From Antedon mediterranea (taxonomy: Eukaryota; Echinodermata; Crinoidea; Comatulida; Antedonidae), in NCBI RefSeq assembly GCF_964355755.1, contig NC_092673.1, positions 16,001,001-16,065,000 on the forward strand: a stretch of 64,000 nucleotides of DNA, given 5' to 3'. The position numbers and the translations under genes are program-made. The notes under the pieces are model-generated. The model saw only the letters and a program-made list of their open reading frames with translations. It was not told the origin of the DNA and did not search any database. This document shows positions 1 through 64,000 of this stretch, piece by piece. How positions within the stretch are numbered: position 1 is the first letter of the stretch; each line of letters opens with the position of its first letter.

Positions 1-190
1 TGGAAGTGATTAACTTTATTAAAACTACAAAATAAATATTCAAATTCTGATTTAATTAATCTTCATTTTTCATGTTTTTGGGGGACAATACATCTTTAAG
101 GTCCACATACAATTAAAAATAATATTTGTTCATATGTTGTCAAAAGGCCTTCAAGAATATTAATCAGTCAATATTTAAATATTTTTGCAG

Positions 191-996
191 ATGTTCATGA
201 CACTTCAAGCACTATATATTGTTGTGTTTGATCTCAGTAAACCCTTGGATGATCTTGCTACTTTCATTGATTCATCTGGAGTAAGTATTTCTAGAGCATG
301 GCAGCAGTAAGGTATTGTGATTGAACAAGTCTTTTATAAGAACAGTTTTTAAAAACTAAGCATTTCTAGTTTAACTGTGGTTAATTGTTCTGTAATTCTT
401 TTTCAGAGGAAATTTCAACATCATTGGACCAATCTCCAGTTCATATTATCTTACATCCTGTCAGTTTATTCTCATAGTCGTATTGTGGAAGAAGACAAGG
501 AGAATGAAGTTGACAAACCAACTATCCTTATTGTGGGTACACATAAGGGGAAGCTTGGCTGGACTGAAGAACAGCAAAATGATGAGGTTAATACTTCTTT
601 TGTTTCTATATTATTATAAATAGCCACAACCAAAGATACATTGCAGTTGTAACTGTTTTTAAATATTACTTTAAATAAATTACCAAATTGACACATTCTT
701 ATTATGCGTAAACTGTTATTAAAATTATATACAAACAGGCAGAAAAGGCGTTTAAAATTATTCAAGATGTGCTTAAAACAAAACCATATGGAAATCATGT
801 CTACCACAAATATTTTGCCATTGAAAACAGTCAACCAACTACAGATAAGAGCTTTAGTGATCTCAAACAAGTTATTGATACACTTATGAAAGCTTTAGAA
901 AAGCCTTTTCCTTTAAAGTGGATGCGTTTTCGATGTGATCTACATGATCTAAGAGGAAAAAAACAGCCCTCCTTTTCTTTGTGTCCTTTAAAAGAG
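191..996 (+). CDS. Gene 1 Roc domain, distal half (exons 191-280, 407-586, 739-996)
   Basis: Three phase-0 exons. The first codes MFMTLQALYIVVFDLS, the beta-strand after the Roc G3 loop. The second ends in a strand (ILIVGTHKG) at the G4 site. The third (AEKAFKIIQDVL...) is a helix leading to the Roc-COR junction. Acceptor 406/407 is chosen over the neighbouring AG at 408 because it keeps the seven-codon spacing of gene 2 (60136). P-loop exons are outside the window. Confidence 0.8.
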
Positions 997-3900
997 GTAA
1001 ATGGTATTTGTTTTGTTTACATTTTTCGAAATATTAAGGCGCAAGTATCTATCAAGTATCTAAAAAAAAAAATTTACGTTTCTAAATATAAGTACCCTTT
1101 AATTAAAAAATGTCCATAGACTAGCCAATTTAGATTACAATATCCAAAATCAAATTTTCATCTCAGATATTTGCTGCCATTGTTTTATTTATAAATTGTG
1201 TGTTTGAAAATACTGAGGTAATTAGCCATTGAAATTGAATATTTCAAACTATTTTTTCATGTAATACCCACATTTTTTATTTAATTCTGAATAATATTAA
1301 TTATTATTTCTTTTAGATAAAAATTCTGACAAGTAAGAATGGTATTGTTGAAGAAAAAAACAAATCAGTCCTGCTTAACTACTTGTACGATCTTGGTGAA
1401 ATTGTTTACATGCCTGACAACAAATTATTAAGGGATAAAGTTGTGCTAGATCCGATGAGGCTGGTTGAAATTGTCACCAAATTTGTAACTGTGGTTCCCC
1501 CAAAATATCCCGTAAGTAGACTCATGTAATGTCTTGCATTGTAAAAACGTGTTAAAGTAGTATAATTACTGTTCTGTGTAATTTATTATTCCTTAGCAAA
1601 GAATTTGCCTTTAGTAATATTTGATAGAGATGCTTAACATTTTCTATAGATAAAATAAAAAGTATGCTGTAAGGCATCATTTGAAATTTACTGTAATTTT
1701 TTTACAAGTTTTAATTATTTCACTTTTAATATTCTGCTTTCAATCTGTTATAATTGAAGCACTATAAAAGTGAATAGCACAGCAGTAAACTAACTTGGAG
1801 TAATTTCACAGTTTAACCCTTTCACTGCGTGTATTACCGGGTATAAACATGTTGTTGAACTGCATATAACCATCATTACCGGGTACACTATATTTTTGAT
1901 AAACTTAAATATATTTGCAATGTTTTAAAACTATTTTCCTGCACTACATGCAACCTCTATATTTTTTAATATCATCGTATCGTACCATTTTCTTACTCCA
2001 AACTAACCAACCTTTTACCCACTACAAAAATATTTACAAAATTATCTCATTTAGTAGGTTTTTGCAATTTATTAAAAATCACCTGTCTCTCAATGTTATA
2101 ATGCACAGTGAAAGGGTTAAACCACGATACTGTATTATACCAACACATGGTTCATCTATATTCTAAATGCTTACTGTATCTATTTCCGTCATCCTCACAA
2201 CTGTTATAAACACAAAATACGATGCATGGTTGATAGTTGGTGTTGTTTTTAGGCCGCTAAATTTAGAAGATCTTTTGATAAGCTTGACAAAGGCATACTG
2301 GAAGAAGACTTGTTGCAAAAATTATGGAAAGATAGTAAAGTTGATGACGGAAAGAATTTTGAGTTCCTTGTAGCACTGATGATTCAATTTGGTTTCATAT
2401 TTGAGAGAAAGACAACCAGCAGCCAAGATAGGGCAAGTACATCTATAGTAGGTTATGTTTCTTTAATCTTTCATTTGATGCATGTAAGATTTGGAATAAA
2501 AAGTATTATTCTAATAGTTTGGATTTAAATGTTCAGACAAAGTTTGAATAAACTTTCTAGTGAAAATGTCTAAATGATAGAGTATCTTTAGTTTGCTTAA
2601 AGTAATCTAAATGGCATTGTTACGAATTAACAATTTCAGAAATCTGGAAATGGAAAACGATCCTTTTTTGTGCCACTGCGACTTGCTATCAAGACAAGTC
2701 AAGTGAGACAATTACCTGATGATTCACAATCTATCAGTAGGCCTATCTATTACGACTTTGAGGGATATCTGCCAGACGTGCTGTTTCCGTATTTAATTAT
2801 TGAATTCCTTAACAAATTTCAAAAGGAAGGAGTTGACCCAATACTCACATGTAATTATGCAGAACTTTACCTCAACGAAAATCATCATGTGATTTTGTCT
2901 CTTGACAAATTTATTACTAAGAAGGATGAGCGAAAGTTCTTGTTAAAGGTAATAAATAATCTCTATAATGAATGTTCAATAAATATCACTAAATTATGAA
3001 AGTTAAATATTGTTGCTTAGTCTTTCCCAGAATTTACTTTAAATGCATCTAAATTCTGATAGCAAAACATCACATCTATTTTTACTTTCTAGATGGCTAT
3101 TAAAAGAACAGATTCTTTTGACGAAACGAGTAAAGAGGAACCTTCAGCTGAAGCATGCAAATTGGTATGTTATGTTACCAGTTATATTATGTACCTGTTT
3201 GGACGTAGTTTATGAAAATACACATAGAACAATTATTTTAATTTACAACAAAAAATTTACACATGTTTCTTTAAACTATGCTTTTAGATCAGTAAATATG
3301 TTAAAAATCTGTAGCAAATTGTCCAACTGTGTGTCTCTAGGTAGCATTTTCCTTAAAAGTTTCACAATGTATAGTGAGTGGTACCAAGGATATCAAATTC
3401 CACTAGAAAAAATGTAAAATCATTTAAATTTTATTCACTGGATATAACTTATGATTTATCAAAATTTACATCTATGTTTTCTTTTTTTTTTCAATTGAAT
3501 TGTAAGTAATTTTAATGTGTACTACCTAAAATATATTCCATATATACTTTGTGAGCTACTGCACCATTTATGCTTTCATATTGGCTGGTGTGTGTTATCA
3601 ATCGACATTAAATTTATATCTTTAGGCTTTGTCAACAGTTGAAAAGTCATTTGAACATTACAAAGATGGTGGTAGAAGGAGGATTCCATTCAAGAGATGC
3701 ATTCCTTGTCGGTGTAGTGATCAATTAGACAAGAAGCATTTTCAAATTCTTGAAGATTTCCAATGCATGAAGTTAACGTGCATAGAAACTGGCAATGTTA
3801 TTACGATGGATGTCACATGTTACAAGCGGCTGTTTGGAGGTAAGAGTAATTAAATTTACTTATTTTTATTAAGTACATTTTCATTAATACATGAAGGACT

Positions 3901-6900
3901 CTCACTCATCCCTACAGCACAGGAAACTGAAAAACAAAAGGCTATTTCTGTTCTATCAACAATTAGTGACCTATTTGTGCAAAAATTGACATGTTTAAAT
4001 AATTATAGAATAGAGAAAGAGGATACTGTACCTTATTTGAAAATAGACATATTTGATAATACTCTTCCAGTAGTAGTAGTACAACATAATCATTGCTGTG
4101 ATATCTTCATTCCTCTTACCAATAGTAGTACTATCAGAATCATTATTGATAATCTATACATATGCTGCTATTAGCTGTGATATCTTTATTCCTCTTACCA
4201 GTAGTAGTACTAGCAGAATCATTATTGATAATCTATACATTGTTACAACATGCTGCTATTAGCTGTGATATCTTCATTCCTCTTACCAGTAGTAGTACTA
4301 TCAGAATCATTATTGATAATCTATACATTGTTACAACATGCTGCTATAGCTGTGATATCTTTATTCCTCTTACCAGTAGTAGTACTATCAGAATCATTAT
4401 TGATAACCTATACATTGTTACAACATGCTGCTATTAGCTGTGATATCTTCATTCCTCTTACCAGTAGTAGTACTATCAGAATCATTATTGATAATCTATA
4501 CATTGTTACAACATGCTGGTATTAGCTGTGATATCTTCATTCCTCTTACCAGTAGTAGTACTATCAGAATCATTATTGATAATCTATACATTGTTACAAC
4601 ATGCTGCTATTAGCTGTGATATCTTCATTCCCTTACCAGTAGTAGTACTATCAGAATCATTATTGATAATCTATACATTGTTACAACATGCTGCTATTAG
4701 CTGTGATATCTTCATTCCTCTTACCAGTAGTAGTACTATCAGAATCATTATTGATAATCTATACATTGTTACAACATGCTGCTATTAGCTGTGATATCTT
4801 CATTCCTCTTACCAGTAGTAGTACTATCAGAATCATTAGTGATAATCTGTACAAAGGAAATAACAGAATGTGATGATGATCTAAAACACTTCAATAGTTT
4901 ATAAAATACATTGCTGCTTTTATTATAACAATTGAACATGTGATAATGTGCTGTTGGCAATATAGAATTTGTATAGCATCCATTGAATTCATTTCATTTT
5001 ATTCATCAAAAAAAAATAAAATTATAGAACATGTAAAGATAAAATGCATAAAAGATGAAAAGGATCAACAACTAAAAGATAAAAGCTTGTATAGGGTTGA
5101 AGACCTAAAATAACTAAACAACTATAAAACAGCTAATACTAAAATAGGAAACATAATAAAATATATATATAAAGTAACATTATTTCATTATTGTATATTT
5201 TATTTGTTACAGATGATGTGGGGACAAGTTCAAATCAAGGTATGTTATATTAGACCTATGTGTCACTAATGTTCTTGTGATGTGCCCACATATGGACATG
5301 ATGATGTCATATCAATACCATATTTGGGCATATCACTCATATTTGGGCACATCACACTTTTTTTGTCAAACAAGTTTGATAGTGTAAACAGAGCTTTAGT
5401 GATGCATTACTTTCTTAATGATCAAATCTCAATCATCCAGTGTAAAAGTGCCATGTATATAAACAAATTCTAACGTACTTTAAACATATACTTCTCATTT
5501 TTATCATTTTAGGCAGTAGTGATGAGGATGAAAGAGAAGGAACATCACTGAGTCACCAACACCAACAAAGTGAAGGTAAGATTCTAGTAAATAGAGATAG
5601 TGATATTCTGATGATAACGATGTTGAACAAGATGATGATAATTTGAATTTGAAATTTAAGTTGGTGATAATGATGATAATATACTCTCTCTAAATTTATG
5701 ATCATACAACGAACACCAAGAATATAAGGTGGATTATTATAATAAGAATACAACTAGACTTGAAAGTGATTCGCGCAAACCCAATAAAAATGTTTGTGAA
5801 AGTATGTTATGTTCAAGATTTGTGGTTATTTTTATATATGTGTTTTTGGCGACGAACGCTTTCAATATATGACAATAGTCAAATGACGATAGTACTGTAC
5901 TTACAAAAAATGTAGAATTGTTTATGGTCATCATTCACCTAGGTCTAGATGGCAAAGAAGATTGAACTCATGCAATGGACGATCGGGCTAGGCTAGTCTG
6001 TAGCTAGTAATACTAGTTTACTAGAGTAGGACAGCAAGGCCTAGTCTGCGTGGGACACACAGTACAGATGTTCATGTATCATCACAGCCGCATGCAATTT
6101 AAATAAATTAATTCAATTCGGACCTGAACTAAATAAACTAGCATTACCAAAAACATATTTGAGAAATAGTTTGACAGTAATGCAATGTCTTTGTGGGGAA
6201 CACATTGGGAAAAGCAAAACCAAAAACAAGCCTCTACCTGCCCGTGGCCTAAGTCCTTAATTTTAATTGTTTAATAAACCAAAACTTGCCACATATACAA
6301 TATCAAGTATTCCAAAGTTGACAGTAGTTTCATATTTGTATTGAACTTGACCCGAACCTGACATTATTCCACAAATATTTTTTTTTTGAAATAGTAGAGT
6401 TGAGAGAGAAAATAAAACAAATTTAATATTGACCTCAATTACTGTTTTACATTTTGTTGATATTCTGTACTGATGATTAAATAAAAATTGATTTTGGAGT
6501 GGGTACAATAATGATCACTGTCAAATGAATGTCCTGTCATTTTATTTGCAGACAATTTCCGAGACCTAAAAGCTGGTCTCAGTGGTTGCTTTGATGGCGA
6601 AAGATATCGTTGGCTAAGGTTCCTACTATTCGATAAGTTGGATGTCGGTGAAATTACAAATCAAGATTTTAATGCAAATGACTTGCTCAATGAACTTGAA
6701 AACAAAGGTTTAATCTTGCCAACCAATGTTAACTTGCTGTTAGAGATCACAAAAACATCTGAAATAGCACAAGCCAAAGATCTTGTATCAAAGTATATGA
6801 GAGACAACAACATTCAAAATAGATATACTGATGATAGAACCAAGTTGTCATCTTACAGAAAGCGACTGTTTAAAGCCCTAAAACAAATTGACCCACGTGC

Positions 6901-7981
6901 ATTACGTAATGTTATATCTTTCTACGAGTTAAGAAGATATAGCTTCTCCAATGTTTGGGATGCAGTTCTCTATCTGGAGATTCAGCAATTATTAGCAGAT
7001 GATCCAGACAAAATAAATCGGTTTGCAGATCGTCTCGGCACAATAGCAAGTAACATTCTACTTGGTAGGCTTTCTACTTTATATTATATTAAGTTTTTTG
7101 TATTGTTATTGTTATTGAATCATTCATTTTTTTAAACAGTTTACGTAATTGTAATTTGATTAAAATAATATTTGGTTTAATTTTAATCATTAAAATTTTA
7201 CATTAACTGATTATTTATAGGCAATAGTGAGAAGAAATGAGACAGCATCATCAAGTCACCAATGTGAACAAAGTGAAGGTAAATTATTCAGTAAAGTTGG
7301 GAGATAAACATAAAAAATGAAAATTATATATGATTGTAATATGATTAAGATAATAATGACATAGAAGTTGGTGATATTGAGGATGATATTACTCTAAAAT
7401 TTAGGATTTATAAAACAAAGAATATAATAATGTAACTTATTGTTATAGGAATAAAATAATTAGAGTGAGTAGTTTTTTTGTAGTTGTTTCTAAAAGCTGA
7501 TTATAGATATAGATAATATATAGATTATAATGATATTCAAATAATGATGATGATTATTAAACAATACTTATAACAATGCTGAATTTATTACTTGAAATTT
7601 GAAATGATTTTGTGGTCTTTCATGAATTTTTATTCATAAATCTTAAAACAGTAATTATGATAATGAATGCTCTCTGAATTTACTTCCTGAAATTGGAAAT
7701 GATTTTGTGGTGTTTCATGAATTATACTGTGATCATATTCAAATAATGATTATGATTTCAACAATGATTATGATGCTAATCTACTGAATTTATTACATTG
7801 GAAAATATTGCTGTGTTTTTATCAATTTATATTTATTATTCATAATCTTAAAACAACAATTACAATTACAATTTCCACAATAATCATGATTACTGTTATA
7901 CTAAATTTATTGATACTGTTTTTCATTTGTATAGATCTCTCAGAAGATGATGAAGACTTAGTCACAGACTTAGCCCAATGA
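191..7981 (+). CDS. Gene 1: C-terminal part of a Roc-COR-DED protein (5' end outside window)
   Basis: Multi-exon gene not recognised by name. Exons by splice sites and paralogue alignment: 191-280, 407-586, 739-996, 1317-1511, 2253-2432, 2640-2948, 3093-3164, 3626-3839, 5213-5239, 5513-5575, 6552-7064 and 7935-7981, giving about 715 residues in one frame ending DLAQ-stop. The first exon (ALYIVVFDLSKP) follows Roc G3; the second carries ILIVGTHKGK at the G4 position; 1317-3839 is COR, including a Cys-rich IPCRC segment; 3839-5575 encodes an acidic Ser/Glu linker; 6552-7064 is a DED-like helical module. Roc-COR is the GTPase/dimerisation core of ROCO proteins; no kinase follows. The Asp normal in G4 (T/N-K-x-D) is Gly here, so guanine recognition may differ. 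The N-terminal half (P-loop, probably ankyrin repeats as in gene 2) lies upstream of base 1. Family call is firm; pathway is inference. Confidence 0.85.
1317..3839 (+). CDS. Gene 1 COR domain exons
   Basis: Exons 1317-1511, 2253-2432, 2640-2948, 3093-3164 and 3626-3839. COR (C-terminal of Roc) is the dimerisation module of ROCO proteins. Visible signatures are the winged-helix part (LYDLGEIVYM, VVLDPMRLVEIVTKFV), a helix-rich block (FEFLVALMIQFGFI) and the beta-rich COR-B part (PIYYDFEGYLPDVLFPYLI). The last exon has a Cys cluster (RCIPCRCS, then two more Cys). It ends in phase 1, which all following exons keep. Confidence 0.8.
2433..2639 (+). other. GC-AG intron in gene 1
   Basis: The donor is GCAAGT, not GTNNGT, after a codon ending GG. 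The acceptor is TTTCAG. No GT donor nearby keeps the frame. Gene 2 has the same GC donor at 62201, so this non-canonical site predates the duplication. Confidence 0.7.
3918..4174 (+). other. Cryptic or relic exon in the gene 1 intron
   Basis: After a good acceptor (CCCTACAG, 3910-3917) about 85 codons stay open, starting in the phase of exon 3626-3839 (QETEKQKAISVLSTISDLF...), to a stop at 4172. A donor-like GTAGTA at 4070 sits where the 88-bp minisatellite begins, but its phase (0) does not suit the next exon at 5213 (phase 1). The same sequence in gene 2 (about 63939 onward) has an in-frame TAA. It could be an alternative 3' exon, an exon whose donor was lost to the minisatellite, or chance. 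Confidence 0.3.
4060..4855 (+). repeat. 88-bp tandem repeat in gene 1 intron, ~9 units
   Basis: Period 87-88 bp (unit starts near 4162, 4250, 4338, 4425, 4513, 4601, 4688), highly uniform. Each unit has a pyrimidine tract followed by CAG and several GTAG triplets, so it contains acceptor- and donor-like strings. Open frames of 60-91 aa here are by-products of the period not being a multiple of three. Confidence 0.95.
4985..5160 (-). mobile_element. Possible 3' tail of a LINE, antisense in intron
   Basis: Read on the minus strand the segment carries a GGTCTTCAACCC block and ends in a GAATAAAATGAAATGAA-like A-rich tail, the layout of CR1/Jockey-type 3' UTRs. No coding sequence. Family assignment is tentative. 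Confidence 0.35.
5213..5575 (+). CDS. Gene 1 acidic linker exons, one a 27-nt microexon
   Basis: Exon 5213-5239 (27 nt) and exon 5513-5575 (63 nt) both keep phase 1-1, so either can be skipped without a frameshift. They code a short hydrophilic Ser/Asp/Glu/Gln-rich linker between COR and the DED-like module. Borders are ACAG|AT...CAAG|GTATG and TTTAG|GC...GAAG|GTAAG. Confidence 0.6.
6552..7064 (+). CDS. Gene 1 DED-like C-terminal module (single large exon)
   Basis: 513-nt exon, phase 1-1, 171 residues. Residues ~3-80 fit a death effector domain: FRDLKAGLSGCF, then WLRFLLFDKL, NDLLNELENKGLI, NVNLLLEIT and AKDLVSKYM. Spacing matches the helices of caspase-8/FADD-type DEDs, and AKDL stands where RxDL is usual. 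Residues ~95-170 are a second helical block (FKALKQIDPRALRNVISFYEL ... DAVLYLEIQQLL ... FADRLGTIASNIL) of about death-fold size that I cannot assign. A terminal DED would let a Roc-COR GTPase recruit caspase-like partners (inference). Structure prediction would settle both blocks. Confidence 0.65.
7221..7278 (+). CDS. Candidate alternative terminal exon of gene 1 (duplicate of 5513-5575)
   Basis: Good borders (TTATAG|GC...GAAG|GTAAA) and clear similarity to exon 5513-5575, ending in the same CAAAGTGAAG. It is 58 nt rather than 63, so the frame meets TGA at 7238-7240 after GNSEKK. Including it gives a short end; skipping it joins 7064 to 7935 in frame and gives an acidic end (DLSEDDEDLVTDLAQ). 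It may be a decayed exon or a regulated alternative C-terminus. Confidence 0.45.
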
Positions 7982-8161
7982 TGCAATAAACATGGATATT
8001 CTATTCATACAAATGTTAGACGGCGTTAAACTGTTAAAAACTGGTACCAGTGCAATCTACCTGTGAACTCTTTTATCTGCAAATTGAGTAGTGATAGTGA
8101 GATGTAATGTTAGCGTGTCATACCTCAATGTACAATAGTGTAGATACCTTGGTATCCCAGA

Positions 8162-8205
8162 ATTAAAACACACTAGTTATTGTCTGTGGTGTTTTCTTTC
8201 CAAAA
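8162..8205 (+). terminator. Likely poly(A) signal of gene 1
   Basis: ATTAAA at 8162-8167 is followed within 15-30 nt by a GT-rich stretch (TGTCTGTGGTGTTTTC), a normal downstream element, about 180 nt past the stop. An AATAAA at 7985 lies only 4 nt after the stop; another is at 8646. Confidence 0.45.
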
Positions 8206-8219
8206 AAAATTGCTGTCCC

Positions 8220-8520
8220 CTTATAATAGGATTAAATCAACCATTTGGCACTCTCAAACGTGTCCCTGTCCCTTTAATAGGGTTACATCAAACATTTGGC
8301 ACTCTGAAACGTGTCCCTGTCCCTTTAAAAGGGGTGTCCCCTGATTAGGAGTTGGCTGTAGTGTTAAAACATATATTTCCCCTCGTTTTATGAGAAAGTG
8401 TCCCCTGAATGGGGGTGTACTAAAGAAGGGGTTTACTCCAGTAGTAAAGAGGAGGGGTGTGTCCCCTGAATAAAGGTGTCCTAAAGAAGGGGTTTACTCC
8501 AGTAGTAAAGAGGAGGCGTT
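8220..8520 (+). repeat. Short GT/CCCC-rich tandem duplications
   Basis: Two diverged ~55-bp copies (ACATTTGGCACTCT ... GTGTCCCTGTCCC) at 8225-8330, then a 58-60-bp unit (GTGTCCCCTGAAT ... AGTAAAGAGGAGG) at 8398-8456 and 8458-8515. No gene seen. Confidence 0.8.
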
Positions 8521-8701
8521 CTACTGTTGAAAGTGTACGCAATTGGCGTACCATACTTACCTGGGGTTTTTGGACAGCGTGGTGTGTTCACGCAGGTTGG
8601 GTTGAAACGTTGTCATGTTATGTTATGTTGAAGTATAGAGTATTTAATAAACTTCACTTTACTGATAATAGTGGTCGATATATTTATTCGAGTCAGTAAA
8701 A

Positions 8702-8938
8702 GAAAGATTTATTATAAGATTTCAGTGTACTAAATGGTACATGAATGTTAGTAACAAAAAAAAGAGGACAAAAAAAAAATAACAATACTGGAACATTACA
8801 AAAAATAACAGTAGGCCTACAAAGATTTATTATAAGATTTCAGTGTACTAAATGGTACATGAATGTTAGTAACAAAAAAAAGACAACAAAACAAAATAAC
8901 GATACTGGAATATTACAAAAAATAACAGTAGGCCTACA
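8702..8938 (+). repeat. Two tandem ~119-bp copies
   Basis: AAAGATTTATTATAAGATTT ... ACAGTAGGCCTAC occurs at 8702-8819 and 8820-8938, differing in an A-run and a few bases. Confidence 0.9.
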
Positions 8939-8939
8939 A

Positions 8940-9700
8940 AACTCAAAAAATCATGTTACCCAAAAATATACATGGGTGGGTATAAAACATTGCTACTGTT
9001 CCTGCAGGCATTACATATTGCTATATTTAGAGATAAGAACATTTTAACTGTTTTTATATTTTGTTGTGCATTTATATTAAAATCTCTATGTTGAGATTAC
9101 AGGCAAAAATCAAACGACCAACATACTTTTTTTTTTAAATAAGTAATTGGTTTAAGGTAGAAGAATATGTGCTACCCTCAATGCCATAAACGAATAATGG
9201 ATTAATAAATGAATTGTAGATTATAATTAGCATGTCTTGAGGAACAAAATATCTCAACTTAAATAATATGCCTATTTTTTTTGTTTACATTTTGAAATAA
9301 ACTATCAATATTATTTTTCCATGAAAGAAATTTATGAAACAAGACTAATCTACTTCATTTATTGCATTCTCTCCAATTAAGAGATCCGATTTTGTTTAAA
9401 ATCTAATTTCTTCTGTTTTGAAAAATAATCCAAAGTTTATTAAAAACAAATATTTTCCCCTGAAGGAATTCAACCTTGCTTGTCAAATGAAACGACAACA
9501 TTATAGTACAGTACAGTAAATGAACTGAGATTAAATATTAAAAATAAAGAGGCAAAATACCCTGGAACTGGAAGTAGTTGGAATGTCTTCCAATTTTTTT
9601 TTAAACTTGTATACTTTGTTAATTTATTATAAAAACAAAATGGGACAAAAACATATGCAAATGAGACCAGGTAAAAGGAAGTAAATAATTAAATCCTTGC
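8940..9700. other. No gene seen (AT-rich intergenic)
   Basis: AT-rich sequence without splice-bounded open frames, repeats or RNA genes that I can recognise. Confidence 0.5.
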
Positions 9701-9779
9701 GCCCTCTAATCCTTCCCCTTACCATACTAGACATAGACACAACTTTGTTGAATCTCACTGTGCTACTAAACGGCACTTT

Positions 9780-10068
9780 TCTAGCCCTGTTCCATAGTTG
9801 ATCCGATTATTAAGTGTTTGATGAATTAATTGTTTAAAGTGTTAAATTTTTTTGTACTAAACTATATATTTTTATATGAATGAATTTTATAATGTCAATT
9901 TGGTAAATGAAATGTTTTATATTTTGATGTTTTTTCACTTTCAATTAAATTTTGTAAATTAAACTCAATTCAGTATTTATGCTGTTAATGTTATGTTTTA
10001 ATGCTATTCATATTTGCATGGAGTTCTTTACTCCATGATATTTGTTAATAAATACTAATGAATGAAAA
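9780..10068 (+). mobile_element. Possible LINE 3' end with terminal hairpin
   Basis: AT-rich segment ending in a hairpin (CATGGAGT...ACTCCATG, 10017-10037) followed by AATAAATACTAATGAATGAA. A 3' hairpin before short tail repeats is typical of CR1-like LINE ends. No coding part remains. Confidence 0.3.
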
Positions 10069-10079
10069 AACATATTTGT

Positions 10080-11040
10080 TTGTTTGTAAGGATAGTATTT
10101 TTTGAAGGGGGTAGATTTTAACATCGAGGAGATCATTATATCAAAATGTACGTGCTAGCTATTGTTAAAAATGTATTGTATATTATAGGAATAATATCCA
10201 ATCCACCAATCCAGAGAATAATAAAAGTTCTTCGATATTACACTACACAGCGATAATTGTTACGCAGACAAAAATGGTGATTGCGCCCTCTATAAAAATT
10301 AATACTTGATTATAAGATCTTTGGTTTAATCACCCCAACAAACCACTCGCATGTTTAATATCCTTGAAGAATGTCAAACATAAGATTAAGAAGTAAGTTT
10401 TTGTTTGTGTCATTATTATCATACCATATTATATACGGAATTCGTTATACTATATTGCTATTGGTATTGCTAGGGATTCCCATTGCTAGTAGTTTAGTAG
10501 GCCTACTAGCTGGGGCAGGCCCTACCTCTAGCCTTGCTCTAGCTAACAAAGGCCTAGTAGTAGAGTAGTAGGCAGGGAGGGAGTCTCCACAACTTGCTGT
10601 TAGTTAGGAACGGACATCAACCCCGCAACCCCTGTCTCTGGCTGGTGCTATATACCCTTATCAATACACCAAGCCATCCATCTCGTTGGTCGAATCAGGT
10701 TTTACTTTGTATATGAATGGAGAAAAAATATATTATACGTAAGCTTTTTAACCACCCAATCAGAAGTGAGTTGACGTCGTTTCTATACTTGTGTCACCAC
10801 ATAACAAACAGGCCTTCCTGGGGTTTCCCTGATCTCACAACATGCATTCAAACACCGTGTTGTGGTCTTTCATTTAAAAAAAACACAGTGTGGTGGTCTT
10901 TTGTTTTCATGATGCATCGAAACGACAAATAACTACAATGCATAGTTTGACGTAATGCGTAAAAAACTACTGAACTTTTCTATTTAATACTGAAATTTAT
11001 TTTAACAATTTGAGAACTTGCAATGCACATAGAATATGAT
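10080..11040. other. No gene seen; AGGCCTA-rich intergenic
   Basis: Contains a run of AGGCCTA/CTAGTAG motifs at 10480-10570 and nothing with coding features. The open frames here are short and lack splice support. Confidence 0.5.
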
Positions 11041-11069
11041 CATGGACCTATCTAATTTATAGGTCCATG
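11041..11069. repeat. Perfect 11-bp stem hairpin
   Basis: CATGGACCTAT and ATAGGTCCATG flank a 7-nt loop. It lies just before the 60-bp minisatellite. Confidence 0.8.
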
Positions 11070-11111
11070 GTATGATAAAGAAATTGGTACACTATTTAAA
11101 AAGTGTAATAA

Positions 11112-11592
11112 GGGATCATCTCACAGTGTGTTGATTGACTTGGTACTGTACACCATGAACTGTGGCTGCTGTGTACAATCTCACAGTGTGTTGATTGACT
11201 TGGTACTGTAGACCATTCACTGTGGCTGCTGTGTACAATCTCACAGTGTGTTGATTGACTTGGTACTGTACACCATGCACTGTGGCTGCCGTGCACAATC
11301 TCATAGTGTGTTTGACTTGGTACTGTACACCATGCACTGTGGCTGCTGTGTACAATCTCACAGTGTGTTGATTGACTTGGTACTGTACACCATGCACTGT
11401 GGCTGCTGTGTACAATCTAAAAGTGTGTTGATTGACTTGGTACTGTACACCATGCACTGTGGCTGCTGTGTACAATCTCACAGTGTGTTGATTGACTTGG
11501 TACTGTACACCATGCACTGTGGCTGCCGTGTACAATCTCACAGTGTGTTGATTGACTTGGTACTGTACACCATGCACTGTGGCTGCTGTGAG
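11112..11592 (+). repeat. 60-bp minisatellite, ~8 units
   Basis: Unit carries TGTTGATTGACTTGGTACTG and CACTGTGGCTGCTGTGTACA. Seven units are 60 bp and one (near 11300) is 57 bp, so several frames on both strands stay open (up to 163 codons). The coding-like frames follow from the period and are not annotated as genes. Confidence 0.95.
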
Positions 11593-12186
11593 TACAGTAC
11601 ATGCCATATCTGAATTTCCTCAACTCAGAGGATGAATGCCTGGCCACTATACATTTATGATACAGTTTTGTCACAATTGTGTGCATTAACTATTATTACA
11701 TTTTCAGATTTGTGATTTGTGATAATGCATTATGTGTACTGACAAGTATCTGGCATCTATTATCAGATATCAATTGTCTGGTAAAATTGTCAACTACATG
11801 TTGTCTTATGATTACCTCATCCTTTGGAAGGAACATAAAGTTGTGAACAACCTAAATACACATTTTATTTGTCAAGTAGGATAATTGTAGGTGCTGTACT
11901 ATGGCTACTGTAAATCTGAATTCAGTTTCCAGTTATACCGTCAAAAATACTTTTTCTTTTTTGTTTTATTGTCATTAATTTATTGTGACTTAAAAGTTTA
12001 ATTTGTTATTTTGAATATTATCATTTCTAATGTACAGTATACTACAAAGGATTGTGTTGTTTTATGTGTTAGATTGTGCACATAAGACATGTGTATTGTT
12101 ACCTCACAAAATAAAACTGATAGGAAATTTAATTTCATTATGCAATTTTATCTTAATTAGTCAGTAAAACATTTTTTCATGGCTTA

Positions 12187-12525
12187 GACTAAGAGCACTC
12201 TTCATACTAAATGGAGATTTGGATGTATAAGTTTGGATGTTTTAGACTTAGAGCACTCTTCATACTAAATGGAGATTTGGATGTATAAGTTTGGATGTTT
12301 TAGACTTAGAGCACTCTTCATACTAAATGGAGATTTGGATGTATAAGTTTGGATGTTTTAGACTTAGAGCACTCTTCATACTAAATGGAGATTTGGATGT
12401 ATAAGTTTGGATGTTTTAGACTTAGAGCACTCTTCATACTAAATGGAGATTTGGATGTATAAGTTTGGATGTTTTAGACTTAGAGCACTCTTCATACTAA
12501 AGGAGATTTGGATGTATAAGTTTCA
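12187..12525 (+). repeat. 58-bp minisatellite, ~6 units
   Basis: Near-identical units with GACTTAGAGCACTCTTCATA and GGATGTATAAGTTTGGATGT. The last unit has a one-base deletion. The uniformity points to recent expansion. Confidence 0.95.
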
Positions 12526-12611
12526 TTCGATTAACAAATGGTAACAATAACATGCAATGATAGTTAACAAACATTTTGTGATTTCAATTTTTTTATTTTT
12601 ATTTTATATAT

Positions 12612-12895
12612 TTAGGCAAATTGCCAAGGATAACCATAAGCAAATTCATTCACTATCCTTCTTAAAGGTGGCAATTCGTTCACGAGACAAACATATACAC
12701 ACAATGCTCTACATAAACAAAGTCTTATTACAAGTCTTTGGGAGTGGAGTTGTAAATTGTCATTAGAAAAAATCCTGACATATGACAGGACTTGAACCCA
12801 GGACCCTTGGATTGGCAGCCAAGCATCATAACCACCAGGCCACAACTCCACTCTAAGGTGCACTTTCACCTTGGCTGGAAAACCCCAGGGCAATT
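12612..12895 (-). mobile_element. tRNA-derived SINE
   Basis: On the minus strand there is a pol III A box (TGGCCTGGTGG, complement of 12832-12842) and B box (GGTTCAAGTCC, complement of 12788-12798) at tRNA spacing, inside a tRNA-like head that starts at GAGTGGAGTTG. A ~170-nt non-tRNA body follows, with GAGTGG/CCACTC repeated. The 93-aa minus-strand frame here is not a gene. Confidence 0.7.
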
Positions 12896-12899
12896 TTCA

Positions 12900-13885
12900 G
12901 TCATTGTTGTCTTTCAGGTTTAGACACGCAAGTGATTATTAATTTCCAATAGACCATATCATAAAAACCTATCAAAAACTGCGTTTGTGATTTTGTTCTC
13001 TGTTATATAAAATCTTTTATTTTCTATTGAATAGGCTGAAATGCAAGACTGATTTAGGAAGTCAGGTGATGCACAGAACGCTGCAAAGAGGGTATTGGCA
13101 CTTTGCATAACAATAAACACCTTATAGGCTGGTAGCGTACAATCCCATTGCTGGACCAGTGAATGGAGGATTCTTTTCCAGACAAATGATGTAATTTTAT
13201 GGTTAACATTAATTTATGAATTCATTAGTGTGATGTGAGTTATATATTTTTTAAATTTCATTATAGTAATTTGACTTCTAAGCTAGTAGAGCTTGTTGTA
13301 TGAAGGTTTAAACAGTCTGGTTTAAAGCTAGTCCGTAATAATACAACACAATGGTTCATACAACAAACAGTAGCCAAAACATATTTTGGTTTATAATCCA
13401 ACAGATATGTTGTGTGAGAATAAATGCTGTTTTAAATGTCTTATTAATTCTTTTTAATTGTCGTTTGCTGTCTTTAAATTAGCTTTTGATTGCCATGTTG
13501 ATACTGAGACTATCTTACCTACTGTAACAAACAATATTATTTATGTAATTATTAAAATCAGGGACATTTCGGATCAGTCATAGAGGAAACAATTAAATAG
13601 TTTTTTCCTCCATAGACCAAGATCCCACAATTAGGATATAAATGGTTGGTAGTTTGCAATAGTTATACAATTTTAAAAGAATGATTTTTTAAACTGAATA
13701 ATCAACTATTTTATTATATGGTTTACAATTTTTATAAAAATTTTGATTTTCTCTTTGTGAAAAAAATTGGTCATACTTAAAATTGCAGTGTAAGGCAATA
13801 ATTGTCCTTTTTAAGTGCTTATAACATCATGTAATTGTGCGTTATTTTTTTATGCTTACTATGGAATGACATATAATGCCTGCGT
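12900..13885. other. No gene seen
   Basis: AT-rich intergenic sequence, no exon-like frame, no clear repeat. Confidence 0.5.
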
Positions 13886-14524
13886 GTTAATAATTATCCG
13901 CTTAGTAGCGGATAACTCCTTGTGATTGTATTGGATAATTTTATTTTTTTTTTATACGTTCTTCTTTCTTTCTTGCTATTTTTGTGCATCGCGTTTCTCT
14001 AAAATGTGTAAGCATAACATTTCATAACTTTGACAACATGTGGACATTTACCTGTGCACCTCCTATTTTTGAATGACGTCATAGTTGCGCAACGTGACTT
14101 GCGCGCAATTTTATGAATTTCAATGATTGATCATAGATTAAAAACCGAAAGTCATTTAGTATTGGCACTTTGACAAAATTTAAGTCATATCAAGGGCAAA
14201 CTTTCTAAGGATTAAAAATGGCATGTTTCACAAGAAGTTACGCGCGCACGCGCATTTAAAATTTCAAAATGCGCAAAATGAATTTCTAATCAACTTTTTA
14301 CACGTTTCTTGTCATTTTGAGCATGTCAAAAATTCCCACGGGCGCGCGCGGAGCGTTAAAAACATATTTTTTTCTCTTGAATTATATTTTCAAGCCTTTC
14401 CTAGTAATTTCGGAAACAATTTAGACCTTTTGCACTTAAAATAACACCATACGAACACGTTAAATTAGATTAAATTATCGGATCATGCATCAATAAGGCT
14501 AAACAAACATTGTGATGTCATCGT

Positions 14525-14809
14525 ATTGAAAACGCACACAGAACGGGTAGGCCTAAAACCGGATCGCAAACAACAGTTCCCAGACACATAATAGCGAAAT
14601 TTCTATACAGACCGCAAAGGTTCTCTATCCTATCAAAGGCTAAAAAAATAAAGAAAAAAAGCTTTTATGTCATGGAAGACCTACCCCTATCTGATGTGAA
14701 AAAAAAACATCAACTAAAGGATGTAATGTCGAAGGCATATCTAGCAGGCAAGCACCCGTCTTTTCGTAACGGCACATTGTATATAGATGGAATGCCTTAT
14801 CGTGAATAG
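14525..14809 (+). pseudogene. LINE ORF1 protein, C-terminal fragment
   Basis: About 94 codons open from the truncation point to TAG at 14807-14809. They carry a start-less IENAHRTGRPK segment, then PRHIIAKFLYR, MEDLPLSDV and FRNGTLYIDG. These match the RRM-following C-terminal domain of L1/CR1-type ORF1p (AHR-GRP, PR-IIVKF, DLP, L-IDG), an RNA-binding nucleic acid chaperone. There is no start codon because the element is 5'-truncated. The same frame ends cleanly, so this is a fragment rather than a frameshifted copy. Confidence 0.75.
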
Positions 14810-15702
14810 TCCTAATGACGCAATCAGAATGTAACTTGAATAGCTATTCAAGTATTTATAGCACATTGACACGTAGGCCTATTTTATATAATCGTATATT
14901 CTACCTTTAGAAGGCCTAGTAGACGTGTGCATTGCGTTTTTTATGTACATATACAAGAACCATTATGTTATGTTGGACCATCATGGACCTGATTATTTGG
15001 CGGAGCAAAGAAGCAAAGAAATTGACTATTTATTTATAATACTTACTTTGTAATGAACTTGCATATATGTATTCATATTTTTATTTATTATGTATGTATA
15101 TTTATTTATTTATGTTTTATTTATTTTACTTATCTTTTTGCGTCATGTACATTATATATAATATTAATTGTTCAACTGTATAATGATTGATAGTGTAACT
15201 TCGAATCTACCTAACTTTAATCCGTTAACTCACAACCTTGATAATTTTGATGAGCAGTCAGCAGATTTAATCGATCAATTAAACTCGAGATCAACTACTC
15301 TTGATAACTGTTCATATTATGATTGTGACAAGTTTAATTCAACCTTCACAAATGATTCCAATACTAGCCTTTCCCTTTTTCATCTGAACATTAGAAGTAT
15401 TAAAACTAAAGTAGACCCACTCATACGTCTGTTAGACAATTTAAGCATTGATTTCTCAATAGTAGGTCTCTCAGAGACATGGCTACATGATAACTCGCCA
15501 ACTCCCTCCTTACATAACTATACTATTTTCTCTAAAAATAGGTCAACTAGAATTGGTGGTGGTGTTGCTTTATTTGTTCATAATGATATAAATGTTAAAA
15601 TCAGACATGACAATGACATCTTGCTTCCTCTGCCTTATGAATCTCTATTCATTGAGCTTAGTTATAGTAACCATAACAAAAAATCTACTGTTGTCGGTAT
15701 AA

Positions 15703-16981
15703 GGCCTAAAAAAAAAAATTTTTTGTTTGCTGTCAAGTTTTTTTTTTTGGTAGGGGGGGGGGGGGGGGGCGGGTGGAAAAAAGTTTTTTTTTTGTTTTTT
15801 GTTTTTTTTTTTTAATGTTAATTTCTCTGTTAATTGCTCGCGAATTTGAGAGTAACAAAACACACTGAATAAAACAACGAGCTCAAACATCTATTCATAA
15901 TTTGTTTCACACTTTAATTCTGTTTTGGCCGCGTTAGGCCCCGTGTCTAAACTAGCCTAGGCTAGGCCTACTACTACACAGTAGGTCGTTGTTAGCAGGC
16001 CTAATTAAATATTTTAATTTTTAGAAGTTAGTGTACCATATATTTCGGTGTATAAGTCGCACCTGTGTATAAGACGCACCCGACCCCTAACTGAGAATAA
16101 AATATCGGTATTTTGTATATCGTCGATGTATAAGACGGCCGCGTCCAGCCTCATCAAGAAGGGAAGTCCCCCATTCCGTCAGTTCTTTCTAACTTGTTAT
16201 GAATGAGTTTCGCACCCGCAACATCGAGTGCATGATGACCGCACGTGTGTGTGGGCTAGCCTCGCTCGATCCTTTTATCGAGAGGCGCACGTTTTCACGG
16301 ACAATCGTATTCGATTAGTATCTATGTATCCTAGAAGTGTGTACCCTAGGTCTATGCTATAATCAACTGGAGAATATACTAGTCGAATACTGTGTACACA
16401 ATGTGGTTGCCAAGAAGGGCTCGCTCGCGCTGGGGGTACGACGGTCGTGCGTATAACTATAATACTATTCCAATCGTAAACGTCGTTTTCAAATGAAATT
16501 TTATCGGAGCGCCTAAAACAGCTCCATAATGAACAAATCTTTTCATCATACTTGAAAACTAGCAGGTTGCTGTTACGCTAGTACACTGTAGCTAGGCTAG
16601 GCCTACTCTTTAGACTTTAGGAATACTAATAGGCCTAGGCTAGGCCTTACCTTAAAAAGCCCAGGCCTACCCAATGAGGTGGCGATCTGTGTGTTGAGGC
16701 ATTTATGTTCGGTGTATAAGACGCACCCTTAATTTAGAGGTTAAATTTGCGTGTCAAAAGTGCGATTATACACCGAAATATACGCTACGTTATTATTTTT
16801 ATTGTTTCATCCTCGCACACTCGATTTTTACACCTTTTCGGCCAAAAAAAATCATTAAAAAAACTTTTTTTTTAAAGCGCCCTCAACGTAAAAAAAAAAC
16901 TTTTTCTTATTTCCGCCCCAAATTTTTGGCGAAATTAGGGGCGGCGGATGACAGCAAACAAACTATTTTTTTTTTTTGGCC
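15703..16981. mobile_element. PIF/Harbinger-like MITE (1279 bp) inside the LINE
   Basis: Terminal inverted repeats ~33 bp, GGCC-A/T-rich tract then GTTTGCTGTCA, at both ends. Direct TAA copies at 15700-15702 and 16982-16984 form a 3-bp target duplication. A 3-bp TWA duplication with GGCC/GGGCC-type ends is characteristic of PIF/Harbinger. No transposase, so non-autonomous. Holds another MITE at ~16038-16780. Confidence 0.75.
16038..16785. mobile_element. MITE with TA target site nested in the Harbinger-like MITE
   Basis: Ends read TATTTCGGTGTATAAGTCGC and, inverted, TATTTCGGTGTATAATCGCA (~21 bp TIR), flanked by TA. Inner subterminal GTATAAGACGCACC copies occur on both sides. TA duplication suggests a Tc1/mariner-type origin; no coding sequence seen. 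Confidence 0.65.
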
Positions 16982-17307
16982 TAATATACCGTCCACCTGG
17001 AAGTTGTATTGACCATTTTTCTGAATCACTAGACAGTGTTCTAAGTAAAATTGATTCTGAAAATAAGAAGTGTCACATTATGGGGGATATAAATATTGAT
17101 CTAATTAAATATCATAATCATCCCAGCACTGGAAATTATCTTGATCTACTTCTTTCACATTCTTTTTATCCCACTATATCGAAACCTACCAGAATAACTA
17201 CAACAACTGCCTCTCTAATTGATCACTTTTATACCAACCAAACTCATTCTAATATTTCCTCCGGTGTTCTTATTACAGATATTTCTGACCATCTTCCCAT
17301 TTTTTAA

Positions 17308-18828
17308 CTTATTCATGATGACCAATGCCATTATAACAAGCCTACTGATAGACAGTCTCCCCGCATACAGGATGTTAATGCCTTTTGTAATGACATCATA
17401 AACGAAGATTGGTCTGAAGTTTATAACGCCACACCTAATCTCGCTTTTGACACATTTTTATTAAAATTCTATAATATACATGATAAACATACCACCTATA
17501 AATCTGTACCCAAAACTAAAATGTCTAAACAACCATGGATGTCGCCTGGTCTTAAAAAATGTAGTAAAAAAAAGCAAAAATTATACAAAAAATTTATTTT
17601 ATCACAAGATCCTAATCGCAAACTAACATACACAAAATATAACAATATGTTTAATAAGCTTTGCCGCACTGCAAAAAAGAATTATTTTTCTTTACAATTT
17701 GACACGGTCAAAGGCAATCTTAAAAAAACCTGGTCCATTATTAATTCTGTTTTATCCCCTAATAAGTCAAGTCGAAACTATCCCAAACAACTTACAATAA
17801 ATGACAATACCATTACATCTGAAATAGATATTTGTAATCAATTTAATAAATATTTTTCTCAAATTGGCACTTCACTTAAAAATGCAATGCCAGATTCCTT
17901 AATTAATCCAAAATCATATCTTCCTGATCCCCTTCTCCATTCTTTCTTTATAAATCCTGTAACTGAACATGAAGTGATGATAATTATAAATGATCTTGAT
18001 CCAAAGAAAGGAGGTGGCGATGATAGAGTTACACCATACATTATTAAATTGATTTCTCCATTCATTATTAATCACCTTACGTTCTGTATTAATTCATCTT
18101 TTTCTTCAGGTAGTTTTCCCAATTATTTAAAGTTAGCAAAAGTTATTCCAATTTTCAAGAAAGGTAGACAAGATATACTTTCAAATTACAGACCCATTTC
18201 ACTACTTAGTACCTTTTCCAAAATCATTGAAAAATTAATGTACTCCCGTCTCTATGAGTTCCTGGATTGCAATAACGTACTCTTTGCTCATCAATATGGT
18301 TTTCGTAAATCTCATTCCACTTCACATGCAATCCTTGATCTCATAAATAATGTAACAAACTCCTTTGAAAAAAGACAATTTTTGTTATCTGTCTTTGTCG
18401 ACTTATCCAAGGCCTTCGATATTATAGATCACCGTATACTTATTAATAAACTTAACAATTATGGAATCAGGGGTATTACCTTAAACTGGTTTCGTAGTTA
18501 CTTAAGTATGAGGAAGCAATATGTCTCGTTTGGTAATTGTATATCACCAGAGGAGGAGATGACATGTGGGGTGCCACAAGGGTCGGTTCTTGGCCCTCTC
18601 CTTTTTTTAATTTACGTAAATGACTTATCCAGAGTCAGTGACACCCTCCATGTCATCTCCTTTGCTGATGACACTACACTATTTTTTTCTCATTCAGATT
18701 TAAAAGTTTTATTTTCTATAGTTAATAATGAATTGTCAAAATATAATGACTGGTTCATCTCAAATAAACTCCTTATAAACTCCATGAAACCAATTACATT
18801 CTTTTTCATACACAACGTCAATCGTTAG
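17308..18828 (+). pseudogene. LINE ORF2, reverse transcriptase domain
   Basis: Same frame as the endonuclease after the TAA. RT signatures in order: the basic linker (PWMSPGLKKCSKKKQKLYKK), NYRPISLLSTFSKIIEKL, motif A VFVDLSKAFD, motif B CGVPQGSVLGPLLF and motif C FADD (18661-18672). Catalytic Asp residues are present. The frame ends in a stop at 18826-18828 after a frameshift. The motif set fits the CR1/Jockey/L2 group; the clade is not resolved by eye. Confidence 0.85.
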
Positions 18829-18829
18829 A

Positions 18830-19505
18830 CCTTACTGATTACAATATATTTATTAATGGAGATAACATTAAACAAACGTCAGAGACTATGTTCCTTGGTG
18901 TTTTAATCCAGGAAAACTTGAGATGGACCAGTCATCAGAATCATATTGCAAATAAAATTTCTAAAACAATTGGGATTATAAATAATCTTAAGCACACTTT
19001 TCCCCGGCGTATCCTTCTTTCATTATATAATTCTTTAATTTTACCTCATCTTTATTATTGTAACATTATTTGGGTTGCTGACTATCCATCACATCTCGAT
19101 AAACTTAATAAGCTGATTAAGCGTGCTATTAGAAATATTACTTGTACGTCTCGCATTACTCCATCTGAACCTTTATTTTATGAACTTAAGTTACTGAAGT
19201 TAGGTGATATACATAAATTGCAAAGTGCCTCTTTTGTCTTTCAATATTTTTCTAACAATCTTCCTTCTCCCATGATGAATTTATTTAACACTGCTGATTT
19301 CAACCATGGTCATAATTTAAGAAGTACTGTTCATAAGTTTCAGTTAACTATTCCTTTTGTAAGATTAACTAGTTCTTCCCACTTTATTTATGTTTCTGGC
19401 CCTTTAATTTGGAATCAATTAGATACTAGTATTGTTAACTCTTCCTCTCTCCCAACTTTTCGTAAAAAACTTAAAAGTAATTTGTTATCATTGTACTCAA
19501 ACTAG
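18830..19505 (+). pseudogene. LINE ORF2, C-terminal region (shifted frame)
   Basis: Continues in another frame with FLGVLIQENLRW (end of RT), then LPHLYYCNIIWV and a C-terminal helical region to TAG 19503-19505. The shift lies near 18790-18830. Family-typical C-terminus of CR1/Jockey ORF2. Confidence 0.8.
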
Positions 19506-20359
19506 ACCTTCAAACTGTTTTTGTCATGACTTTTTTTTATTTTATTTAATAATTATATACAAATGTATTTTTTTCTTTTGTTTATGGGTCTTGCGTGACA
19601 AGTATTCTCTTCTTGCAAGATCCTCTATTAATGGTTTTTTTTGTATTTTCTCATTATAAATTATCATTCTTTTTTATTGTATTGTTATACCATTGATAGA
19701 AACTAATAAATGTTGAATTATTATGGCCACACGAATGTAAAATATAGGATTTTTATCTTTTTCGTTATTGCTCATCACATTCAATGGAGTTTTCTCCAAG
19801 ATTTTAAAATTGTTTAGGTCAATCAACTATCTTTCGCATGAGTTAAAAATATTTTAATTTTTATGACGTCATCATGTCTAAAAATGTAAATAACGTGGTT
19901 CACTTATTTTCATCTTTACAGTAAATTTCAATCTGTTATAGCTCGTAAGAATAAAAAGTGATAATCATGATTAAAACGTTTTCTGGAAGCTATTGGATTG
20001 TAGATACGAAATCATGAGAACATTTTGCCAATTGGATATTGTGACATCATCATATGACCAGTTAAATAAAAAAAGTCGTATTTTCGTCTTTTGCGTCATA
20101 GTTCACTACATTTCAAAGAGTGCGTATCAATATTTCACGTATTCAAATTTCTTCTACACTTTAATATGTTGTTGCTAAGATAATTTCCTTCCGAAATTGC
20201 TACCTTTGTGTTTCATTTTGAAACCGTCAACATGTTAAAAATTTGAATAAATAGCGGGTCCCGTAATTTCACCTATTCTACACTGTATGTGATAATGATA
20301 TGTATACAGATTATACTGTGTATAATATGACACAAAATAACAGAATTCAGCAATAAAAA

Positions 20360-21450
20360 CAGGCCCGTAGCCAGGGGGGGTTTTTATGGTTCGGGTGAAC
20401 CCCCCCTTTACAGCGAACCCCCCCTTAACCGACTGCGAACCCCCCCCCTTAACCGACTGCGAACCCCCATCCCCGACATGACCAATACCTCACCCTCATC
20501 TCCGAAAATCGTCCAAATACATGCCCCACAGTACAAAAAGTTGTTCGTAAATTAAAAAATTCGTAAACTCGTTCGGAATAACTCATACAGTACCTTCTTC
20601 CCTGTATGAGCGTACTTCGAGCGATATAGTCTGTAAAGAGTTGCAAATGAATTGCCGATTTTAACATGAAAAATAAATGTTTGGTCCCTGCATGTAACAT
20701 GATATTGACGCGTCTCACAGCGAGCTGGGGGACGAACGATTCGTACAAAGGACACCGCCAGACAACTGCGTACCAATTGTTTAGATCACTGGCAGTCAGG
20801 CAGCATGCATAAAGTATATAGCCTTCCGACATACATCAGTATTTATGTGTGGCTATGAAGTATAATGTATCATAGAGGATTATAGTGAATATTAATATTT
20901 TACACTATAATATCTATGGTATCATGTACTGTAGTTCACATTATGGCATCCGATTATTTTTTTCTAGACCACCAGCCGATACGTACTCAAATGTATCAAT
21001 ATCACCTATTTACATTGGCATATTTAATTTCCTCAACAAATTGCTGTAAATAAATATTATAGATAGAGCTATAATAAGAATTGCATTTGCCTTCACCCAG
21101 TGTGCTTTTTTCGGGGCTTCTCCTAGACGTACGTTCGCATTGAACTTGAACGCAAAACAAAATATCGAGTAAATGGTCAAACAATCGGCGGTTCCGCACA
21201 GAGCACGCGCAGCTAACATACGGCAACAAATGTTATCATTTAAATAGTCCACGAGTCCAAGTACGATCGTTTTGCTCATTGGTAGCATGCTGCATGAGAG
21301 TGTCTTTTCCGGCCATCTAGGGGTGTTATTTAACAAAATTTGCTTCGCCTCAGGCCCCACCCCAGGGGGGGGGGGTGGTAGGTATGGGGGTGGGGGTGAC
21401 AAATACTTAGTGTGCGAACCTCCACTTGACAGATCCTGGCTACGGCCCTG
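20360..21450. mobile_element. TIR element with CAGG-CCGTAGCCAGG ends (1091 bp)
   Basis: Ends CAGGCCCGTAGCCAGG and, inverted, CAGGGCCGTAGCCAGG. AAAAA flanks both ends (20355-20359, 21451-21455), consistent with a ~5-bp target duplication. C/G-runs lie near both ends. Short minus-strand frames have no recognisable domain. The insertion point is exact because intact family copies at 25084 and 26652 lack it. Confidence 0.75.
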
Positions 21451-21485
21451 AAAAACATATCATATTCTTCAGTTCAGGTCATAAT

Positions 21486-21690
21486 AATTTTGATATTGAA
21501 AATGTGTGTAGTTGGTCGCTTTCTTGTCGATGCTTTTATTGTAGAACGTAATTTATTTATTTTTCTCTGTTCTGGGTTGACCAACTAGCATTGGTCTTTC
21601 CGTGCCTCCTTTTATAATTGTTTTGTCTTCTTTGTTATGTATATGGCTGAAATTGAATAAATAAAAAAAATAAAAAATTAAAAAATAAAT
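21486..21690 (+). mobile_element. LINE 3' tail inserted in the Helitron-like unit
   Basis: ~205 bp absent from the intact copies at the same place (GGTCATAAT/GCC junction). Contains GGTTGACCA...TGGTC stem and an A-rich AATAAATAAAAAAAATAA tail. 5'-truncated LINE remnant. Confidence 0.55.
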
Positions 21691-23167
21691 AATGCCATAA
21701 TCTTTTTCTGTGTGCAATATTCCAACATATGACGTGCACGTGGCGTTTGTCGTGCGGATAACTAACTCTTCAAAGTGACGAGTTTCATGTCTAGTTTTTA
21801 TATTCATATTCATTAAATCAGCCATCATAAATAGGCTAAGTGTAGTTTCATTTACAACATAATAATGATATTTAAACCTATTTTAATGAAATATCCACTT
21901 TGGTAATATTTATTATTTTTCAAAAAATCTTAGATACAAAAAATATCCTATAATTTGTTTTATTACATATAGTCTATGTAAATACATGAACGTGATTGGT
22001 TGAAACTACATCACATGAGGGTGTTTCCATAAATAAAGGGGCCAAGGTGTGACATTAGGGTCAGAATTTCAATGTGTGACATTCTAAGTCTAATAATCAA
22101 TTCTAAATAGTATATCATGTACTTGAACTAAAAAAACAAAACAAAATACACATTAAATCTGTTGTCTCTATGTAACAGCATTTATATAGTATCAACATGC
22201 ATAGCAAATTTCACGTGTAACGGAGACACCAAAATCACATTATCTACCCCTCTTATAAGTTATTATTAATAACCTAAAACTGTTTAAATTGGATTTTTAA
22301 ATAGCTTTTGGGAACATCTTCAATGCAGAAAAATATTATTTAAATCACACCTTTTCAAATTTAAAAAATAGCTTATGAAATAATTTTGCAAAGCCGTTAA
22401 AGTTGACTTAATTTCTATATAAAAGATTTGTAAAGTCACTGCTGTTTAAAAATTACACTGTAAACAATACAGAAATGAACAGAATATACCTCAAGTATAT
22501 ACATTTACTAGCAACAAGTCAAATCAGGATCATACCTCTATGTGGAAATAAAACAATATGGTTCATGAAATATAAATGGAAGATTTCACGTGTAACGGAG
22601 ACACCAAATGTTCACTTTAACTCGTCACAATGTTTTATGAAATGGTTTGATATGCAGCCATTTTTAAAGTGTAACAAATGTGGTTACTACTGCATACAAT
22701 TGATAAACTGGTAAAAATAGTATATCAAATACTATCTTTTAATCAATAAAACAATATAATTCATGCAATAAAAAATTGAAGTTTTCACGTGTAACAGAGA
22801 CACCAAAAAGTTCACTTAAATAAGTCAACAAGAACTACTACATTATTTTTAAAGTGTGACAACTGTAATTACTACTGCACACAACAAACTGCTAAAATAT
22901 ACTAAACTATTAATAGTCATTTACAGTAAAATCATTGAGAATACATTTGGATATACTTCGCATTAACACTCTTGTTCAATCATTAAAACGTATAATCTAT
23001 ATAAATTTACGTAAGGGAAAAATTTGGTAAATCGCGCATTACTTCTAAAATGTTTACTCAATGGTATATAAAGTTGGTTCGTACTTTCAGTGCTGATTTT
23101 AACCACCTGATGTAACCCTGTTTAATAATTTAATTTCAGTTTATGTAATTTTTTTTACGCTGAAATT

Positions 23168-23383
23168 ACTGTATATTCGAGAACCGTCTGTGGGCTGATG
23201 TTTCTTTGGTTGGTCTTTTTGTTGATGCGGCATCTCTATTTTGGGGGTTAAATGCAGTTCTCAATTGGAACGGTAACATTGTTGATAAACTGCTGATCTG
23301 TATAGATGAAAAAAATGACAATGAAACATTAGATTTGCCCATCTGGGTTAAATTTGATTCATCATCATATAGAAATATAAAGT
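23168..23383 (+). pseudogene. Exon-like frame of unknown identity
   Basis: ~72 codons open with balanced composition (ENRLWADVSLVGLFVDAASL ... LPIWVKFD), ending at a good donor (ATAAA|GTATGT at 23384). Not recognised; the LP-WVKFD string resembles strings in large transposase or helicase proteins of DNA transposons, but that is weak. Patches of the sequence just upstream recur inverted in the gene 2 introns near 41810 and 46420. Confidence 0.3.
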
Positions 23384-23869
23384 ATGTAATTAAGTATTTT
23401 TAATATAAATTATACCAATTTAAATAAAAATAAATATATCTATTATTATTATAAAATATGTTAGGCCTACTATACTAAAGAAAGTGTTTTCTTATCTTAT
23501 GTTGATGGATTATAATATTTATTATTATTAATTATAAAACAATAAATGAACACTGTATATATTTGTCTTTCTTGAGTTATGCTCATAAATTGATTTGACT
23601 AAAACTATTGCTTTCTTTTCAGATTATTAGTTTAAAATATTAATTTTATTCATCAAATATTTATTATTATCATTTTATTATTATACTAAAATTAATATGT
23701 TACTGATAATTTTGTCTTAGTTATACTGGGTATAAATGTTTTTTACGTATTATTTTTAAATGTTGTAAAATGTCTGTTGACTTTATTTCTCATTCTTTTA
23801 TAATTGTTTTTAAACCACATCGGGAAAACAGTAGACTAGTTATAATGTTGAAGTTCCCCATTAAACTAA

Positions 23870-24400
23870 GCGCGATCTCTTTGTAGGGAGCCGACGAAGC
23901 AAGCGTGTGGGTTTTGGCCAACAAAATAAAGGTTCACCGAACCATGACCGAAATGATACCAGTCACCCCATTTGAGCACCGGGAGTCGCCGAGCCAGCAA
24001 TCACGTTGGTTTTCAATAAAAATTAAAAAATAAAGGTTCATCAAACTGAACAGCTAAAAATAAATGCGATCTCAATTTGGAGGAGAATTTTATTAGCCAA
24101 GCACGTGGTGTTTCGGAAAACCCTATTAATAATTATCGTACATGGAGTATATACACTGTCGCTGTAGAAATACCGCCGGAGTCGCCGAGTCAGCTAAAAA
24201 ATAAACGCGATCTCAATGTGGAGGAGAGCTCATTAGCCAAGCACGTGATATTTCGGAAAACCCTTAATAATTATCGTACAGACCTGTAGAAATACCAGTC
24301 ACCCCTTTCAGCTTCGGAGTCGCCGAGCCAGCTAAAAATAAACTTATCGCAATGTGGAGCAGAGTTCATTGCCCAAGCACGTGGTAATACTATCCTATTA
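23870..24400 (+). repeat. ~140-bp direct repeats, 3-4 diverged copies
   Basis: Each copy has GAGTCGCCGAG-CAGCTAAAAA, AAATAAACGCGATCTCAAT and AGCCAAGCACGTG. Copies differ by indels, so the frames are not conserved. Confidence 0.75.
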
Positions 24401-24944
24401 CTATTAGGAGAACCTATTGTTATTTGTTGTTTTGATTTGATTTCGTTCATAATAAATTGTTATCCACAGCCTTGCGTTTATATTATATGTAATTGTTTTT
24501 ATCAATTTAAATAAAGTTATTAATTATTATTAAATTTATAAAACCTTAGTATATCTTCCGTAGATTGTAATTGAAACAAGTTAAATATTCCCTACACATC
24601 AAGTGAAATCGCCCAAATATGATAGGCGCGCATACGCGACAACCAAGTTGCTTGGACTCGCTCACTATAGTGGAGGGTATTTTAAATGTATATTATAGTA
24701 AACATTTAATTCATATTTTATATTGTCGAATAAATCAACGTTAAATAAATAAACAAAATTATGTACTAATATTACACATTATTTTGTGTAATATGTTTTT
24801 TATTATAACTGAAATGAACCAAATACAATTCTTTTTTTTCCTACAGTAACAAATAGAATAGTAAAAAACGACGAATTTGTTTTTATTCTGAAAGTGGTTG
24901 TAAACTATGGATTTTTATCCCTATTTCTTGTGACAATAATTAAA

Positions 24945-26530
24945 CTAGACATGAAACTCGTCACTTTGACGAGTTAGTTATCCGCACAACAAACGCCACA
25001 TGCACGTCATACGTTAGAACTTTGCACACAAAATAAGATTAGGGCATTATGACCTGATCTGAAGAATACGATATGTTGTTAGTGTTGAATTCTGTCAATT
25101 TTGTGTCATATAGTATATACTGTACAGTATAATCTGTATACATATCACATACAGTGTAGAATAGGTGAAATTACGGGACCCGCTATTTATTCCAATTTTT
25201 AACATGTTGGCGGTTTCAAAATGAAACGCTAGGGTAGCAATTTCGGAAGGAAATTATCTCAGCAACAACGTATTAACGTGTAGAAGAAATTTGAATACGT
25301 GAAATATTGATGCGCGCTCTTTTAAATGCAATGAATTATGAGGCAAAAGATGAAAATACGACTTTGTTCATTTAACTGGCCTTATGATGACATCACAACA
25401 TCCGATTGGCAAAATTTTTACATGATTTCGTATCTACAATCCAATAGCTTCCAGAAAACGTTTTAATTGTGATTATCACATTTTATTCTTACGAGCTATA
25501 ACAGATTAAAATTTACTGTAAAGATGAAATTAATGCCACACGTAATTTAAAATTTTAGGCATGATGACGTCAAAAAAATTAAAATATTTTTAACTCATGC
25601 GAAAGATAGTTGATTGACCTAGACAATATCAAAATCGGGGTGAAAATGGAAAAGGGATAAGTGGAGATGCGCTCTATTAAATGTTATGACCTATTACGAA
25701 AGACAAAAAAATCTTAAATTTTATATTCGCGTGGCCATACAATGACGTCACAATATCCGGTTAGCCATATTAATACATTATTCGATATCTAAAACTCATC
25801 AACTTCCAGAAAATGTCATCCACAAAAAGTTGACCGTGCAGTTTAGAAATTACGACTGTTTAAAAAAAGACATAATTTTGACGAATTTTTGAACTTTTTC
25901 ATCAAAAACGAGCGCAAATTGTTCAGTTCGACGTGCTCGTATGACATGATTTTAAGTCAAAATGGTTTAAAAGTTGGTAAAACCACTAAAAAAGGCTAGA
26001 AAAACATAAATCAAGCGAAGAAAATATATTTTTAACGCTACATGCGCACCGCGCACGTAAAAATTTGCGGGCGCGTGGGAATTTTTGACATGCTCAAAAT
26101 GTCAAGATCAGCGTAGAAAGTTGATTAGAAATTAATTTTGCGTATTTTGAAATTTTAAATGCGCGTGCGCGCGTAACTTCTTGTAAAACACGCCATTTTT
26201 AGTTAACTAAAAGTTTGTCCTTGATATGACTTAAATTTTCATGAAGGGTAAAAAAAAAATTACGCTTGGTTTTTAAGCTATGATCAATCATTAAAAATCA
26301 TAAAATCGCGCGCAAGTCACGTTGCGCAACTCTGACGTCATTCAAAATAGGAGATGCACAACTTCACGTAAATGCCAACATGTTCTCAAAGTTATAAAAT
26401 GTTACGTTTACACATTTTAGAGAAACGTGACTCACAAAAAAATGGGAAAGAAAGAAGAATAATACAGAAAAAGAAAAATATTGATCCAATACAATCACAA
26501 GGAGTTATCCGCTACTAAGCGGATAACTAA
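24945..26530 (-). mobile_element. Helitron-like unit 1
   Basis: Most complete unit: CTAG hairpin 24955-24975, terminal hairpin 26504-26527. TGACGTCA or near copies at ~25565, 25743 and 26334. An internal ~354-bp duplication: the block around 25314 (GCGCTCTTTTAAATG...TGATGACATCAC) recurs at 25668 (GCGCTCTATTAAATG...ATGACGTCAC). Confidence 0.65.
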
Positions 26531-28170
26531 CTAGACATGAAACTCGTCACTTTGACGAGTTAGTTATCCGCACGACAAACGCCACGTGCACGTCATACAT
26601 TGGACACAGAAAAAGATTATGGCATATTGACATGAACTGAAGAGTATAATATGTTGTTAGTGCTAAATGCTGTATATTTTGTGTCATATACTATTTACAG
26701 TATACATAGTATAATCTGTATACATATTAATACAGTGTAGGATAGGCGAAATTACGGGTCCCGTCATTTATTCCAATTTTTAACATGGTGACGGTATGAA
26801 AATGAAACACTGATATAGGAATTTCGGAAGGAAATTATCTCAGCAACAACATATTAACGTGTAGAAGAAATTTTAATACGTAAAATATTAATGCGCGCTC
26901 TTTTAAATGTAATGAACTATGACGCAAAATATGAAAATACGACTTTTTTTATTTAACTGGCCATATGATGACGTCACAACATCCGATTTGCCAAATTTTT
27001 ACATGATTTTGTATCTACAATCCAATAGCTTCCAGAAAACGTTTTAATCGTGATTATCACATTTTATTCTTACGAGCTATAACAGATTAAAATGTTCTGT
27101 AAAGATGAAATTAATGCCACATGTAATTTAAATTTTTAGGCATGATGACGTCATAATCATTAAAATATTTTTAACTCATGCGAAAGATAGTTGATTGGCC
27201 TAGACAATATCAAAATCGGGGTGAAAATGGAAAATGGATAAGTGGAGATGCGCTCTATTAAATGTGATGAGCTATGACGAAAGATACAAAAATCCTCAAT
27301 TTTATATTCGCGTGGCCATACGATGACGTTAAAATGTCCGGTTAGCCATATTAATACATGATCCGATATTTACAACTCATCAACTTCCGGAATATGTCAT
27401 CCACAAAAAGTTGACCGTGTAGTTTAGAAATTACGACTGTTTAAAAAAAGGCATAATTTTGACAAATTTTTGTACTTTTTCATCAAAAACGAGCGCAAAT
27501 TGTCCAATTCGACGTGCTCGTATGACGTAACTTTAAGTCGAAAGTGTTTAAAAGTTGGTAAAATTACTATAAAAGACTGGAAAAACATAAATCACTCGAA
27601 AAAAACATGTTTTTAATGCTACGTGCGCACCGCACACGTAAAAATGTGCGCACGCGTGGGAATTTTTTCATGCTTAAAATGACATGAAACGCGTAGAAAG
27701 TTGATTAGAAATTAATTTTGCGCATTTTGAAATTTTAAATGCGCGTGCACGCGTAACTTTTTGTAAAACATGCCATTTTTAGTGCACTAACAATTTGCCC
27801 TTGATATGACTTAAATTTTCATAAAGGGTAAAAAAAAAATTACTCTTGGTTTTTAAGCTATGATCAATCATTAAAAATCATAAAATCGCGCGCAAGTCAC
27901 GTTGCGCAACTCTGACGTCATTCAAAATAGGAGATGCACAACTTCACGTAAATGCCCACATGTTGTCAAAGTTATAAAATGTTATGTTTACACATTTTAG
28001 AGAAACGTGACTCACAAAAAAATGGGAAAGAAATAAGAAGAATACAGAAAAAAAAAAAAAAATATTGATCCACTACAATCACAAGAAGTTATCCGCTACT
28101 AAGCGGATAACTAAAAAGATGATGAAACAGGACAGTTACAAGGAGTTATCCGCTGAATGCGGATAACTAA
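26531..28170 (-). mobile_element. Helitron-like unit 2
   Basis: CTAG hairpin 26541-26561; terminal hairpin 28088-28111, then a 57-bp spacer and a second terminal hairpin with a different loop (28145-28167), as if a fragment of another unit were captured. Confidence 0.65.
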
Positions 28171-29709
28171 CTAGACATGAAACTCGTCACTTTGACGAGT
28201 TAGTTATCCGCACGACAAACGCCACGTGCACGTCATGCGTTAGAATTTTGCACACAGAAAAAGATTATGGCATTATGACCTGATCTGAAGAATATAATAT
28301 GTTGTTAGTGCTGAATTCTATCAATTTTGTGTCATTTAGTACAGTATAAACAGTATAATCTGTATACATATTACATACAGTGTAGAATAGGTGAAATTAC
28401 GGGACCCGCCATTTATTCCATTTTTTAACATGGCGACGGTATCAAAATGAAACACTAAAATAACAATTTCGGAAGGATATTATCTCAGCAACAACATATT
28501 AGCGAGTAGAAGAAATTTGAATACGTAAAATATAGATGCGCGCCCTTTTAAATGTGATGAAATATTACGCAAAATATGAAAATACGCCTTTTTTTTATTC
28601 AACTGGCCATATGATGACGTCACAACATCCCATTGGCAAAATGTTTACATGAATTCGTATCTACAATCCCTTAGCTTCCAGAAAACGTTTTAATCATGAT
28701 TATCACTTTTTATTCTGATGAGCTATAACAGATTGAAATTTACTGTAAAGATGAAAATAAGTCACCCACGTTATTTACAATTTTCGACATGATGACGTCA
28801 TAAAAATTAAAATATTTTTAACTCATGCGAAAGATAGTTCGTTCACCTAGACAATATCAAAATCGGGGTGAAAATAAAAAACGGATAAGTGGAGATGCGC
28901 TCTATTAAATGTGATGCGCTATGACGAAAGATATAAAAATCCTATATTTTATATTCGCGTGGCCATACGATGACCTTATAATGTCCGATTAGCCATATTA
29001 ATGCATGATTCCATATCTACAACTCATCAACTTCCAGAATATATAATTTAAAAAAAGTTCACCTCGTAGTTTAGAATCTATGAATGTTTAAAAAAAGGCA
29101 TAATTTTGACGAATTTTGACAAATTTTTGAACTTTTTCATCAAAAACGCACGTAAATTATCCAATTGGATGTGCCCGTATGACGTAATTTTAGGTCAAAA
29201 TTGTTCAAAAGTTGGTAAAATTACTAGAAAAGGCTGGAAAAACATGAATCACGCGAGAAAAATTTATTTTCAACGCTACGTGCGCACCGTGCGAGTAAAA
29301 ATATGCGCGCGCGTGGGATTTTTTGACTTGCTCAAAATGACATGAAACGCGTAGAAAGTTGATTAGAAATTGATTTTTCGCATTTTGAAATTTTAAACGC
29401 CCGTGCGCGCGTAACTTCGTGTGAAACATGCCATTTTTTTTCCACAGTCAGTTAGTGCGAGATATAAATTAAACTTTTGTTAAGTTTCAATTTAAATTGC
29501 TATATGGTTTTCGATCTATGTTAAATACGCGAAATTCGTTAAAACGCGCGTAAATCACGTTGCGCAATTCTGACGTCATTCACAATAGGAGGTGCATAAT
29601 TTCACGTGAATGCCCACATGTTGACAAAGTTATAAAATGTTTTGTTTACAAGTTTTTGAGATACGCGAGACACAAAATTGACAGAAAGAAAGAATAATAC
29701 AGAAAAAGA
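28171..29709 (-). mobile_element. Helitron-like unit 3 (lacks its terminal hairpin)
   Basis: CTAG hairpin 28181-28201. The unit ends ...CAGAAAAAGA directly against CTAG of unit 4, so its own GTTATCCGC hairpin is missing. This head-to-tail fusion argues for copying through a tandem intermediate. Confidence 0.6.
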
Positions 29710-31297
29710 CTAGATTTGAACTCGTCACTTTGACGAGTTCGGGTTATCCGCGCAAACGCAACATGCACATACTTTAAACTATATGAACCTCGACAATTAT
29801 TATGCCATCCTATGACATGAAATAAACGTGTTTACAGTGCTGAATTGTACCTATTTTGTAGCATAGAGCATAATTACAGTGTTTACAGAATACACTGTAT
29901 GTTATATACAGTGTAGCATAGACGAAATTACGAGACCCATCTTTTAAATCAAATTATTAACAAGATGACGTCATCAAATTGACATATAAAAATAACAATT
30001 TTAGAAGATAATTATCTAAATAATTACATTAAAACAAATTTGAAGAATTTTGGGAACGTAAAAGTGAGATGCGCTCTCGTTTAAACGCAATGAACTTTTA
30101 CGCAAGAGATGAAAATATGACTTTTTGAATTCAACTGGCCATATGATGACGTCACAACATCTTATTGACAAAATATTCACATCAATTCGTATCTACAATC
30201 CAATAGCTTCCAGAAAACGTTTTAATAATGATTATCACTTTTTAATCTGACGAGCTATAACAGATTGAAATTTACTGTAAAGATGAAAATAAGTGACCCA
30301 TGTTATTTACGTTTTTAGACATGATGACGTCATAAAAATTAAAATATTTTTAATTCATGCGAAAGATAGTTGATTGACGTAGACAATATTACAATTGCGG
30401 GGGGAAATGGAATACGTTTAAGCGAGATGCGCTTTGTTGAATGTGATGAGCAATAACGAAAGAGTAAAAAATCCTATATTTTATATTCGGGTGGCCATAC
30501 GATGACGTCACAATATCCGGTTAGCCATATCAATGCCTGATTCAAGAAATAAAACTCATCTACTTCCAGAATATGTAATTTAAAAAAAGTTCACCATGTA
30601 GTTTAGAATTTATGACTGTTTAAAAAAAGGTCTAATTTTGACAAATTTTTTAACTTTTTCATAAAAAACGCGTGCAAATTATCCAATTCTACGTGCTCGT
30701 ATGACGTGATTTTAAGTCGAAATTGTTTGAAAGTTGGTAAAATTACTAGAGAAGGCTGAAAAAACAAAAATCAAGCAAAAAAAAGACGTTTTTGCGCTAC
30801 GTGCGCACGCGCGCGTAAAAATATTGCGCACGCGTGGGAATTTTTGAAATGCACAAAATGACATGAAACGCGTAGAAAGTTGATTAGAAATTAATTTTGC
30901 GCATTTTGAAATTTTGAACGCGCGTGCGCGCGTAACTTTATGTAAAACATGCCATTTTTAATCCATAGAAAGTTTGCCCTTGATATAACTTAAATTTTCA
31001 CCAAGTGTTATTACAAAGTTACTTTTATTTTTTATCCTATGATCAAACATTGAAATTCATAAAATCGCGCGTAAGTCACGTTGCGCAACTCTGACGTCAT
31101 TCAAAATATGGAGGTGCACAACTTCAGGTAAATTTCTATATGATGACCAAGTTATACAATCTTATGTTGACAAGGATGAGAGATATGCATGCAACAAAAT
31201 TCCGGGAAAGAAAGAAGAATAAAGAAGATGAAAAAAAAAAAAAAGATATTTACAATAACAAGGGTTATCCGCAACTTCAAAAGTTGCGGATAACCAA
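29710..31297 (-). mobile_element. Helitron-like unit 4
   Basis: Hairpin 29719-29739 followed by CGGGTTATCCGCGC; terminal hairpin 31263-31295 has a 15-bp stem (GGTTATCCGCAACTT) and a 3-nt loop. Same subfamily as unit 5. Confidence 0.65.
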
Positions 31298-32917
31298 CTA
31301 GATTTGAACTCGTCACTTTGACGAGTTCGGGTTATCCGCGCAAAGGCAACATGCACATACTTTAAACTATATGAACTTCGACAAATATTATGCCATCCTA
31401 TGACATGAATTAAACATGTTTACAGTGCTGAATTGTACCTATTATGTAGCATACAGCATGTTATAGAATACACTGTTATATGTTATATACAGTGTAGTAT
31501 AGACGAAATTACGAGACCATCTTTTAAATCCAATTAATAACACGATGATGTCATCAAATTGACATATAAAGATAACTATTTTAGAAGATAATTATCTAAA
31601 TAATAACATTAATACAAATTTGAAGAATTTTGGGCACGTAAAAGTGACATGCGCTCTCGTTTAAACGCAATGAACTTTTACGCAAAGGATGAAAATACGA
31701 CTTTTTTTATTCAACTGGCCATATGATGACGTCACAACATCTGGTTGGCAAAATATTTACATGAATTCGTATCTACAATTCAATGACTTCCAGAAAACGT
31801 TTAAATCATGATTATCACTTTTTATTCTGACGAGATATAACAGATTAAAATTTACTGTAAAGATGAAAATAAGTGACCCAAGTTGTTTACATTTTTAGAC
31901 ATGATGACGTCATAAAAATTAAAATATTTTAACTCCTGCGAAAGATAGTTGATTGACGTAGACAATATTGAAATCTCGGGGGAAATGGAATACGTATAAG
32001 CGAGATGCACTCTGTTGAATGTGATGAGCAATAACGAAAGAGACAAAAATCTTATATTTTATATTCGAGTGGCCATACGATGACGTCACAATGTCCGGTT
32101 AGCCATATCGATGCATGATTTGATATCAACAACTCATCTACTTCCAGAATCTGAAATTTTCAAAATTTTTACCACGGAGTTTAGAATCTATGACTTTTTA
32201 AAAAAAGGCATAATTTTCACGAATTTTTGAACTTTTTCATCAAAAACGCGCGCAAATTGTTCAATTCTACGTGCTCGTATGACGTGATTTTAAGTCGAAA
32301 TTGATTGAAAATTGGTAAATTTACTATAAAAGGCTGAAAAAACAAAAATCAAGCAAAAATAGATGTTTTTTGCGCTACGTGCGCACGCACGCGTAAAAAA
32401 ATGCGCACCCGTAGGAATTTTTGAAACGCTCAAAATGACATGAAACGCGTAGAAAGTTGATTAGAAGTTGATTTTTCGGTTTTAAAAATTTTAAACGCGC
32501 GTGCGCGCGTAACTTTCTGTGAAACATGCCATTTTTAATCCATAGAAAGTTTGCCCTTGATCTAACTTAAATTTTCACCAAGTGTTATTACAAAGTGACT
32601 TTTATTTTTTATCCTATGATCAATCATTGAAATTCATAAAATCGCGCGTAAGTCACGTTGCGCAACTCTGACGTCATTCAAAATATGGAGGTGCACAACT
32701 TCAGGTAAATGTCTATATGATGACCAAGTTATACAATCTTATGTTGACAAGGATGAGAGATATGCATGCAACAAAATTCCGGGAAAGAAAGAAGAATAAA
32801 GAAGATGAAAAAAAAAAAGATTTTTACAATAACAAGGGTTATCCGCAACTTCAAAAGTTGCGGATAACCAATGATTTCATACAGTTACAAGGAGTTATCC
32901 GCTACTAAGCGGATAAC
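31298..32917 (-). mobile_element. Helitron-like unit 5
   Basis: Hairpin 31307-31327; 15-bp-stem terminal hairpin 32837-32869; then a 24-bp spacer and an extra hairpin of the unit 1-3 type (32894-32917). Confidence 0.65.
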
Positions 32918-34254
32918 TAATAACTTTTTATTTTTCTGTGTCATATACTGTAGAAGCAATAACCAAATAGCAAACACATAATGTAAAATTTAAAGATTTT
33001 ATGGTAACTAATTGCTAATTATTTGCAAAATACTACACCAGTATAAGGTCTAGTACACTACGTAACAAGACACGGCGTATCTTCTACGATGTTACGCTGT
33101 AACCTGCCTAGTGGAAAATGTTTTGCAATTTTGCTCATTAATTTGTTAAATATTAATCAATTATAGACATATCTGTTCATTGGGTATACATTATGAAGCT
33201 GCTATGAGATAAACAACATTCCTACCACATTAAAACAAATATCAACTATATAGTATCAACAAACTACCAACGTAACCGTGTCTCATTGTGTATACGACAC
33301 TCAGTTTTTGACTATGATGTTGACGTTAGAGTACGAAGATAGTTTTGGCGTTTAATTTTCTTGTATTTTTCATTATAACCCACTATTTTCTAAATTCTAA
33401 AAACTAACAAAATAAAAATACACAAAACTTACATGCAATGAAGCGCGTATAAGTTATTTACAACGTAACAGTTGAAACAACGTAACAGAGGGACACGAAA
33501 AGTCTCTACCGCTGTAACTCGAAATTAGCGCGGATCCTTTAGTTCGCCTGCTTCTTGAATCACGTGACCTTCAACTTCAGAAATAGCTCTCGCGGCGTTC
33601 ACCACCGATGGTCTATGAATAACTACGTAACGAATATACGAGACACGAAATGTTCTAAAAAAATAGTTTTTCGTCTGTAACTGACTAAATAAAATCGCCA
33701 TTTTGTAGAACATTGTGTAAGGTAAATTTCAGTGATCTGTTGTAGTGAATGTAATTCGATTTTCGTCATTATAGTGGTACTTCTTGTGTCTGTTCACTAA
33801 TAAAGATCGTACTAACAACGTAACAAAGTGAGACACGAAATGTTACGTTGTGATGCTGGACGTCGCGGACCGTTGTGTGGAAAACAAAAAATCGTGGGAA
33901 ATTGTAAATAGCTTATATTTAACGTTGCTTTGTACTCTATTGTGATGATAAATAAATACAAAATAACTATTGCTGTAGTATATTTTTTAAACTCTGATAT
34001 GTCAGTGTATTTAAATGTCACACATATTTTAATAAAATGAGCTAGACACCACGATATATTTTTTTTTTAAATCGTTTTTTTTTGCAATTTTTTTTTTCCA
34101 ACATGTAATAGTATTAACCCATATTATTGTTCTATCATATGATAAAATCATTTTTTAAATAACTATTACCAATTTAGAGTAAACAGCAAACTAACTATCA
34201 CCAATACTAAAATACCCACTGGCCCCTTAATTTATGGAAACACCCATGACTACC

Positions 34255-34405
34255 GCTGCGAGGATCGTAAATCGTATATATCCTCGAGTACGATGATATT
34301 GACTGAGTAATTTTCGCGTAATTATCGTGTCCCTGTCATTAAACATATAAAACCCAGCAAATTCTCGAGTACGATGATATTGACTGTAATTTTCGTGTGG
34401 CAACA
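34255..34405 (+). repeat. ~105-bp spaced direct repeat
   Basis: CTCGAGTACGATGATATTGA is repeated at 34283 and 34363, each followed by GTAATTTTCG. Confidence 0.7.
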
Positions 34406-34414
34406 CTCGCGTCA

Positions 34415-34495
34415 TCTACTGGGTCTTGAACTCGCGAGGAAATTGTCATTCCATCGCAAGACAACGCCTCATGTACTGCGCCACGGAACTTGCTT
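34415..34495 (-). mobile_element. tRNA-like SINE head or tRNA relic
   Basis: On the minus strand, GTGGCGCAGTACATGAGG (complement of 34467-34484) fits an A box and GAGTTCAAGACC (complement of 34422-34433) a B box at tRNA spacing. No good acceptor stem, so not a functional tRNA. Confidence 0.4.
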
Positions 34496-34857
34496 GGAGA
34501 AATTAATCAACTAAACTATTTAAACTATGCATACATAGCGCCTTCATTTGTTATTAGTCCTCCCTAGACGTGATGAAAGACCGTTTGTGATTGGTCAGGG
34601 GTTTCGTTAGTAGCCGGCAACCGGCGCATTCGACCGTCTACTTTGACATTTTCGCCGGCTACTTTCTGTCTACTTAGGCCTACACGGCCTAGCCTAGGCT
34701 AGCTCCCGGCGCGAGTACTTTTATTAATCAAGAACAATACGTACGTGTTTGTTGTATTTATTACGTTCTCGCGACGACACGATGATGTTGGATTAAAATA
34801 GGATTGTAATTAAATATTTAATCAATTATTTTACCATGTAAAGGGACCTAAAACTCC

Positions 34858-34860
34858 CTG

Positions 34861-34897
<37 letters not shown>

Positions 34898-34925
34898 ATC
34901 AATCATCAATCATCAATCATCAATC
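34858..34925 (+). repeat. (TTTC)n and (ATCATCA)n microsatellites
   Basis: About nine TTTC units followed by four ATCATCA units. Confidence 0.95.
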
Positions 34926-34929
34926 CCCA

Positions 34930-36120
34930 GGATTCACATCAAGCGTCACGCTTCCGTCCCCCCGATTTTTGGTAATTGACACCCTAGATGGCCGGAAATT
35001 CATGCTGAATGACACCTCTAGTTTGGTCGGAAACGACACTTATAGTGCACTACCTACTTTTACGCGATAAGAAAACAATTTTTCGTTCATTACGAATGTC
35101 AGGGGGAAGTCCCCAATGACAAAAAATAGGCCTACTCGTCAGTAGGACAACTCTAATTGGCCGGAAACGACACTTAATAGCGCTAGCAAACAGTAAAACG
35201 ATCGTAGTGTGAGTTTTTATATTATTTTAACAGAATATTTAATTTAACTTTACAGAATTGTGCTTTGTTTTATGACAATTACAGGAATAGCAATACTTTG
35301 TTTGGAAATGTTGGTTCGTGGCAACCCAGTTGCATCCATTGAAGTGTTTCTCAACTATTTTATTTTTACAGCAAAAATTGCAATACAATAAAATTACAGA
35401 TTTTAATTCGAAATTCAGAGGCTTAAAAGGTAATCTTGGTGAACACTACAAGGGTGATCACTATCTTTTGCTCAAATTCTGCCTAAGTTATCACTTACCT
35501 TTCAGGCTTTTCATTTAATAGCACATAAATTGTTCAATAAACTTGTGTTAAAATGTTAATATCAAACGTACTAATGTCTGTTGTTGGAGAGTACAAAGGT
35601 CACAGAAGTTAGGCTGCTGAATATCTTGTAGTACTAAGTATATATATATAGGCATATTTTGAACTTTAAAGGTCACTTCTTTTTAAAATTGAAAAAATGG
35701 ATTGACACAGTTATTGCGCATCAGTTTTTTGCACGCAGTATTTTATTTATGCATTATGAAAAATGGAAAAAGTGGCTACCCTAAATCTGATTAAAATTGC
35801 CTCAAATGACGCTAGAACGCGTTGCTTCCAGGGGCTTCGCCATCTGGACCCCCACCGGGGGCCCTTGGCGGCCCCTCCCTGACACCCAGTTTAGAGAGAG
35901 ATTAACCAAATTATTAACCAAATAACTGATACGTTTTTCTGATACTCACAATTGCCTAGAGGGATGTTTTTGCCGTTTTTTTAGGGTGTAAAGTATAGCG
36001 GCCAAACTGAATGGCAGCCATTTGTTGTGTATTAATTAAAGAAAAGTCATAATTGCCGTTTGGGAAAATGAATCCACAAAACAATGTTTCCAGTTGTTGA
36101 TCTTTCAATCAATTATTATG
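34930..36120. other. No gene seen; repeat remnants
   Basis: Two copies of GGCCGGAAACGACACTTA-like text (35018, 35160) and a GC-rich block CCCCACCGGGGGCCCTTGGCGG (about 35850), probably MITE remnants. A 66-codon frame at 35318 has no support. Confidence 0.5.
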
Positions 36121-36126
36121 AACAAA

Positions 36127-36425
36127 ATAATAATCTTCATTCAGTAACGCCAGCATACAAGTCATCTTCATTCAGTAACACCAGCATACAGGTCGTCTTC
36201 ATTCAGTAACGCCAGCATACAGGTCATCTTCATGTAGTAACACCAGCATACAGGTCGTCTTCATTCAGTAACGCCAGCACACAGGTCATCTTCATTCAGT
36301 AAAACCAGCATACAGGAGTCATCTGCATGCAGTAACACCAGCATACATCTCATCTTCATTCAGTAACACCAGCATTTATACAGGTCATCTTCATTCAGTA
36401 ATATGCAGACATACAGGAGTCATCT
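36127..36425 (+). repeat. ~31-bp minisatellite, ~9 units
   Basis: Unit TCTTCATTCAGTAACRCCAG CATACAGGTCA, somewhat variable. One more unit is found at 37761-37795, on the other side of the inserted transposon. Confidence 0.9.
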
Positions 36426-37760
36426 CAGGGCTCGAAATTTACTTTTTTTTCGACTAGCAAACTTTGCTAGTTGTAAAAAAATTAACTAGCAAAATCAGCA
36501 GCATAACTAGCAATCACAATTTTTTTCGGTAAAATAGTTAAATTCTACACAAATCTGAATTTATTTAGGTGTAGACCTAGGCCTAGCTTTTAGGTGTAGG
36601 CCTAGCTAGCTAGGCAAAGCTGTAGTAGTAGTAGTACTCTTTTTAGCCAAATTAAAAAAAGATCAAGACATGCTTTCATGCTAGCCAAATCATGGTCGTT
36701 TCGGCCTATGGACGATTCGTCCCACTTTTTTTAGGTTGAAACATCAAACTTTTAAAATTTGAAGCGGAACAAAATTGACTAGGCCTATGTATAAAATATT
36801 ATTGCCGATGAAAAAACTGAGTTTTATATTGTTTATATCCAGACGTAATTAAAACATTAAATTTAATTGCCACCGAGCGAAATTGGTAGGCCCTAAACTA
36901 ATCCGTCCAAGCTACGCCCGCCGTCTCTCGCGCTCCACTCGTACGTCTCTATCCAGGAAATTCCCTATCGCACGAGAGAGGCATGATGTTGGAATAATAG
37001 TGGGCTGATCAATAGTTTGAAAACAGCTTACGGCATTTCTTAAGTGAATTTTTATTCAACGTATTCTTCTTTGATGAATCCTTTGCCCATTGCAGTGTAT
37101 ATCCATGGAGTATACTCCATGGTATATCAGTAATTAAAGTTGTGATGCGAAAGTGTGTGTAATTTAATTCCACAGGTAAACAATAGGCATAAGCAAATCC
37201 ATCGCACAAACAACAGGTACCTCGTGGTGTGCCGAGGAGACGTTCTTCTCGAGCGCGAGATCATAAACAAAATTGGAAGAGTCCATTAAGTGGGGGGTGT
37301 TTACTATTTACGAATCTATTAAATACGCGCTTTGACCACTGTGTAGGCAAAATATTTATTTCGTTAAATCCCTAAATTGATAATCGCGTATTCTGTAATC
37401 ACGTGACTGATGATGTAATCCTTAGCGACGTACTAAATGCACATGCTTTTGTGTTGGGGGAAAAGCTTGCTGTTTATAATGCACATCGTTAACAACTATG
37501 CTACCACATGATTCACGGTGCTATTCGCGTTTCCTTGACGTAAATTGGCGGCGTGTAAATGAAACAATTGTTTTCACCAAATTGGTTCCTATTAGCCGTT
37601 GTCGACATAGCGATTGGCGGCTAGCGTGGCTAAGCTAAAAAGTACGTATTTTTTCAAAATTCACACTAGCAAACATTTGCTAGTTTTGAAATTTTCAACT
37701 AGCAATTATCAAGAATCTACTAGCAAAATGCTAGTTTGCTAGCGTGAATTTCGAGCCCTG
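36426..37760. mobile_element. TIR transposon with CAGGGCTCGAAATT ends (1335 bp)
   Basis: Ends CAGGGCTCGAAATTTAC and, inverted, CAGGGCTCGAAATTCACG, flanked by CATCT (36421-36425, 37761-37765). Subterminal CTAGCAAA...TTTGCTAG motifs cluster at both ends. No transposase frame seen. The CAGGG start is hAT-like, but a 5-bp rather than 8-bp duplication leaves the superfamily open. A second, end-truncated copy is at ~51365-52376. Confidence 0.7.
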
Positions 37761-37938
37761 CATCTTCATGCAGTAACACCAGCATACAGGTCATCTTTCA
37801 TTCATTTAATGCAAAGGTTTCTGTCTGATGGAATTATGTTTTACATTTCATATTTTCAGAAGAGAATGTGTAGGCTTACTTTTACACTAGAAGCTGTCGG
37901 CATTAATAATTGTTAAATGAAGACACTGTATTTTTGCA

Positions 37939-37946
37939 ATGGAAAG
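37939..37946 (+). CDS. Gene 2 first coding exon (8 nt)
   Basis: ATG GAA AG|GTACGT. Only this frame joins exon 38337 without a stop; the other two frames meet TAG or TGA within 11 codons. The start lies 19 nt after an in-frame TGA. The 5' UTR start and promoter are not identifiable. Confidence 0.6.
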
Positions 37947-40900
37947 GTACGTTTTTAACAATTATTTCAAACAAAAATAACCAGCTCCAATATGTGTTGA
38001 TATTATTGAAATATGTAACTATTAAAAACAAATTAAAATGTTTGAATAGTTATATTGACATACATATATATAACATACTTTATAATCAGAATTTATAGTT
38101 CAAACAAAAAGAAAACACTTTGATTTTAAGATATTCTTTTGAGAAAAATACTTCAAACTTTCTTAAAAGATTATAAAATCCAAAATTATTTCTTTCTTTC
38201 TTTAAAAATTATGAAATCATAAATATTACAATTAAAGCGCTTATTCTCATTAAATATAATAATAATAATATTTCCATCAATCATCATTCTCATTAAATAC
38301 ACGGGTATAAATGGATTATTTCTTACATTTTAACAGGAAACATTTGGTAGAAGCTTTGTCAAGGAATGATTTGAAAACAATTAAACAAATCTGTAAGACG
38401 CAACCAGATCTTCTGAAATCTATCAATGAGGTATAAAAACAGATATATTTTTATAATATTATCAAAGAAGAAATTCTTTTCATTAAAGTTTAAAATTATA
38501 GAGGATGTAATTTTATTTAATAGTTTAAAGCTTTTTTACTTAATGAATTACAATTCTTTTGCATTATCACACTGATGATGGAGGTATAACCTGCATATAC
38601 TGATTAACCACATTAGGCTAAAAATAATAATATAAATACACACTGATGATGGAGGTATAACCTGCATGTACTGATTAACCACATTAGGCTAAAAATAATA
38701 ATATAAATACACACTGATGATGGAGGTATAACCTGCATGTACTGATTAACAACATTAGGCTAAAAATAATAATATAAATACACACTGATGATAGGGGTAT
38801 AACCTGCATGCACTGATTAACAACATTAGGCTAAAAATAATAATATAAATACACACTGATGATGGAGGTATAACCTGCATGTACTGATTAACCACATTAG
38901 GCTAAAAATAATAATATAAATACACACTGATGATGGAGGTATAACCTGTATGTACTGATTAACCACATTAGGCTAAAAATAATAATATAAATACACACTG
39001 ATGAAGGAGGTATAACCTGCATGAACTGATTAACCACATTAGGCTAAAAATAATTTGCTAGTGTAATAGGCTAACATTCTATAGATATGCTGTGGTAAAC
39101 CATTCTATTTTGTTCTACTCATTTATTAATAATGATAATTATGATTATTTACCACAATATTTAGCAGCAATTGTTGTTGTTTGTATTGACAAAAAACAAA
39201 CAATTTCACATAATGTCTGTTGTCAGTATTTATAAACTTTATTATGATTCCTTTCCAGGATGGTAACACTCCATTACATTCATATCTGGAGAGAGGATAC
39301 CCTACCTTAGCAATAGTGACTTGTCTCATTCAGCATGGGGCACCAGCAACATTGCAAAATAAGGTAATGTACAGGGATTTGCTAGTGTAATAGGCTAACA
39401 TTATATAGATATGCTGTGGTAAACCATTCTATTTTGTTCTACTCATTTATTAATAATGATAATTATGATTATTTACCACAATATTTAGTAGCAATTGTTG
39501 TTGTTTGTATTGACAAAAAACAAACAATTTCACATAATGTCTGTTGTCAGTATTTATAAACTTTATTATGATTCCTTTCCAGGATGGTGACACTCTATTA
39601 CATATATATCTGTGGGGTAGATATACTGCACCTAACTTAGAAATAGTGACGTGTCTCATTCAGCATGGGGTACCAGTAGCATTGCAAAATAAGGTAATGT
39701 ACAGGGATTTGCTAGTGTAATAGGCTAACATTCTATAGATATGCTGTGGTAAACCATTCTATTTTGTTCTACTCATTTATTAATAATGATAATTATGATT
39801 ATTTACCACAATATTTAGCAGTAATTGTTGTTGTTTGTATTGACAAAAAACAAACAATTTCACATAATGTCTGTTGTCAGTATTTATAAACTTTATTATG
39901 ATTCCTTTCCAGGATGGTGACACTCTATTACATATATATCTGTGGGGTAGATATACTGCACCTACCTTAGAAATAGTGACTTGTCTCATTCAGCATGGGG
40001 TACCAGTAGCATTGCAAAATAAGGTAATGTACAGGGATTTGCTAGTGTAATAGGCTAACATTCTATAGATATGCTGTGGTAAACCATTCTATTTTGTTCT
40101 ACTCATTTATTAATAATGATAATTATGATTATTTACCACAATATTTAGCAGTAATTGTTGTTGTTTGTATTGACAAAAAACAAACAATTTCACATAATGT
40201 CTGTTGTCAGTATTTATAAACTTCATTATGATTCCTTTCCAGTATGGTTACACTCCATTACATACATATCTGGAGAATGGATATACACCTACCTTAGAAA
40301 TAGTGACGTGTCTCATTCAGCATGGGGTACCAGTAGCATTGCAAAATAAGGTAATGTACAGGGATTTGCTAGTGTAATAGGCTAACATTCTATAGATAAG
40401 CTGTGGTAAACCATTCTATTTTGTTCTACTCATTTATTAATAATGATAATTATGATTATTTACCACAATATTTAGCAGCAATTGTTGTTGTTTGTATTGA
40501 CAAAAAACAAACAATTTCACATAATGTCTGTTGTCAGTATTTATAAACTTTATTGTGATTCCTTTCCAGAATGGTAACACTCCATTACATTCATATCTGA
40601 AGAGAGGATACCCTACCTTAGCAATAGTGACTTGTCTCATTCAGCATGGGGCACCAGCAACATTGCAAAATAAGGTAATGTACAGGGATTTGCTAGTGTA
40701 ATAGGCTAACATTATATAGATATGCTGTGGTAAATCATTCTATTTTGTTCTACTCATTTATTAATAATGATAATTATGATTATTTACCACAATATTTAGC
40801 AGTAATTGTTGTTGTTTGTATTGACAAAAAACAAACAATTTCACATAATGTCTGTTGTCAGTATTTATAAACTTTATTATGATTCCTTTCCAGGATGGTG

Positions 40901-43900
40901 ACACTCCATTACATATACATCTGAAATATGAATATCCTTACTTAGAAATAGTGAAGTGTCTCATTCAGCATGGGTCACCAGTAGCATTGCAAAATAAGGT
41001 AATGTACAGGGATTTGCTAGTGTAATAAGCTAAAATTCTTTAGATCTACTGAAATAAACTATTCAGTGAGAGAAAAAAGTAAGCCCATTAACAAAAATCA
41101 AATTTTATTAAAACAAACCAAATTAAAATAATAACTAAACAGTTATATATGATTTATGATAACTGATTTAAAGTATACAGTTATCCATCACATAACATTA
41201 ATGTTTTTTCTTAATGAACAAAAACAATCTACTTGTAATTTTTTATATTCAGGTGAATCAGTATAATTTTGTTTAAATACTTTTTACCATAAAATAAATA
41301 TATATTGCTCAATATGTAGCTGTAAAGATAATAACAATTGAAAATGGTCTAATTAATTATAAATATGAAATAAAATGTATGTTGACAAATAATAAAATAG
41401 CAAACAAAAATGTTTGTGTTATTGTTAACAAAATTAATAGAATCTGATTGTAATAAAAAAAGAATTAGTTAGTGGTAATAACCTGCTCCTTACCTTACAA
41501 AAAAATACTTCTGTCAGTATATCCAGCTAATTACAGTTTGAATATGGCCTTAAAGAGATCCTTTTCCAGCATTTTTTTTTGCAAACATTTTGCCACAAAT
41601 GGAAGAGAAATGTAAATAATGTTTAGTTTATAGTGGTTTCCAAAATCTAAAAATGTTTGAGCAATGCAATTGGAAAAAGAAATTTAACATGAAATTATTC
41701 TTTTCAAACAGTGCCGTATCTTATCTTATGACTTTTTGGAAAAAATGATTCTATAAAGTTGCCAGTTAAAATGTGATATACTAGTAAGTGCCCACAGATG
41801 GTTCTCGAATACATGAACTTTGGTAAATAACTGAAATTGTCTAAGTCGCACTGTACACAAAGCAAATGAATACAGATATGTTGGAATTTATGTAGTCAAA
41901 TATAATTGTCATGCGGAGAATTACCTTAATTTTGTTTATTACATGGTATTGTTCACCAAATTCCTGTCTTGGTACATTTTATTATGGGATGGTATCAGAC
42001 TTCATGATATGATTTTCATTAAGGCAAATGGTTTAAACTAAATGTGTTATCGTTAATATCTAACTTAGCTTAATTATGATATTGGTTTCATTGTGTTAAA
42101 AATCAGTACTGAAAGTATTTACCAACTTTCTCAGATTTTAATGATTACTTACATTAAGTAATAGGCTAACAATCACTAGATCTGATCCATGGTAATATAT
42201 TATATTTTGTTTTCATTTATCAATAATGATAATTAATATTTTATCACATTATTTAGCAGTAATTGTTGTTGTTTGTATTTACAAAAAAAAAACCCAATTT
42301 CACATAATGTCTGTTGTCAGTATTTATAAACTTCATTATGATTCCTTTCCAGGATGGTAACCCTCTATTACATGACTATCTGGGGAATGAATATACACCT
42401 ACCTTAGAAATAGTGACGTGTCTCATTTAGCATGGGACACCTAGTATCCCCATTTTACACTTTCTCTGGGAAAAAATTAGAAACAAGTGTTTCTCAACTG
42501 ATTTGTGTCATATGGGGTCTATATATCCACCAAAAAAAAGTTCCAGCTCATCTGGCCTAGGGAAAGCCGCCATTTTGGATTTTCAAAATGGCCGCCATAA
42601 AATACAGGTTTTTGCTCATATCTCCTCTTCTACATCATGCATGGAAATGATTTTGGTGGCAAAGTGTATGTTTTGAGGGTCAAGGAATCTAAATACAGCA
42701 TTTTGAAGTTCACTCAATGACCGCCATCTTGTTTTTTCAAAATGGCCGCCTTAAAATACAGATTTGTGCTTATCTCAGCTTCTACATCATGTATAGACAT
42801 GGGAAAATGGAGGTTTTGACGGTCAAGGAATCCAAATACAGCATTAATTTGAATTTCACCCAATGGCCGCCATTTTGAAAATCAAAATGGCTGCTATAAA
42901 ATTTACAGATTTTTCCTCATATCTCAGCTTCTATATCATATGAACGTAATTTTGGTAGAAAAATATATGTTTTGAAGGTCAAGGAATTCAAATATAGTAT
43001 TTTAAAGTTCACCTAATGCCCGCCATTTTGTTTTTCAAAATGGCTGCCATAAAATTTACAGATTTGTCCTCGTACCTCAGCTTCTACATCGTGCATGGAA
43101 ATGATTTTGTTGGCAATGTTTATGTTTTGAGGGTCAAGAAATCTAAATACAGCTTTTTGAAGTTCACTCAATGACAACCATTTTGATTGTAAAAATGGCC
43201 ACCATAAGCTACAGGTTTTTGCTAATTTATGAGCTACTATGATTATGATTTTGCTAAGCCTATGTTTTGAAGGTTACAGAATAAAAACAAAATTCAGCTT
43301 TTGAAATACAGTTGGAAAGTGATGACGCGAATAAGTCAATATGTTGGTGATAATATATGGGAACCACAATGATTATGACCCCAGGAGATACTGTACACAA
43401 GAAGATATCAGCGATGTACTGTAACTATATCATTCGCGTGAAGAACCTAAAAATAAAATATTCTAAAAAAGTTTGTTAGACGACATTTTAAGATATTTTC
43501 CAAATCCTAAAGAGAAACATGGCCAACTTTAGTTAAGCATATTCCAATCAGATACATTATAGATAAAGCAAGTAAAGCAATTTAAAGCAACATATCTTAT
43601 GTGACTGAATGGATGGTTACCTAATACACTGGGGACTAACACTACTTCACCATAACTGGTCTGGATAATGCGATAACTGGACAAATCGACGATAGTTTAT
43701 GCCGATCATTCTTTTTTATCCAATTAACATGTCAACAGTTTATACAATGGTACAGCCACTCTGAAAACGTATATCTAGCTGCTCATCTACCAGTCATAAT
43801 AATCAGACACGGAGGAGTTTATCTTTTCAGGAGCTTTCTTGGTTATATTGGACATACTGGTGGGTTGAGGTTTTGAAGTTGTGCATAACCTACTTTAAAG

Positions 43901-46900
43901 AGAGCTGTATATTCTAAAGCTCTTAGAGGATGCAGCTATGTATCATATAATGATGACACGAGATGAGGATGTACCATTTTGTCTCCAGATATAGACACAG
44001 TATAGGACAATTGACTATGATGGCCAATATGCCTGAACGACAAATTTCCATATACATACAATACAAGATGTTCCAAAAGAATGGATATCATGCAACGTGT
44101 TATAATGGTGAAGAATCAGTTTTCAGACATGAGCACAATAGAGAAAACCTTATGTATCTTGAAATTTGTCTTTCAGCATTTCCAGATATAGCCTTTCACT
44201 TTTGGCATTTTGGCCATGACCAGCTGCTGCAAATATAAAAGCATACTGTAGATGCTATATCTGAACCTGGAGCTCCCAATTGCACAATCACGCCTAAAAA
44301 GTTATACCATCTAATGATACAGCCACACCTTAAATGTTCTTGATATCTTTTTGACTTTCAGAGAAAGCTCTTAAGAATCTTTCGAGTTTGACGACAAATG
44401 GCAGTTTTCTTTCTCTAACTATTTGCATTACTTTACGTCACATTGGTTGATCGAAGGTTATTAGGATGGCAGATAAGCAGCTAGATATAAACATAAATGC
44501 AGACCATTTAGGGTGACTAGTGTTAATCTCCCAGTGTATTACCATGTATTCATAAGATATTACTTGCTTTATCCATAAGTTGTACTTTTAACTGCAAGAT
44601 GGCCATGCTTCTCTTTATATTTGGAAAATATCTTTACATGTCTATGTAACTTCTTTAGAATATCTTGTTTATTAGTTTCTTCTCGCGAATGATAGTTACA
44701 GTACACTCTCTGGTATCTTCTTGTATACCTCTTTGGTCGTAATCAGTATGGAACTCGATCTTGTGATTAACTCACGACGTTGAGATTGTGATAGCAATAG
44801 ATCTCGGAGACTAGACAAAGGGGATTGTACATAAATGTTGTTATTATTATATGTTGTGCCAGTTTGATTGGGAATTTTAAAACTATTACTGTATTTAACA
44901 AACTGTATGCAAAAAAAAGCAACATCTAAAGCCAGTGGAGCAGTAGCCTTCAACTATAAAGTTTGGTCCTAAACTTAGTTATCAAAATCATGTCTTCATT
45001 ATGTATATGAGCTACGAAATTAGCAAAACCTGTATTTTATGGCGGCCATTTTGAAAAACAAAATGGTGGCCCGGTTTTTAAATGAACTTTAAAAAAATGC
45101 TGTATTTGAAATCCTTGACCCTCAAAATATATACATTGCCACCAAAATCACTTCCATACATTATGTGGAAGCTGAGATAAGAGCAAAAATCTATATTTTT
45201 ATGCTGGCCATTTTGAAAAACAAAATGGCGGCCATTGAATGAATTACGAAAATGCTGTTTTTCGATTTCTTGACACTCACAACTACACTTTGTCACTAAA
45301 ATCACGTTCATACACGATGTAGAAGTTGAGATGAGTACAAATCTGTATTTTATGGCGGCCATTTTGAAAAACAAGATGGCGGACATTCAGTAAACTTCAA
45401 AATGCTGTATTTGGATTTATTGACTCTCAAAACATATACTTTGCCACCAAAATCATATCCATACATGATGTGGAAGCTGATATATGAGCAAAAATATGTA
45501 TTTTATGGCGGCCATTTAAAAAATCCAAAATGGCGGCTTTCCCCAGGCCTGATGAGCTGGAACTTTTTTTTGGTGGATATATAGAACCTATATAACTCAA
45601 ATCAGTTGAGAAACACTTGTTTCTAATTTTTTCCCAGATTGGCCCTTTTTAGACTTAAAATAGGGATACTAACCAGTAGCATTGCAAAATAAGGTAATGT
45701 ACAGGGATTTGCTAGTGTAATAAGCTAACATTATATAGATCTGCTGAAGTAAACCATTTAATGAGAGAAAAAAGTAAGCACATTAACAAAAATCAAATTT
45801 GATTAAAACAAACCAAATAAAAAAATAACTAAATAGTTATATATGATTTATGATCTGATTTAAAGTGTACAGTTACCTATCATATAACATAAATCTTTAA
45901 TTTTCTTAATGAACAAAAAAATCTATTTTTTTAATATATTCAGTTATTAATTAACAATTATTGACAACGGTCTAATTAATTGTAAATATGAAATAAAATG
46001 CGACAACTACTAAACAACTAAAAATGTTTATGTTAAAAAAATTAATAGAATCTGATTTTAATAAAAAACGATTATTAATTAATAATGTGCTCCTTCCCTT
46101 ATCTTACAAAAAAAATGCTTCTGTCAGTCTATCCAGCTAATTATGAAAATGGCCTTAAAGAAATCCTTTTCCAACCTAGGATCTTTTTGTGCAAACATTT
46201 TGCCACAAAAGGAAGAGAAATGTAAACAATGTTTTGTTAGTTTTCAAAAACTAAATTGTTTGAGTAATGCAATTTAAAAAAGAAAAGTAATATGAAATTA
46301 GTCTTTTCAAACTGAATGCTTTTAAGAAAAGTTCCGTCTCTTATCTTATGACTTTTTTGAAAAAATTAATTCTCGCTAAAATATAATATACTAGTAAGTG
46401 CTCACAGATGCTTCTTGAATACAAGAACTTTGGTAAATAACTGAAAATTGCACTGTACACATAGCACTACAGATATGATGGAATTTATGTAGTCAAATAT
46501 AATTGTCATCCTGAGAATTACCTTAATTTTGTTTATTGCATGGTATTGTTCACCAAATTCCTGTCTTGGTACATTTGATGATGGGATGGTATCAGGCTTC
46601 ATGATATGATATGATTTTCATCGGGGCAAATGGTTTAAATTAAATTTGTTATCGTTAATATCTAACTTAACTTAATTATGATATTGGTTTCATTGGGTGT
46701 TAAAAATCAGTACTGAAAGTATTTACCAACTTTCTCTACCATTGAGTATAAATTCTAGAAGTTGCACTTAATTTACTGAAATTTCCCTTTACCTAAATTT
46801 ATATGTAAATTCATTTAACTGCTTATTGGCCTCATACATTACGCTTAACATCTAAACATTTGTTTGTACAATTTTATAAAATATGTATTAAATTATTAAT

Positions 46901-49900
46901 GTTCAAATTTTGTGATTGATATTGTACAGTAAGTAGATTTTAATGACACTATACTACATTTGATCCATGGTAAGATATTATATTTTGTTTTCATTTATCA
47001 ATAGTCGACATTTATGATTATTTACCACATTATTTAGCAGTAATTTTTTCTATGGTTTGGGTTGACAAAAAAAACCCAATTTCACATAATGTTTGTTGTC
47101 AGTATTATACACCAGCAACATTGCAAAGAAGGTAATGTACAGGGATTATACAGGGATATTTCATTTGTTTCTGGATAGTATCCAAATATTATTAGCTTTG
47201 AAAGTTTATAGTAAAACTATTTGTTGTTTTATATTATGGCTCAAACATTTTAACACATCTACCTACTGTTCCAAAGTAAACTTTTATTCAATTTATCTCT
47301 CTCTCTCTCAATGTTGAAGGCGGTAGACTATAAACGGCAGCGCTTAAGTTTCGGTTTGGATACAGGAGTTATAGGTGGCGCACTGTACAAGTTGATGTCA
47401 TTTATTAGCAAATAGTAATTTCTATTCACGTCCTAATTTACAACCAATGTTAAAAAATAGTAAATCTACGTGTTATCACATGATGCTCTTTCATCCAATC
47501 TCTAGATGGTAAATGTTTGAGCCATGACATAATACTGTATGTATGTGATGCGTAATTAAAGTGTGTTATATTGTATATCAATAATTTCTCAAAACTACTA
47601 ATAACTAAACCCATTTTTTTAATAGGATGGAAATACACTTGTCTCAGTTTTAGAAAGTAACGGGTGGATAGAGGAGCAAAGTAAAACTGAAATTTTAAAC
47701 TTCTTAGAAGGTAAGTGAAGTTTTAATTATTGAAATTTTAGGATCAACTAGTTTTCATTACAAACGATAAAGATTTGATTTCTCATCAAGTGAAGAAGAA
47801 TGTCCAGATAAAGAAAATTAACATTTATGATATATCATTCACAGGTTTATTATAGATTAAATAATTCAGTAAGATAGTAGTATACATGGAAGTTGTGATA
47901 TGTTGCAAGATGTAAATTATTTTGCTATAAATACGATAAAAATAACACAAAAACGCAAACTTTAAAATTCCTTGTAAATAAAAATATTAAATAAATCATT
48001 TTTCAAATCAAATCAATCTCTTTATTCAATACATCAAAACAGTACACATAACAAAAATAAAGAGATTTTAATGATGATGATGATGATGATTTTAAGATGA
48101 AAGGGACCTTCAATAAACCTCAAGGGGCTTTTGATAGGAGGCTTCACTTTAAACTAGTTACAATAATCGGACGGGGGACATGCATTGTTAAGGAATATTT
48201 GAACTTTATTAATTGCACATAAATGTAAAATGTAGATTTTTTTTTTTTAAATCTAATCTATTTTATATATAATGCTATGTACAATTGATATTCACATTCA
48301 AGGCAAACAATTTACGATAGGAGAAGATAAATATTGAATATAAAAATCTAATTTTCTTGTTAAATCCCAGTTTTTGTTTCCACAATGGATGAATTTCCTT
48401 CACACATTTTAAATAATAATTCGTCTTCTTCGAGGAGCTGAATCACCGGATTTTCAGCGTGCCGTGCGTACCAGGTTACTACCGTAAATGATGGCGCTTA
48501 ATTTAAAGTTCTTAGTAGATATAGCTCTATTATCTATTAGCCTTATAAGTTATCCCCTTAATAGATATAGCTCTATTACCTATTAAGCACCTACTAATAA
48601 GTAGATTTTAGGTAGATTTTAGATAGTTCCTAATAGGTTTTACCTCATTAGCATAATTCAAAACCCCCACTAATAGTGTTAGATAGATTTTTCACTATTT
48701 TCAATCTGTGAGTAACACAGTTGTATGCATCTATCTATTGTCTACTTACAATAGCTATACAATGGGCTACCAGCAACCTATTAATATACATAAACAAACT
48801 GATAATAGCCAGTAACTTTTAATAAGCTATCTATTTTATACAATAGATAGATATGGACTACCAGATAGCTATTAGAAATCTATGAGTATCATATCTATCT
48901 ACTTATTATAGCTATACAAGATAATAATAGCCAGTAACTGTTAATAAGCTATCTATTTTATACAATAGATAGATATGGACTACCAGATAGCTATTAGAAA
49001 TCTATGAGTATCATATCTATCTATCTACTGTCTACTTATTATAGCTATACAAGACTACCAATGACCTATCAATAGACTATAAAGAAACTGATAATAGCCA
49101 GTTAAATATTAATCAACTATCTATTTTATAGCTGGGAAGTAGTCGTTCCATCGTTGACTCATTCAGTTAAAATCCTTAGTAGTCGAGATAAAAAGGTCTA
49201 CTAAAAAACTACTGAAAATAGAGCTATTTCTACTTAAGTCTACTTAAATTCTACTAATTTTTTTACTATGGGTAAAACCAATAGACAAATTCAAACTCCT
49301 CCTTCCCACATTTGCATTCGAGGAAAACAATTTACGATAGGAGGAGATAAATATTGAATATAAAAATAAAACATTTTCTTGTTAATCCCATTTTTTGTTT
49401 CCACAATGAATGAATTTTCTTCACACATTTTTAAGCCAGCTTAAGAATACTAATTTTCTGTATGTAAAATTAAGCATCATACATGTGTTATTCTAAACAC
49501 CAAGTCCCACAAAGCATAACCAAGATCTACCAAGTGTATAAAGAACAGTGCCTTTATTTAATTGGTTACTGGTCATAAAACAGAATATAAATAAAAACAT
49601 TTAAAAAGTTCAAGGCATCTATATATAAATTATGGTTAATTCTGACATAGGCGAGCACAATGCAAAAACTTCGGTACAAATCTCCGCCTTGGATACCTAC
49701 CTTATCTATCCGAGATGTACCGTGAAACGTAGATTTGATAACATTAGTGTGCACGCCGACGCTATTGTTCCATATTTATATCTTAGGAAGATATTATAAA
49801 GAGTTTTTTAACAACATTTATGATTTCAACATTAGATTTTCCTCTCAATTTCAATTCTTCCCGGTCAAAGTAATTTCCGGGTTTAAGATAAGTTCACCTT

Positions 49901-52900
49901 ACAACAACCTTCAAATATTTTCTCTCTTTTAAACACAAGGGAGCAGTTAAAATAATAGATTTGACCCTAAAGGTGACTGGAAACAGGCACTTTCCATCAA
50001 TCAATACAGTGTCCCTTTGGAAGACGAAAAAAAAATCAGATAGTAGGAGTGCAGCTTAAGTTGGCCATTAGTCATAGCCATTTCAGTTTTTTGTTTATTT
50101 TAAAACATACCACGCGCGTGTGTGAAGGTACAGTAGTTAAATTATACTGCAAATTAATAAAGATCAAATTAAATATACGTCATAAAGATTGAATCAGAAT
50201 ATATTGTGGGGAATAGTATTATAAAATTACATAGGGAGATTTGATGATAAGACATTTTTCGAGTGAAATCCCGATAGCTGAGTTTTATTGAGGAAGCTTG
50301 CAGGAATAACTGTAGGCTATCTTCCTGTGTCCCGTTAGGACCGAGATGTCTGCTTGCAAGCCGAAATGTCTTCTTTCTTGGGCCCACTCTGTTACGGCAG
50401 TTTCAAAAGATGATTAAATTAAATAATGTATTAATAATTATTAGGATGGTATTCATTTGAATAAATGCCTCTCCAATAAAACAACACAATTTGAAAAATA
50501 ACATTTGTTATTCTTTTTTACCACTTTTCATATCTACTGTATTAGAGGATTTCATTTGATTATAAATGTTACCATATTAGTCCAGATCCCTATGTATTTT
50601 CGTGTGCAGATCATGGGGAAAGTGTAAACATTGTGTTTTATGAATATTTGAATCATGCTGGTTATAAAAACCCATGTTGTCAAATTTCTAAAATTCATCT
50701 TTGACCTCTGACCTCAATTTGAATGTTTTGACCCATTGAAAACAAAATGGTCAAATCTTTGCAACGCTTAGAATAGATGAAATAATTTTAGTTTATATTC
50801 GTTCTAATGGAAAAGTTTGTCCAAAAATGGCTGGAAGTATGATTTGTGGCATATTTGACCTTTGACCTACATATCATATAACTCCGTAACTAATAGTTGG
50901 ACAAACTTTAAATAGGGCTCAAATTAATCTGAAGGTATATGTTTCTATTCAGTCTAATAAGAACTTTTTCAAGAAAATGACCCGAAATATTTTTATTGAC
51001 CTTTGACCTGTACTGGTAGTACACATTTCTGTAATCTCAAAAACTATTGGCCGTAAAATGGTTGTTTTTGTGAAATGGTTCAAAAAATTCACATTTATAT
51101 GTTGTATAATAACAACATTTTATAGAAATGTAAAATAATTCTATTTATGATCACTAACTTTGTAATTTATTAACATCACTAGCATTTGTTATAATATTAA
51201 AATGTGTTATATTTGCTGATTTTAAGCACTTCACATGAATTTATCAGAATTAGGCCAAATAAAAAAATATACTTGTTAAGCGTCACACCCTCATAAATTT
51301 TCAGGGGCGGGGGGACGGTTTTTTTTTTTTTTTTTTTTACTTTTTATAGAGGTATATTTTTGCGCGGTGGACGTTTTGGCCCACTTTTTTTAGGACGAAA
51401 CGTCAAACTTTTAAAATGCGAAACAGAACAAAATTGACTATGTATGAAATATTATTGCTTATGACAAAATTGAGTTTTGTATTGTTTATATCCAGACGTA
51501 ATTAAAACATTAAATTTAATTGCCACCAAGCGAAATTGTAGGCCCTAGGCTAACTAATCCGTCCAAGCTGCTACCCCCACCTCACTCATCGGCCATCCGC
51601 CGTCTCTCGCTCGACTCATCTATCCAGGAAATTCCCTATCGCGAGAAGCATGATTTGGTCTCAATAATACTAAATAGTGGGCTGATTTATAGTTTGAAAA
51701 CAGCTTACGGCATTTCTTAAGTGAATTTTTGTTCAAAGTATTCATTCTTCTTTGATGAATCCTTTGCCAATTGCTGTGTAAACCAGTATTTAAAGTTGTG
51801 ATGCAAAAAGTGTATGTAATTATTCCACAGGTAAACCAGGCATAAGGAAACCCATCGCCCAACAGGACCTCGTGGTGTGCCGATCTCGAGCGCGAGATCA
51901 TCGTAAACAAAATTGGTAGAGTCCATTATGTATGGGGTGTTTCCTATTTACGAACCTATAAAAAAACGCGCTTCGACCACTGTGTAGGCAAAATATTTAT
52001 TTCGTTAAATCCCTAAATTGATAATCGCGTATTCTGTAATCACGTGACTGATGATGTAATTCTCAGTGACCTACTAAATGCACATGATTTAATGTGTTGG
52101 GGAAAAAGCTTGCTGTTTACCACATTACATGATTCACGGTGCTATTCGCGTTTCCTTGACGTAAATCGGCGGCGTGTAAATGAAACAATTGTTTTCACCA
52201 AATTGCCGTTGTTGACATAGAGCGATCGGCGGCTAGCGTTGTCTAAGCTAAAAAGTACGTATTTTTCAAAAATTACATTAGCCTAACAAACATTTGCTAG
52301 TTTTGAAATTTTCAAATAGCAATTATGAAGAATCTACTAGCAAAATGCTAGTTTGCTAGCGTGAATTTCGAGCCCTACTCTGGAGCTGGGCCGGGCCGCT
52401 GAACTTTCCGTTGTATATCGGTAAAAAAAAAATAAAAATAAAAAGAGAGGCGGCTGGATAATCAGGAGCGGGCGGTGACGCTTAACAAGTATGTTTTTTT
52501 ATTTGGCCTTATGTGTAATTTAATATAAAGTTTATTTTTTTTTTATATAAAGAAAATTTAATTATCTATCAAATAAGACTATTTTCAAATTATTATGACT
52601 AAAACTTAAAGCCCCATTCCCTACGTTTTTTAGATCTAATTTAAGATCACAAACTATATTTAATGTAAAAATAATACTATATGGTCCTATTGCGATAACT
52701 TTTTTCGTCTTTAAACGGTTAAAAATGTGAAAAATAAATCGATTTTAATAATTATAGCGGCCCGCTATAAATCCCAAAATGCATTGCGCGCGGATTGATA
52801 TTGTTGTTTTTCACCTGTAATTCGCCCACTTTTCGATCGATCGTGAAGCCAAAACAAATGGAAGACTCCTAACTTTTCAGCGAAAATACCGGGTTTCCCC

Positions 52901-55900
52901 CAATTTGTATCAACGGAGTCTGGCAAAAATAGAAAGATAATTAATGCAGCAACTATACAGGCTAGGTATATAGCTAGCGTACGATGTTCGTACGTTACCG
53001 ATGTTTACCAGCTAGGCCTACAAAACTAAGCCTAGCTAGGCTAGGCCTGAGACCGTCCACGAGAGGTCGATCGCCGCGAGCTACTTAGGTAGTGCATTGT
53101 TTCTCACTTTTTATCATAATTTACCATAAAACGTACATTTAAGACAAGGAAAGACATGGTTTAATGTTTTTAAAGTGATATATATGTATTATTTTCCAAA
53201 AAACGTCCAAAATTGCAGGGAAGGGGTCTTTAATTAGATACAGGCAAAAAGTGTATTTTTACTTGTGTGAACAGCGCCCTCAATCTTCATTTTTTTCCCA
53301 AAAATACCACATACCATACATGAGTTAAGGGATTCACTTTCACCTACTTAAGGAAAACACTTAATTTAAGGGTAAAACTTAAGGGTAAAAACAATCATAA
53401 ATATTCATGAGTTGTCCCATTGTCCAATCACAGAGGATTTAATTCCCCTATGGTCCAATCACTTTCCTCTCTAAAACTAATTTGCATATTTAAAAAAAGA
53501 TTAAGGGGTTGGGGGGACGGGGAGGATGAAGAGAAAAATGTATAGACAATGGTAGTCAAAACAAAAACAAATGAATATTAAACCTAGACTAATGTGTATG
53601 AGGATCAAGAAAAATAGGTCTAGCCTAGATGCTACTAACAAACCAACATTCTGTGTAGGCCTAAACCTGTCTGTATTGAGGCATATGCATCCTAGGCTGG
53701 TTACTGGGCAGACCAACAGGGGGCCTAGCGTCTCTACCTAGCCTACTAGAATGGGGCTAATTTCTATTACAACGAAATGGGAAGCCATCTTCCACAAAAA
53801 TAATGGCAGTCAAAACAAACAAATAAATCAATATATAGGCATAGACTAATTTGTATGGGTGGGGATCAGCAGAAAAAGGTCTAGATGCTACTCAAACCAA
53901 ACATGAATCCTAGGCCGGTTAGTGGGCAGACCAACAGGGGGCCTAGCATCTCTACCTAGCCTAGACTGGGGCCATCTACAAGTAGGCATAGTACTCGCAC
54001 ATACAGAATCGTCAGCACAACCAAGGTACTGAATAGTTAAGGGAACTTTTAAGGGACCACCTCTGAGGTCCCTTAAAAGTTAAGGGGAAAATAGACCAAG
54101 TTAAGGGTTTCCCTTAACCTTAAACCCTTTGTGAATACCACTTAAGTGAAACCCTTAATAATAATATTTTCTTGATTTAAGGGAAATCCTTAGGATTTAA
54201 GGGAAATATCTCACTTAAGTGTGATTGGTGAATACGGCCACTGGACTATATTATTAAAACTAAAAAATTTAACATCCCTCGAATAAGCACCTCCCTCAAA
54301 TGACCTCCGCCTCCCCAAAGGGCCCTACCAAACAATAAAAACTATACTTTAAAATGTTATTAATCATCTAAAACACTGTGAAACAAAGTAGTTTAGTTTT
54401 ACGAATGTCAAGCATTTTCAATAATGGTAACCGACAGAAAACGTATAAGGAGAACATTATCATTCCGAGAACCATCGTCTACACTTCCTAGAGGGGGAGC
54501 GAGCGAAGCGAGCTCACCCTCTAGTATTAAAAACTTACGATAGGTGGTCAATAATTCCTACTGCCAAATTCTGAATCATACCAGTTATTCATTTCAGGAT
54601 TACTTTATTTTCACTTTACACAGTGAAACCATCCTAATCAACCGTATGGTGCTAGAAATGATTTAGATTCAGGATCTCTGTCAAAAATCGTTGCATAACG
54701 CCTATATGTTTGGATGAGTTTGAGTTCACACAATTTTTAGGACATAATTAATAACTGTAGTTGTTAACTGTATACATTTTAGTTTAAAAAAATACATTAT
54801 TATTATAGTATATCCAGAATGAATGAGGTTTACCATTTTCATGTATAGTCGATTGCTTGTACACAGTCACCCACAAGCTTTTATATAACCTTATACCATT
54901 GAAAAAGTTTAAAGATACCATATGACAATTCAAGAGTTTTGCCAAGCTGTGACTTTTAATATAGTGTTTTTTTATGAAAATATGTAATATGTAATATTTT
55001 TGTTTGGGTATTTTTTTAGATTTACCAAGTACTGTTGATGAGCAATTTCAAACACAATTTCAGAAACCGACAAGTGACGAACAGAAAACAAAACTTCTTA
55101 AGCCAGAGAGTGGTGAGTTTAAGAATCATAAGAGCTGCTGTATGTTGTATGATTGTATCTATATATAATTTAACACAATTGTGATTAAAATGGGATTTCA
55201 GTAAGGAGAGAATTAGACGCTAATGTTATTTAAAAAAAGCATTATTTCTGAGCGGTACTGTAAAAAGGCGAAAAGTGTGCAACTAATAACAAATGGAGAG
55301 ATTTTATTTATCATAAATAAAACAAACAGTTGATTGTTTCCATCCAAAATACTGTAATAATGGAATGGAGCTAGTTTGCAGATTTATGTGGCATGCTTGA
55401 TTGATGATTTTTTTTTTTTTTTACTTTATTTACTCCAGATGTTTTAAAAATCTATTAAAATCTTGATTCAATTTTCAGATATTCCATGTGATATTGCTGC
55501 TCGTGAATTAGAGTATCAGGAAGCTTACAAGGAAGCTTTGAAAGGAGGATCTGTCGCAGTCAATCTTGGAATGCTTAAGGTGATTGGACAGGAAGGAGTG
55601 GGTAAAACATGCCTCATAAATGCCTGTCTTGGAAAGATGTAAGTAGTTGGACAGTAAAATTGACATTACAAAATACATGTAGGTACTGCCTAATTATAAC
55701 AATAATAGATAATAGAATTAAATTTTAACATTGTTTTGTAATTTTAAATGAAAGATCATTTTAATTGTTGACTAAATAACTGATTTAAAATGTGTATTTT
55801 ATAAATAAAGACTATTGAAATAGTAACTACTGGTATCTATAATTAAAAAGAGAAAATTGAATTTTACAGCACTAAAAATGAATGACATTCATTGTTGGTT

Positions 55901-58900
55901 TCAAATTATTATATTATTATTATATGTATCTCAGATTTGAGGAAGAACATAAAGTTACAGATGGCATAGCAGTGATAAGGACTGTAAGCACAACATGGAA
56001 AGAGGCTAAAGCTGATAGTGGTAAACATGAATACAAATTAGCATATTACTCTTCCCATCATCATAGTCAATGTAACAATATTTATCTTTGATCTCATTAT
56101 CATAGACACAAACAGGCCCACAATGAAACTGAGATGTTGAATAGAATTCAATAAATGCATACAACTGTAGTATGATGTCAACAGTCATATTTTCACATAC
56201 ATACAGCAATTGTTACTCCATGATCCCTTAACACACAAGCTATTGTTTGTTGATGTACTGTAATTTTACATTAATTAATCAATCAGTTAAAATATTGTCA
56301 CCTATCAATGTATCTGCTGTAATAATATGTGCAAATGTCTTTTTTCTCTACAGGTAATCCTTTAAAACAGTATACAAAAATGGTCACTGACAAATTGAGA
56401 GAAAAGAAAACTGTAAACGTATGTCAATACTAGCGTAATAAAAACATAATATAAATAAAGTATCACCTACAGGACTATTTCAAACCAGTCACTTAGGCTT
56501 TCTTTCTAAATGAATCAATGAGGCATTATGAGCAGCTATTTCATTTTTTTTGCTTCAATCCTTTTAAAATTTACTAAAAAAATTTATTTGGTTTTGCTTT
56601 TGAGAGTAAACAATATTAGTTTTCTCTTATATTAAATTGTAAACAATACTGTATTTAACTTTGAATAAACATTTATTTCATTTTTATATCCATATATTGT
56701 TTTTGTTTTATGTGTCAGATTGACATGAAACCACCTGTAGATGATGATGATAATAATGACAACAATGATGGTGGTATTGTTGTTGACTACAATAACGATG
56801 ACAACAATGATGGTATGTAAACATTTATTTCTTTTTAATATCCATTTATTTTATGTGTAGATTGACATGAAACCACCTACAGATGATGATGGTATTGTTG
56901 TTGATGACAACAATGATGATTACAAAACTGATGACAACAATGATTACAACAATGATGGTATGTAACTTTCCCTTAAATTCTAATTATTATTACATTTTTG
57001 TAGTAAAAGCACTAATAAATAAGTTGCAATCATCAGCTTGCAATTTCTGTCATATTAAACATCTATTGTCCCCAAAAAACATGAAAAATAAAGATTATTA
57101 AAATCAGACTTTGAATAGATTATTTTGTAGTTAATCACTTCTGTAGAAAAAAAAGGAAACAACTAAGGTTTTCACTTATAAAATAACAAAATAAATGGTT
57201 AAATTTTACCAAATACCCATTGACTGGCAGTCAATTTGACTTTTTTTTTTCAATCCAATTTTTAGTCGCGTGGAAGCGACTCTATAGTTCACTATGTCGG
57301 TTGGTCGGTCTGTCTGTCTGTCTGTCTGTCTGTCGGTCTGTCTGTCGGTCTGTCTGTCTGTCTGTCGGTCCGGTATCACTATGCGTTTTATCGCTTTATG
57401 ACCTTATCTTGATATCAGTTTAATCTAGCTAAATCAATTTTTCACAGAATATTCCTTATGGCCAGGAATCGATGTGGTTATGATTTCACGGTGCGCAATA
57501 AAAAATTACGCGGTCTACGCACGATTTAACGAAATCACGTTTGTAATCATATCTTAACAACCATGAATCACAATTAAATAAAATTTGGTACTCATAAATT
57601 TCAGGGCATAAATCATCATATGGCAATACAATTACGTGCGTAGCGCATGTAACGCATGCGTACGCGCGCCTAAAATTTTCAAAATTTATTTTCGATGAAA
57701 TAAGAGTACGTTTCAGGCAATTTTAAGCGTTTACAAAATTGCCATGAGTGCGCAGATTTTTGCGCGCGCACTGCGCGTTAAATGTTATTGCGCACTCTTT
57801 TTGCCCGATTTCTGTTTTCTTGACTTACTTTTCAACTCGAAATTACGTTATACGAGCACGTCAAAAGTGACAGGCTACGCACGTGTAAATTAAAAAAATA
57901 TAAATGTTTTTAAACATTTCAACATTTTTAAACATGTTCAGTAATTTCGGTCAGTATAGTTCACTATGTCGGTCGGTCCGTCTGTCTGTCGGTCGGTCTG
58001 TCTGTCTGTCGGTCTGTTTGTCTGTCGGTCCGGTATCACTATGCATTGTAGCACGCGACTTAATGGCTGTTGGCCTTGTTTTTATAGTGGATAACTATTA
58101 GGTGACATTAAAATGGCATATTAAAAAAAAAAATTGTAACCATTATTTTTTCAGGAGGACGATACATCTTTAAATTCATAGTTATATAAAGTTAGATTTT
58201 CCAATTTAATGTAACTAAAGAAGTATAAAATTATGTTATCAGATTCATAACTTAGAGGCAACCTATCTGTGTAACAATTATGGTGACCGTAATTTGGAGA
58301 AAACAAAGCGTCCTACTCCTAGACATAGTCTACAGACGCTGTACACGCAGGCTTGGTGGGCATGTTTCCTAGTTAGGAAAGTTAAAAAAACACCTAATTA
58401 AAAACTTAGAAGAGGCTTACAAAGATGCTTATTTTTTTTATGAATCTAGAAGAATCAAAGTGAATTCACAGTCCTGGTGACCGTCCCGGGGCGAAAGCTC
58501 ATTATGATGATAATGAAGACAACTATACTCATAGCAACTTTTTAACTGAGTCACTGAATACTATGTTGACTTAAAATGTTAAAATAATGATGCTTGTTAC
58601 GCCGTTTGTGGAATGACCAAAACACTTGTTTTCGCTACAGGTACTGATACAGCTACTCAAGCTATTCCATTTGATACAGATCAACAATTAGATAAAGATG
58701 TAATCAAGGAAGTTAAGGAAAATAAGGAGACTTTGAAAGAAACATTCAACATCTGGGACCATGGGGGACAATTAATCTACCATGGTCTACATCGGGTAAG
58801 TAGGTTTCTGTATAGACTAACATGATTGTATGGCCATTCAGTAATTGCAAACCTCTTTCCATGGTACTTCATAGTAATATATAATATTTTAATATTAGAT

Positions 58901-61900
58901 TCTTGTCATTTCATTGGAGGATTGTGGGTCACATGATATTCAATAGACATACTATTAAACTTTTAAGTCAGATTACATATTCTTATGTTACACAGTGAGC
59001 AACCGAAACATGGGATGCAAGAATAGACTGCGTGTTAAAAAATCAATCTGTATTGTCACGTCTATAATTGTTCTACTCAGCGTCCATTCCTGTCTTCTTG
59101 AATAGTTTAGGCCTTGGCCTTGGCCTAGCCTCTTGTTAAAAGTATAACACACCTACTATAATTGTTTGCCTTCTGCCTTCTTGAATAGTTTAGGCCTTGG
59201 CCTAGCCTCTTGTTGATGTTTATGTATAATACATCTACTTTTAACAAGAGGCTAGGCCATTGAAAAGGCAGAACTCTAATTTTAGAGAGGGAGTAAAACA
59301 ATTGGCAACATACAGCACACACTACTGGTTAATGAAACGTGATCAGTCAACAACAGCCTCTTGAAGAGTGTGTGGTTAAATGTTCACTGTGAAAATATGC
59401 GCAAAACAAAGTTGCAGTACTGGCACACATACCTGTATAATGACATTGCACTCTTGATGACATCATTAGGGGAGTAATAGAACATTTATTTATATCATGT
59501 GACCCATAATCCTCCAATCAAATAAAAATAATCTACTTTGGGGTGTTATAATATACAAATAATGAATGTTTATGAGTGCAATGTATTGAAAAATAATTTC
59601 ATGTGATAACAGTAGAACATTTCATCTTTCACTAATGAATTTTTTGTTTCATTGCATGAATATAAAATATTCATTATTTGTATATTATCCATGACTAATG
59701 TTAATATTAAACATTTTCAGTAAGTTTTCGCCACATTAATTATCAAAGAATTTGTATATGAAAGTCTTTATTATATATCAAGGTCCACATACAATTTAAA
59801 ATAATATTTGTTATGTTGTCAGAAGGCCTTAAAGAATATTAATTAGTCAATATCTGAATATTTTTGCAGATGTTCATAACACTACAAGCACTATACATTG
59901 TTGTGTTTGATCTCAGTAAACCATTGGATGATCTTGCTACTTTCATTGATTCAACTGAAGTAAGTGTTTCTAGATGCAATAAGGCATTGAGATTGAACAA
60001 ATCTTCTAATTTATAAGAACATGCATTTTATGCATTAAAAACAGTTCCAAATAAGATGTAGTAATGAATGCTTTCAAAAACTAACCATTTCAAGTTTCAC
60101 TGTGATTAAGTGTTTTCATAATTTTTTTTATACAGGAAACATCTAGACATCATTGGACCAATCTCCAGTTCATATTATCTTACATCCTGTCAGTTTATTC
60201 TCATAGTCGTATTGTGGAAGAAGATGAAGAGAATGAAGTTGACAAACCAACTATCCTTATTGTGGGTACACATAAGGGTAAGCTTGGTAAGACTGAAAAA
60301 CAGCAAAATGATGAGGTTAATACTTCTTTTGTTTCTATATTATTATAAATAGCCACAACCAAAGATACATTGCAGTTGTAAATGTTTTTAAATATGTATT
60401 ACTTAAAATAAATTACAAAATTGACACATTCTTATTATGATATAGGTGTAAACTGTTATTAAAATTATTTACAAACAGGCAGAAAAGGCGTTTAAAATTA
60501 TTCAAGATGTGCTTAAAACAAAACCATATGGAAATCATGTCTACCACAAATATTTTGCCATTGAAAACAGCCAACCAACAACAGATAAGAGCTTTAGTGA
60601 TCTCAAACAAGTTATTGATGAACTTATGAAAGCTTTAGAAAAGCCTTTTCCTTTAAAGTGGATGCGTTTTCGATGTGATCTACATGATCTAAGAGGAAAA
60701 AAACACCCCTCTTTTTCTTTGTGTCCTTTAGAAGAGGTAAATGTTATTTGTTTTGTTTTTGTTCTTTTTTTTCAGAAAAGAACATTTTGGGAAATATTAA
60801 GTCGCAATATATCTATCAAGTATCTAAAAAAAAAAAATTTATGTTTCCAAATATAAGTACCCTTTAATTAAAAAATGTCTATAGATAATTAGATTACTAT
60901 ATCCAAAACCATATTTTCATCTCAGATATTTGCTGCCATTGTTTTATTTATAAATTGTGTGTTTGAAAATAATAAGGTAATTAGCCATTGAAATTCAATA
61001 TTTAAAACTATTTTTTCATGTATTACCCACATGTTACAAAAACTGAATATTATTTCATTTTTTTTTTATTCTGAATAATACTAATTATTATTTCTTTTAG
61101 ATCAAAATTCTGAAAAGTAAGAATGGTATTGTTGAAAAAGAAAAATACAAATCAGTCCTGCTTAACTTCCTGTACGATCTTGGTGAAATTGTTTACATGC
61201 CTGACAACAAATTACTAAGGAATAAAGTCGTGCTAGATCCGTTGAGGCTGGTTGAAATTGTCACCAAATTTGTAACTGTGGTTCCCCCAAAATATCCCGT
61301 AAGTAGACTCATGTAATGTCTTGAATTGTAAAAACGTGTTGCCGTAGTATAATTACTCCTGTTCTGTGTAATTTATTATTCCTTATAGCAAAGAGTTTGC
61401 CTTTAGTAATATTTGATAGAGATGCTTAACATTTTCTATAGATAAAAAAAAGTCATTTGTAATTTATTGTAATTTTTTTACAAGTTTTAATTATTTCACT
61501 TTTAATATTCTGCTTTCAATCTATTATAATTGAAGCACTATAAAAGTGAATAGCAAACTAACTTGGAGTAATTTCACAGTTTAACCCTTTCACTGCGTGT
61601 ATTACCGGGTATAAACATGTCGTTGATCTCCATATAACCATCATTACCGAGTACACTATATTTTTGATAAACTTAAATATATTTGCAATGTTTTAAAACT
61701 ATTTTCCTGCACTACATGCAACCTCTATATTTTTTAATATCGTCGTATCGTACCATTTTCTTACTCCAAACGGTAGACCAACCTTTTACCCACCTCAAAA
61801 ATATTTACAAAATTATCTCATTTAGTAGGTTTTTGCAATTTATTAAAAATCACCTGTCTCTCAATGTTATGCACAGTGAAAGGGTTAAACCACGATACTG

Positions 61901-63849
61901 TATTATACCAACACATGGTTCATCCATATTCTAAATGCTTACTGTATCTATTGCCGTCATCCTCACAACTGTTATAAACACAAAATACGATGCATAATTG
62001 ATAGTTGGTGTTTTTTTTAGTCCGCTAAATTTAGAAGATCTTTTGATAAGCTTGACAAAGGCATACTGGAAGAAGACTTGTTGCGAAAATTATGGAAAGA
62101 TAGTAAAGTTGATGACGAAAAGAATTTTGAGTTCCTTGTAGCACTGATGATTCAATTCGGTTTTATATGTGAGAGAAAGACAACCAGTAGCCAAGATGTG
62201 GCAAGTACATCTATAGTAGGTTATGTTTCTTTAATCTTTCATTTGATGCATGTAAGATTTGGAATAAAAAGTATTATTCTAATAGTTTGGATTTAAATGT
62301 TGAGACAAAGTTTGAATAAACTTTCTAGTGAAAATGGCTAAATGATAGAGTATCTTTAGTTTGTTTAAAGTAATCTAAATGGCATCGTTACGAATTAACA
62401 ATTTCAGAAATCAGTTGGAAAACGATCCTTTTTTGTACCACTGCGACTTGCTATCAAGACAAGTCAAGTGAGACAAGTACCTGATGATTCACAATCTATC
62501 AGCAGACCTATCTATTACGACTTTGAGGGATATCTGCCAGACGTATTGTTTCCATATTTAATTATTGAATTCCTTAACAAATTTCAAAAGGAAGGAGTTA
62601 ACCCAATACTCGCATGTAATTATGCAGAACTTTACCTCGACGAAAATCATCATGTGACTTTGTCTATTGACAAATTTATTACTAAGAATGATGAGCGAAA
62701 GTTCTTGTTAAAGGTAATATATAATCTCAAATGTTCAATAAATATCACTAAATTATGAAAGTTAAATATTGTTGCTTAGTCTTTCCCTGATCTGTCATGT
62801 CAGAATCTACTTTAAATGCATATAAAACTAAAACTAAATTCTGATAACAAAACATTACATCTATTTTTACTTTCTAGATGGCTATTAAAAGAACAGATTC
62901 TTTTGATGAAACGAGTAAAGAGGAGCCTTCAGCTGAAGCATGTAAATTGGTATGTATCTATACCAGTTACGTTCTCTATCTATTTGGAGGTAGTTTATGA
63001 AAATACACATAGAAAGTTTTCTCCTCAATTTTTTGTCAGGTTTGCTTGATGTCTGAAAATTTCTGCATATACTGATTTTAAAAACCAATTACATATTACT
63101 TTCCAACATTGCATTGTATAGTATAATAATGAATGTTTATGAGATGGATGGTAAGAATATTTTATGAGTTGAAAGATTGACTGCACTATTTTTAACAAAG
63201 CAGAGCCGAAAATAGAGCAGTCAATGAATAACATATTCTCTCCATTCAAAGAATACAAAACATTCATTATTTATTTTATAACACACCTATTTTTTATTAA
63301 ATTTATCCATCGTAAATCAGTGACGAATGTTAGGCCCGGGAAGCTAGGTCATTTAAAAAGGCGGTGATCCAACTTTGGACACGGAGTAGAACCGTAAACA
63401 GCGTAAACAAATTACATCCATGTTCTCTTTTATTTTTGTAATTGAATTGTAAGTAATTTTAATATGTATCTGCCTATTAAAAGATTTATTCCCAATCAAG
63501 TTTTCAGATTTACACCATAAATCTAAAAACATTGCCTGCCTCACATTACATAAAATGTCTAACTTTGTAAGCTACTGCACCATTGATGTGTTAAATTCAA
63601 TTAAATTCAAATCAACATTAAATTTATATCTTTAGGTTTTGTCAACAGTTGAGAAGTCATTCGAGCAATCTAAAGATGGTGGTAGAAGAGGGATTCCATT
63701 CAAGAGATGCATTCCTTGTCGGTGTAGTGATCAATTAGACAAAAAGCATTTTCAAATTCTTAAAGATTTCCAATGCAGGAAGTTTACGTGCACAGAAACT
63801 GGCAAGTCTGTTACGATGGATGTCACATGTTACAAGCGGCTGTTTGGAG
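37939..63849 (+). CDS. Gene 2: ankyrin-Roc-COR protein (3' end outside window)
   Basis: Exons: 37939-37946, 38337-38430, 39259-39363, 39583-39693, 39913-40023, 40243-40350, 40570-40674, 40894-40998, 47626-47710, 55020-55112, 55479-55638, 55935-56020, 56354-56418, 56719-56812 or 56861-56957, 58641-58795, 59870-59959, 60136-60315, 60479-60736, 61101-61298, 62021-62200, 62408-62713, 62878-62949, 63636-63849. About 994 residues in one frame. ATG 37939 is preceded in frame by TGA (37918). Domains: N-terminal helix (1-34), six ankyrin repeats (35-249), cap (~250-277), linker, Roc with G1 GQEGVGKT (~345-352), G3 WDHGG (~482), THKG at G4 (~570), COR (~672-994). By gene 1, a DED-like end should follow outside the window. 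A GTP-regulated scaffold with ankyrin ligand binding is inferred from family. Confidence 0.85.
38337..38430 (+). CDS. Gene 2 exon 2, N-terminal helix
   Basis: KHLVEALSRNDLKTIKQICK, an amphipathic helix pair like the N-terminal cap before ankyrin repeats. Acceptor TAACAG, donor GTATAA. Confidence 0.7.
38567..39050 (+). repeat. ~71-bp minisatellite in gene 2 intron, ~7 units
   Basis: Unit CACACTGATGATGGAGGTAT ... TTAGGCTAAAAATAATAATA, very uniform. It lies immediately before the ankyrin cassettes. Confidence 0.95.
39040..41016 (+). repeat. ~330-bp tandem exon-intron cassettes (six ankyrin exons)
   Basis: Six cassettes start near 39040, 39370, 39700, 40030, 40360 and 40690. Each has an intron part (GATTTGCTAGTGTAATAGGC...CCTTTCCAG) and one ankyrin exon of 35, 37, 37, 36, 35 and 35 codons. 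All exons are phase 0-0, so any number may be included. The introns are nearly identical, whereas the exons vary mostly in the few codons after TPLH (SYLERGYP, IYLWGRYTAP, TYLENGYTP, SYLKRGYP, IHLKYEYP). The ankyrin consensus (DGNTPLH, LIQHGAP) is clear. Confidence 0.9.
42353..45693 (+). pseudogene. Dead seventh ankyrin exon split by a foldback element
   Basis: 42353-42441 reads as an ankyrin exon (DGNPLLHDYLGNEYTPTLE) but has TAG at 42428-42430 where others have CAG (Gln). It then breaks after CATGGGACACC. The exon end AGTAGCATTGCAAAATAAG|GTAATG is found at 45675-45693, after a 3230-bp insertion flanked by ACC. It must be skipped for a full-length protein. Confidence 0.8.
42442..45671. mobile_element. 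3.2 kb foldback (long inverted repeat) element
   Basis: Starts TAGTATCCCCATTTTA and ends in its complement (TAAAATAGGGATACTA), with ACC duplicated at 42439-42441 and 45672-45674. Inverted arms reach about 1.3 kb each. The outer part of each arm is ~150-bp tandem units (four to five per arm), each with AAAATGGCGGCC-type text. The centre (43700-44440) has a 91-codon frame of unknown nature. The layout resembles sea urchin TU/foldback elements (family knowledge); identity is not proven. Confidence 0.75.
45700..47131 (+). repeat. Duplicate of intron 41000-42350 with an ankyrin exon relic
   Basis: 45718-47090 parallels 41020-42340 (GAGAGAAAAAAGTAAGC, AGTTATATATGATTTATGAT, GCAAACATTTTGCCACAAA), diverged by indels. 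At the end only a scrap of ankyrin exon is left: CACCAGCAACATTGCAAAG-AAG|GTAATG (47110-47134). An eighth cassette has been deleted. Confidence 0.7.
47626..47710 (+). CDS. Gene 2 ankyrin cap exon
   Basis: DGNTLVSVLESNGWIEEQSKTEILNFLE starts like an ankyrin repeat and ends in a helix. Phase 0-1. Acceptor AATAG, donor GTAAGT. It closes the repeat stack before the linker to Roc. Confidence 0.75.
47990..48130 (-). mobile_element. Possible LINE 3' tail, antisense
   Basis: On the minus strand: (CATCAT)n, TTTTGTTATGTGTACTG, then TTGAATAAAGAGATTGATTTG. A LINE-like tail; family unresolved. Includes a (GATGAT)n microsatellite. Confidence 0.3.
48295..49440 (+). repeat. Two ~130-bp direct repeats around an AT-rich tandem region
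   Basis: AACAATTTACGATAGGAG-AGATAAATATTGAATATAA ... TTCCACAATG-ATGAATTT occurs at 48307-48415 and 49328-49435. Between them, ~124-bp units (AATAGCCAGTAACTTTTAAT, AGATAGATATGGACTACCAG) repeat at about 48800 and 48925 plus partial copies. It may be an internally repeated transposon. Confidence 0.65.
50130..50400 (-). other. Unassigned segment, possible solo-LTR-like
   Basis: On the minus strand, GGGCCCAAGAAAGAAGACAT ... CAATAAAACTCAGC is GC-richer than its surroundings and has an AATAAA, somewhat like the R-U5 of an LTR. No TG...CA ends could be fixed. Weak. Confidence 0.2.
50700..51015 (-). promoter_or_regulatory. Three DR1-like nuclear receptor half-site pairs
   Basis: TGACCTCTGACCT (50702), TGACCTTTGACCT (50869) and TGACCTTTGACCT (50999) are direct repeats of AGGTCA spaced by one base (DR1) on the minus strand. 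They sit in an AT-rich intron repeat with ~130-165 bp spacing. Function is unknown; they may only reflect the repeat unit. Confidence 0.35.
51253..52508. mobile_element. Second PIF/Harbinger-like MITE (1256 bp)
   Basis: Ends GGCCAAATAAAAAAA(T/C)ATAC then TTGTTAAGCGTCAC at both ends (~34-bp TIR). TTA flanks both sides (51250-51252, 52509-52511), a TWA duplication as in PIF/Harbinger. Its interior is mostly a copy of the CAGGGCTCG transposon (51365-52376). Confidence 0.75.
51365..52376. mobile_element. Truncated copy of the 36426-37760 transposon
   Basis: Long collinear match (TGGACGTTTTGGCCCACTTT vs 36705; TTTGAAAACAGCTTACGGCA; end GTGAATTTCGAGCCCT). The left TIR is missing. Confidence 0.8.
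52610..53229. mobile_element. TTAA-target MITE (620 bp)
   Basis: Ends AGCCCCATTCCCTACG and, inverted, AGACCCCTTCCCTGC, flanked by TTAA (52606-52609, 53230-53233). Kolobok- or piggyBac-type target; the AG start favours Kolobok. No transposase. Confidence 0.65.
53280..54245. repeat. TTAAGGG-dense repeat with an internal ~250-bp duplication
   Basis: TTAAGGG/CCCTTAA occurs over a dozen times, clustered at both ends (53325-53400, 54035-54220). The middle holds two diverged copies of ...GGGCAGACCAACAGGGGGCC... (53705 and 53926). Probably a DNA transposon with subterminal motifs. Confidence 0.55.
54491..54526. repeat. GC-rich quasi-palindrome
   Basis: CTAGAGGGGGAGCGAGC ... GCGAGCTCACCCTCTAG forms a long imperfect hairpin in the AT-rich intron. 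Confidence 0.6.
55020..55112 (+). CDS. Gene 2 hydrophilic linker exon
   Basis: DLPSTVDEQFQTQFQKPTS..., polar linker between ankyrin stack and Roc. Phase 1-1, so skippable. Acceptor TTTTTTTAG, donor GTGAGT. Confidence 0.65.
55479..56418 (+). CDS. Gene 2 Roc G1-G2 exons
   Basis: Exons 55479-55638, 55935-56020, 56354-56418. The first holds the P-loop, LKVIGQEGVGKTCLINACLG, with the GxxxxGKT pattern and the following helix. The second (KVTDGIAVIRTVSTTW) covers the switch I/G2 region, with Thr residues that could bind Mg2+. The third is a basic helix (KMVTDKLREKKTVN). The two borders inside the Roc fold join in frame (phases 2 and 1). Confidence 0.85.
56719..56812 (+). CDS. Gene 2 acidic exon a (mutually exclusive with b)
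   Basis: IDMKPPVDDDDNNDNNDGG... Phase 0 acceptor, phase 1 donor (GATG|GTATGT). Encodes an Asp/Asn-rich loop before G3. Joining a to b would create GA-TTGA with an immediate stop. Confidence 0.75.
56861..56957 (+). CDS. Gene 2 acidic exon b (mutually exclusive with a)
   Basis: IDMKPPTDDDGIVVDDNNDD... Same borders and phases as exon a, 48 nt further on, one codon longer. The a-b intron is only 48 bp, itself likely too short or marginal for splicing. Confidence 0.75.
57264..58060. mobile_element. Element with (GTCT)n direct repeats and AGTCGCGTG ends
   Basis: Left end is AGTCGC-GTGGAA-GCGACT (hairpin); right end GCACGCGACT. A ~95-bp direct repeat (CTATAGTTCACTATGTCGGT, (GTCT)n, GGTCCGGTATCACTATGC) sits at 57282-57382 and 57953-58045. 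The middle has GC-rich CGCGCGC text like the Helitron-like family, but I cannot align it reliably. Confidence 0.55.
58641..59959 (+). CDS. Gene 2 Roc G3 exons
   Basis: Exon 58641-58795 ends with FNIWDHGGQLIYHGLHR, the G3 loop (DxxG as DHGG). Exon 59870-59959 is ALYIVVFDLS. The intron between holds a MITE. Confidence 0.85.
58913..59518. mobile_element. 606-bp MITE with 27-bp TIR
   Basis: ATTGGAGGATT(G/A)TGGGTCAC at both ends in inverse orientation, one mismatch in 27 bp. It also holds repeats of TTAGGCCTTGGCCTAGCCTC and an inverted copy (59236-59258). No clear target duplication. Confidence 0.65.
60136..60736 (+). CDS. Gene 2 Roc G4 exons
   Basis: Exons 60136-60315 (with ILIVGTHKGK) and 60479-60736. 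The corresponding gene 1 exons (407-586, 739-996) are nearly identical, introns included. Amino acid differences are few (GWTEEQQ vs GKTEKQQ). Confidence 0.85.
61101..63849 (+). CDS. Gene 2 COR exons
   Basis: 61101-61298, 62021-62200, 62408-62713, 62878-62949, 63636-63849, matching gene 1 COR. The exon at 62021 ends at a GC donor (62201). One codon is added at 61140 and one removed at 62410 relative to gene 1. The last exon ends phase 1; following exons are outside the window. The 62949-63636 intron has a ~300-bp insertion compared with gene 1. Confidence 0.85.
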
Positions 63850-64000
63850 GTAAGAGTCATTAAATTTATTTATTTTTATTAAGTACATTTTCATTAATAC
63901 ACTACTTTCTTCATGAAGGACTCTCACTCATCCCTAGAGCACAGGAAACTGAAAAACAAAAGGCTATTTCTGTTCTATAAACAATTTGTGACCTATTTCT

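Follow-up and report, generated by a model that had tools for sequence, protein, structure and literature searches.

A tandem array of diversified ankyrin exon cassettes in a predicted ROC-COR gene of the crinoid Antedon mediterranea

Results

The window, by which we mean the whole stretch of 64,000 nucleotides of Antedon mediterranea DNA analysed here (C4:16001001-16065000), carries on its plus strand a gene that is predicted, from exon order and reading frame, to encode an N-terminal cap, ankyrin repeats, a C-terminal cap, a ROC GTPase and a COR region, in this order. The putative first exon (37939-37946, ATGGAAAG) provides the start codon and is in phase with a putative second exon for an N-terminal cap helix (38337-38430), both being assigned by splice sites and frame; an exact-pattern search retrieved exon 2 also in loci L010, L013, L020 and L032. 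A 71-bp tandem repeat with 6.9 copies (38568-39054, Tandem Repeats Finder) occupies the intron 5' of the ankyrin array. Downstream of the array, a candidate C-terminal ankyrin cap exon running from phase 0 to phase 1 (47626-47710) is open in four of four paralogous loci, as is a ROC exon at 55935-56020 that presumably covers the switch I region, while the ROC exon with the P-loop GQEGVGKT (55479-55638) is open in full in three of the four loci and in its P-loop part in all of them. The cap exon and these first two ROC exons were identified by searching the shortest of the four paralogous loci for exons that are open and can be spliced, and were then checked in the other three. Two further candidates were left out of the gene model, one of 95 nt that is open in four of four loci and incompatible in phase with the next exon, and one of 114 nt that is open in three of four.

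A third ROC exon contains the motif WDHGGQ (58641-58795; PF08477 at 0.0017 in its own frame, below the cut-off), and additional ROC/COR frames of the same gene follow at 60106-63863, with a COR-A match (PF16095, 0.011, below the cut-off) at 62021-62296, placed after Roc in order; the gene continues beyond the end of the window. Joined from exon 1 to the ROC exons, the frame stays open over 410 residues and matches Roc (PF08477) at 4.5e-9 and 37 bits (cut-off 27), as expected of a ROCO protein. The Pfam scan of these 410 residues returned ankyrin, Roc and Ras only and no NACHT or NB-ARC domain, which sets the protein apart from NLRs; residues outside the joined frame were scanned with Pfam as ten separate frames. 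The original prediction had spoken of a receptor-like protein. No obvious signal peptide was seen by eye at the predicted protein start, which together with the ROC and COR regions argues for a protein of intracellular signalling and against a surface receptor. No RNA family of Rfam was matched within the window.

The six exon-intron units of about 330 bp described in the original prediction were confirmed as a tandem unit of period 324/330 in 6.1 copies (39053-41045, Tandem Repeats Finder, window). Each of the six intact cassettes has one exon of 105-111 nt encoding one ankyrin repeat, located at 39259-39363 (35 aa), 39583-39693 (37 aa), 39913-40023 (37 aa), 40243-40350 (36 aa), 40570-40674 (35 aa) and 40894-40998 (35 aa). 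All six exons are open, have a CAG acceptor, a GTAATG donor and a length divisible by three, and the phase 0-0 claimed for them is borne out by splice sites and frame. PF00023, which additionally supports the first cassette exon, matches a single exon at 2.6e-5 and 24.7 bits (cut-off 21.1) and the six joined exons at 4e-31 and 105.7 bits, so that the cassettes belong to the ankyrin repeats. The five introns between the exons (39364-39582, 39694-39912, 40024-40242, 40351-40569 and 40675-40893) are each exactly 219 bp long and 97.7-99.5% identical in pairwise comparison (1-5 differences per pair); the stretch 5' of the first cassette exon is less alike, with 9-11 differences to the introns. Exon pairs within the array are 82-98% identical, with 2-19 differing sites of 105-111 plus 0-6 gap columns, and their length differences are whole-codon indels. 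A seventh cassette (42353-42441) is dead, carrying an in-frame TAG and being broken by an insert with inverted ends (42442-45671), behind which the exon tail continues at 45672. A further cassette remnant, an exon tail at 47100-47147, marks the end of the array region.

An upstream paralogue on the same strand adds a domain to this picture. Its ROC/COR region (353-3853, with COR-A at 0.0018 at 2253-2528, below the cut-off) is followed by an exon for a putative tandem death effector domain (DED) at 6515-7135, and positions 23-1467 of the window are 97% identical to locus L036. The tandem DED is a metazoan domain. At a threshold of 0.01, PF01335 matched 11 of 18 genomic DED copies, the window copy (3.6e-4) lying below the cut-off, and a profile built from all 18 aligns with tandem DED chains of caspase-8 (E 6e-4) from residue 8 to 169 over profile positions 7-163 of 169. 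Of the 28 COR matches listed for the 16.0-19.7 Mb part of C4, nine are followed on their own strand by a listed DED no more than 10 kb away, eight of these nine pairs being spaced by 5.2-7.3 kb, and for the remaining 19 no DED is listed within 10 kb. Of 30 C4 arrays, that of the window included, 18 are followed on their own strand by a listed close P-loop exon no more than 30 kb away, some of these exons being common to two arrays, and for 12 no close P-loop/ROC exon is listed within that distance. Both gaps may be due to listings that are incomplete, to orphan arrays or to genes with more than one array. We infer an ANK-ROC-COR-tandem DED architecture for part of the family from the order, frame and conservation of its exons; many proteins of the cluster probably end in tandem DEDs, and the DED of the window gene itself would lie beyond the window end.

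The genome search (354 Mb, 18 contigs) placed the family mainly on one contig. A 783-bp query gave at least 122 DNA matches, all at 16.0-19.7 Mb of C4 except three on C9 (40 of 206 candidates scored), and a one-repeat query gave at least 150, with every listed one lying on C4 (150 of 580 candidates scored). The one-repeat matches include arrays outside the 30 stretches analysed further, such as those around 16.90 and 18.69 Mb. A profile of window-family cassettes detected no similar ankyrin exons over the 20 kb 5' of one ROC-exon relative on C3.

The window and 30 further genome stretches were surveyed for cassettes, and the 196 profile hits comprised 46 partial units, which were dropped, and 150 full-length ones. 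Of the latter, 146 are open and in frame, a count that is favoured by the procedure since, where several donors were possible, exon ends were picked so as to keep the frame open. The four failures are one unit in L028 whose acceptor AG is lost, two units in L023 with TCCAA instead, and one in L034 with a donor outside the accepted pattern. Two of the dropped partial hits (L007 and L026) do contain open exons, and GTAAAT donors occur in the family besides GTAATG. Surveyed loci hold 1 to 13 intact cassettes, and family exons are 102-123 nt long with codon indels. That repeat number can change, as had been proposed, is borne out between genes by loci L012 (eight intact cassettes) and L030 (nine), whose sequences show 99.3% identity along 6.1 kb. 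Assembly duplication could account for some of the arrays that are nearly identical to one another.

Diversity was determined without the divergent loci L023 and L034, leaving 138 cassettes, of which 122 are unique with their flanks; their 112 distinct exons encode 112 distinct peptides. Across the 122 unique cassettes, pN is 0.122, pS 0.061 (0.043 without alignment codon 30) and diversity in the exon-adjacent intron, defined as 80 nt before plus 50 nt after the exon, 0.061. This comparison of exon substitutions with intron and synonymous rates had been set beforehand as the test that could overturn the original prediction, and pN exceeds both. It does so over pS in all 21 arrays with at least three unique cassettes (means within arrays: pN 0.112, pS 0.052, intron 0.054), although these arrays are not independent because they exchange sequence. 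By codon position, diversity is 0.144, 0.117 and 0.066. In the hypervariable columns pN is 0.386 and pS 0.161, values that are descriptive because the columns were selected from the same data, and in the framework columns 0.047 and 0.036; the first two positions of hypervariable codons reach 0.457 and 0.368 and the third 0.181. The order is reversed in the hypervariable codons of L021 (pS 0.395, pN 0.302).

In a numbering that we take to be that of the ankyrin repeat, as checked only against an alignment to ankyrin chains, the variable positions are 1, 3, 5, 8, 11-14, a length-variable loop before 15, and 26/28, so that the changes are located at the hairpin, the inner helix and the inter-helix loop. 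The variation had been expected mainly in the codons after TPLH; it is found there, but also at positions 1, 3 and 5, in the inter-helix loop and at 26/28. Similarly, the claim that introns are more conserved than exons holds within the window array and beside the exons but not farther out, where the intron over 90 nt 3' of the exon shows a diversity of 0.177 against 0.106 for the exon because arrays carry different intron versions. Next to the exons the intron is as diverse as synonymous sites family-wide (0.061 each); the anomaly is the nonsynonymous excess and not specially conserved introns. A contrary case is L023, whose nine units of 307 bp are homogenised with little diversification (exon 0.040, intron 0.030); the regime is thus not common to every array, and L023 serves as an internal control.

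Exchange of sequence was assessed within and between arrays. Of the 595 pairs formed by 35 common two-state sites, 540 failed the four-gamete test; such failures can also stem from recurrent change. Within one cassette, r2 declines from 0.124 at less than 15 columns to 0.014 at more than 150, with 3 of 2,000 permutations as extreme (49 of 2,000 for all sites, 16 of 2,000 for intron sites). A duplicate gene, L010, lies 1.19 Mb from the window gene and differs from it at a single site in the 2,226 bp that precede the first cassette, whereas the array differs at 25 of 1,095 intron and 66 of 642 exon sites and at 10 of the first 68 bases after it (Fisher 1e-11 and 2e-12). All six exons differ between the two genes, and matched exons are no closer than unmatched ones (11.0 and 11.3 differences, 39% of pairings being as low). 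This points either to replacement of the cassettes or to a later homogenisation of the flank; in-place mutation alone is insufficient as an explanation. The decay of r2, the L010 comparison and a pN twice as high as pS together support the proposed amplification or conversion with diversification of the presumed binding surface.

Discussion

We propose, with a probability of roughly 0.7, that cassette exchange and diversifying selection act on the recognition domain of intracellular ANK-ROC-COR proteins with an immune-type death output. Since one exon corresponds to one ankyrin repeat and is flanked by symmetric phase 0 introns, each cassette is swappable. Within arrays as well as between them, gene conversion and unequal exchange, a step supported by the decay of linkage disequilibrium and by the duplicate gene, would hold exon-adjacent introns, synonymous sites and the framework at a few percent divergence, while diversifying selection would retain new residues at the hairpin, the inner helix and the inter-helix loop. 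By analogy with known ankyrin structures, the variable residues are likely to contact the ligand. Ligand binding might then change the state of the ROC-COR GTPase and unmask the death effector domains, to which a caspase-8-type machinery of cell death or inflammation could be recruited. The likely purpose of such a system would be the recognition of variable intracellular pathogens or non-self.

The sequence data would fit as well if the same exchange and diversifying selection served a function outside immunity, for instance self/non-self recognition or the control of symbionts. In the available text of two reports, fungal NLR repeats of similar signature include allorecognition genes (PMC4986451, PMC12222747), which lends this reading some plausibility, but a tandem DED output suits defence by cell death, and we consider a non-immune role rather unlikely. 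A more far-reaching version of the immune reading would be an anticipatory intracellular receptor system of an animal, in which exchangeable one-repeat ankyrin exons form a reservoir in the germline; from it each individual, or even each cell if splicing or somatic exchange contributes, would build its own binding array coupled to cell death. We regard this as improbable.

It is also conceivable that the arrays are decaying pseudogenes or relaxed duplicates with neutral exon differences, as the 46 partial and four failed full-length units, the dead seventh cassette of the window and the 12 of 30 C4 arrays lacking a close ROC exon among the matches listed could suggest. However, neutrality predicts equal values for pN, pS and intron instead of 0.122, 0.061 and 0.061, third codon positions are quieter, and 146 of 150 full-length units are open with lengths divisible by three, so that decay appears very unlikely. 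Least probable of all is that targeted mutation of a diversity-generating or deaminase-like kind, and not selection, produced the exon changes, which are indeed confined largely to few codons but affect the first two codon positions more than the third (0.457 and 0.368 against 0.181), whereas a base-level mutator would ignore codon position. Targeted mutation could operate jointly with selection.

If exchange and diversifying selection on a recognition domain are the correct explanation, an animal would possess an ankyrin-based, death-domain-linked counterpart of the LRR-ROCO repertoire of brown algae. One could then test whether recognition that evolves rapidly is generally built on ROCO GTPases as a chassis, and the cassettes would represent a naturally selected ankyrin library from which tolerated residues are readable in the genome.

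In ROCO proteins of the DAPK1 type, ROC-COR and a death-fold domain come after the ankyrin repeats. The genes described here differ from them by the lack of a kinase match in the parts scanned, by a putative DED in place of a Death domain, and by an expanded family with hypervariable repeats. DARPin libraries combine a constant ankyrin framework with randomised positions in the hairpin and at helix ends, and the best sequence matches of the cassette repeats include DARPin chains; the cassettes, however, are natural and vary in loop length in addition. No animal report of a cassette-ankyrin ROC-COR arrangement was found in the accessible portions of the open-licence PMC literature, which is weak evidence of absence, and the animal ROC/COR proteins in these portions are partnered with TIR, LRR, kinase or death domains and not with ankyrin cassettes.

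Outside animals, several systems show part of the signature, as far as the available text of the respective reports goes. Bacterial AP-GTPase/COR proteins share a Roc-type GTPase and, as predicted for the cassette genes, COR behind fast-evolving repeats and a link to immunity, but they have LRRs and no exon cassettes (PMC8195603). The 90-bp LRR exon arrays of Tetrahymena have exons of one size, a uniform intron phase, ectopic recombination and a characteristic intron length (about 257 bp in T. thermophila), but these are phase 2 LRR exons of a ciliate, and the available text does not mention a ROC-COR-DED chain (PMC6564038). Fungal NLR genes with ANK, TPR or WD repeats share high internal repeat identity, variable repeat number and positive selection at the hairpin and inner helices, where all ankyrin sites under positive selection are located with one exception; they carry NACHT/NB-ARC in place of ROC-COR, and the word "intron" occurs 0 times in the text available (PMC4986451).

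The nearest known relatives of the cassette genes are the LRR-ROCO genes of brown algae, for which exon shuffling is described by Teng et al. 2024 (PMC11378527), citing Zambounis et al. 2012. According to the available text, they have a ROC-COR GTPase, of which the COR part is a predicted one in the cassette genes, and like these N-terminal repeats, one repeat per exon and a uniform phase, and in brown algae positive selection at concave-face positions and a proposed immune repertoire are reported as well (PMC11378527). The crinoid exons encode ankyrin repeats, are in phase 0 and measure 102-123 nt with codon indels, whereas the algal ones encode LRRs, are in phase 2 and have a constant 72 nt; moreover, the crinoid genes are clustered and related genes carry a putative DED, while the algal genes are mostly dispersed (PMC11378527). 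The cassette genes thus share one repeat per exon, uniform phase and diversifying selection with the brown-algal type, but having ankyrin repeats and not LRRs, they work like this type without being a member of it.

Tandem DED exons and repeats around the genes

The genomic expansion of the exon encoding tandem death effector domains (DED), exemplified in the window by positions 6515-7102, is very large, with at least 150 matches in the genome (150 listed of 413 candidates) that are spread over many contigs. This expansion apparently reaches past the genes for ROCO (ROC-COR GTPase) proteins. In the upstream paralogue, an 88-bp tandem repeat (4095-4853) lies between the COR and DED regions and was also found in L035, a stretch from elsewhere in the same genome. 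Frames that look like LINE reverse transcriptase, as judged by eye, are located at 15168-19505.

Ankyrin cassettes and related loci

A further tandem repeat, with a 71-bp unit (38568-39054), is situated immediately 5' of the first cassette and falls within a stretch almost identical in the related locus L010. Two other such loci, L011 and L014, are 345 kb apart and differ by 1 mismatch in 7,001 bp, which may represent either a recent segmental duplication or an assembly duplicate. Shortened cassettes were observed in L022 (2936), L020 (2519) and others, in which the exon tail alone remains after TTGTCAG; an in-frame mini-exon of 30 nt is one possible explanation for these, decay another. The dead seventh cassette of the window is interrupted by an insert (42442-45671), the ends of which are inverted, with 83% identity across 621 aligned columns. 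Internally, it holds CCGCCATTTTG repeats of approximately 150 bp, and the same insert start is present in L017, another related locus.
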